This document shows positions 1-37,161 of a stretch of DNA of 37,161 nucleotides, piece after piece (position 1 is the stretch's first letter; the number at the start of each line of letters is the position of its first letter). The position numbers and the translations under genes were made by a program. The stretch comes from Paludibacterium sp. (lineage in GTDB: Bacteria; Pseudomonadota; Gammaproteobacteria; Burkholderiales; Chromobacteriaceae): contig NZ_JAFAND010000005.1 of the NCBI RefSeq assembly GCF_019232825.1, forward strand, positions 1-37,161, given 5' to 3'. The notes below the pieces were generated by a model. That model was given only the letters and a program-made list of their open reading frames with translations. It did no database searches and was not told where the DNA came from.

Positions 1-30
1 TACGGCATTAATCCCTGACGGGGGGGCGCC

Positions 31-3000
31 ATGACCGAGGGGAATACCAGCACGTCGCAGATGCAGTTGATCCGGCGCAGCCTGGTCGCGATCGTCATCG
101 TGATCAGCGTGTTTCAGCTCATCAGTTACGGCTTGCTGATCCGCCAGGCCGTCGGCGACTATCACACCGCGCAGATCTTGACGGCGGCTGACCGGATCAA
201 CCGCGAGTTGTTCTCCGCCACGGACGCGCTGGCGCGCGAGCGCAACCTGTACCAATCCATCCTCACCGGCGCTCATTCGATCAAAGGCATGGAACGTGTG
301 AGCTTGGATGAGCTGCAACACCAGGCCCAGACGCAGTTTTCCCGCGCGGCGGTTGAATTGCGCGCCGAACCGCTGGTCGCCGACAGCCGCGTGGTCGACG
401 GCATGATGGATCGCTGGGAACACTTCAATGCGGTGCGCGCCTCCATCGACAAGCGCTTGCGCGAACCGGGCGCGCCGACCGATGAAACGCTGGCGTTCGA
501 AATGTCGCTCGCCATGAGCGACCTGTTCGAACGCACCATGCTGGTGTCGCATGAATTGTCCCGTCGTCTGGCGAGCTCGCCTGACGATACCATCGGCCGT
601 CTGGCCGAAGTCAGTTATCAGTTGTGGCAGATTCGCAATCAAGTCGCCACCGACGGCTCCGCGCTGATTCAGCGCGCGCAGCTGGGACACTTGCTTAACT
701 CCACCACCGAGGCGGACTTGGATTTCGATCGCGGCCTGGCGGCCAATGCGATGAATCAGCTGCAGATCGGCATCCGCTTGCTGCCCGACGTGCAGGGTGG
801 CTGGCATGGCGCCGAACTGGCCGGACAATTGGCCGATTTCCGCGAGTTGAGCACGGAACAGGTGACGGGCCTCGCTCAGGGAAAAGGCTCGCCCGATGCC
901 GCGGAGGAGTACCGGCGCCGCACGGAAAGCCTGCAGGACCAGGTGATCCAACGCTTCCGCACCTTCTCGCTGTTTCTGCGCGACCGCGTATCGCGCGCCA
1001 GCAGCGAAGCCCTGGCGCAGTTGATTCAAAACTCCTTGTTCCTGTGCCTGGCCATTTTCCTCAACTTGGGGCTGGTTTTCTGGCTGCAGCGCCGCGTGCT
1101 GCGGCCGCTACTGTTGCTCAATACGGTCCAGGACGCGGCGCGCGAGGCGATCCTGTTGACCAACACCCATGGCCGCATCTTCATGGCCAACCGCGGCGCC
1201 GAGGCGCTGTTCGAGTTGCCGTCGCGGCAATTGCTGGCGCACAACATCAACGAATTGATCTTCGAGGCGGGCATCAACAAGGCGCGGCTGGAAGAGCTGG
1301 CGGCATCGGGACAGGAGGTTCAGGCGCAGCTGGCGCGGCCCGACGGCCTGCCGCCTCTGCACGTCAGCCTGATCGCGAGCCCTTTGCTGGTGCGTAACAA
1401 CCAGAAGGGCATTCTGCTGATCATCCGCGACGATCAGGAGCGATTCAAGGCCGAGCAGGCGCGGCGGCACAGCCTGGAAACCATGTCGGATATCTCGCGG
1501 ATTCAGAATCTGCTGTTCACGCCGATCTTGCGCCAGGTGGTGTTCGACGAGCTGTTGCAGATTCTGCTGCGGCACGCCGGCGCACAGGCCGGGTTGTTGC
1601 TTGAGTCGCGGGGCGGGATGTTGGGCGAGACCTACCGCTGCCGGGCGCGTGCGGGGGCGGGGGGGGGAGAGCCGCAGATCGAGCGCGATCAGAGCGGCAA
1701 TCTTGCCGAACTGCGTCAGGAGCTGATCAAGGACCCGCGCTGGATTTTGTTCCCGGTGGCGTTGCAGGAGGGCCAGAGCGGCCTGGTGGCCGTGTGGCGC
1801 GAGCACCGCGACCAGGTGCCGGACAGCTTCGGGCCGCTGTTGGCGCTCTATGCCAGCGTGCTGGGCTTCGTGACCGAAGAGGAATCGCGCAAGCAATCCT
1901 CGACGCGGCTGAACGAGGTCTTGCGCGAGCAGGAGGCCATCTTCAAAGCCTCGCCGGTCGGTCTGCTGTTGGTCGACGGCGACAATCGGATCATTCGGGT
2001 CAACCACCATGTCAGCCGTATTTTCGGCATCGAGGAATCGGCGCTGACGTTGACCAAGTTGGAATCGTTGTTGAGCGCGCCGGAGGCGTGGGCGTTGTTG
2101 GCGATGCAGATTGCCCGCGTGAAACAGGGGAAGAAGGCGGCGCCCTTGGAAGTGGCGTGCAAGACGCTCGGCGGCGCCGATCTGTGGCTGTTGTTCGAGA
2201 CCAACTTGCTGCACGAGGGGTTGCCGGACGATGGCGTCATCGTCTCCTGCATCGAAATCACCAGCCTCAAGCGCACGGAGCTCGCGCTCAGAGAAGCCCG
2301 CGACAGCGCCGCGGAGTCGCGCGGACGTCTGGTGGGGGCGATCGAGGCGATTCCGGAGGCGTTCGCGTTCTACGATACCGACGACCGGCTGGTGGTGTGC
2401 AACCAGCACTACGCCGATCTGTTCTTCACCGACATCGGCACCGACCAGGTCGTCGGCGAGACCTTCGAGTCGATGGTGCATCTGTCGCTGATCAACGGCA
2501 AGGAAGTCATCGAGGAAGGATTTGCGGCCGGGGAATGGGTGACCGAGCGCGTGCGCCGCCACCGGATGGAAAAATCCTCGTTCGTCTTGCGCATCGGCGA
2601 GCGCTGGTATTTGGCCAGCGATCAGCAGATACCGGGGCTTGGCACGGTGTGCCTGCGAGCCAACATCACCGAATTGAAAGCGCGCGAGCAAGAGCTGCAG
2701 CTGGCCAAGAGCAAGGCCGACGATGCCAACAAAGCCAAGAGCGCCTTCCTTGCCTCGATCAGTCATGAAATCCGCACGCCGCTCAACGGCATTCTCGGGC
2801 TATTGGAGCTGTTGCGCATCGCCATCCAGGATCGCCAGCAGCAGGATACGCTGGCGTCGGTGCAGGAGTCGGCCGTCACGCTGCTGCGGCTGATCGACGA
2901 CATCTTGGATTTTTCCAAGATCGAGGCGGGCAAGCTGCAAATCAACCCGGAACCGGTGATGTTGGAGGGCGTGCTGCGCAGCGTGCAAGGGCTGTACTTG

Positions 3001-4245
3001 GAGACCGCCCGCAACAAGAACCTGTGCTTCGAGCTGTCGATCGCCGAGGGCTTGGCGCCCGCCCATCAGGCCGATCCATTGCGGCTGCGGCAAATCCTGC
3101 AAAACTTCGTCAGCAACGCGCTGAAATTCACCGAGTCCGGCGCCGTGACGTTGCAACTGACGGTGGAGCAGTCGACGCCGACGTCGCAAACATTGCGTTT
3201 CGCTTGTATCGACACCGGCATCGGCATCGCGCCGGAAAATCTGGAGAAGCTGTTTCAGCCGTTTACCCAAGCCGAGTCGAGCACGACGCGCCGCTTCGGC
3301 GGCACCGGCCTGGGGCTTGCCATCTGCCGCCGCCTGGCGGATCTGATGGGCGGCCACATTCACATGACGAGCGCGGTGGGCAGCGGCACGACGGTCGAGT
3401 TCACGGTCTCCCTGCCGATTGCCGACCCGCAGCTGGCGGCGAACCGCGAGGAGGCGCCCATCGCGCCTGAGCGTTTCGACGTGGTGCCCGAGGCGCCGAT
3501 TCTGTTTGTCGAGGACAATCCGATCAACCGTAAACTGGCCTCGATGCAGCTGGGCAAGCTGGGCGTGCCGTTCGTGGTGAGGGAGAACGGTCAGGAGGCG
3601 CTGGATTATTGGATGGAAAACCCGGTGTCGCTGATTTTGACCGACTGCCACATGCCGGTGATGGATGGTCATCAGTTGGCGCGCGAGGTGCGCCAGATCG
3701 AGCAAATGATGCCCGGGCGCGAGCCGGTGCCGATTCTCGCCTGCACGGCGAACGTCGCCAGCGAGGAGTCGGCCCAGGCTATGGCCGCCGGCATGAACGA
3801 AGTGCTGACCAAACCGCTCAACTTGCATGCGTTGCAGCGCGCGCTGGCGCGCTGGTTGCCGTTGCCGGCGCAGGATGCCGTGGCCGCGCCGGAGCCGACC
3901 GCGGCCGACGAGGACAATGTGATCGACCGTGGTGCGTTGGAAATCTATAGCCAGGGCGATATCAACGTCGAGTTGGGTTTGATTCAGGAATTCCTGTCGT
4001 CCGAACAGGAGGACCTGGTGGGCGTCCAGCAAGCGGTCGACACGCAGGATTACGAAAAAGCCCGCTGGTTCACGCACCGCATCAAGGGCTCCGGCCGCAT
4101 GATCGGCGCCATGCCGCTAGGCGACGCCGCCGAAGCGCTAGAGCGTTGCGCCAAACAGCAAGGCGATATGGGCGAGGCCCTGGCGCAGCTGGTCGCCGCG
4201 TTCGGCGATCTGCAGCGCTGGGTGGCGCGTCATACCCCCGAGTAG
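31..4245 (+). CDS. Membrane hybrid sensor histidine kinase (PAS/GAF, HisKA, HATPase, REC, HPt)
   Basis: A 1404-residue multi-step phosphorelay kinase. In order it shows a membrane segment at about 15-37, a roughly 290-residue presumably periplasmic sensor region, a second membrane segment at about 333-353, a PAS domain from about 366, a GAF-like region at about 485-613, two more PAS domains (about 635-750 and 768-885), then HisKA with SHEIRTPLNG (phospho-accepting His912). The ATPase domain has N box NALKF, G1 DTGIGI and G2 GGTGLGLAIC. A receiver follows with TDCHMPVMDG (Asp1205), and a C-terminal HPt with THRIKGSGRMIG (His1349). The His-Asp-His chain is complete, so it should pass phosphate to a separate regulator, but none is adjacent. 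The architecture is BarA/RcsC-like; the signal is unknown. The ATG follows a G-rich stretch. A possible upstream gene may end with TGA at 16-18, which would suggest co-transcription, but too little of it is visible to be sure. Confidence 0.95.
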   Translation: MTEGNTSTSQMQLIRRSLVAIVIVISVFQLISYGLLIRQAVGDYHTAQILTAADRINRELFSATDALARERNLYQSILTGAHSIKGMERVSLDELQHQAQTQFSRAAVELRAEPLVADSRVVDGMMDRWEHFNAVRASIDKRLREPGAPTDETLAFEMSLAMSDLFERTMLVSHELSRRLASSPDDTIGRLAEVSYQLWQIRNQVATDGSALIQRAQLGHLLNSTTEADLDFDRGLAANAMNQLQIGIRLLPDVQGGWHGAELAGQLADFRELSTEQVTGLAQGKGSPDAAEEYRRRTESLQDQVIQRFRTFSLFLRDRVSRASSEALAQLIQNSLFLCLAIFLNLGLVFWLQRRVLRPLLLLNTVQDAAREAILLTNTHGRIFMANRGAEALFELPSRQLLAHNINELIFEAGINKARLEELAASGQEVQAQLARPDGLPPLHVSLIASPLLVRNNQKGILLIIRDDQERFKAEQARRHSLETMSDISRIQNLLFTPILRQVVFDELLQILLRHAGAQAGLLLESRGGMLGETYRCRARAGAGGGEPQIERDQSGNLAELRQELIKDPRWILFPVALQEGQSGLVAVWREHRDQVPDSFGPLLALYASVLGFVTEEESRKQSSTRLNEVLREQEAIFKASPVGLLLVDGDNRIIRVNHHVSRIFGIEESALTLTKLESLLSAPEAWALLAMQIARVKQGKKAAPLEVACKTLGGADLWLLFETNLLHEGLPDDGVIVSCIEITSLKRTELALREARDSAAESRGRLVGAIEAIPEAFAFYDTDDRLVVCNQHYADLFFTDIGTDQVVGETFESMVHLSLINGKEVIEEGFAAGEWVTERVRRHRMEKSSFVLRIGERWYLASDQQIPGLGTVCLRANITELKAREQELQLAKSKADDANKAKSAFLASISHEIRTPLNGILGLLELLRIAIQDRQQQDTLASVQESAVTLLRLIDDILDFSKIEAGKLQINPEPVMLEGVLRSVQGLYLETARNKNLCFELSIAEGLAPAHQADPLRLRQILQNFVSNALKFTESGAVTLQLTVEQSTPTSQTLRFACIDTGIGIAPENLEKLFQPFTQAESSTTRRFGGTGLGLAICRRLADLMGGHIHMTSAVGSGTTVEFTVSLPIADPQLAANREEAPIAPERFDVVPEAPILFVEDNPINRKLASMQLGKLGVPFVVRENGQEALDYWMENPVSLILTDCHMPVMDGHQLAREVRQIEQMMPGREPVPILACTANVASEESAQAMAAGMNEVLTKPLNLHALQRALARWLPLPAQDAVAAPEPTAADEDNVIDRGALEIYSQGDINVELGLIQEFLSSEQEDLVGVQQAVDTQDYEKARWFTHRIKGSGRMIGAMPLGDAAEALERCAKQQGDMGEALAQLVAAFGDLQRWVARHTPE

Positions 4246-4256
4246 GCGATACTGTT

Positions 4257-4427
4257 AAAGCGGGAGTGGGGAGTGGGATGTAGCGTGCGTTCGCGCAGCA
4301 ACGCACGTTTCAACGCACGGTTCTACGCACGGTGACACCGGGTCCGGGCTGCTCGCATAAGCGAAACGGCGGGAGTCGAAGCAAAACCTTACCGGCGGGA
4401 GTAAATGCCGCCCCCCACTCCCGCTTT
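4257..4427. repeat. 171-bp segment with 15-bp terminal inverted repeats
   Basis: The ends AAAGCGGGAGTGGGG (4257-4271) and its exact reverse complement (4413-4427) bound this segment in the 218-base gap between two convergent genes. The core 8-mer GCGGGAGT also occurs at 4369-4376 and 4395-4402, and inverted at 4443-4450, giving five copies in under 200 bases. The pair 4395-4404 / 4441-4450 could form a hairpin downstream of both convergent genes. The segment could be a small non-autonomous element, a decayed insertion, or a terminator region. I see no coding sequence and no clear target-site duplication. Confidence 0.5.
4280..4307. repeat. Partial copy of the dispersed palindromic repeat
   Basis: These 28 bases begin GTAGCGTGCGTTCGCG and fold as GTGCGTT / AACGCAC. 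They match one half of the 113-base repeat at 24011 and 36728 with one difference, then diverge. After it the word ACGCACG recurs (about 4313 and 4325), as if the other half had been replaced or degraded. Confidence 0.6.
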
Positions 4428-4463
4428 CAAGATGTTGCCGTTACTCCCGCAGTAGAAGCCCAC

Positions 4464-5279
4464 CTAGTACAGGAAGACGCCACGCACCACGCGCGCACTG
4501 GTGTCGGCAATCAGCAAGGCCAAACCGCTCATATAGGCGGGCACTTGCGCGCTCGCCGAGGCCGAGCTTGTGGGCGCGGGCGGGGTGACCTCCCGGGTTT
4601 TGGTGCCGTACAGCACTGCGGTCCAGTACGTGCCAGCGGGCAACAGCGGCGTTAACTGTCCATCCTGCCACTGTGCCGGCAGCGCCGGCGCGGCACGGCG
4701 CGGCCGTAGCAGAATCTGCCCCGCGTTGGCCGGGGAGATGCCGGTGGCGTGCCAGACGGCGGACAGCACTTGGCCGACCGTGGCGCCGAGCGTCTTGGGA
4801 CCCTGCGGGGTTGCCGCCACCTGCCAACCATCATCCGCCATCGCTTGCCAGGCGTCCTGAGCGGTAAAGCCGGCCGCGGGCATTACCCAGGCTTGCGTGT
4901 TCTTGGCGGTGAAAGCAGCGTCCAATTGCCTTTGGTCGGCGTCGAGCAGTACCGCAACCGGCACGGTCGCCTTGTCGATCCCGAGCGCGGGCACGACGAC
5001 GAGCCAGGCATAGAAGACGGTTTGGCGGATATTGCCGTTGGGGGTGCTGTCGGTTACTTGGACGAATTGGGCCGTCATGCTTTGCCCGGTGGTTCCAGCG
5101 CCGAGATAGTCCGACGCTTTTTTGATCGCCTCGGCCTGAGAGTACGTCGGCGGTATCTGTGTCGCTTGCCAACTGAGCGGCCCGACGCTACCGAGGATCG
5201 GGGCCGCCGCGAGCGCCGGCGCCATGCGCAGGCAGAAGGCGAATAGCAGCCAGAGGGGGTGAAGGCGTGGCATCTTCAT
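4464..5279 (-). CDS. Exported protein of unknown function, third gene of CdtB-like cluster
   Basis: A 271-residue protein that I do not recognise. The start chosen is the ATG at 5279, which has AAAGGA upstream and gives a classic signal peptide (hydrophobic core around residues 9-24, ending APALAAAP). The open frame extends further upstream, but that part is arginine- and proline-rich shadow of the preceding gene. The mature part is rich in Ala, Gln and Trp with a low-complexity Ser/Ala/Pro stretch near residue 240, and no catalytic motif is visible. It starts 16 bases after the preceding exported-protein gene, so it very likely shares its transcript with that gene and the CdtB-like gene. It may be a secreted partner of the cluster, but that is inference from context only. 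Confidence 0.75.
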   Translation of the reverse strand: MKMPRLHPLWLLFAFCLRMAPALAAAPILGSVGPLSWQATQIPPTYSQAEAIKKASDYLGAGTTGQSMTAQFVQVTDSTPNGNIRQTVFYAWLVVVPALGIDKATVPVAVLLDADQRQLDAAFTAKNTQAWVMPAAGFTAQDAWQAMADDGWQVAATPQGPKTLGATVGQVLSAVWHATGISPANAGQILLRPRRAAPALPAQWQDGQLTPLLPAGTYWTAVLYGTKTREVTPPAPTSSASASAQVPAYMSGLALLIADTSARVVRGVFLY

Positions 5280-5295
5280 GTCGGAGTCCTTTTTC

Positions 5296-5967
5296 TCAAT
5301 GATCACGATTGTCCCAGGTGCGGAAACTGCCATTGCCTGGCACGCCAACGGGTTCGAGGTTGCCGTCCTCCGCCGTGCTGACTTCGATGGCGAGCGGCGC
5401 GGACGCATAGGCGCCAAGCGAGCGCCGGACCTGCGTGGTGAGGAAGTTATTCTTGCGCGCCGCCACCCCCGGGGTATGGTCGGCCGGGGTGTCGTGCATT
5501 TCGGCGCCATACTGCGCTTTGCGCAATTCGATGGTGTTGAACAGCGACCAGTCGGCGGTCTTGTAGACGACGCCGCCACGCCGCCATTCCATCTGGCCGC
5601 CGTTGCGGCTTTGCTCATAGGTGTCCGCCGCGTTCGGCGCGCCATCCCAGCCGATACGGTATTGGTTGTTCTTGTCGGTGTACTCCCAGTAAACGTGAGG
5701 CGCGCCATCCTTGAACTGGTCCCAGCCGCCCTGAACCCATTGCATGGGCGCGTCCACCCCGCCATTGTCGATGCCGCACCAGGCGGCGATGGCGATGCCG
5801 TCGACGGGGGTCGGCTGATAATCGATGGTGGATTTGGCGCCGTCGAACCAAGGCGCGGCGTCTAGCAAGTCGTAATACGATTCGTAGCCGCGCGCCGCGA
5901 GGCTGGGCACGGCCAGGGCCAGCAACAGCAAGCCGGCGCAGGGGAAGAGGACATGATGGTTACGCAT
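5296..5967 (-). CDS. Exported Trp/Tyr-rich protein of unknown function, second gene of CdtB-like cluster
   Basis: A 223-residue protein starting at the ATG at 5967 (AAAGGAG about 7 bases upstream). A signal peptide covers about residues 1-24 (core AGLLLLALAVPSLAA). The mature protein is rich in Trp, Tyr, Gly and Asn, with stretches such as MQWVQGGWDQFKDG and HVYWEYTDKNNQYRIGW. These suggest an extracellular beta-sandwich or carbohydrate-binding fold, but I cannot name a family. Only one cysteine is obvious in the mature region. It lies 19 bases after the CdtB-like stop codon and 16 bases before the next exported-protein gene. CdtB proteins of known toxins act with carrier subunits, so a delivery role is conceivable, but no ricin-type repeats are visible. 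Confidence 0.78.
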   Translation of the reverse strand: MRNHHVLFPCAGLLLLALAVPSLAARGYESYYDLLDAAPWFDGAKSTIDYQPTPVDGIAIAAWCGIDNGGVDAPMQWVQGGWDQFKDGAPHVYWEYTDKNNQYRIGWDGAPNAADTYEQSRNGGQMEWRRGGVVYKTADWSLFNTIELRKAQYGAEMHDTPADHTPGVAARKNNFLTTQVRRSLGAYASAPLAIEVSTAEDGNLEPVGVPGNGSFRTWDNRDH

Positions 5968-5986
5968 GGCGTCACTCCTTTCGGCT

Positions 5987-6724
5987 TTAGGAAAACAGCA
6001 CCGCATAGTGGTCGGAATACCCCATATCCAGGCGCTCCGCCGGCGCGATGCCAAGATTGCCGGTTTGCACCGCGTAGTCGATAACGCGCTCCGGGCTCTC
6101 CGAGTCGGGTGACCGGGGGTGGGTGTAATGATCCGGTTCGACGCTGTTCAGATCGCAATCATGGGTCGGCTGGCTGAGCACTTCACCGTTCCAGAGAATG
6201 TCCTGCGGTTCTTTGTTGTAATCGCCCAGCGCGACCCACGGCCCATCGCCGACGGTGGTCCAGATGTTGGCCAGTAGATCCTCGACGTCCCAGCCGTATG
6301 CCGCGCTGGCGTGAATGGAGAAGTACCAGGTATCGTCGAAAAAGAGCCCGAGTCCAGGCCGGGTTTCGGCAAAGGTGGTGGCCGCATCGTCGGGTTCCGC
6401 AGCGGACAGCACGGCCAGATTGACCCGATGCGCACCCGCGTCCAGTTCGGCATAGCTGACGTAGAAGTCTTGCTGCCGTTCGCCGTCTTCGCTCTCCGCT
6501 GTCCAACGATAGACGGTCACCGGCCAGCCGCCCGGTGAGAATTCCGACACATATTCCGATTCGCCCGGCAGCTTGTCGGGCAAGACGCCACACTCCTGTA
6601 ACGCCACGATGTCAGGGCGGTCCTCGTCGTTCTGGTCGAGCAGCCAATCGGCCAGCGCTTCCCACTTGGCCTTGGGCGATGTGCTGGTTCCCGCGCCCTG
6701 CATATTCCACGTCATCAGTTTCAT
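5987..6724 (-). CDS. CdtB-like endonuclease/exonuclease/phosphatase-fold protein
   Basis: A 245-residue protein of the metal-dependent EEP hydrolase superfamily, most like the cytolethal distending toxin B subunit. Visible family signatures are TWNMQG (Asn7), LQECG (Glu44), the CdtB-type block DAGAHRVNLAVLS (about 95-107), FSIHAS (His138), GDYNKEP (Asp168, Asn170), VIDYAV (Asp216) and the C-terminal SDHYAVLF (Asp238, His239). All expected catalytic positions are present, so it should be an active DNase or phosphatase. Unlike classical CdtB it has no signal peptide: the ATG at 6724 (SD GGGAG) begins directly with the core strand. The length matches a mature CdtB. Two exported-protein genes follow at 19- and 16-base gaps, and cqsA diverges upstream. 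The alternative is a non-toxin EEP enzyme; the VNLAV block and overall length favour the CdtB branch. Confidence 0.82.
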   Translation of the reverse strand: MKLMTWNMQGAGTSTSPKAKWEALADWLLDQNDEDRPDIVALQECGVLPDKLPGESEYVSEFSPGGWPVTVYRWTAESEDGERQQDFYVSYAELDAGAHRVNLAVLSAAEPDDAATTFAETRPGLGLFFDDTWYFSIHASAAYGWDVEDLLANIWTTVGDGPWVALGDYNKEPQDILWNGEVLSQPTHDCDLNSVEPDHYTHPRSPDSESPERVIDYAVQTGNLGIAPAERLDMGYSDHYAVLFS

Positions 6725-6968
6725 GATTTCTCCCTCGTCGATTGCGTTGTCTATAGTGCTTTTGTCTTAAGACGAATGCGTATTAATGACGATTGGCAAG
6801 GCGCGGGTGTGAGGCGAAATCGCAACGGCATACACAAAGGCGTTATGCAATTTGGGATAGATTAGGCGGGCAACGCTGCGGCCCCTTCCCAGTGGGGCGG
6901 CGGCGTTTTACGCCCGGCAACGTCTGTTGTCCGGGTCAATGACAACTGCTCTCCCATGGAGAAGTAAC
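6725..6968. other. Divergent control region between CdtB-like cluster and cqsA
   Basis: This 244-base gap must hold promoters for both divergent units. I found no convincing -35/-10 pair on either strand by eye. The cqsA-proximal half contains two hairpins (annotated separately). A good ribosome binding site GGAGAAG lies at 6958-6964, which decides the ATG at 6969 as the cqsA start. Confidence 0.6.
6875..6935 (+). promoter_or_regulatory. Two hairpins in cqsA leader; first is terminator-like
   Basis: Hairpin 1 pairs GCTGCGGCCCC (6875-6885) with GGGGCGGCGGC (6894-6904), 9 of 11 positions, across an 8-base loop, and is followed by GTTTTAC. That resembles an intrinsic terminator reading toward cqsA. 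Hairpin 2 pairs CCCGGCAAC (6913-6921) with GTTGTCCGGG (6926-6935) with one bulge. No plus-strand gene lies just upstream to need a terminator, so attenuation or RNA-level control of cqsA is possible. The short U-tract is weak. Confidence 0.42.
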
Positions 6969-8246
6969 ATGACTCATCGCGTTATGCCGTTTCACCGTCA
7001 ACCTCTTTTCCGCAATGCGCCGGAACCGGCCTTCCTTTCCCGTCGGGTCGAGGGGTATTACCAAGAGCGCGTCCACAACACCTGGGATGGCGGCCACATC
7101 ATGCGTGGTCGGCATCCGGGGGGGGATGCCATTCACCTGAGCAGCAACGACTACTTGTCGGTCGCGCGCCATCCCAAGATTCTGCAGGCGGCGGCGGATT
7201 GCCTGCTGGCCAGCGGCAATGGGCTGTTGATGTCGGGGATTTTCTTGCATGGGGACAACCCGCTATTGGATCTGGAGTTGCGCCTGGCGAATTTCATGGG
7301 GGCGGAGGCGGGCGTGTTGTGCCAATCCGGCTTTGCCGCCAACACCGGGCTCATCCAATCGATTGCCGACGAGACCACGCCGGTCTATGTGGACATGATG
7401 GCGCACATGTCCTTATGGGAAGGCATCCGCGCGGCCTCCGCGCGCGCCGTGTCGTTCCACCACAATGACATGGCGCACTTGGCGCGGCAGATCCAGAAGC
7501 ATGGCCCGGGCGTGATCCTGGTCGACTCCGTGTACAGCACCAACGGCAGTGTTTGCCCGCTGGAGACGCTGGTCGAGATCGGCACGCAATCCGGCTGCGT
7601 GCTGGTGGTGGACGAGTCTCACTCGCTGGGTACCCATGGATCGCATGGCGAGGGCATGGTGGCGGCGCTGGGGCTGTGTGACCAAGTGCATTTCCGCACC
7701 GCGAGCCTGGCCAAGGCCTTTGCCGGTCGAGCCGGTTTCATTTCGTGCTCGGAGCGCTTCAGCGAATACTTCAAGTTCGAGTCGAATCCGGCGATCTTCA
7801 GCTCCACGCTGTTGCCGCACGAGATCGCCGGTCTGGCCGCCACGCTGGAGGTGATCCACGATGAACACTGGCGCCGCCGCGCGCTTGAGGCCAATGCCGC
7901 CTTGCTGCGCCAAGCGTTGGACGATTTGGGCTACAACCTCAACGGCAGTCAGTCGCAGATCATTGCGCTTGAGTCCGGCAGCGAGCGTCAGACCATCGTG
8001 TTGCGCGATGCGTTGGAGGCGCGCGGCATTTTCGGCTCCGTATTCTGCGCGCCGGCCACGCCGAAAAACCGCGCGCTGATCCGGCTATCGGTCAACGCGA
8101 TGCTGACCCCGGACGCCTTGGCCCGCATCGTCGATGTTTGCCGTGAAATCCGCGGCGAGGTGGGGCTCGCCGACTGGGCGTCGACGCGGCGCAAAAAGGC
8201 CCAGTCGGCCGCGCCGGCCGAGCCGGCAGAGGCGGCTGTCGCTTAG
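6969..8246 (+). CDS. cqsA: CAI-1-type autoinducer synthase (PLP-dependent alpha-oxoamine synthase family)
   Basis: A 425-residue CqsA/LqsA/JqsA homologue. The family condenses an acyl-CoA with an amino-acid-derived substrate to give precursors of alpha-hydroxyketone autoinducers in the cytoplasm. Strong signatures shared with Vibrio CqsA are SNDYLSVARHP, AHMSLWEGIR, HGPGVILVDSVYST, LVVDESHSLGTHG (PLP-binding Asp and His) and TASLAKAFAGRAG, whose Lys249 should form the PLP Schiff base. SSTLLPHE and GSVFCAPAT further along are also typical. The ATG at 6969 has GGAGAAG upstream; an in-frame TTG at 6927 lacks one. Relative to Vibrio CqsA (389 residues) it has longer N- and C-terminal tails, the latter Ala/Arg-rich. 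Its stop TAG overlaps the stop of the opposing regulator gene. The neighbouring kinase and regulator are the expected receptor system, so local production and sensing are likely. Confidence 0.95.
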   Translation: MTHRVMPFHRQPLFRNAPEPAFLSRRVEGYYQERVHNTWDGGHIMRGRHPGGDAIHLSSNDYLSVARHPKILQAAADCLLASGNGLLMSGIFLHGDNPLLDLELRLANFMGAEAGVLCQSGFAANTGLIQSIADETTPVYVDMMAHMSLWEGIRAASARAVSFHHNDMAHLARQIQKHGPGVILVDSVYSTNGSVCPLETLVEIGTQSGCVLVVDESHSLGTHGSHGEGMVAALGLCDQVHFRTASLAKAFAGRAGFISCSERFSEYFKFESNPAIFSSTLLPHEIAGLAATLEVIHDEHWRRRALEANAALLRQALDDLGYNLNGSQSQIIALESGSERQTIVLRDALEARGIFGSVFCAPATPKNRALIRLSVNAMLTPDALARIVDVCREIRGEVGLADWASTRRKKAQSAAPAEPAEAAVA

Positions 8247-9274
8247 CCGTTGGATAGAGGCGCGGGCGTTCCTTGCGTGTCGAGCCACGCAAGGAAGTCC
8301 CGATACGAGGCGATGTCGCTGAATTGGCGGCCGGCCGGGTTCGAGACCACGGCATAGTAGTACCATTCCTGACCTTGCAGGGCGGTCGCCGGATACAGGC
8401 AGCTGCGCCAGTCAGGGCAACTCGGGTGGTACTCGCCCTGCGGCGTGCGGAAGTAGGGGACGTAGCGCTTGCTCGCCAGCCGCGCCAACAGCGCGGCTGG
8501 CGCGCCCTGATCCTGGGCGATGTCGAAATGGCTTTCCAACTCTTCCGCCGTCTTGATGATCAGCAGATGCGCCGCGCCCTGCGCGTCGAGCATCAGGAAG
8601 CCATCCGGCGTGGAGGTCAGGTAGAACTCGACGATGCCGCGCTCGGCGCGAATGCGATGGAAGGTCCCGGCGAAGGCGGCGTCTTGCAGAAAACTGTGCG
8701 AGCCGAGCGACAACGCTTCCCCCACGGTGCGTGCCATTTCCTGGAAATACGCCAGCTGCAGTTCCGCGATCGCCTGATTGAGCGTGGGGATCACCTCGGC
8801 ATCCTGTTTCAGGATGAAGCGGTCGATCAGCCGTTGGTTGAACGCCTGTACGGCCAGCTTCTCATCGGCCTTGCCCGTCAGCAGAATCTTCTTGATCGCC
8901 GGGTTCTTGATGTTGCGGCAGAACGCCAGCCCATCGACCTCCGGCATGTCATAGTCGACCACCACCACCGATACCCGCTCGAAACGGCGGCGGTTGTGCA
9001 CCTCGCGCAAGATGTGGTCGAGATTGAGATCGAGGACGTGGTGCGATAACGGCAAATCGTCGCCGAAGTGGGAGACGGAAAAAAAGCGCTCCACCAGCGG
9101 CGAGCTCGATGACGAGCCGTTCAGATCCACCAGCGCGTCGAACGGCGAGTCGTACAGACGGAAAGCCAGATTGGCGTCGAGCTGCAATCCCAGGTTATCG
9201 AGGAACGCGCGGCTATCGTCGACCAGCATCACCATCGAAGGGAAGTAGAGGGGAGGAATGTCGTAACGTTGCAT
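8243..9274 (-). CDS. Response regulator of the alpha-hydroxyketone quorum-sensing system (LqsR/JqsR-like)
   Basis: A 343-residue protein with an N-terminal receiver and a C-terminal domain of unknown class. Receiver landmarks from the ATG at 9274: acidic pair Asp19-Asp20 in MLVDDS, phospho-acceptor Asp107 in VVVVDYDMPEVDG, Thr133 in LLTGK, and Lys156. A roughly 45-residue insertion with a poly-Ser stretch lies between the acidic pair and Asp107, making the receiver unusually long. The output half (about 170-343) has no helix-turn-helix, GGDEF or other motif that I recognise. Length and context match Legionella LqsR. The ATG shares one base with the stop of the kinase gene upstream (TGATG), so the two are translationally coupled; a TTG one codon earlier is less likely. 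It converges on and overlaps cqsA by 4 bases. A direct DNA-binding role is not supported by sequence. Confidence 0.88.
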   Translation of the reverse strand: MQRYDIPPLYFPSMVMLVDDSRAFLDNLGLQLDANLAFRLYDSPFDALVDLNGSSSSSPLVERFFSVSHFGDDLPLSHHVLDLNLDHILREVHNRRRFERVSVVVVDYDMPEVDGLAFCRNIKNPAIKKILLTGKADEKLAVQAFNQRLIDRFILKQDAEVIPTLNQAIAELQLAYFQEMARTVGEALSLGSHSFLQDAAFAGTFHRIRAERGIVEFYLTSTPDGFLMLDAQGAAHLLIIKTAEELESHFDIAQDQGAPAALLARLASKRYVPYFRTPQGEYHPSCPDWRSCLYPATALQGQEWYYYAVVSNPAGRQFSDIASYRDFLAWLDTQGTPAPLSNG

Positions 9275-10593
9275 CAATCGTCCACAGCGGGAAAGGTTAA
9301 AACGAATTCGCTGAATTCTCCCAGCGTCGACCAGCAGAGGATGTTGCCGTCAAATGCCTGCATTACGCTGCGGCAATATGCTAATCCTATTCCAGCGCCT
9401 GAACCATCGTCATGTCCTAACGACCAGGAGTAAAAGCGGGTAAAAATATGCGGCAGCACTTGCGGGGGAATGCCGGACCCCGTGTCGCGGAACGTCAGCC
9501 GGCCGCCCTCGGGCAGTTTCTCCACACGGATCAGAATGTCGCCCTTGCCTGCCTGGGCAATATGGCGCAGCGCATTTTTCAGTAGATTGAACAGCACGTG
9601 CACCATCAACAGCTCGTTGCCGAAAAAGTCGAAGTCTGCCGCGATCTCGACGCGCACGAGCTGACGTTCCTTGTCCGTGGCGAAGGGGTAACGCATGAGC
9701 GCGGTGTCGAGGCAGGCCGACATGACGCAGCGATTGAAGGTGACATCCTTGAAATCGAACGGCTTGGCGTTGGCCAGCAGCATGTCGATGACGATATTGG
9801 AGTAGTTGACCTCTTCCTCGATGCGCTCCAGCACTTTGCGCATTCCCTCCTGATGCACCTCCCGGATCGGGCCGATGGCGAATCCGGCCTCCCGGGCCAA
9901 GCGATAGGCATCGAGCAGCGCGGGCAAGTGCTGCTTCAGACCGGTGGCGCCGGCCTTGATGCCCAATAGCGGCGTGCGCAGTTCGTGGGCGATCATGCTG
10001 GCGGTGCTGCGCATGGCGCGCAGCCTCTCCTGCTTGACCATGTCGGCGCTGTAATTGGCGACGGCGCCCAGCACGATGATGAACAGGTAGACCGGTATCT
10101 GCTCGCGGGCAAGAAACGTCAGATTGGGCTCGGGCGAGGTCCAGCGATAGGCGAGCCATGCGCAACCGACACCGACGACGAAGTGGATGGTCAGGTTGCG
10201 CCAGTCGAGCAACAGCACCATGAGAAAGGCCGCGGTCAGCGCGGACGAGATCCAAGCGATGCAGCCGCCGTTTCTCAACAGCATGTAGGTGAAGAAAAAA
10301 GGCAGCGCGTAGAGGATCGTCAGATACCAATACACCGGCAGGTAGCGCCGCCAAGTTTGCGGCCAATACTTGGCCAGCATGATGGGCACGAACAGCGCGC
10401 TGCCCGCCAGGCGCAGCGGCAGATTCTCGTAGGGCTGCGGGAAGAGATCGTGCCAGACGAAGTAGTAAAGCGGAAAGCCGATCACCGCCACGAGCCCGAA
10501 CGGGAAGAAGCGGGGTTCGAAATACTCGACGCTGCGCGCCATGCCGTCGAAAATCTGCCGCAGGGCGCTTGTCGTTTGAGGAATCTCTGTCAT
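9274..10593 (-). CDS. cqsS: CqsS-family membrane histidine kinase (autoinducer receptor)
   Basis: A 439-residue sensor kinase. The N-terminal half has about six membrane segments and carries the CqsS-type stretch GFPLYYFVWHDLFPQPYENL, close to Vibrio CqsS GFPAYYFIWEYWFPQSYENL. The kinase core has IAHELRTPL (His203), N box NLLKNALRH, G1 DTGSGIPP and G2 GSGAGIGLAYC, ending LTFPAVDD. Vibrio CqsS carries its own receiver domain. This protein stops after the ATPase domain, and the receiver is supplied by the next gene. The start is the ATG at 10593 (MTEIPQ), because homology begins there and the upstream open frame is shadow of the pilus genes. The Shine-Dalgarno sequence is weak. The expected role is to sense the CqsA product in the inner membrane and switch phosphate flow to the adjacent regulator. 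Confidence 0.92.
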   Translation of the reverse strand: MTEIPQTTSALRQIFDGMARSVEYFEPRFFPFGLVAVIGFPLYYFVWHDLFPQPYENLPLRLAGSALFVPIMLAKYWPQTWRRYLPVYWYLTILYALPFFFTYMLLRNGGCIAWISSALTAAFLMVLLLDWRNLTIHFVVGVGCAWLAYRWTSPEPNLTFLAREQIPVYLFIIVLGAVANYSADMVKQERLRAMRSTASMIAHELRTPLLGIKAGATGLKQHLPALLDAYRLAREAGFAIGPIREVHQEGMRKVLERIEEEVNYSNIVIDMLLANAKPFDFKDVTFNRCVMSACLDTALMRYPFATDKERQLVRVEIAADFDFFGNELLMVHVLFNLLKNALRHIAQAGKGDILIRVEKLPEGGRLTFRDTGSGIPPQVLPHIFTRFYSWSLGHDDGSGAGIGLAYCRSVMQAFDGNILCWSTLGEFSEFVLTFPAVDD

Positions 10594-10631
10594 GTTGGCT
10601 GACGGTGAAGCAAGGGGCCGCGTTGGTTGAT

Positions 10632-10652
10632 CGCCGCGCGGGGCGCGCGGCG
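10632..10652. terminator. GC-rich hairpin between pilus operon and cqsS
   Basis: Perfect 8-bp stem CGCCGCGC (10632-10639) / GCGCGGCG (10645-10652) with a 5-base loop, in the 128-base gap after the last pilus gene and 39 bases before the cqsS start. There is no T-tract on the minus-strand RNA, so it may only pause or partly terminate, or act as an RNA processing boundary. Nothing else is recognisable in the gap. Confidence 0.4.
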
Positions 10653-10721
10653 GGATATTGTGGCACAGCCCGGTGAGAGGCGAAATCCTACGTGGATACC
10701 CGGCGGAAAATAGGGCGGTCG

Positions 10722-11138
10722 TTAGCGCGGAAACAACCGCCGCCAGGCCGCTTGCACTTGCCGCTGATAGCGCGCGTTCAGCGCTGGCGTGGCGGAATGG
10801 TAACGGCCGACGCCACGCCAGACGTCGCCGGGATATTCGTCGATCGCGCGGCGCAAGATCCACGCGCCGACCTGTACGTTGTAACAGGTGTCGTCGCGCA
10901 ATTGCCGATAGGCCTCGGCGCGGTCGCCGGCGAAGTGCGCGCGCGCCGCCAGATCGAGCCAGGCGCCGGTATTGATCTGCATGACCCCCAGATCCTCGGT
11001 CCGATTGCGGTTCACCGACGCGGCGCCCGCCGAGCCGCCCTCGACCTGGATGATCGCCAGCAAAAGCTCGGGCGGCAGCGCTTGCACGCTGGCGGCTTGC
11101 AGCACGCAGGCCGCCAGCATGGCGCTTAAAGCGGCCAT
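10722..11138 (-). CDS. Pilus-associated lytic transglycosylase (R64 PilT type)
   Basis: A 138-residue soluble lytic transglycosylase with an N-terminal signal peptide (about 1-20, MLAACVLQAASVQA). The catalytic Glu33 sits in AIIQVEGG, and the lysozyme-like signatures DLGVMQINTGAW and the later GVGRYHSAT follow. It would cut peptidoglycan locally so the pilus machine can cross the wall. In IncI1 plasmids this gene is called pilT, a name that elsewhere means the retraction ATPase, so I give no symbol. The ATG at 11138 has GGAAGGTG upstream and overlaps the end of the prepilin peptidase gene by 13 bases, making it the last gene of the pilus operon. Confidence 0.88.
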   Translation of the reverse strand: MAALSAMLAACVLQAASVQALPPELLLAIIQVEGGSAGAASVNRNRTEDLGVMQINTGAWLDLAARAHFAGDRAEAYRQLRDDTCYNVQVGAWILRRAIDEYPGDVWRGVGRYHSATPALNARYQRQVQAAWRRLFPR

Positions 11139-11905
11139 GCGCCACCTTCCGGCAAACCCAGACAGATGAGCCAGGTCAGGCACAGCGCCGGCCCCATCGG
11201 CATCCAGATATGGCCGCGCCGTCGAGCGGGCAGCGCGCAAGCGGTGAACAGCAGCGAGGCCAACAGCAGGTAGGCCGGCAGCCGCGCGAGTCCAAGCCAT
11301 GCACCGGCGGCGGCGGCGAGCGCGATGTCGCCGCCTGACAGCGTGTCCAGCCGCCGCCAGCGCCCGGCCACAGCCATCGACAGCCACATCAAGGCAAAGC
11401 CGGCAAACGCGCCCCAGACGCGCGCCGCGAGCGACGGTTCGAAGGGCGACAACAAGAGCCCTACCCAGAACAGCGGCAGGGTCACCACGGCCGGCAACCA
11501 CGCCTCGCGCCAGTCTATCTCAGCCAGAAACAGCAGTACCTGCCACAATAGGCAGGCGGCCCAACCTTGGGCGCCCGTGCCGAACCACCACAGTGCCAAG
11601 ACCCAGCTCAGGCCGCCGATGGTTTCGACGATCGGGTGGAGCGGCGAAATGCGCGCGCGGCAATCCGGGCACCGGCCGCGCGCCAGGCACCAGCCCAGTA
11701 CCGGCAGCAGGTGGCGCCAGCGGATGCGCGTGCGGCAAGCGTCGCAGCGCGACGGCGGCGAGGCGAGCGTCAAGCCGGGCTCGGCGTCGTCGCGCCAGCC
11801 TAGCTGGTGCGGCAGGCGCGCCGCCGCCAGACGGCCGAAGCTCGTCAGCACGGCGCCGACGCCGGCGGCCAAGGCGAGGAGCGTGGGCAGGGGCAGGCTA
11901 ATCAT
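11126..11905 (-). CDS. pilU: Type IV prepilin peptidase (PilU/PilD family)
   Basis: A 259-residue polytopic membrane aspartyl protease that removes the leader from the pilins and in this family may N-methylate the new N-terminus. The cytoplasmic loop keeps the four-cysteine zinc motif (Cys54, Cys57, Cys79, Cys82 in CDAC...CPDC). The catalytic aspartates are in FLAEIDW (Asp131) and SGGDI (Asp193). The usual LPD after the first Asp is LPA here, a tolerated change. It starts at ATG 11905, overlapping the pilV stop by 8 bases. Substrates within the operon are the PilS-like major pilin and PilV. Confidence 0.92.
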   Translation of the reverse strand: MISLPLPTLLALAAGVGAVLTSFGRLAAARLPHQLGWRDDAEPGLTLASPPSRCDACRTRIRWRHLLPVLGWCLARGRCPDCRARISPLHPIVETIGGLSWVLALWWFGTGAQGWAACLLWQVLLFLAEIDWREAWLPAVVTLPLFWVGLLLSPFEPSLAARVWGAFAGFALMWLSMAVAGRWRRLDTLSGGDIALAAAAGAWLGLARLPAYLLLASLLFTACALPARRRGHIWMPMGPALCLTWLICLGLPEGGAWPL

Positions 11906-13268
11906 GCTCGTACCAGGTCCAGGCGCCGGAGCCCGGAGAGTGCCAGCCCTGGCCGGAGGCGGGATGCAGCGGATCGTAGTTGGCGCCGCGGTTGATGCCG
12001 ATCTGCCAATACACGCCGGTCGGGATATAGGCGGTGGCCACGCACATATTGCCGCCCTGGCCCGTCTGGCTCATCAGTACCGCTTGCCTGGCCAACAGTT
12101 GTTTTCTGCCGCTCGGGTCGGTGATGGTGATATACACGTCGCAGCCCGAGTTGCTGCTCCCGGTGGAGTGACGCGCCATGGCGGTGACCATCATGTCTTT
12201 GGTCGATAGCGCCGTCGAGCCGTATTCGGCCGCGCTCACGTTGTCGTTGGTGGTGACTTTGGCGAAATAGGGCGTGCCCGAGGTATAGGCGGTCTGCCAC
12301 CGGCGGTTCTGGCACACCAGCAACCGCCCGGCGCCATCGCTGTTCAACAGACCGTTCTCGGCGCAGGCGTCGTTCAACGTCGCGTTGCCGGCCAGCTTCA
12401 AATTGCCGTTCTCCACTTTCAACGTGCCGCTGGTCGACGGATCGGCTGTCGCCGCCGGCAGCGTCGCCGTCAGGGCGGGCCCCGCTTGGCCAAGGGTGGC
12501 GCTTGTTCCCGCGCCTTGTCCGAATGCAATCTCGGTTTCCATCCGGTTCAGCTCCGGCCGGCCCGCGACCAGCTTGCGCGCCAGCCAGTCGCCGGTGTTG
12601 ACGAAACTGCCGGCGCCGCCAGTCAGGCCGCCGCCGCCGATCAGTGCGACCAAATGGCCGCTGGCCGGGTCATCGGCCCAATCCGCGGCGCGGCTGCGCC
12701 AGCTGCCATTGGCGCCGTGGATGGTTTTGCCCGGATCCGCCTGCTTGATGGTGCCGGCCATGGCGCCGGCCATCAACGCCATGGCGCCGGCATCGTCGTC
12801 GCTGAAGTCGGTGCCCTGACGGGTAAACAGCAAGGCTTGTACTTGCCAGTCGCCCTTGCCGGCGCCATTGGTGAATTTGGTCAGTTGCAGCCGCAAGCGC
12901 AGCGTTTGATTGGCGCCGATGACCGCGCTGACCGATTCGGAGATGAATTTGTCTTTTTTCAGCGGATTGAGCCGCGCGTCGTCTGGCAGATCCTGCGGCG
13001 CGGGCTGATATTTCGTTCCATCCGGCGCGCCGGGGAGCGCGTTTTCGGCATCGAGTTTGAATTGCGCTTGGTTGGCGTCGACGTAGGCGCTGGCCGCTTG
13101 GGCCCAGGCGACAAAATGCTGTGCATCGCGGCGCAGCTTGGCCTGATTCGATGAGCGGACGCCATAGGCGACCATACCGCCGATGATCAACGCCATCACG
13201 CTGAGGGCGAGGGCCACCTCGATCAGCGATAGACCGCGCTGGTGCCGTTGCGGCTGTCTCTTTTGCAC
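11898..13268 (-). CDS. pilV: PilV-like minor pilin / tip adhesin of type IVb pilus
   Basis: A 456-residue prepilin-like protein. A short basic leader MQKRQPQRHQRG precedes the cleavage point G12|L13, followed by LSLIEVALALSVMALIIGG with the conserved Glu at mature position 5. The long region to about residue 300 has the organisation of the R64 shufflon-protein constant domain. The C-terminal part (about 330-456) is the likely receptor-binding tip, with cysteines around the DACAENGLL and LVCQNRRW stretches. The start is GTG at 13268 with AGGAGA upstream; the open frame beyond it is shadow. No invertible segments or shufflon recombinase lie downstream, because pilU follows with an 8-base overlap, so the tip is fixed in this locus. 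Confidence 0.88.
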   Translation of the reverse strand: MQKRQPQRHQRGLSLIEVALALSVMALIIGGMVAYGVRSSNQAKLRRDAQHFVAWAQAASAYVDANQAQFKLDAENALPGAPDGTKYQPAPQDLPDDARLNPLKKDKFISESVSAVIGANQTLRLRLQLTKFTNGAGKGDWQVQALLFTRQGTDFSDDDAGAMALMAGAMAGTIKQADPGKTIHGANGSWRSRAADWADDPASGHLVALIGGGGLTGGAGSFVNTGDWLARKLVAGRPELNRMETEIAFGQGAGTSATLGQAGPALTATLPAATADPSTSGTLKVENGNLKLAGNATLNDACAENGLLNSDGAGRLLVCQNRRWQTAYTSGTPYFAKVTTNDNVSAAEYGSTALSTKDMMVTAMARHSTGSSNSGCDVYITITDPSGRKQLLARQAVLMSQTGQGGNMCVATAYIPTGVYWQIGINRGANYDPLHPASGQGWHSPGSGAWTWYEHD

Positions 13269-13315
13269 GGGGTTCTCCTTTGTTTTTTTGAGAGGGGGGC
13301 GTGAGCGGTTCGCGA

Positions 13316-13849
13316 TTACGGATCGGCCACCATGGGCGAGCCGTCGGGGATCGGGATGGGGCCGGCGCCGCCATTGATGGTCAGCGTCGAGCCATCGGCG
13401 CAGATCAACCGGCCATTGCGGTAAATGCCGGCGCACACGCTGCCCGCGCTCACCCGTATCCATTCGGCATCGATGCGGCCGGTCAGCCAGCCTCCTTTGC
13501 CGTTGGCGGCCTGATTCAAGTCGAGGTAGCTCAGCGTGTGCTGGCCGTCATACAGGGATTGCACCGCCGGAAGATAGGGCGAGGCGGCCAACGCGGGGTC
13601 GAGATAGGCATTGAGCGTCGGCGCGCGCGCGATGGCGCCCGGGGTGCGGCAGGGGGGCGGCGGTTCTTGCGGCGCGGGCGGGTCGGGGCGGACGGCGCAA
13701 TACTGTTGCAGGGCCTGGTGTTGCGCCAGCAACGTCCTTGCCCATACCGCCGCCTGCTGTCGAGCGTGCGCCTGCTGCAGGTCCTGGCCAAGCATCACGA
13801 ATGGCAGCAGGCAGGCGAATAGGGCAAGCTGAATGATCATGGCAAGCAT
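13316..13849 (-). CDS. Pilus-operon protein with N-terminal membrane anchor, function unknown
   Basis: A 177-residue protein starting at ATG 13849, 7 bases after the stop of the preceding ATPase gene (another ATG three codons in is possible). It begins with a hydrophobic stretch IIQLALFACLLPFVMLG followed by a Gln/Ala-rich helix, so it looks like a minor-pilin-style anchored helix. However, it lacks the G|(F/L)xxxE prepilin cleavage motif. A proline-rich linker with two cysteines lies near residues 55-75, and two more cysteines lie near the C-terminus. It has no obvious counterpart in the IncI1 thin-pilus operon. The position between the retraction-type ATPase and PilV suggests a minor or assembly component. 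Confidence 0.72.
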   Translation of the reverse strand: MLAMIIQLALFACLLPFVMLGQDLQQAHARQQAAVWARTLLAQHQALQQYCAVRPDPPAPQEPPPPCRTPGAIARAPTLNAYLDPALAASPYLPAVQSLYDGQHTLSYLDLNQAANGKGGWLTGRIDAEWIRVSAGSVCAGIYRNGRLICADGSTLTINGGAGPIPIPDGSPMVADP

Positions 13850-13856
13850 CGCGCGC

Positions 13857-15041
13857 CTACATTTCCATCGGCGATTGGCCGCGTGCGATGCGCAAGGCTT
13901 GCGCATCGATATCGGTGTTCAATTGTTCGAGTTTGCCGGCTCGGATCTTGGCGCGCAGCCCCATGTCGTTGCCGATGCACAGCATCTCGGCCTGCAAGAC
14001 GCGCTGCCCGGGGCGTTGCGGATCAGGCGCCAGCCTTTGATGGATCACCGCCGCCAGGCCATCGGCCAGAATCGAGCGCGCCAATTCCAGCGAACCGGCG
14101 CCGGCGGCCGCGATCTGTTGCAAGGCGAGTATCGCGCCGGACAGCGAGCTGCCGTGAATCGTGGTCAGCACCAAGTGGCCGTTGACGGCCGCGCGGATGG
14201 CCTCGTTGGCCACCTTGGGGGCGCGGATTTCTCCCAGCAGGAGATAGCGCGGGTTGTAGCGCATCGCGGCGATCATCGCCGTCTCGAAGCCGCCGACCGC
14301 ATTGGCGTCGATTTGGTACCACAACCCTTTGCCCCCTTCGCCGTAGAACCCTTGCGCCGGCAATTCCGGCGGGTCTTCCACCGCCACCGCGATGTCGCCC
14401 TGACGGCTGACCACATCGGTGAGGAAGGAGTAAATGGTGGTGCTTTTGCCCGAGCCGGTGGCGCCGGCCATCAGCACCATGCCGGATTGCGTGCCGATGG
14501 CGCGCAGCGCCGCGACCATGGCCGGCGGCAAGCCGAGCGTGTCCAGGGCGGGCACCGGGAATGTCGGCCGGCGCAGGAAGTAACCCGCGCCGTTGACGGT
14601 ATCGATGCGCGCGACGCGGTAGGGCACGCCATCATGGGAGAGGAAAAACTCCCGGCCGCGCGCCTCGCGGCGTATCTCGGTCCAGATGCGCCGCACGTCG
14701 TCGCGGAAGGGGGGCGGCACCTCGATCACCGGCCCCACGTGGCCGGCCGCGTGGCGCAGCATGCCCCGGCCGTCCGGCCACAACATCAGATCGGAGAAGG
14801 ACAGCGCCGCCAATCTAGCGGCGGCGCCGTCGGCCGGGGCCTCCGCCGGGACGGTCGCGGGCCCGCGGGAAGACGGCGCGACCGGTGGCTCGGCGCCGAG
14901 CCGCGCCTTTGCCTGTTGCTGGATGCGGCGCTGCGCCGCGAGCCGTTGGTCGATCGTTTCCGCCGTGCTAGGCGAGGGCGCGGCCGCGTCTTGCGGCTCG
15001 AGACGTTGGGCTGGCGGCGCGGTACGGGAAAAAATGCCCAT
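13857..15041 (-). CDS. PilT-like pilus ATPase (putative retraction motor)
   Basis: A 394-residue member of the PilT/VirB11 ATPase family. Walker A is GATGSGKST (193-201), the Asp box is around EDPPE (222-226), Walker B is LLLGEIR (267-273) and the His box is TTIHGSS. It ends with GLRAKIRAGKLEQL (361-374), resembling the AIRNLIREGK region of retraction ATPases. It lacks the zinc-binding cysteines of assembly ATPases. The first about 75 residues form an Ala/Gln/Pro-rich low-complexity tail. The start is ATG 15041 with AAGGACC. The operon already has an assembly ATPase (pilQ), so this is the probable retraction partner, as in PAPI-1-type pili and unlike the R64 operon. It would dock on the PilR platform at the inner membrane. 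Confidence 0.87.
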   Translation of the reverse strand: MGIFSRTAPPAQRLEPQDAAAPSPSTAETIDQRLAAQRRIQQQAKARLGAEPPVAPSSRGPATVPAEAPADGAAARLAALSFSDLMLWPDGRGMLRHAAGHVGPVIEVPPPFRDDVRRIWTEIRREARGREFFLSHDGVPYRVARIDTVNGAGYFLRRPTFPVPALDTLGLPPAMVAALRAIGTQSGMVLMAGATGSGKSTTIYSFLTDVVSRQGDIAVAVEDPPELPAQGFYGEGGKGLWYQIDANAVGGFETAMIAAMRYNPRYLLLGEIRAPKVANEAIRAAVNGHLVLTTIHGSSLSGAILALQQIAAAGAGSLELARSILADGLAAVIHQRLAPDPQRPGQRVLQAEMLCIGNDMGLRAKIRAGKLEQLNTDIDAQALRIARGQSPMEM

Positions 15042-15079
15042 GTCGGTCCTTTGTCGATAATGGATGGGGGGCCAAAGCC

Positions 15080-16195
15080 CTAATTGGCGGCACTCGATAT
15101 CTGCTGCTGCAGGGCGAACATGCCCGTCACGATCCACATGAAGACGAAGGCCATGAAGATGATGGCGGCGTTGCGCAACAAGTCCATTTGCTCTTGGATG
15201 AGCCGTACCGAGTCGTCTGCCCATTGCCGCGCGAGCTGACTGAGCATGTCTTCGAAACCTTCGAGCGAGGCGTAGGCGCGGATGTCCATCACGCTTTCCA
15301 CGCTGGGGAAATCAAAACCGGTTTTATTCAGCGCGTCGCCGATATTGCGTGCGCCGTTGAGGACTTCCCGTCGCGTGGCGTGCAGACGCTCGCGATACCA
15401 TGGCGAGGCGTTGCGGCCCAGCAGCTGAAGCGCTTCCGGCACCGACACCCCCGCATGGATCAAGGCGGAGAGCGACACCATGAAACCGGAGCCGAGCACC
15501 AGTCGATACAGACTCCATGGCGGAAAACGATCCGCCACGCGCCGTGCTTTGCCCGTCCAGCCGGGCAGCGTCGCCGCGGCGAGTCCGCTCGCCAGCAGGA
15601 CGGCCAGGACCGTCGGCAGCAGACCGTGCTCGACGAATTGCGCCAAGCCGGCCATCGATTGCCCCGCGCCCTGCCATTGCGAGACAGGCAGGATCGCCGC
15701 GAACGCCGGCACGACCTTGGCGCCGAAGATGTACAAGTAGAGACAGGTGGTGGCGATCAACACCACGGGATACAGCAGGCCGGATAGTGCGCCGCGAATG
15801 CGTTTGCCCGCGGTGTGCAAAAACAGCACGTCCTCGACGGCGCGATCGAAGCGTCCCGCCACTTCCCCCGCTTGCAAGACGGACAGTTCGGATAGGGGCG
15901 CCCAGCCGCGCAAGGCGTTGGCAAAGCTTTGGCCGTTGAGCATGGCGCGGCGCCATTCCCGGATGGCGAGCGCCAGAGGCGCCTGCGGCTTGGCGCCGTC
16001 CTTCGAGGCATGCGCATGGAGTTCGTCGAGCGCGCGGATCAGCGGCACGCCATTGGCGACGAACTTGCCCAGTTTTTCGTACAGCCGCATGCGTGTCTTG
16101 CTGCCGATCTGCAGCTTGACGAAGCGGCGGCGCCAGCCGGCGAGCGGCCGATCGGTGGTGGGGCGTGCGCGTTTGGCGCGGAAAGTATCGAACAT
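15080..16195 (-). CDS. pilR: Inner-membrane platform protein PilR (T2SF/PilC family)
   Basis: A 371-residue integral membrane protein with two T2SF-type repeats. Membrane segments lie around LYPVVLIATTCLYLYIFG, LPTVLAVLLASGLAAATL and the C-terminal IIFMAFVFMWIVTGMFAL. The repeat signatures QAGEVAGRFDRAVEDV and IHAGVSVPEALQLL are typical. It links the cytoplasmic ATPases to the growing pilus. I prefer the ATG at 16195 (GGAG about 10 bases upstream), 7 bases after the pilQ stop. A TTG at 16216 would overlap pilQ and lacks a binding site. The next gene starts 38 bases on. Confidence 0.92.
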   Translation of the reverse strand: MFDTFRAKRARPTTDRPLAGWRRRFVKLQIGSKTRMRLYEKLGKFVANGVPLIRALDELHAHASKDGAKPQAPLALAIREWRRAMLNGQSFANALRGWAPLSELSVLQAGEVAGRFDRAVEDVLFLHTAGKRIRGALSGLLYPVVLIATTCLYLYIFGAKVVPAFAAILPVSQWQGAGQSMAGLAQFVEHGLLPTVLAVLLASGLAAATLPGWTGKARRVADRFPPWSLYRLVLGSGFMVSLSALIHAGVSVPEALQLLGRNASPWYRERLHATRREVLNGARNIGDALNKTGFDFPSVESVMDIRAYASLEGFEDMLSQLARQWADDSVRLIQEQMDLLRNAAIIFMAFVFMWIVTGMFALQQQISSAAN

Positions 16196-16202
16196 AGCGG
16201 TA

Positions 16203-17828
16203 TTACTCCAAGGCAATCAGCGCTTGGCGCCGCGCCGCGCCGAGCCCCTGCAGCGGGCCTAGGCACGCGACCAGATCGCGTGGATCGACATTGCCGGCAA
16301 TCATATGGAGCCAGCCATGCTCCATCATGCTCAGCCCGTCGAGGGCCTCGGCCCAATGCCGCTGCGCTTGTTGGCGTTCTCCACGCTGCATGTAGTCCAG
16401 GAACGTCTGATCCGGGCAGATCACCTCGGCCAGAACCGTGCGGCCGCTGTAGCCTTGGGTACAGGCCGGGCAGCCCTGCGGGTTGGCCTGATGGATCTCG
16501 CGGTGAAAGCCGGCCGCGACTTCCCCGAGCCTGGGCACTTGCATGGCCAGCTCCGCCAGCTCGCCGCCGGCAAGGGGCCGGCGGCAGGATGTGCAGAGCA
16601 TCTTGACCAGCCGCTGGGCCATGAGGCCGGTGATCAGATTCGGGTCGGACAGTTTGTAGGGCTCGACGCCCTGATCCCGCAGGCGGTCGAAAATGGCGAT
16701 GGCGTTATTGGCGTGCAGCGAGGTCCACACCTGGTGGCCGGTCATCGCCGCGGTGAAGACCAGGCGGATCACCTCGCGGTCGCGCGCTTCCCCCGGCATG
16801 ATCACGTCCGGGTCGGAGCGCAGCGCCGCAATGATGGCTTGGCGGTAGGCGCCGCCGCGTTCTTCCTCGCCGTCGGCGTTGGTGACCGGCAGTTGCGCCG
16901 CGCCGTGAATCTCGTACTCCGGCGGGTCTTCGATGGTGAGGATGTTGATTTGCCCTTCCCGCTCGCGATACAGCGCTTCGAGCACGATTTTGAGCGTGGT
17001 CGACTTGCCTGAGCCGGTCGGGCCGGAAATGATGTTCACCCCTTCTGGCACTTGACGCATGCGCGAGAGCGCGCGCAGCTGCGCGGGGTGCAGCCGCAGG
17101 CTTTCCAGCGAGGGCCGGTTGTCGTCCCAGCGCTCCTGGGCGTACAGCAGCCGCGCGACCAGGTAGCGCCCGCCCGCGCCCATCGGGTTGAGCTGCAGGC
17201 GGACGGCTTGCAAGCCTTTGGGCAAAGGCGCAGCGCTGCTGGCGATGCGCGCCGCCTGGAAATCGTACAGGCGGTAAGTGGCGTCGGCCGCATCCGCCAT
17301 GTTGTAGGCGGCCGCCAACAGCTCATGGGCGGTCTTGGCGTCGATTTGCCGGATATGGCGCATATCGCCGCGAACGCGGAATTTGATGTCCGCTTCATGG
17401 CTGTGCACGTAGATATGAATATCGCTGGCCAAAACGCCAACCGCCTCATGCAGCAAGGCGAGCAGCGCGCGTTGCATCGGAGTGCTGAAGCCCGCGGTGT
17501 CGCCGCCGGCCGGCTGCTTTTGCCGAGCCGCCTCATAGAGCTGGCGGATCAACTCGATCGGCACCGGGTAGGTGTGCCGGATGCGGATGCCTTTGCGCTG
17601 CGCCACCTCGCGCAGGGCCAATATTTGCGGGTGGTGCGGCGCATTGCCGTCCACCAGCAGCACGCCGTCGGCGAACAACAGCGCCAGCCGGCGCTGTTGT
17701 TCCGACGCCTCGACCAGACCGCCAGGCATGCTGACGATGTTGTCGACGCGTTGCAGCCAGAGCGGCATTTGCTGGACGGGACTCGGTACGGCTTGAGGGG
17801 GAGAGGCCGATTTCAGCACGCGCGTCAC
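16203..17828 (-). CDS. pilQ: Pilus assembly ATPase PilQ (PilB/GspE family)
   Basis: A 541-residue assembly motor. Walker A is GPTGSGKST (269-277), the Asp box is TIEDPPEYE, Walker B is DVIMPGEARD (341-350), and the His box is TSLHANNA. A tetracysteine zinc site is formed by Cys412/Cys415 and Cys453/Cys456. The roughly 130-residue N-terminal domain is shorter than in PilB, as in plasmid thin-pilus PilQ. The listed start is a GTG overlapping the pilP stop by 3 bases. A second GTG three codons later has GGAG eight bases upstream and may be the true start. It powers pilin polymerisation with PilR, PilO and PilP. Confidence 0.93.
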   Translation of the reverse strand: MTRVLKSASPPQAVPSPVQQMPLWLQRVDNIVSMPGGLVEASEQQRRLALLFADGVLLVDGNAPHHPQILALREVAQRKGIRIRHTYPVPIELIRQLYEAARQKQPAGGDTAGFSTPMQRALLALLHEAVGVLASDIHIYVHSHEADIKFRVRGDMRHIRQIDAKTAHELLAAAYNMADAADATYRLYDFQAARIASSAAPLPKGLQAVRLQLNPMGAGGRYLVARLLYAQERWDDNRPSLESLRLHPAQLRALSRMRQVPEGVNIISGPTGSGKSTTLKIVLEALYREREGQINILTIEDPPEYEIHGAAQLPVTNADGEEERGGAYRQAIIAALRSDPDVIMPGEARDREVIRLVFTAAMTGHQVWTSLHANNAIAIFDRLRDQGVEPYKLSDPNLITGLMAQRLVKMLCTSCRRPLAGGELAELAMQVPRLGEVAAGFHREIHQANPQGCPACTQGYSGRTVLAEVICPDQTFLDYMQRGERQQAQRHWAEALDGLSMMEHGWLHMIAGNVDPRDLVACLGPLQGLGAARRQALIALE

Positions 17829-18322
17829 TCCGGGGTGTAAAACGGCAGCTGCATCAAACCGCTCTTGCCCTGGCGCGCCAACACGGTCTGCTCGTTGATC
17901 TCGACGATGCGCCAGTTGTTGGGCAGCGTGGCGCCCGGGCCGGCGGTCACTACACCGAAGCCCGGCACCATCAAACGCGCTTGGCGCGCGCCGGCGACGC
18001 CGAACAGGCTCATGACGTACGGTGTGCCGCTTTGGCTCTGGCCGCCGATTTTCGTCAGTTCCGCGCGGGCCTTGGCCATCTCCAATTGCTGTTTGGCCAG
18101 TTGCAGCCTCAAGTCCGTTTCCAGCGCGTCGCGCTGCAAACGCTTCATGGCGTCGATCTGCGCTTGGTAGGGGCGGAGGTCGGGCTCGGGCAGCGTTGCG
18201 CCGGCATCATTCAATAGGCCGCCGACGGGTTGACTGGCGTTGACCGGCGGCGCGGCCTGTGCCGCGGCGGTTAAGCCAAGAGCCAGTGTCCACGCGGCCC
18301 AGCGCAGAGGGAGGGTGTTCAT
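17825..18322 (-). CDS. pilP: Pilus assembly protein PilP
   Basis: A 165-residue periplasmic protein with a signal peptide (about 1-23, core WTLALGLTAAAQA). A helical, Glu/Lys/Leu-rich probable coiled coil spans about 52-92 (AQIDAMKRLQRDALETDL onward). The C-terminal beta-domain (GVAGARQARLMVPGFG onward) is typical of thin-pilus PilP. The start at ATG 18322 overlaps the pilO stop (ATGA). It probably connects the PilN secretin with the inner-membrane platform. Confidence 0.85.
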   Translation of the reverse strand: MNTLPLRWAAWTLALGLTAAAQAAPPVNASQPVGGLLNDAGATLPEPDLRPYQAQIDAMKRLQRDALETDLRLQLAKQQLEMAKARAELTKIGGQSQSGTPYVMSLFGVAGARQARLMVPGFGVVTAGPGATLPNNWRIVEINEQTVLARQGKSGLMQLPFYTPE

Positions 18323-19593
18323 GATGACCTTTCTGACGGTTGCAGGGCTTGAATTTCCTCCGGCGAGGGTTGGCGCCGTTCGAATACCTGTCCTTCGACG
18401 ACCCAGCGCGTTTTCTCCCCCGGCACGAGGCGAACTTCGGTCACCACGCTGGCCGGCAGCCGGCTCAAGATCGGCAGCAGGCGCGCGGGGTCGAATGGCG
18501 TCTCGATCTCGTATTTGAGTCCGTTCCACCAGGGCTGCCGGTCGCCGTCGCTCAATTTGATCGGCAGTTGCAGTTCGTCGAATTGGTTTTGCAGGTAACG
18601 CCGCGCCGCCATGAGCGAGACGCCGGCGCCGTTGGCCGGATAGTGCGGCAGCGCGGGCAGCGGCCAGCTCAGCCGGGCACTGTCGCCGTTGATGGCGAGC
18701 GTTGCCGATGGCCATGCGCGTTGGGCGGCATCGGCGGCCCAATGCGGCGAACCGTGTTGCCGCCGTAGTTGGAAGCCGGCTTCACGGCCATCGCAACGGG
18801 CGGCGCTCAAGCGCCATACCGGCAATGAGGCGGCATCGAGCCGATGCGCCAAAATGCTGTCGACGCACGTTGCGAGCGCCGCGCCCGGCAACGGCTGGCC
18901 CGCCCAGGGCATGGGCGGCGGCGCGGGCAGGGACGGGCGCGGCGCTCGTGCGATGTGCGCCGCTTGCTGCGCCTGCCATTGTTGATAGCCGTATCCAGCG
19001 CCACCCAGCGCCAGAACGGCCGCGCCGCCATAAAGGAGCCAGCGCAGGGTGTCGACCTTGAGCGGCCGTAGTTTGACCTTGGTCGCCGCGAGCCGCGGCG
19101 CCAACGCTTCCGCCGCGGTGCTGCCCTCGACTTGCCAGTCGGCGGGGCAAATCACCTGATCCCATACCTCGGCCACCAGCCCGTCGAAGAACGCATCGCG
19201 GATCGCGCTTTCGGAATGGGTGCATTTGTCGTAGGCGACCGAGCCGTCGCCGCGCACGCCCAAGAGGCACCAACCTTGACCCGGCAGCGGCCAGACGCCG
19301 TAGATCGCGCTTTGCGAGGCTTCGGCCAGCGCGGCCGCCAGCGAGGGCTGGCCTGGCTTGTGGCCCAGCATGACGTCCCCCAGCCCATACTGGGCGACGG
19401 GGGCGCTGCGGACGGCGATCAGCTCGGCGCCCACGCGCGCCGCCGCCTCGCGCGCTTCCGCCGCCAGTGTTTTGTCATTCTCCGTGTGGTTCCAGATCAG
19501 GCTGGCCGCGTAGTGCCGCCGCCCGAGTTTGACCACGCCGATGAGGCCCTGCATGGCTTGGGGCCGGTGTGTTGGGGTCTCATATTGATCCAT
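18319..19593 (-). CDS. pilO: Pilus accessory protein PilO (thin-pilus type)
   Basis: A 424-residue protein with a cytoplasmic N-terminal domain of about 180 residues, a single membrane segment (about 184-203, WLLYGGAAVLALGGAG), a proline-rich linker and a large periplasmic C-terminal domain. That is the layout of the R64/PAPI-1 PilO2 family. In the N-terminal domain YGVWPLPGQGWCLLGVR resembles the pilin-accessory-protein signature. It is expected to bridge the cytoplasmic motor and the periplasmic secretin. The ATG at 19593 lies 12 bases after the pilN stop, and the end overlaps pilP. Confidence 0.87.
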   Translation of the reverse strand: MDQYETPTHRPQAMQGLIGVVKLGRRHYAASLIWNHTENDKTLAAEAREAAARVGAELIAVRSAPVAQYGLGDVMLGHKPGQPSLAAALAEASQSAIYGVWPLPGQGWCLLGVRGDGSVAYDKCTHSESAIRDAFFDGLVAEVWDQVICPADWQVEGSTAAEALAPRLAATKVKLRPLKVDTLRWLLYGGAAVLALGGAGYGYQQWQAQQAAHIARAPRPSLPAPPPMPWAGQPLPGAALATCVDSILAHRLDAASLPVWRLSAARCDGREAGFQLRRQHGSPHWAADAAQRAWPSATLAINGDSARLSWPLPALPHYPANGAGVSLMAARRYLQNQFDELQLPIKLSDGDRQPWWNGLKYEIETPFDPARLLPILSRLPASVVTEVRLVPGEKTRWVVEGQVFERRQPSPEEIQALQPSERSS

Positions 19594-19605
19594 GGGGCGC
19601 CACCA

Positions 19606-21345
19606 TCAGTTGAAATTGACGGCTTGGCGCGAATGATCGAGCACCTGCGGCGTGATGAGGATGACCAGAATCTCGTGCGCGCGCTTACCCGTGCGCTCGC
19701 CGCCGAGCGCCTTGAAATCCGGTGAGCCCACGCCGCTATTTTGGGTTTGGTTGCCGGTCTGCTCGTAACCGGCCAGAACCATCGTGCGGCCATTGCCGAT
19801 CATGCCGGATTGGATGAACGATCGCTGATCGATGTTCGGCAGTTGCACGGTCAGCAGGTTTTTATCCTTCGACCCTCCCGGATCGTTGGGGTCGGCCGCG
19901 TTGGCGGCAAAGTTGTCGAAGCCGTTGTTTTTGCCGACGAGCGAGGACAGATTCATGCTGTACTGCACGAGCACGTTGCCGTCGTCCATGACCTTGGGGA
20001 GCACGTTGATCGAAAAGCCGCTGTTGACCGTGCTGGTGGTGATCGACGTGGTCGGCGTGCCGTCGGAAAGGGTGGTCTGGATTTGCGACACGTAGCCGCG
20101 GGTGTTCGATACCTGCACCGGCACCGGCTGGCCGGACATGGTGGTGACGGAGGTGTCGGTCAGCGTGCTGACCTGGCCCTGCTCCGCCAGCGCGTTGAGC
20201 ATGAGCTGCGAGCCGGTGAAGTGGCCGTTGCCGGTGACCGTGCCGGTCAGCAACTGCCCGGGGGCGCCGCTGTCGACCGGCTGGCCGAGCGACCAGTTCA
20301 CCACGCCCAGCCTTTGCAATTGGACGAATGGCTGAAATTGGAAGGTCGAGTCTTTGTTCAGCGTGACGCTGTAGACCTCGACCTTGACCGTCACTTGGCG
20401 CAGCATCTGGCGATTCAGTTGCTGGACTTGGCGCGCCACGCGCTCCACGACCGAGGCGGGCGCCGTCACGGTGACCGTTGAATCGCTGCGCGCGACGTTG
20501 TAGCTGCCGCGTTCGCCGACGATGGTTTTGATCTTGGTGTCCAAATCTTTCCAAAAATCCAGGGTCACGGTCATCGATGCGGTCTGCGAGGCGCCGGCGG
20601 AGCCGCCGTTGCTGCCGTCGCTCGAGGCCGACAGGCCGGCGTTCAACGTTGACTTGGCATCCGTGGTGGACGGCATGGCGGCCAACTGAAAGGTCCGGGT
20701 GACAAAGCGGCTGAATTGCAGCCGCCCATCGCGATAGCTCCAATTGAGATCAAAGTACGAAGCGGTCAGGTTGAGAAATCCCGACAACGGCCCTTGGTAG
20801 TTGACGCGCATTTTTTCGCGCTGGCTGGCGCTGGGCTTGCCGGCGAACAGCGCCGGCGCGCGGCCTTTGGCCGGGGCGCGGACCGTGCGCGGCATGGCCG
20901 CGTCCAGCGCGGCGGAGAGCTCTGCGGCATTGCCTGCCGATGGCCCCGCCGCCGTGGGGGCGCCGCCGGGGGGATTGGCTTGGAACACATCGGCGGCAAA
21001 CGATACCGGGATGCCGGTCGCTTCGCCGATCAGATCGCCGATGGCGAGCAGATCCTGCGGGCTGCCGGTGACGAAGCGCACGCCGTCGCGTTCGACGCGC
21101 GGCGGCAGAATCTGACCGCTTTGCTGTTTGCTGGCGGTGGCGCCGAGGTAGGCGCCGCGATGCACCGGCAGCGCCGAGAGATCGGCGCTCGGCAGCGGCT
21201 GCTCGGATTGCTTTTTCAGTTGCGCCGCGCGCTGCTGCATGGCGCCGCCTTCCTGCTGGACCTGCTGATAGGTGGACGTGCTGCAGGCCGCCAGGGCGCA
21301 GCAGGACAGCAACACCAACGGGTGTTTACGCTTGAGGTTCATCAT
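19606..21345 (-). CDS. pilN: Outer-membrane secretin lipoprotein PilN
   Basis: A 579-residue type IVb pilus secretin. The N-terminal lipoprotein signal ends at LAAC (Cys21), directing lipidation and outer-membrane sorting. Periplasmic modules follow, including the segment at about 240-300 with the pattern DLDTKIKTIVGERGSYNVAR. The conserved secretin domain contains TGTVTGNGHFTGSQLMLNAL and VLPKVMDDGNVLVQYSMNLS and ends near the characteristic LVILITPQVLD. Two in-frame ATGs sit at the start (21345 and 21342). It forms the outer-membrane channel for the pilus. The gene begins 13 bases after pilL. Confidence 0.92.
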   Translation of the reverse strand: MMNLKRKHPLVLLSCCALAACSTSTYQQVQQEGGAMQQRAAQLKKQSEQPLPSADLSALPVHRGAYLGATASKQQSGQILPPRVERDGVRFVTGSPQDLLAIGDLIGEATGIPVSFAADVFQANPPGGAPTAAGPSAGNAAELSAALDAAMPRTVRAPAKGRAPALFAGKPSASQREKMRVNYQGPLSGFLNLTASYFDLNWSYRDGRLQFSRFVTRTFQLAAMPSTTDAKSTLNAGLSASSDGSNGGSAGASQTASMTVTLDFWKDLDTKIKTIVGERGSYNVARSDSTVTVTAPASVVERVARQVQQLNRQMLRQVTVKVEVYSVTLNKDSTFQFQPFVQLQRLGVVNWSLGQPVDSGAPGQLLTGTVTGNGHFTGSQLMLNALAEQGQVSTLTDTSVTTMSGQPVPVQVSNTRGYVSQIQTTLSDGTPTTSITTSTVNSGFSINVLPKVMDDGNVLVQYSMNLSSLVGKNNGFDNFAANAADPNDPGGSKDKNLLTVQLPNIDQRSFIQSGMIGNGRTMVLAGYEQTGNQTQNSGVGSPDFKALGGERTGKRAHEILVILITPQVLDHSRQAVNFN

Positions 21346-21358
21346 CGAGGGCGCTCGG

Positions 21359-21742
21359 TTAATGGCTGGGCAGGGCTTTCACCACCAAGACGCGGTTGCC
21401 TTGGTAGATCGCCGGGTACAGTGGCGGATTGAGCTCCCCCAGGGTGTTGAACAACTGGGTGACCGCGGCCGGGAAATCACCGCTGAAAACCGCGTCGGCA
21501 TCCAGCGTGTAGCGGTATTCGCTATCCCACACCAGGGTCCAGCCGGCACGCTGGCCCCAGTCGTAGAGCGTGTCGCGCAGCGCCGCGCCGTTACTGACGC
21601 GCCATGTTTCCATTGGCCGGGGTGATGGCGCCGTGGGGCTTGCCATGGCCGACACGGGGGCGGAGGCCGTGGCGGGAGCCGCCTGCGCGGCCAACGATAG
21701 GCACAGCGGCGCCAGTGCAAGGATCATGCGGAAATTGCGCAT
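21359..21742 (-). CDS. pilL: PilL/TcpQ-domain pilus protein
   Basis: A 127-residue exported protein. A signal peptide (core MILALAPLCLSLAAQA) is followed by a short Ala/Pro/Ser linker. The rest is a single TcpQ/toxin-coregulated-pilus-Q type domain, with WRVSNGAALRDTLYDWGQRAGWTL and the GDFPAAVTQLFNTL block. The domain is a small secretin-associated module that assists PilN assembly. R64 PilL is much longer, and only its C-terminal module is present here. The ATG at 21742 has AAGGTG upstream; a TTG at 21757 is less likely. It sits between the major pilin and the secretin genes. Confidence 0.87.
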   Translation of the reverse strand: MRNFRMILALAPLCLSLAAQAAPATASAPVSAMASPTAPSPRPMETWRVSNGAALRDTLYDWGQRAGWTLVWDSEYRYTLDADAVFSGDFPAAVTQLFNTLGELNPPLYPAIYQGNRVLVVKALPSH

Positions 21743-21782
21743 AGCACACCTTACCAAGATCGATTCGGTTGAAACCCCGCAT

Positions 21783-21804
21783 CGTCGGCCAACACCTGCC
21801 GACG
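21783..21804. promoter_or_regulatory. Hairpin between pilS and pilL
   Basis: Perfect 7-bp stem CGTCGGC (21783-21789) / GCCGACG (21798-21804) with an 8-base loop in the 84-base gap after the major pilin gene. It could be a partial terminator or RNA stabiliser that lets pilin exceed the other subunits. There is no T-tract. Confidence 0.4.
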
Positions 21805-21826
21805 GCGCGGAGGTGGCTCATGAGGG

Positions 21827-22336
21827 TTAGCGGAAGGTCCAGGCGAGATCTTGCGTGGCGCCGGTACAGAGCGCCGCGGCCGCCTTGCCCGGCGAGCTCG
21901 CATCGGCACCGCCAATCTTCATTTTCATCAAGGAGCTGCCCAGGTCTTGGCCGGCCAGCGTTTGGCAGGGGCCTTGCGGGACTTTGGCCATCACCACGTC
22001 GTAGGTGTCGGTGGCGCCGGTCACGGTCAGGTTGCCCCATGGGCTGATCAGGGTATTGCCCGATTTTTGCGAGGCGGGAATGTTGCTGCTGCGGGCCAGG
22101 TCGGCGGTGACCAAGCCGGAATAGTTCGCCGTACTGCCGGTGATGGTTTGCACGGTGCTTTGGATCATGCCGAGCTGGCCCAGGGCAACCTGTGATTTAT
22201 TGTTTTCGGACGCGCTTTGGTAGTACATCACCGCACCCGCCACCACCACGGCGGATAGTGCCAGCACCATGGCCGCCTCGATCAGGGTCAGGCCGCGTTG
22301 ACGGCGTTTGATATTGTTGATGTATTGCTTTCGCAT
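21827..22336 (-). CDS. pilS: Major type IVb pilin (PilS)
   Basis: A 169-residue prepilin. The basic 15-residue leader ends RRQRG, the cleavage point is G15|L16, and the mature N-terminus LTLIEAAMVLALSAVVVAGA has Glu at position 5. The mature pilin is 154 residues with two cysteines (124 and 157) near the C-terminus that should form the D-region disulfide loop. A leucine as first mature residue is typical of type IVb pilins. The ATG at 22336 has AGAGGGA upstream. It is the first gene of the pilus operon, separated from the next by 84 bases and a hairpin, consistent with the most abundant product coming first. Confidence 0.93.
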   Translation of the reverse strand: MRKQYINNIKRRQRGLTLIEAAMVLALSAVVVAGAVMYYQSASENNKSQVALGQLGMIQSTVQTITGSTANYSGLVTADLARSSNIPASQKSGNTLISPWGNLTVTGATDTYDVVMAKVPQGPCQTLAGQDLGSSLMKMKIGGADASSPGKAAAALCTGATQDLAWTFR

Positions 22337-22346
22337 TCGCGATTCC

Positions 22347-22458
22347 CTCTGGTTAATTGTGATCTCTCGTTGTCATGACGGCCGCGCAAGGCCGTGGCGC
22401 GGGCGCGTCCGCCGTGCCTGAAAAGGCCGATTCGCGCCGAGGGAAATGTTAACCAGAG
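22347..22458. promoter_or_regulatory. Paired 10-bp inverted sites upstream of pilS
   Basis: CTCTGGTTAA at 22347-22356 and its exact reverse complement TTAACCAGAG at 22449-22458 flank the presumed pilS promoter, about 92 bases apart. The AT-rich sites stand out from the GC-rich surroundings and could be operators bound by one regulator with looping. I found no clear core promoter. The rest of the gap to 22531 holds only a GC-rich imperfect dyad. Confidence 0.35.
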
Positions 22459-22531
22459 AGGGTGGAGCGAATGACTAAGCGGGTTCTGAATCTGCCACAT
22501 ACGAGAGGCAGCCGCGCCTGCGGCCGCCTGC

Positions 22532-23161
22532 TCATTCCGCTTGCCAGTCCGATTGAAAGTCGAACAGCCAGCGGTTGCGTTCCCAATACAGCCGCACGGT
22601 CAGCACGGACGTGTCCGGCGACGGGTAGAAGGGGACGGCGTCCGTAAAGGTCTGCACGGTGAAGTTTTCGCCGTCCAGCAAGGGTGCCGCCACCATGAAG
22701 TACATGACGGGGTCGTATTCGAACGTACAGGTCATGCCCCAATCGACGCCGGGCACGGTCAACACCGGGCTGCCGCCGACGCGCCATTGGCAATCGAGGG
22801 GCAGGGGGGGCTGGGTCATGTTGAGTACGCCGGATTGCTCGGTGGTCAGTCTGGCGATGGCCTGGCCATCGGAGGCCGGCATGAGTTTGGGGGACAGCCC
22901 GCCGGGCCGAACCGCTTGAAGCAGCTCGCCGGGCGTCACCGCCACGGCTTCCGACGCCACGCTATTGCCGCGCATGTTGGCGCTGACGCAGGCCGATATG
23001 GTGGTATCGAAGTCGAACGAGGCATATGCGCCGGCGGAGAGATCCAGCACTTGCCAGGCGTGGATGCGGATATTGCGTGTTGGGCGCAGAGGCCGCAAGA
23101 AGACGAGGACGGATTTGCCGCGCATGTCCGCCACGTCCGCAATGACGATGCACTTCATCAT
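22532..23161 (-). CDS. Paralogue 3 of a ~210-residue uncharacterised family
   Basis: A 209-residue soluble protein with no signal peptide or membrane segment, and no family that I can name. It aligns end to end with the preceding gene product. Shared blocks include DMxGKxVLVFLxP, RNxxIHAWQVL, SAGA followed by SFD, GGLSPKL, LTxEQxGVxNxT, FEYxP with YFMVAxP, and VQxFxD. The repeating hydrophobic/aromatic pattern suggests an all-beta fold. The ATG at 23161 has GGGAGAA upstream (a second ATG follows immediately). It is the last gene of the sigma-factor operon, 85 bases after paralogue 2. A structural or effector-like subunit is plausible but unproven. Confidence 0.82.
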   Translation of the reverse strand: MMKCIVIADVADMRGKSVLVFLRPLRPTRNIRIHAWQVLDLSAGAYASFDFDTTISACVSANMRGNSVASEAVAVTPGELLQAVRPGGLSPKLMPASDGQAIARLTTEQSGVLNMTQPPLPLDCQWRVGGSPVLTVPGVDWGMTCTFEYDPVMYFMVAAPLLDGENFTVQTFTDAVPFYPSPDTSVLTVRLYWERNRWLFDFQSDWQAE

Positions 23162-23246
23162 GGTGTTCTCCCGCGTCCGGGGTCGGCGCGCGTCGTGGTC
23201 GGCGCGGCGCGGCATCGCCGCACCGCGCCGGGTCAGGCGGAAGGCC

Positions 23247-23873
23247 TTAGCTGGCAGCGAAGTTGAACGTCCACAGCCCCTTGTCCTTGGTCAAGGCCAC
23301 GTCCACCTCGGTGGCGGTGATGGGCATCTGGTACACGGTCATGTCCGAGAAGTTCTGCACGATGTAGGTTTGGCCAACCATCGGCGGCGAGGCCACCATG
23401 AAGTAGAAGTTCGGCAGATACTCGAAGCTGACGGTCATGTTGGCGTCCACATAGGGCATGGAGACCACCGGACGGTCATTGACGTACCAGTTGCTGTTGA
23501 ACTGAGTGAACGGGTTGGTCTGGTTGATGACGCCGCATTGCTCCGGCGTCAGCTTTTCCAGGGCGAGCGAGGTCGGCGCCAGTTGCAGCTTGGGCGACAA
23601 ACCGCCCGGGCTCGTGGCCGAGAACAACTGGCCCGGGACGACGGTCTGACGGCCGGAGATGATGGTATTGCCGGGTTTTTCGCCATCGCTGGTCACGTCG
23701 GTGGAGATCGTCGCCTCGTAGTCGAACGACTCGGTGGCGCCGGCCGAACCGGTGAGAACCTGCCAGGCATGGATCAGATAGTTGCGTTGCGGGTTTTGCG
23801 GCTTGAGAAATACCAGGACGGTTTTGCCCTGCATATCCTCGACATTCATCGTCACATTGAAACGCGTGCTCAT
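23247..23873 (-). CDS. Paralogue 2 of a ~210-residue uncharacterised family
   Basis: A 208-residue soluble protein, close in length and motif order to the gene product that follows it (MQGKTVLVFLKPQNPQRN, IHAWQVL, GGLSPKLQLAP, FEYLPNFYFMVASP, VQNFSD). Among the three copies it has the strongest ribosome binding site (AGGAG, 7 bases before ATG 23873). It has a single cysteine and no export signal. The 247-base gap before it contains two hairpins and a complete dispersed repeat, so it may have its own promoter or reduced read-through from the operon. Function unknown. Confidence 0.83.
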   Translation of the reverse strand: MSTRFNVTMNVEDMQGKTVLVFLKPQNPQRNYLIHAWQVLTGSAGATESFDYEATISTDVTSDGEKPGNTIISGRQTVVPGQLFSATSPGGLSPKLQLAPTSLALEKLTPEQCGVINQTNPFTQFNSNWYVNDRPVVSMPYVDANMTVSFEYLPNFYFMVASPPMVGQTYIVQNFSDMTVYQMPITATEVDVALTKDKGLWTFNFAAS

Positions 23874-23904
23874 CGTGGACTCCTAATTGTCGTGATCATG
23901 GGGT

Positions 23905-23977
23905 GGACTCGGAAACTTCCCGCGCCGCAAGCCGAGTCCCGATGCGCTTGCGGGCGGCTTTGGCCATGAAGGCCAAA
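23905..23977. promoter_or_regulatory. Two perfect hairpins upstream of paralogue 2
   Basis: Stem GGACTCGG (23905-23912) / CCGAGTCC (23932-23939) with a 19-base loop, and stem TTTGGCC (23959-23965) / GGCCAAA (23971-23977) with a 5-base loop. Both lie in the leader of the gene starting at 23873. They could be terminators, leader structure, or remains of a mobile element next to the repeat at 24011. No T-tract follows on the minus strand. Confidence 0.4.
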
Positions 23978-24010
23978 TCCTGAGGGGCTGTTTGCAATCG
24001 CCCGAGTTTT

Positions 24011-24123
24011 TGTAGCGTGCATTCGCCGCAGGCAATGCACGTCTAGAGCGAGTCCTAGGACCGTGCGTTGCTTCGCGAACGCACGCTACCCAACCGCGAA
24101 ATGTGTCCTGTTAGAGGTTCTTA
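24011..24123 (-). repeat. Dispersed 113-bp structured palindromic repeat, copy 1
   Basis: About 103 of 113 bases match the reverse complement of 36728-36840 by hand count. Outer arms GTAGCGTGC / GCACGCTAC enclose two small hairpins: GTGCATT / AATGCAC (24017-24023 with 24034-24040) and GTGCGTT / AACGCAC (24063-24069 with 24078-24084). Weaker similarity may extend leftward to about 24000. The right end supplies the TAA stop codon of the gene at 24121. The structure resembles a REP/BIME or MITE-type element; no transposase is nearby. Confidence 0.8.
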
Positions 24124-24774
24124 GTGCGCCGCCGAGGGCGGCATGAAGTCGTAGACCGGCGGGCCGCCCGCCGGCTGGCTCAGCGTGACCGTGACACGGC
24201 GCGCGTAAGTCGGCGCGCGGTAGCGCGTGGCGCTGGCGAGTTCCGCCGGTGTTAGCCGTTGCGGCAAGCGCTCCGGCGCTACCGGATAGAACAGCAGCGT
24301 GTCGCCGGCACAAAACAGGGCGGCTTGGCTCGGCGCCAGCGGCGAGGTCGTGCCTGCCGGCGATTGATCCAAAAACCAGTCGACGGCCAGGGCGAACGGC
24401 TCAATGCCAAGCGAAACGGCCGTCATGGCGGTCGCCTCCCCGCCTGTCTCTCCCACCTGCGCGACGCTCAACGTGCGGCGATCGGGGAAGGCCAGGTAAC
24501 GCCGACCCGGGATCAGCGGGGTCGGTACGCTGGCATCGAGCACCGGTGTCGCGCCGTCCTGACGCGCCACCGCCGATAACCGGCCCTCGTAACGAAAGAA
24601 TTCGCGCGCGCCGGCCGAGGCGTTCAAGCATTGCCAGGGCAGATAGTGGAAATCGCCGCCGGCCACCGGCGAACCATCGCAGGCCTGTACGGGGTGTGGC
24701 GCGTACAGGTTGGTCACACAGACGATCGTGGCCAATGCCGTGTCTTGGTTGATGAATGTGTATTCGATGGTCAT
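24121..24774 (-). CDS. Divergent paralogue 1 of the ~210-residue family
   Basis: A 217-residue soluble protein without signal peptide. It is much more diverged than the other two copies but keeps the order of features: an N-terminal strand, the block PWQCLNASAGAREFFRYEG (compare AWQVLTGSAGATESFDYEA in paralogue 2), a central Pro/Gly-rich region, and a C-terminal VYDFMPP resembling LWTFNFA. Its last codon and stop lie in the end of the dispersed repeat, so the C-terminus may have been reset by that insertion. The ATG at 24774 has AGGAAA upstream and is 78 bases after the collar-protein gene. Confidence 0.78.
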   Translation of the reverse strand: MTIEYTFINQDTALATIVCVTNLYAPHPVQACDGSPVAGGDFHYLPWQCLNASAGAREFFRYEGRLSAVARQDGATPVLDASVPTPLIPGRRYLAFPDRRTLSVAQVGETGGEATAMTAVSLGIEPFALAVDWFLDQSPAGTTSPLAPSQAALFCAGDTLLFYPVAPERLPQRLTPAELASATRYRAPTYARRVTVTLSQPAGGPPVYDFMPPSAAH

Positions 24775-24852
24775 GGCTTTCCTGGCTTTTGGCTCTGTGT
24801 TTATCTGTTTTGCATAATGAAGACGTTGCCGCGGCGCGAAGCGTGAACACCT

Positions 24853-25509
24853 TTATTCAGGCCACCGCGGAAGTGGCCAGCATTTGGCGATAACGTCATT
24901 TTTTGTATACTTTATTATGAAATTTACATAAACATTTTTGACCCGCGTCTCCGCCGCCTGACGGGCGCTGATCGGCGGCGTGAAGCCGCTGGTGGGGGCC
25001 ACCAAGCCATTGGTTTGCGGATCGGGCGTTTGATAGCGGCCGAAGACCGGGCTTCCTTCGGCGGCTAAACCGCCGGGGATGGCCATCTTGTAGAGATGTT
25101 CATGCGCTTGCAGCGCGTCGTCTTGCACGGTGCCGACCTGATTGCCCTGCCAGCCGCCATCGCCCGACGGCAGCCGCTGCGTGGCGTCCGGATCGCGCAG
25201 CCGTTGGTCTGGCCCCTCGGCGCCGTAATTGACGCCGCGCAGTCCCCGCCCGCGGTAGTCCGGCAGCAGAAAGAAGCCGGCGCCGGCTTGGCCGTAAATG
25301 TGGCCGATGACGCGGAATAATTCCGGGTAGCGCGCCACGGCCAGCGCGCGGCCGTCGCACACCAGCCAGCCTTGCCGGCTGAGGTGCAGGTCGTAGGCGC
25401 GAGACGCCGCGTCCGGATAGCCTTGCTGCGGCGAACCGTCGGTGGCGTTGACCGGCGCGGCGTAGGGCAGGATGGCGCCCACCGGCAGCATCGTGTGGCC
25501 GGCGATCAT
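24853..25509 (-). CDS. Phage tail-collar-domain protein
   Basis: A 218-residue protein with an N-terminal tail-collar (microcystin-dependent-protein type) domain. LPVGAILPYAAP is followed by GWLVCDGRALAVARYPELFRVIG, IYGQAGAGFFLLPDYRGRGLRG (about 71-92) and a C-terminal HEHLYKM region that resembles fibre-tip receptor-binding parts. Members of this family form trimeric fibre collars in phages and stand-alone surface or tail-like proteins in bacteria. No signal peptide is present. The ATG at 25509 overlaps the stop of the 1030-residue gene (ATGA), so the two products are translationally coupled and likely made in fixed ratio. No other phage structural gene is in the window. Confidence 0.85.
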   Translation of the reverse strand: MIAGHTMLPVGAILPYAAPVNATDGSPQQGYPDAASRAYDLHLSRQGWLVCDGRALAVARYPELFRVIGHIYGQAGAGFFLLPDYRGRGLRGVNYGAEGPDQRLRDPDATQRLPSGDGGWQGNQVGTVQDDALQAHEHLYKMAIPGGLAAEGSPVFGRYQTPDPQTNGLVAPTSGFTPPISARQAAETRVKNVYVNFIIKYTKNDVIAKCWPLPRWPE

Positions 25510-28500
25510 CGCGGCGTCTCCGGGTCGGGCAGACTGTCGCCGGCTTGCAGGATCAGCATGGGCGTGGCGATTTCCACCTCCCAGCTTTCCACGGGACGCG
25601 GCGTGGCGGACTCATGCTGTGCCGACTTGATGGCGTTGACGAGCCAGCCATCGTCTTCGCTGACCGGGCAGTCCTCCGGCGCGCCGCGCCAGAATTGCCC
25701 CTGGCTTGCGAGGTAAAACAACCAGGGCAGGGTGTGGGGCGGCTTGACCGGCACCAAGAGCCGGGCGCAGCCCGCCTCCAGAAACGCCGTCATGCCCGGG
25801 GCGTCGCATAGCGTCTGGCGCAGCGTCAGAGTGTCGGGACGTTCGGTGTCGTCGCTGCCGAAGAAGCGGGCGTAAAAGTTGTAAGTGGCCTCGTCCCAGG
25901 CCAGCGCCTCGCTCAACAGCGGCGCGAGCGCCAACAGCGCGGCGTCCTGGCGCCAGGCGGGCGATATGGGAGGCAGCTGCGCCATGCATTGTTCGGCGAG
26001 GCAGGCAATCGCCGCTTGCTGCAGCGCGGCCAGCAACGTTTCGCGCTGTCGTTCAGACGGCGCGCGCGATAGCCCTTCCGCCAACGCGCTCATGATCTCC
26101 AGGTAAGCATCGCGTTGGGCGCGATAGGCCGAGATGATGCCGTTGTATGCCGTGTGCTGCCATTGCCGATAGAGCGTCGAATCGTCGCTGCAAACGCCGG
26201 TGAGGGTAATGTTGACCACGTATTCCAACCCGGCGGCGACGACCGCGGCGGGCACGCCGGTGGTGCCGGGAGGCAGCGCGGGCAAGGGCTTTGTGCCGGG
26301 ATTGGCGTCAGCTGCGGGATCGATCTTGATGACCGTCCCGCCGATCAGGATGTCCAACGCGGCCGTGCCGCCGGCCTGATCCGTCCAGCCGTAACCGATG
26401 GTGCCGCCGTTGACCGTGTATCCGGGCGCAATGGCGAGTTCCGCCTGCGGGCTGGGCGGCGTGCTGGTCAGCGAGGCGGACATGCTCAGTGTCAATGGCG
26501 GCGGCGCGACGATCGGCGCGTTGTAGCGGGCGGCGAGGGCGGCATAATTGTTGCGGTTGATGTCCAGGGCGGATTGAACCGGCGCAATGCCATCGCCGCC
26601 TTGCCATGGCGGAATCGGCGCGCGCGCGTCGCAGCCGTGCAGCGTATTGTTGCGGCGGACGTAATCCCGCGCCGGATCGGCCAGGACGATTTCCACGATC
26701 AGCCGGCTGCCGCGCGGCTCCAAGGTGGCGGCATGAATCTCGTCCACCCAGCGATAGATGCCGACCAAATTCGCCGCGCCGGTCTCGTTATCGAAACGAC
26801 GCCGGGTGCGTTCGACAAACTCCTCGACCGATCGGCGCTTGCGCGCGGTCTCCATCTGATGATCCGTGCGCGCCGCTGCCTGCGAGAGCAAGTCGCGCGC
26901 GTGCGCGGCGGCGTTTTGCGCCAAGGTGGCGGGGCCGCTCGGCGTATCGGTCCAATCGCCGGTCACCGTGACCGATAGGCCGTCGGCGCCGTAGGCCTGC
27001 TTCAGATTGTCGAATTCGCGCTTGAGCGCGTTGAGCGGGTTGGTCTGATTGTCTTGCGCCTGGCGCGCCTGGCCATGGTCGTGTCGCGCGCGCGACGCGC
27101 TATCGCTGTCGCGATGCGTTTCCAACGCCTGCTGTTCGATGCGGCGGCTGGTTTCCGCGCTGCGCTCCTTGGATTCGCCGCGCATGACGTTTTCGATATG
27201 GGCGATCGCGCCCAAGCGGTAGCGGACCAGGCATTGCTTGATGACCTGCACCTCGGCCAAACCCAGCGGGCGGGCATAGCCTTGCGGCTCGGCCGTGTTG
27301 TCGGCCGGCGGCACCATCAGCGCCGGCGGCAAGAGCACGCTGGTTTGCAGCGGTTCGCGCAGGTGCGCCGGACTGTCGAGCCGTGGCGCCGCGCGCACGG
27401 CGAGCTCCGCCGTGTGGCAGACGCGCAGCGCGCGGATCAGCGCGCCCGCATGTTCGTACTGTTCGGGCGCGGCGATGAGGTCGGCGACCAGGCTGTTCTG
27501 CAGCTGGGCCAACTGCGCGGCATAATCCGGCAGGCTGAGAAAGTCAGCGGCGGATAGGCCCAATAGCGCTTGCAGGGCGGTTTGCAACGCGGCCAGATCG
27601 GGGGGGCGCAGGGCGAGGAATGCCCGTGTCGCGGAGCCGGTCAGCCGGCCCATCGGTCCGCTGAGCTTGCCAATGCGCTGGACAAACTGGCCTGGGTATT
27701 TTTTCGAATCGACGCTGACGAAGTCCAGCGCCTCCGCCTGCATGGCCTGCCGGCGGGTCGGCCCGCTCAACGCGCGCAAGGCGTTTTGAAAGTCGGTGTC
27801 ATTGTCGACGGACGCGAAGCGGCGCGCCCATTGCCCCGGCGTGGGCGGCAGAATGGCGCGCGGGTAGGCGAAGGAGGCGAACTCGCGCGGCCGGCTGAAG
27901 ACGACCCCTTGGCCTGGCGTCGGCACCGTGTCCGGGGGCGTGACGGGCGTGCACGGAAAGCGCGCGAGCCGGACCGTCTCGCCGGGCTGGCGCGCGTGGC
28001 GCAGCCGGACATCGATCCAGGCCTCTCCTTGCGCGGACACGCGCATTTGCAGGGTGACGGCCGCGTGACCGTCGGCGCCGCGGCACTCGCCTTGCCATAG
28101 CGGCTCAAGCGGGCTCAACATCACTGTCTCGCCCGGGCCATTGTCGGCGGCGTGGAGGACGAGCCGAGCTGCCAGGCCGGCTTGCGCCGCGCCCTCGATG
28201 GTCCAGTCGATGGTCAGCCCGTCGTCGCCAAGCGTCTTGCTGCCGGAAACCGGCGCGATGCCGCTACAGGGATCGCAAATCTGCCATGCGCACAGGCATA
28301 ACGTTCGTTCCTCCGCCGTTCCGTAATGGCAGGTGATGTCGAGATCGAGCGCATCGCCGGCTTCATTGGCGTGCAGATCCAGCTCGCCCCAGGCCATGAG
28401 ATCGTGGTCGCATAGTTCGAACCGTTGCCGCGGCGATAGGCTATCCAGTTGCCGCTGGGCTGCCGCCGCGCCGAGACGCAGGTCGCAGGCCACTTGCCAG

Positions 28501-28598
28501 CCCATGGGGACCGCTTGGCCGAACCAGGCGATTTGAAAGTCGCCCCATGTCCATTGTCCCGCTTGCGATTGCCCCGCCGGATCGTCGATGTCATGCAT
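25506..28598 (-). CDS. 1030-residue protein of unknown function, core of the sigma-factor operon
   Basis: A very large soluble-looking protein with no signal peptide or clear membrane segment. About 1-225 looks beta-rich with several cysteines (CLCAWQICDPC). The central part (about 445-600) starts with RYRLGAIAHIENVMRGESKE and continues as a charged Arg/Glu/Gln/Ala-rich probable coiled coil. About 700-800 is Pro/Thr/Gly-rich and beta-like. The C-terminal part (about 815-975) is helical and holds TYNFYARFFGS and AGCARLLVPVKPP. From memory, the IENVxxGE and ARxxVPV motifs recur in large uncharacterised bacterial proteins, but I cannot verify a family. The ATG at 28598 has GGAGG 9 bases upstream, overlaps the sigma gene by 8 bases and overlaps the collar gene at its end. 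Confidence 0.85.
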   Translation of the reverse strand: MHDIDDPAGQSQAGQWTWGDFQIAWFGQAVPMGWQVACDLRLGAAAAQRQLDSLSPRQRFELCDHDLMAWGELDLHANEAGDALDLDITCHYGTAEERTLCLCAWQICDPCSGIAPVSGSKTLGDDGLTIDWTIEGAAQAGLAARLVLHAADNGPGETVMLSPLEPLWQGECRGADGHAAVTLQMRVSAQGEAWIDVRLRHARQPGETVRLARFPCTPVTPPDTVPTPGQGVVFSRPREFASFAYPRAILPPTPGQWARRFASVDNDTDFQNALRALSGPTRRQAMQAEALDFVSVDSKKYPGQFVQRIGKLSGPMGRLTGSATRAFLALRPPDLAALQTALQALLGLSAADFLSLPDYAAQLAQLQNSLVADLIAAPEQYEHAGALIRALRVCHTAELAVRAAPRLDSPAHLREPLQTSVLLPPALMVPPADNTAEPQGYARPLGLAEVQVIKQCLVRYRLGAIAHIENVMRGESKERSAETSRRIEQQALETHRDSDSASRARHDHGQARQAQDNQTNPLNALKREFDNLKQAYGADGLSVTVTGDWTDTPSGPATLAQNAAAHARDLLSQAAARTDHQMETARKRRSVEEFVERTRRRFDNETGAANLVGIYRWVDEIHAATLEPRGSRLIVEIVLADPARDYVRRNNTLHGCDARAPIPPWQGGDGIAPVQSALDINRNNYAALAARYNAPIVAPPPLTLSMSASLTSTPPSPQAELAIAPGYTVNGGTIGYGWTDQAGGTAALDILIGGTVIKIDPAADANPGTKPLPALPPGTTGVPAAVVAAGLEYVVNITLTGVCSDDSTLYRQWQHTAYNGIISAYRAQRDAYLEIMSALAEGLSRAPSERQRETLLAALQQAAIACLAEQCMAQLPPISPAWRQDAALLALAPLLSEALAWDEATYNFYARFFGSDDTERPDTLTLRQTLCDAPGMTAFLEAGCARLLVPVKPPHTLPWLFYLASQGQFWRGAPEDCPVSEDDGWLVNAIKSAQHESATPRPVESWEVEIATPMLILQAGDSLPDPETPR

Positions 28599-29268
28599 GG
28601 TCGTAGCCTCCGTCCCATTCAGCTGCGGCGTCGTTCAGGGCCGCCAGGGGAAAGGGGGACAGACCCAGCCCGTCGCTGTCGCCCACATAAGGCCGCAAGT
28701 GTTGCACCAACAGGCGGCGCGCCTCTTGCGCGCGCTTGCGGGCGTTGACTTGGGTGATGCCGAGTTCCTGCGCAATGACCTCATAGCTGGCCTCGTGCAA
28801 AAAGCGCAGCTCGGCCACCGCCAATAGCCTGGGGGGTAACGTCTCCAGCGCGTATTGGATCTTTTGCCGCAATTCGCCGATGAGTAGCTCTTGCTCGGGG
28901 GAGCGTGGCCTGTTGCCGCAGGTCTCTTGCAGATGCGTGAGTTGTTGGCTATGACGCGCCTCGGCCTGGCGTGTCCGTTGCAAGTCGATGGATTTGTTTT
29001 GCGCCACGCGCCGCAGCCAGCCGCCGAGGTGGCGGATGCTGCGCATTTGTTCCGGTTGCTCGGTGATGAGTTTGAATAGCACCAGGCTGAACAGATCGCC
29101 GGCCTCGTCGGTATCCCCGCCGGCCAATCGCCGGCATTGATATTTGAGAAACCCCTGGTAGCGCGCGACCACGAGCGCAATCGCGCCGTGTTCGCCGTCG
29201 GCAATGGCCTGTTGCAGCTGAAGATCGAGGGGGGGCTTTGCTTGCGCAGCGAAGCGTTGAGTTGTCAC
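28591..29268 (-). CDS. ECF-like RNA polymerase sigma factor
   Basis: A 225-residue sigma-70 family factor with only regions 2 and 4. Region 2 (about 28-101) includes DLFSLVLFKLITEQ and the HLGGWLRRVAQNKSIDLQR recognition stretch. Region 4 (about 134-190) has LETLPPRLLAVAELRFLHEASYEVIAQELGI-type helix-turn-helix architecture ending VNARKRAQEARRLL. A roughly 35-residue C-terminal tail is unusual and may be regulatory. No anti-sigma gene is adjacent. The start is GTG at 29268 with GAGGAAG upstream. It is the first gene of the operon and overlaps the 1030-residue gene, so it probably directs its own operon. Confidence 0.9.
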   Translation of the reverse strand: MTTQRFAAQAKPPLDLQLQQAIADGEHGAIALVVARYQGFLKYQCRRLAGGDTDEAGDLFSLVLFKLITEQPEQMRSIRHLGGWLRRVAQNKSIDLQRTRQAEARHSQQLTHLQETCGNRPRSPEQELLIGELRQKIQYALETLPPRLLAVAELRFLHEASYEVIAQELGITQVNARKRAQEARRLLVQHLRPYVGDSDGLGLSPFPLAALNDAAAEWDGGYDHA

Positions 29269-29542
29269 TGTGTCTTCCTCAATGCGATAGCGGCCGGAAC
29301 GGCCAGGTGGGACGGACTCAATTCATAAAGATGTAGAAAGTCCATATCGCAACGACTATGGCGCTGTCTTGCTTTTTATTCGTGCGTCATAGGGAGTGCT
29401 TGCCGGGAAGACGAAGGGAATTGGCAGGATGTGAAGCCGTGATCGTGGGAAAGAGAGCGGCGCCGCGCTACCGTGACGGTGGCGACGGAGGGGGGCATTC
29501 GCGTGACGGGCCGGTGTTTAACCCAGGAACCCTTTGAACCCG
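29269..29542. other. Intergenic region upstream of sigma-factor operon
   Basis: A 274-base gap between two minus-strand genes. It should hold the sigma-factor promoter and the end of the MFS transcript. A perfect GGCCG-GAA-CGGCC dyad (29292-29304) lies 24 bases upstream of the GTG and could be an operator or leader hairpin. I see no convincing core promoter, terminator with T-tract, or small gene. Confidence 0.45.
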
Positions 29543-30733
29543 TTATTTACCGCTGCGCTCGTTGGCCAACCCCTTCGGGGCGGCGAGCGCGCCGAGCAGC
29601 GCCATGGCGAGCGTGAGCAGCAACAGCAGCGGACGGGTGCCGAGCGGGCGGGCGAAAAGGGCCACGCCGAGCCCGGCCAATGGCTGGGTGAGGTTGTTGA
29701 GAAAAATGATCATGCCGGTGGTTTTGCCGTAGTCGTCGGCGGGGATGACCCGTTGCCGCGCGCCACGGATGTAGACGCTGAACATCTTGTCGAAGCCGAC
29801 GATCAGCACAAAGCCGATGGCATAACCGGCGATGCCTGGACTCATGGCCGTCGCCAGCGCGCCGAGCAGTATGGCGGCAAAACCGGTCAAGCCCAGCAGA
29901 TGGCGCGGGCCGGTCCACCTGGCCGTTACCAGCAGCACGGCGACCGTGGCGCCGGCGCCGGCGGCCTGGAGGCCGGCATAAACCGCCGCGGTTTGGCCAT
30001 GAATGCCATTGACCATCGCTGCGGACGTCGCCAGCGTGACGCCGATGATGAGATTTTCCGCCGCGGCAAGCATGACCAAGGCACGCAGGGCCGGCAACCG
30101 GGCAATATGACCGAAGGCGGCGCCGAGCTCGTCACGCCAGCGGCGCGGCGCGACGGCCGGCTGGCGTGGCACGAAACGGCTGGTTCGTTGCCAATGGGCC
30201 AGTGCCATGTCGGCGGCCAGAAACAAGCCGGCGGCGCCGACGACGATTCCCTGCCAGTGCCACCACGTCAGCCATTGCGCCGCCAGCATCGGCCCCAGCA
30301 CGAGGCCGAGCTGGTCGGCCAACTGCGCATAGGACAACACCCTTTCGAACCGCTGGCCGCCAAATAGCTGCGGCAGCATCACCTCGCGCGTGACGACGCC
30401 CAGGCTCGTCAGCATGCCGCATAGCGCCGACAGGCCGATGAGCCAGCCGATGCCGCCCCAGAGCGTGTACGCGCCAATGCCCAGCACACAGGTCAGCGCG
30501 CGAAACGATTGGCTGACGTGCAACAGCCGGGTTGGGGCATGGCGGTCGCACAGCAGGCCGAGAAAGGGGAAGCACAGGTAGCGCGGCAGCGCCTCGATTG
30601 CAAAGGCCATGCCGGACCAAGACACTTGCCGGGTCGTTTGGAAGATCACCAACGGCACGAGAAACAACAAGATTTGATCCGCCAGGCGCGACACGAACAA
30701 CGAGTAGAAAAATGCCTGATGTCTGGCCAGCAT
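29543..30733 (-). CDS. Major facilitator superfamily exporter (EntS/siderophore- or drug-exporter type)
   Basis: A 396-residue transporter with about 12 membrane segments. The N-terminal ASRLADQILLFLVPL-like opening (FFYSLFVSRLADQILLFLVP), the loop 2-3 motif GLLCDRHAPTR and the FDKMFSVYIRGARQRVIP segment before the tenth helix are typical of MFS_3-type exporters, which include enterobactin and vibrioferrin exporters. The substrate is unknown, and no siderophore genes are present in the window. The start is ATG 30733 with CGGAG upstream. A dyad-symmetric site 34 bases upstream suggests local repression by a ligand-responsive regulator. Confidence 0.88.
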   Translation of the reverse strand: MLARHQAFFYSLFVSRLADQILLFLVPLVIFQTTRQVSWSGMAFAIEALPRYLCFPFLGLLCDRHAPTRLLHVSQSFRALTCVLGIGAYTLWGGIGWLIGLSALCGMLTSLGVVTREVMLPQLFGGQRFERVLSYAQLADQLGLVLGPMLAAQWLTWWHWQGIVVGAAGLFLAADMALAHWQRTSRFVPRQPAVAPRRWRDELGAAFGHIARLPALRALVMLAAAENLIIGVTLATSAAMVNGIHGQTAAVYAGLQAAGAGATVAVLLVTARWTGPRHLLGLTGFAAILLGALATAMSPGIAGYAIGFVLIVGFDKMFSVYIRGARQRVIPADDYGKTTGMIIFLNNLTQPLAGLGVALFARPLGTRPLLLLLTLAMALLGALAAPKGLANERSGK

Positions 30734-30766
30734 GCGTGGGACTCCGCGAACCGGGGTAGTTGCTAC

Positions 30767-30779
30767 GTAGTATTACTAC
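30767..30779. promoter_or_regulatory. Perfect 13-bp palindrome, candidate operator of MFS exporter
   Basis: GTAGTATTACTAC is symmetric about its central T, and an overlapping CTACGTAG palindrome sits at 30763-30770. It lies 34 bases before the exporter start in an AT-rich patch, the usual place for a TetR/MarR-type operator. No such regulator gene is in the window. Confidence 0.42.
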
Positions 30780-30907
30780 ACGCCGGCTCGCGTAATGTGC
30801 ATGCGAAATGAATGGGCGCCTCTAGACGGTACAGGCTATGGTCTCGGATCTCAACTCTTTTTCGGTTGTGTTTGTAATTTTGCTACATAGGATGTGCGGC
30901 AGAAGCG

Positions 30908-31474
30908 TTAGGGTGCCGCGCTTGGCCACTCCCCCAGATCTTCGCATTGGTCGACCTGTACTTGTCCATGCTGCGCATCGTTGGCGATATAGACTTGGTT
31001 CACCGCCGAGGGCGGGTAGCTCAGGCTCGCATCGCATTGCGCGCTCTGGCCGGGACCGACGACGATTTCCGTGCCGGGCTTGATCGTGCAGCGGCTGGCT
31101 TTGTTCAGCGCGCTCCAGGCCGGGCAGATTTCGTTGGCGCGCCGGTAGGCGTCGCGCGGCCCTTGCGGCGCGTCGAACGACCACCAGCTGCCTAGGGCCG
31201 TATAGGATTTGCTGGCGTCCCACACGCGATAGACGGTCACGCGCGCGCCGGGTTGCGTTGCCACGAACACCTTGCCGCTGCAGAGCTTGCCTTGTTGCGG
31301 CGCACCGAGCGCCTTGGCAAGCAATGCCGGGTCTTGAGCCTCGACCAGGCCGGGGGGCGGCGCTTGCACCGTGCCCATGCAGGCATTGTCATCGGCGCGG
31401 ACGGGCGTGGAAGCTGCGCCGATCAATAGGGTACAACCCATCATGAGCACGGCTGGGGACATCAGATTGGACAC
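30908..31474 (-). CDS. Exported cysteine-rich protein of unknown function
   Basis: A 188-residue protein with a signal peptide (about 1-27, cleavage after PVRA). The mature part has six cysteines (32, 65, 117, 129, 147, 177), suggesting three disulfides in the periplasm or outside. Blocks such as FVATQPGARVTVYRVWDASKSY and CTIKPGTEIVVGPGQSAQCD look beta-rich. I do not recognise the family. The start is GTG at 31474 with a strong AGGAGA site 7 bases upstream. It stands between the sugar transporter operon and the MFS gene with 103- and 174-base gaps, so it is probably monocistronic. Confidence 0.75.
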   Translation of the reverse strand: MSNLMSPAVLMMGCTLLIGAASTPVRADDNACMGTVQAPPPGLVEAQDPALLAKALGAPQQGKLCSGKVFVATQPGARVTVYRVWDASKSYTALGSWWSFDAPQGPRDAYRRANEICPAWSALNKASRCTIKPGTEIVVGPGQSAQCDASLSYPPSAVNQVYIANDAQHGQVQVDQCEDLGEWPSAAP

Positions 31475-31516
31475 GGGGCTCTCCTAGGCGGCTGGCGAAA
31501 TATGCGTACTATTAGG

Positions 31517-31527
31517 CATAGACTATG
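31517..31527. promoter_or_regulatory. Palindrome CATAGACTATG upstream of the cysteine-rich protein gene
   Basis: A perfect 11-bp palindrome in an AT-rich patch about 43 bases upstream of the GTG at 31474. On the minus strand TTGAAA lies 17 bases before TAGTCT, a poor promoter-like pair overlapping the palindrome. It could be an operator. Confidence 0.3.
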
Positions 31528-31577
31528 TATGCGAGATAAATATTTCAACTGTGCCGATAGCCTGCGCGTCGACTGCG

Positions 31578-32561
31578 TCAATGCCTGTCGTGATGTTGTT
31601 GGCGCCATTTGTCGAGAATGACGGCCAAGACGATGACGATGCCCTTGGCCACGTATTGCCAAAAGGACGATACCCCCATAATCGTCAAACCGTTGTTCAT
31701 CACGCCGATGATCAGCGCGCCGATGGCGGTGCCCCAGATCGAGCCGATGCCGCCCGCCAGGCTCGTGCCGCCGAGCACGACGGCGGCGATGGCGTCGAGT
31801 TCGTAGCCCGTGCCCCAGTGGCCGTTGGCGCCATACAGCCGGCTGGCCGACATGGCGCCGGCGAGCCCGGCGAACAGACCGCTGATCGCGTAGACGAACA
31901 ACAGCACCAGGCCCACGCGGATGCCGGTCAAGCGCGCCGCCTGCGCGTTGCCGCCCACCGCATAGATGTGCAGGCCAAGTATCGTGCGTGTGAGGATGAA
32001 CCACGACGCCAGCACTACCCCGGCCGCGAGCCAGACGAGCCAGGGAATGGCGAGCAGGCTGCCGTTGCCCACCCACTCGAAGCTGGGGATGTCGTTGTTG
32101 AGCACCGTGGTGCCGTCTGCCAGCAGATAGGCCGCGCCACGCAGCGCGGTCATGGTGCCGAGCGTGGCCACGAAGGGATTGATGCCGAGGAAGGCCACCA
32201 TGGCGCCATTCATCAAACCCATGGCCAAGCCGGCGAGCACGAATACCGGGAGCGCCAGCGCGGGATAGTGCGCCGGTAGCGACGTCAGCATGCCAAGTAC
32301 CGCGGAGACGGCCAGCATCGATCCCACCGACAGATCGATGCCGGCGGTGAGGATGACGAAGGTCATGCCCGAGGCCAGCACCAGGTTGATCGCGGTCTGG
32401 CGCAGGATGTTGAGCGTGTTGTCCAATGTCAGGAAGTGGCTGGCGCCGTGCTCGCTGAGCGGCAGCGTCAGCAAATAAAACCCCAGATACAACGCGACGA
32501 GAACCGGCAACATGCCGAAGCGGCGCGTGAGCGCATGGACGCCATGGGTCGGGGAGGGCAT
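31578..32561 (-). CDS. Sugar ABC transporter permease (RbsC family)
   Basis: A 327-residue inner-membrane permease of the ribose/xylose/galactose class with 8-10 membrane segments. Family signatures are LRQTAINLVLASGMTFVILT followed by GIDLSVGSMLA, INPFVATLGTMTALRG, YAVGGNAQAARLTGI and VVLGGTSLAGGIGSIWGT. The ATG at 32561 has AAGGAG upstream and lies 14 bases after the ATPase stop; the open frame beyond it is shadow. It is the last gene of a three-gene import operon. The sugar cannot be read from the sequence, and no kinase, mutarotase or regulator gene accompanies it. Confidence 0.92.
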   Translation of the reverse strand: MPSPTHGVHALTRRFGMLPVLVALYLGFYLLTLPLSEHGASHFLTLDNTLNILRQTAINLVLASGMTFVILTAGIDLSVGSMLAVSAVLGMLTSLPAHYPALALPVFVLAGLAMGLMNGAMVAFLGINPFVATLGTMTALRGAAYLLADGTTVLNNDIPSFEWVGNGSLLAIPWLVWLAAGVVLASWFILTRTILGLHIYAVGGNAQAARLTGIRVGLVLLFVYAISGLFAGLAGAMSASRLYGANGHWGTGYELDAIAAVVLGGTSLAGGIGSIWGTAIGALIIGVMNNGLTIMGVSSFWQYVAKGIVIVLAVILDKWRQQHHDRH

Positions 32562-32575
32562 GCAAAGCTCCTTGA

Positions 32576-34084
32576 TCAAGACGAGGCGTGAGCGGAAAAG
32601 CGCGGGGAGGCCAGCATCATGATGGATTCCGGGCTGATCTGTTTGCCGCGCAGCTCCCCGGCGATACGGCCGGCGCGCATCACCGCCACGCGATGACTGA
32701 TGCCGACGATTTCCGCCAGCTCGCTGGAAATGCACACGATGGCCACGCCCTGATGCGCGAGCTGGTGGATGAGGCGATAGATCTCCGCTTTGGCGCCGAT
32801 GTCGACGCCGCGCGTCGGTTCGTCCAGGATCAGCACGCGCGGACGGATGGCGAGCCAGCGCGCCAGCAGCACTTTCTGCTGGTTGCCGCCCGACAGCCCT
32901 GCGACGCGGCCCGCCTCATCCGGCGCCTTGATCGCCAGGCGCGCGATCGCTTGGCGCGTCAGCGTCCGCAGCGCGGGCAGATCGAGCACGCCGCCGCGCG
33001 CGTGCTCCCGCAGCACGTTCATGGTCGTATTGGCCTGCATCGTCAGTTGCAGGAATAGGCCCTGGCTCTTGCGGTCTTCCGGCACATAGCCGATGCCGTG
33101 CCGCATGGCGTCCCGCGGTGAGCGGATGTCGATCGGGGCGCCATCGAGGCGTAATGTGCCGCGCTGTTTGGCATCGGCGCCGAAGATCAGCCGCGCGAGT
33201 TCGCTGCGCCCGGCGCCGACGAGACCGGCGAGTCCGAGAATCTCGCCGGCTCTGACCTGGAATGACGCCGAAGCGACTTTGCCGCCGCCGAGATTCAGGA
33301 CCTCCAGCTTGACCGGCCCCTGAGCCGTGTCGCTTGGCGGCGGGTAGATGTCATCGAGCGGGCGTCCGACCATCAGTCGCACCAGTTGGCGCGGCGAACA
33401 GTCGCCGCGGGCGAAGTGGCCGACTTGGCCGCCGTCGCGCAGCACGATGATGCGGTCGGCAAGCTGGCTCACTTCCTCCATGCGGTGACTGATGTAAATG
33501 ATGGCGATGTCTTGGTTTCTCAGCGCGGCGATCATGGCGAACAGGCGCTCGCTTTCGTGCTTGGACAGCGCGGCGGTAGGCTCGTCCATGATCAGCACGC
33601 GGCTTTGCTGCGCCAGTGCGCGGGCGATCTCGACTTGCTGCTGGTTGGCGACGCTCAGCTTGTGCGCGGGGGTGTGCGGATCAAAGCGCGCGTCCAACTG
33701 ATCCAGTAGACGCTGCGTCGCGTGACGCATGCGTGCATGGTCGACGCCGCCGAAACGGGTTCGAGGCTCGGCGCCCAGAAAGATATTTTCCGCCACGCTC
33801 AGATTGGGGACGACCGATAGCTCTTGGTAAATCAGATTGATGCCGGCGCGGCGGGCGGCAGCCGGCGTGTCGAGACGCACCCGCTGACCCGCCAGACGGA
33901 TTTCCCCCGCGTCGGGCGGGTAGATGCCGGAGAGTATTTTCATCAGCGTGCTTTTGCCCGCGCCATTTTCTCCCATCAGCGCCAGTACTTCGCGGCTGCG
34001 CGCGGCGAGGCTGACCCGGTCGAGCGCGCGCGTCGCGCCGAAGTGCTTGCTGATACCGATCATTTCCAGAATGACTTCTCCCAT
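32576..34084 (-). CDS. Sugar ABC transporter ATP-binding protein (RbsA family, two ABC domains)
   Basis: A 502-residue double ATPase. The first domain has Walker A GENGAGKST (38-46), LSVANQQQVEIARAL and Walker B VLIMDEPTAAL. The second has the family-typical degenerate Walker A LVGAGRSE, signature LSGGNQQKVLLARWL and Walker B VLILDEPTRGVD. I choose the ATG at 34084 (GGAG upstream), giving the same size as E. coli RbsA (501 residues); a GTG at 34117 lacks a binding site. It lies 41 bases after the binding-protein gene and 14 before the permease, and energises uptake of a monosaccharide. Confidence 0.93.
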   Translation of the reverse strand: MGEVILEMIGISKHFGATRALDRVSLAARSREVLALMGENGAGKSTLMKILSGIYPPDAGEIRLAGQRVRLDTPAAARRAGINLIYQELSVVPNLSVAENIFLGAEPRTRFGGVDHARMRHATQRLLDQLDARFDPHTPAHKLSVANQQQVEIARALAQQSRVLIMDEPTAALSKHESERLFAMIAALRNQDIAIIYISHRMEEVSQLADRIIVLRDGGQVGHFARGDCSPRQLVRLMVGRPLDDIYPPPSDTAQGPVKLEVLNLGGGKVASASFQVRAGEILGLAGLVGAGRSELARLIFGADAKQRGTLRLDGAPIDIRSPRDAMRHGIGYVPEDRKSQGLFLQLTMQANTTMNVLREHARGGVLDLPALRTLTRQAIARLAIKAPDEAGRVAGLSGGNQQKVLLARWLAIRPRVLILDEPTRGVDIGAKAEIYRLIHQLAHQGVAIVCISSELAEIVGISHRVAVMRAGRIAGELRGKQISPESIMMLASPRFSAHASS

Positions 34085-34125
34085 GCGGGCTCCAGGCAGG
34101 GCGGTCAAGGTATCCACGCAACGCG

Positions 34126-35067
34126 TTAGCGGCTGCCCCAGCCTCGATGGCGGGATACGTTGTCCTTGGTGACCAACGGGGTTGGGATCAGCATTTCCGA
34201 TTGTGCCGGCCGCTTGCCATGGAGGATGTCGTAGCCGATGCGCACCGCCTTCTCGGCGATCAGATGCGGGTTTTGCGCGGCGCTGGCGGCAAAGATGCTG
34301 TGTGGATTCTTGAGCGCGGTTTCACCGTCCGGCGCGCCATCCACCGAGGTGATCATTTTGATGTCGCGCCGCTTGGCTTGGCGGATCGCCAGCTCCGCGC
34401 CGATGGCGGTCGGGTCGTTGTTGGCGTAGACCGCGTCGATCTTCGGATAGGCGGTCAGCAGGTTGGACATGACCTCCATGCCGCCGTCGCGGCTGCCGCG
34501 GCCGTTCTGGTTGTCGGACAGCACACGGATGCCCGGCGCGTCGGCGAGCGCCGACTTGCAACCCGCGATGCGCGCCAGCGTGGCGGAGACCGGCGGACCG
34601 TTGACGATGACCACATCGCCCTTGCCGTTGAGCTTTTGCACAATGTAGCGACACGCCTCCCGGCCGGCCATGGCGTTATCCGACATCACCGTGGCGTCGG
34701 CGCCCTCCGCGCCAACGTCGACCGCCACCACCGCGATTCCGGCCGCGCGCGCTTTTCTCAGCACCGGCGCAATGCCTTTCGGGTCGGCGGCATTGATCAG
34801 GATGATGTCGACCTTGTTGGCGATCAGGTTCTCGACCTGGCCCACCTGGGTGTTGAGGTCATAGTTGCTCGATACCGTGGTGACCTTGACGCCAGGGCCG
34901 CCCAGTCGCTGAGCGGTTTGGGTCGCTGTTTTGCTCATGGCGACGAAGAACGGATTGGCCAGGTCGTTGACGGCGAGTCCCACCGCTTTCAGTGGGCGCG
35001 GATCGGCATACGCGGCCGAAACCAGCATGGAAGAGAGGGCGGCGGCGAACGCAAGGTGCACTTTCAT
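34126..35067 (-). CDS. Periplasmic sugar-binding protein (RbsB family)
   Basis: A 313-residue type I periplasmic binding protein with signal peptide (about 1-21, ending SAAYA). Typical signatures are VNDLANPFFVAMSKTA, NLIANKVDIILINAADPKG, the hinge-region VAVDVGAEGADATVMSDN, and VYANNDPTAIGAELAIRQA. It captures the sugar and delivers it to the permease encoded downstream. The ATG at 35067 has CGGAG upstream. It is the first gene of the operon, whose promoter should lie in the 332-base divergent gap with the Nramp-like gene. Ribose is the default guess but is not proven. Confidence 0.9.
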   Translation of the reverse strand: MKVHLAFAAALSSMLVSAAYADPRPLKAVGLAVNDLANPFFVAMSKTATQTAQRLGGPGVKVTTVSSNYDLNTQVGQVENLIANKVDIILINAADPKGIAPVLRKARAAGIAVVAVDVGAEGADATVMSDNAMAGREACRYIVQKLNGKGDVVIVNGPPVSATLARIAGCKSALADAPGIRVLSDNQNGRGSRDGGMEVMSNLLTAYPKIDAVYANNDPTAIGAELAIRQAKRRDIKMITSVDGAPDGETALKNPHSIFAASAAQNPHLIAEKAVRIGYDILHGKRPAQSEMLIPTPLVTKDNVSRHRGWGSR

Positions 35068-35117
35068 GGCGAAACTCCGTTCAGTTTGTTAAAGGCGCCA
35101 GCGCGATGCTGGCATGG

Positions 35118-35235
35118 AATCGATTTCTAAACGGACTGCCATGGCGAAGTCAAAACAGCGCGGTTTGGGACGGCGCGTCAAGGCGTAATGCTGAGGTAAG
35201 CGCTGGTTTATATGAGAGATTTGGGTGATTAATCA
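35118..35235 (-). promoter_or_regulatory. Candidate control region of the sugar transporter operon
   Basis: On the minus strand a TATAAA -10-like element lies at 35207-35212, with a perfect palindrome TGATTAATCA just upstream (35226-35235) near the -35 position. A second palindrome, AATCGATT, lies at 35118-35125 inside the predicted roughly 130-base leader. Palindromes with a central CG are typical LacI-family operators, the usual regulators of RbsABC-type systems. The -35 element itself is poor. Confidence 0.38.
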
Positions 35236-35347
35236 TTAGGAAAACGATTGCATTTCGATCCGGCGCTAGCCGTCTGCCGGTCAAGCTGGGTGAAGCGCGG
35301 GCGAGGGGGACATGCTTGATGGGTATCAAGGTTTTGATAGATCGCAA

Positions 35348-35376
35348 TTGCGAATCAATATCAATTGCAATATATT
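35348..35376 (+). promoter_or_regulatory. Sigma-70 promoter of the Nramp-like gene
   Basis: TTGCGA (35348-35353), a 17-base spacer and TATATT (35371-35376), 24 bases before the ATG at 35400. GCAATTGC (35344-35351) overlaps the -35, and CAATTGC recurs at 35362-35368 in the spacer, 17-18 bases apart. That is a plausible paired binding site for a repressor. No exact Fur or MntR box is evident. Confidence 0.6.
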
Positions 35377-35399
35377 ACTGCTAATGAATCTACCCCTGA

Positions 35400-36662
35400 A
35401 TGGACGCCGAGATGAATCAACCGAGTACGTCGACGCTCGCTCAACCCTCTAGCCTGCTGCGTTTTTTAGCCATCGCCGGCCCTGGCCTGGTCGTGATGCT
35501 GGCCGATACCGACGCGGGCAGCGTGATCACCGCCGCACAGAGCGGTGCGCAGTGGGGCTATCAATTATTGCTGATGCAAGCGCTGTTGATTCCGATCTTG
35601 TTCATCGTACAGGAGCTGACCGTACGGCTGGGGGTCGTGACCGGCAAAGGACATGGCGATCTGATCAGACATCATTTTGGCCGTGTGTGGGCGTGGGTGT
35701 CGGTCGGCACGTTGCTGTTGGCGTGCGTCGGCGCTTTGCTGACCGAAATGAGCGGACTCGCCGGGGTGGGGCTGATGTACGGAATTCCCGCCTGGGCCAC
35801 GTTGACGGCGACGGTGGTCGGGCTTTCGGTGATGGCCTATACCGGCTCCTACAACTCGGTTGAGCGCATCGCGATTTTGCTGGGTTCGTTTGAATTGGTC
35901 TTTGTCCTGGTGGCGTACTATGCGCATCCGGATACGTCGGCCATGCTGGCGGGCCTGTCCAAAATGCCGTTGCACGATTCCAGCTACCTGTATCTGGTGG
36001 CGGCCAATATCGGCGCGGTGATCATGCCTTGGATGGTGTTCTATCAACAATCGGCGGTGGTCGAGAAGAAGCTCGGCGTGCGCGATTTGCGTTCGGCTCG
36101 TTGGGATACCGCCATGGGCGCGGTGCTCACACAGGTGATCATGGCGGCGGTGTTGGTGGTGACCGCGGCAACGCTTGGCCGCAACGGCAGCCATGCGCCG
36201 CTGGATACCATCCAGGAAATTGCCGGCGCGCTGACGCCCTATCTAGGCAAGCAGGTCGGACAGCTGATGTTTGGCGTGGGCATGGTGGGCGCGGCGTTGG
36301 TGGCCGCCATCGTGGTGACCCTGACCGCGGCGCGCGCGCTGGGCGAAATCACCGGTTACCGGCACACGCTGGAACACTCCCCGCGTCAGGCGCCCTGGTT
36401 CTACGCCGTCTATACCGCGGTGCTGATCGTATCGGCCATGATTGTCAGCGGCGGCATCAACATGGTGGCGCTGAACATCGGCGTGCAAGTGATGAATGCG
36501 CTGTTGCTGCCGGTGGTGCTCGGTTTTCTCTATCTGCTGGCCCGCCGCCTGCCTGAGCCCTACCGCCTAAAGGGCGTGTATGCCGGGGGTGTGGCACTGC
36601 TGATGGCCTTGACCATTGGCCTGGGTCTTTATTCCGGCATCATGGGGATTTTTACGTCCTGA
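35400..36662 (+). CDS. Nramp-related metal ion transporter with altered metal-site motifs
   Basis: A 420-residue membrane protein with about 11 helices of the Nramp/LeuT fold. Canonical Nramps have DPGN in helix 1 and an A-x-x-MPH motif in helix 6. Here the matching stretches are ADTDAGSVITAAQSGAQWGY (Asp38-Ala-Gly-Ser41) and AVIMPWMVFYQQSAVVEK. The Asp, Ala and Met are kept, but Pro and Asn of DPGN and His of MPH are replaced. It therefore belongs to a divergent branch, and classical proton-coupled manganese import cannot be assumed. The ATG at 35400 has no clear Shine-Dalgarno; a second ATG at 35412 is possible. A good promoter lies just upstream and a strong hairpin after the stop, so it is likely monocistronic. 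Confidence 0.88.
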   Translation: MDAEMNQPSTSTLAQPSSLLRFLAIAGPGLVVMLADTDAGSVITAAQSGAQWGYQLLLMQALLIPILFIVQELTVRLGVVTGKGHGDLIRHHFGRVWAWVSVGTLLLACVGALLTEMSGLAGVGLMYGIPAWATLTATVVGLSVMAYTGSYNSVERIAILLGSFELVFVLVAYYAHPDTSAMLAGLSKMPLHDSSYLYLVAANIGAVIMPWMVFYQQSAVVEKKLGVRDLRSARWDTAMGAVLTQVIMAAVLVVTAATLGRNGSHAPLDTIQEIAGALTPYLGKQVGQLMFGVGMVGAALVAAIVVTLTAARALGEITGYRHTLEHSPRQAPWFYAVYTAVLIVSAMIVSGGINMVALNIGVQVMNALLLPVVLGFLYLLARRLPEPYRLKGVYAGGVALLMALTIGLGLYSGIMGIFTS

Positions 36663-36690
36663 GCGGTGGCGGAGCGTCGTCACCCTACTC

Positions 36691-36721
36691 GCAACGGGGA
36701 TCGCTTGTCGATCCCCGTTGC
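36691..36721 (+). terminator. Strong hairpin after the Nramp-like gene
   Basis: A perfect 13-bp stem (36691-36703 with 36709-36721, GCAACGGGGATCG / CGATCCCCGTTGC) and a 5-base loop, 28 bases after the stop codon. A T-tract is lacking, so it may need Rho or act mainly as a 3' stabiliser. Confidence 0.7.
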
Positions 36722-36727
36722 TGCATC

Positions 36728-36840
36728 TAAGAACCTCTCACAAAACTTATTTCGCGATTGGGTAGCGTGCGTTCGCGAAGCAACGCACGGCCTTAGGACC
36801 CGCTCAAGACGTGCATTGCCTGCGGCGAATGCACGCTACA
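36728..36840 (+). repeat. Dispersed 113-bp structured palindromic repeat, copy 2
   Basis: An inverted copy of 24011-24123 (about 91% identical by hand count), with the same arms (GTAGCGTGC / GCACGCTAC) and both inner hairpins. Most differences cluster near the end that begins TAAGAACCTCT. It sits immediately after the Nramp terminator hairpin, that is, again at a gene 3' end. Confidence 0.8.
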
Positions 36841-36875
36841 AGACCTGGGCGGATGCCTTCGGCAAATCGCGGTTC

Positions 36876-37025
36876 TCATTCGTCGCCGAGTATCAGCGGT
36901 CCAAAAGCGTTGTCGATGGGGATTTTCCAGCCACCATCGGGCTGCTGGCGAAAGACGGTGGTGGCGACAAGCTCCCTGGTTGCCGTTTCCAGCGTCAGAT
37001 TCTCCTGGTTAGCCCCAGTTTTTGC
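36876..37025 (-). pseudogene. C-terminal remnant resembling a SnoaL/NTF2-like protein
   Basis: Reading on the minus strand to the TGA at 36876-36878 gives about 48 residues including ELVATTVFRQQPDGGWKIP and ending IDNAFGPLILGDE. The VFRQQPDGxWKIxIDNxFG pattern is the typical C-terminal strand pair of SnoaL/DUF4440-type NTF2-fold proteins. The frame has no start codon and is closed upstream by a TGA, while a different frame carries the ORF at 37009. The gene is therefore truncated or frameshifted. The left limit is certain; the right limit is approximate. Confidence 0.5.
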
Positions 37026-37161
37026 CGGGCCGGCCGGGGAAAATCCGGTTCAATGCCGCCTTGTCGAAACCATAAGCGTCGCGCATGGCGCTGCTCAGCA
37101 AATCGCGCCAATCGACCTCGACCGGCAGATCGCGGTTCTGATTCAGCGACGCATCGTCCAG
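37009..37161 (-). CDS. Partial open frame running off the right edge
   Basis: Fifty codons open from the window edge to TAA at 37009-37011 (residues like DLPVEVDWRDLLSSAMRDAYGF and FDKAALNRIFPG). I do not recognise it. Its end overlaps the NTF2-like remnant in another frame, so it may be the upstream part of the same gene before a frameshift, or a separate gene ending here. Confidence 0.4.
   Translation of the reverse strand: MDDASLNQNRDLPVEVDWRDLLSSAMRDAYGFDKAALNRIFPGRPGKNWG

Follow-up and report, generated by a model that had tools for sequence, protein, structure and literature searches.

A sigma-factor-led gene set with a tail-collar protein and three paralogous small proteins in Paludibacterium sp., and its counterparts in other genomes

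The six genes considered here lie on the minus strand (29268-22532) of a 37,161-nucleotide stretch of Paludibacterium sp. DNA, the window, and encode a sigma factor, a 1030-residue protein (LARGE), a tail-collar protein and three small proteins (S1, S2 and S3). Among described systems, T4 gp12-like short tail fibres (PF07484) are matched by the collar protein, which is a member of that family by score, by its match to PDB entry 9cuy and by an HxH motif, but whose gene lies beside LARGE and not within a phage or injection locus that could be recognised. With autoregulated ECF regulons the sigma factor shares regions 2 and 4 and a two-block motif before its own and neighbouring genes; the difference is that no anti-sigma or membrane partner was recognised in the unit, and the trustworthy motif sites are local, lying before unknown and toxin-like genes. 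The PixA inclusion proteins (PF12306) resemble the S proteins in length (about 200 aa) and in a presumed cytosolic location, but profile comparison indicated no homology. Cytolethal distending toxin subunit B (CdtB) has a relative elsewhere in the window, close to a quorum-sensing cluster. Two articles (PMC3566124; PMC5080296) report jqsA, jqsS and jqsR as synthase, kinase and response regulator genes, and a JAI-1 box (TTGA-N6/7-TCAA) for Janthinobacterium; compared with this Lqs/Jqs arrangement, the window likewise has a synthase that exceeds its curated cut-off, next to genes for a kinase and a response regulator, but the gene order differs and the box is absent at the operon.

An initial annotation of the window had proposed an assembly that has not been described as a system, and no such locus seems to be described in the open-licence papers surveyed. 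We favour, with a probability of about one in three, the reading that the locus is a portable regulon that carries the switch for its own activation and serves as an inducible arsenal for antagonism, with a cytosolic complex of S2, LARGE and the collar protein at its core.

Layout of the six genes and their products

All six open reading frames were recovered at the coordinates and on the strand given by the initial annotation, together with the overlaps that it claimed (8 bases between the sigma factor gene and LARGE, 4 between LARGE and the collar gene). Its view of a single operon held for the common orientation; the six genes are nevertheless unlikely to form one simple operon, because 78 bases lie between the collar gene and S1, 247 between S1 and S2 and 85 between S2 and S3, and the promoter motif described below recurs without mismatch between the collar gene and S1. 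The sigma factor (225 aa, GTG start, 28591-29268, minus strand) is of the ECF type, as had been claimed, scoring 80.7 bits against TIGR02937 (cut-off 42.9) and, in Pfam, 24.6 against Sigma70_r2 (cut-off 24) and 32.9 against Sigma70_r4_2 (cut-off 25.7), with Sigma70_r4 also above its cut-off. None of the six genes was recognised as an anti-sigma or membrane partner, and such a partner is absent in many ECF groups. The upstream neighbour of the sigma factor gene encodes an MFS transporter (Pfam).

LARGE (25506-28598, minus strand) belongs to an unnamed family with relatives in bacteria and one haloarchaeon. In agreement with the earlier description of LARGE and S1-S3 as unknowns, none of the four had a significant match in Pfam, NCBIfam, PHROGs, PADLOC or the PDB sequences, the last searched with LARGE both as a single sequence and as a profile, and with S2, an S2/S3 profile and an S1 profile. 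No relatives of LARGE or S2 were found in phage and viral collections, nor did S2 match the plasmid collection. The three S proteins are paralogues of about 210 residues, as first proposed: S2 (208 aa, 23247-23873, minus strand) and S3 (209 aa, 22532-23161, minus strand) share 47% identity over 200 residues, and S1 (217 aa, 24121-24774, minus strand), a fast-evolving member with a weak pairwise match to S2 (25% identity, E 1.2e-4), was joined to them by profile comparison (97.7% probability, E 1.4e-12, 162 columns). The start of S3 is more likely the ATG at 23161, from which its homologues align, than position 23215. Proteins of a further locus (L040) may be distant relatives of the S family (45.5% probability, E 2.2e-4 in profile comparison).

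S2 is the most conserved product of the set. Its codon adaptation index of 0.778 is the highest of 24 window genes, measured against six minus-strand open reading frames of one ribosomal contig piece that include the lowest-scoring one (439 aa), and its nonsynonymous change is far below its synonymous change. Across relatives LARGE shows 22-49% identity where S2 shows 65-90%, and pN is 0.36-0.59 for LARGE versus 0.06-0.17 for S2. Upstream of S2 (23905-23953, minus strand) we found a hairpin with the loop GGACTC, which could pair with a GAGTCC farther downstream, a possible H-type pseudoknot; a similar element occurs in nine of 19 S2 leaders and matches no Rfam family. Covariation cannot test the loop-to-tail helix because this helix is nearly invariant, and the element is possibly a DNA operator instead of an RNA.

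The collar protein (218 aa, 24853-25509, minus strand) is a tail-collar protein, as the initial annotation had it, and of the short tail fibre tip kind, with 55.2 bits against PF07484 (cut-off 24) and E 2.9e-4 against the short tail fiber 9cuy. The HxH motif, typical of tail-fibre tips, is present in 12 of 12 collars. This domain and the tail-family matches of the collar protein in PHROGs are what would be expected if the locus were a remnant of a prophage, a tailocin or a known contractile injection system, an explanation already disfavoured and, in our judgement, highly improbable: the collar was the only structural part of such a system recognised among 29 window products searched in Pfam and the six proteins searched in PHROGs, S2 and LARGE lack phage or viral relatives as noted above, and other genomes conserve the set, with the strong constraint seen for S2. 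The absence of phage or contractile-injection companions had likewise been part of the initial annotation. We recognised no gene dedicated to secretion or lysis, and nine proteins gave no match to the PADLOC models of anti-phage defence (E 0.01), so that we reject a defence system of those kinds.

Hydropathy alone revealed no clear signal peptide on any of the six proteins, the N-terminus of S3 being moderately hydrophobic. This bears on a quite unlikely alternative, an adhesion or biofilm island in which the S proteins and collar would bind surfaces together with a type IVb pilus. The pilus cluster follows directly after S3 on the same strand (bundlin, 21827-22336); against such an island stand the lack of a clear export signal on S1, S2 and the collar, and the failure of bundlin, secretin, T2SSE and T2SSF queries to match any of 20 other loci (each about 20 kb or shorter).

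Recurrence of the set and of a promoter motif

Scanning 84,980 species genomes by pattern yielded 16 related loci. Failure of the genes to occur together elsewhere had been named beforehand as the observation that would speak against the set; they do recur together, the order sigma-LARGE-collar-S1-S2-S3 being complete in seven of the 16 loci and agreeing up to contig ends in three more. Hosts of the intact set comprise Chitinimonas (C. viridis and C. prasina, whose loci L046/L047 have all the genes), Duganella, Sulfurimicrobium and other metagenome-assembled genomes (MAGs), with Pseudomonas carrying it in part. The collar gene adjoins LARGE in the window and at each of the 10 related loci with a collar gene, and by eye in L039; that of L040, seen by eye only, was left out of the counts. 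S2 matches with internal stops (G496 and G556) or reduced to a fragment (G516) were excluded from the operon members. Neither the surroundings of LARGE nor those of the collar gene were recognised as a known prophage or injection locus. Pairwise distances of the sigma factor, LARGE, collar and S2 are correlated (r 0.86-0.93, eight loci), also without L053, an outlier, and L045, a near-duplicate (r 0.73-0.82, a correlation reached by 1-11 of 2000 label permutations).

The six parts need not occur together, since two loci lack LARGE and collar and L053 lacks S1 and S3. One of the two (L049) has the sigma factor with S1-S3 and the other (L052) the sigma factor with three S2 copies, so that the sigma/S part can stand alone.

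If one mismatch is allowed, the motif TTCAC-N16/17-CGTCTT precedes the sigma factor gene in 11 of 12 loci (nine exact, two with one mismatch) and S1 in all 12 (10 exact, two with one mismatch), the window being included in both counts; it is absent before the sigma factor gene of L053 and has two mismatches in that position in L039. In the window, TTCAC-N17-CGTCTT occurs upstream of the sigma factor gene (29408-29435, minus strand) and, as an exact copy, between the collar gene and S1 (24820-24847, minus strand). The window and the 16 related loci contain 24 exact copies, which are not independent because the loci are related (nine before the sigma factor gene, 10 before S1 and five before other genes); 100 dinucleotide-preserving shuffles averaged 0.15 copies and never exceeded 1. 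Genome-wide, the exact motif had nine matches in the window's own genome versus three for the reversed control, and four and three versus three and four in two Chitinimonas genomes. There is thus not clearly an excess over whole genomes, and it is the position at the locus alone that favours the motif. The dedicated sigma factor that the initial annotation postulated is in this way supported at the level of sequence: autoregulation through the upstream motif is probable, as is a self-activating sigma regulon of at least two transcription units.

Constraint and codon bias of S2, next to two diverged paralogues, would also suit a surface or released filament or particle, in line with the assembly that the initial annotation inferred, which we regard as possible if tentative. 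S2 would be its major subunit, S1 and S3 minor ones, LARGE a base or scaffold and the collar a receptor-binding tip, the neighbouring enzymes being secondary. The kinship of the collar with short tail fibre tips, its conserved HxH motif and the absence of clear signal peptides, as in phage-tail-like particles, fit such a structure; on the other side, the window has no recognisable tube, sheath, baseplate or lysis gene, the phage and viral collections contain no relatives of S2 and LARGE, and L049 and L052 keep sigma and S genes without LARGE and collar. The same bias and constraint are compatible with an intracellular inclusion or store of S2, formed under stress or at high density, with LARGE and collar as accessories and no antagonism. 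S2 indeed occurs without LARGE in four loci (L048, L050, L052 and L055, the first two belonging to MAGs in which the larger set is present at another place). We consider this store unlikely: profile comparison with four PixA proteins gave 0.1% and 0.2% probability, so that we reject PixA as the identity of the S family, and in relatives the promoter motif is shared by toxin-like neighbours.

Toxin-like neighbours and a quorum-sensing cluster

A putative member of the regulon encodes a CdtB-family-like protein (245 aa, 5987-6724, minus strand; signal peptide none seen) with 105.1 bits against NF011787 (E 3.4e-30), under the cut-off of 189, and 31.9 against PF03372 (cut-off 24.5); we treat it as a relative of the CdtB family and not as a filed member. 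Downstream of it follow two probably exported unknown proteins, one of the RGYESYYDLLDAAPWFDG type (223 aa, 5296-5967, minus strand) with a hydrophobic N-terminus and tblastn homologues in six loci (L042, L044, L045, L046, L047 and L050), the other of the SDYLG type (271 aa, 4464-5279, minus strand). Neither matched an NCBIfam family at E 0.001, and neither could be called CdtA or CdtC. In L042 the CdtB-like counterpart falls just under the Pfam cut-off (22.6 versus 24.5), and the counterparts of the two downstream neighbours gave no Pfam match at E 0.05.

The promoter-like site upstream of the CdtB-like gene in the window (CTCAC-N17-CGTCAT, 6786-6813, minus strand) is degenerate, with two mismatches, and is weak by itself, 11 such sites being seen in the window where about six are expected by chance. 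In L042 an exact motif lies about 60 bases before the CdtB-like gene, and the motif also occurs about 480 bases before a GH64 gene, whose product has no clear signal peptide by hydropathy; in both Chitinimonas loci it lies upstream of the pair of genes for exported proteins. EndoU-type genes were found by tblastn in six of 21 loci searched (L044, L045, L046, L047, L051 and, at 33% identity, L052), and the three scanned with Pfam (L044, L046 and L051) exceed the PF14436 cut-off; a search of the window's genome gave no match, its control genomes being equally silent. At six loci with a LARGE relative but not the operon, Pfam was used to scan the neighbours; in three of them (L007, L010 and L036) the relative adjoins a patatin-like phospholipase or is separated from it by one short open reading frame. 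Judged from their sequences, these toxin-like neighbours point to antagonism rather than to a surface structure alone.

Next to the CdtB-like gene and the genes for the two probably exported proteins (6724-4464) lies a cluster for alpha-hydroxyketone quorum sensing. The autoinducer synthase (6927-8246, plus strand; NF005526, 602.4 bits, cut-off 428) is divergent from the CdtB-like gene and 77% identical to its L042 neighbour. Beside it are a response regulator (8243-9277, minus strand; PF00072) and a histidine kinase (9274-11145, minus strand; PF02518), 64% and 70% identical to their respective L042 neighbours, the best NCBIfam match of the kinase being LuxN, far under its cut-off. A search for the JAI-1 box at the operon found none; we therefore reject control through this box, and control of the operon by this quorum-sensing system is unsupported.

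A possible mechanism and its meaning

In the inducible arsenal that we prefer, the sigma factor would recognise TTCAC-N16/17-CGTCTT and switch on its own gene, LARGE and the collar gene, and through the second motif copy it would activate S1-S2-S3, as the conserved sites suggest. Codon-biased S2 would accumulate in the cytosol, with S1 and S3 as minor paralogues; LARGE, as carrier, and the collar, as receptor-binding tip, would join the S2 material. The same switch would turn on the CdtB-like nuclease and the two probably exported proteins in the window, and EndoU or GH64 enzymes in relatives, where some promoter sites are seen. Eukaryotic grazers, fungi or competing cells would be likely targets. 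The roles given to LARGE and S1-S3 are guesses.

More speculative, and in our view doubtful, is a new type of toxin-carrying complex, not of phage kind, made of LARGE, collar and S1-S3. LARGE, found in bacteria and archaea, would be a carrier paired with interchangeable enzymes (CdtB-like, EndoU and GH64 within the regulon, patatin-like phospholipases in other lineages), aimed by the collar and given bulk by S2; one self-activating sigma factor would control the whole, and a pseudoknot leader RNA would set S2 output.

Structural data might still place LARGE or S2 in a fold already described. LARGE and S1-S3 matched no curated family in four libraries, yet the set is found intact in a variety of hosts; from this recurrence and a readable promoter motif it follows that the regulon is predictable and testable in named isolates, among them the Chitinimonas strains. 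Should S2 prove to be abundant cytosolic material and nothing else, it would still represent a protein family under exceptional constraint with a leader element of its own. If a carrier with interchangeable enzymes is the true reading, the set would embody a principle of delivery or storage that has no phage origin and is not among the known secretion systems.

Gene content and co-inheritance of the operon

The six ORFs, here called sigma, LARGE, collar, S1, S2 and S3, lie in that order on the minus strand from 29268 to 22532, as the co-oriented set of the initial annotation had it, and the 8- and 4-base overlaps described there for the first three genes are real. Sigma is an ECF-type sigma factor (TIGR02937, 80.7 bits vs. 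a cut-off of 42.9) and collar matches PF07484 (55.2 bits, cut-off 24). LARGE (1030 amino acids) and S1, S2 and S3 (each ~210 amino acids) gave zero matches in Pfam, NCBIfam, PHROGs and PADLOC and nothing significant among PDB sequences. The three small proteins are indeed paralogous, S2 and S3 sharing 47% identity; a comparison of profiles makes S1 a distant paralogue of both (97.7% probability, E = 1.4e-12). Neither LARGE nor S2 gave a relative in searches of the phage and viral collections, and an origin of the set from a phage or injection system is disfavoured. A REP-like palindromic stretch occupies the S1-S2 gap (24040-24090), with a similar one at 36806-36833 (both by eye).

A pattern scan of contigs from 84,980 species, using the S2/S3 alignment as query, returned 92 matches, of which 17 were relatives spread over 16 loci in 14 genomes, a lower bound because an exact short peptide match was required. 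Hosts include Sulfurimicrobium and Sulfuricellaceae MAGs, Chitinimonas viridis, C. prasina, Duganella sp. 1224, one Oxalobacteraceae strain and three Pseudomonas. The full six-gene order was found at seven of the 16 loci (L042, L044, L045, L046, L047, L051 and L054), so the genes of the operon described in the initial annotation do co-occur in other genomes. Gene order was consistent up to the contig ends in L043, L056 and L057, while L053 carried sigma-LARGE-collar-S2, L049 sigma-S1-S2-S3 without LARGE and collar, and L052 sigma with three copies of S2. Only S2 was seen in L048, L050 and L055, the source MAGs of the first two carrying the larger set too. LARGE was also detected by profile match in G217, a genome of the same class but a different order, surrounded by sigma (tblastn) and by collar, S2 and S3 (by eye). 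The distribution of the set is patchy: an S2 match occurred in eight of 399 genomes of the order (the window's own counted; three weak or broken), and LARGE was found in none of five same-genus and 31 other same-family genomes.

Pairwise distances of sigma, LARGE, collar and S2 were correlated across eight loci (r 0.86-0.93). With L053 (an outlier) and L045 (a near-duplicate) removed, r was 0.73-0.82, and 1-11 of 2000 label permutations gave a value as high; these four genes have therefore mostly been inherited together. S2-like or additional S2 sequences were also observed, namely a short ORF similar to the C-terminal half only (G516, L033 10300-10629), copies behind exported-protein genes (L044 13091-15392; L050 460-2874) and one behind the end of a YLG-type gene (L048 10-1056).

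Promoter motif and neighbouring genes

A promoter-type motif, TTCAC-N16/17-CGTCTT, is common to the upstream regions of the window and its relatives. Across 12 loci, window counted, it precedes sigma exactly in nine and with one mismatch in two, whereas before S1 the copy is exact at 10 loci and has a single mismatch at the other two; the exact window sites are at 29408-29435 (sigma) and 24820-24847 (S1). It was absent upstream of sigma in L053, and in L039 sigma is preceded only by a two-mismatch site. The exact motif occurs 24 times in the window and the 16 loci (100 shuffles: mean 0.15, maximum 1), with nine copies before sigma, 10 before S1 and five at other places (L042 has two of these, and L046, L047 and L054 have a single one). 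The natural reading of this arrangement would be a self-activating sigma whose putative local regulon comprises two or more transcription units. The motif lacks specificity across whole genomes, with nine matches (N16-18) vs. three for the reversed control in the window's genome and four and three vs. three and four in C. viridis and C. prasina (four of these seven Chitinimonas matches falling at the operon's locus), and sites away from the locus are therefore not trusted. One exact motif (N16) upstream of a small ORF whose product has a hydrophobic N-terminus (L065; G000 contig C142, near 1118) possibly marks a further regulon member, or chance.

The additional motifs of L042 lie ~60 bases upstream of a CdtB-like gene and ~480 bases upstream of a GH64-domain gene (PF16483, 37.8 bits, cut-off 27). 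Those of L046 and L047 precede paired, probably exported proteins without known identity, and that of L054 an unknown ORF. Searching the window's genome for one of these exported proteins gave a match inside the window itself, where a CdtB-family-like gene and two probably exported protein genes (6724-4464) stand in the order of L042. The window CdtB-like protein passes PF03372 (31.9 vs. 24.5) and scores 105.1 bits against NF011787 (E = 3.4e-30), below the cut-off of 189. Its promoter-like site differs from the motif at two positions, and chance alone often produces sites of this kind, so that its putative place in the regulon depends on synteny with L042. EndoU-type nucleases were detected by tblastn in six of 21 loci searched (L044, L045, L046, L047, L051 and L052, the last encoded on the opposite strand and 33% identical) and exceeded the Pfam cut-off in all three scanned (L044, L046 and L051); in L044 and L045 the gene begins ~30 bases downstream of S3.

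In both the window and L042 the CdtB-like gene adjoins an alpha-hydroxyketone autoinducer synthase (window protein, NF005526, 602.4 bits, cut-off 428; L042 protein 77% identical to it), accompanied by a histidine kinase and a response regulator (window cluster of synthase, response regulator and kinase, 6927-11145). Two Janthinobacterium reports (PMC3566124, PMC5080296) describe the same three gene kinds, jqsA, jqsS and jqsR, in a different order, together with a JAI-1 box. No such box was found at the sigma-S3 operon, and quorum control is thus a mere neighbourhood clue. Between both parts of the proposed regulon lies a type IVb pilus cluster (11126-22336) encoding bundlin, TcpQ, a PilN-type secretin, PilO, T2SSE/F, a prepilin peptidase and a shufflon-type pilin. 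An adhesion island linked to this pilus is a less likely reading of the locus; bundlin, secretin, T2SSE and T2SSF queries matched in none of 20 other loci.

Constraint and leader of S2

S2 is 65-90% identical across relatives, against 22-49% for LARGE and 28-43% for S1, and the proportion of nonsynonymous sites changed relative to the window is 0.06-0.17, 0.36-0.59 and 0.41-0.51 respectively. Its codon bias is the strongest among 24 window genes (CAI 0.778, next 0.713; small reference of six ribosomal-contig ORFs, themselves spanning 0.64-0.87) and was reached by none of 115 other segments.

Nine of 19 S2 leaders (window, L042, L043, L044, L045, L049, L051, L054 and L057) contain a hairpin whose GGACTC loop could pair with a GAGTCC, or a near copy of it, located downstream; the other 10 showed no such element by eye. 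In the eight analysed (L057, near-identical to L045, was left out) the hairpin spans 8-13 positions, no more than two of them mismatched, its score being matched in 0-11 of 1000 flank shuffles, and the loop-tail helix has 6-9 bp (one mismatch in L054). Stem sequence varies among loci with pairing mostly preserved, and since the loop-tail helix is nearly invariant, an RNA pseudoknot and a DNA operator are indistinguishable. No Rfam family matched the element.

A particle or filament, in line with the particle-like assembly proposed in the initial annotation, is nearly as likely as the reading preferred below, because it suits well an S2 that is codon-biased, under strong constraint and without signal peptide, together with two paralogues and a fibre tip. 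A storage inclusion is less likely.

Wider LARGE family and proposed function

Distant LARGE relatives occur in Streptomyces, Tsukamurella, Sinorhizobium/Ensifer, Chryseobacterium, Cupriavidus, Aulosira, Nonomuraea and the haloarchaeon Natronorubrum, and were found in seven of 398 phylum genomes (the window's own counted) and in two of 240 genomes in the class of G395 (itself counted). A patatin-like phospholipase gene adjoins LARGE, or lies one short ORF off, at three of six Pfam-scanned distant loci (L007, L010 and L036), which suggests, from gene neighbourhood, that LARGE may be a widespread protein with different enzyme partners. Neighbours of LARGE in Tsukamurella and Ensifer (L008 15831-16916; L011 11354-12433) share similar FSH and WxWGC stretches by eye and are perhaps another recurrent partner. 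One relative (G052, L002 265-3204) has a C-terminal T2SSG domain (Pfam, 62 bits).

What the analysis shows is limited to the gene set, its co-inheritance, the promoter motif and the signature of S2. We favour an inducible antagonism arsenal, whose assembly, release, toxicity and target we each infer. Sigma would be turned on and S2 would become abundant in the cytosol alongside S1 and S3, with LARGE acting as carrier, collar as binding tip and the toxin-like enzymes as effectors.
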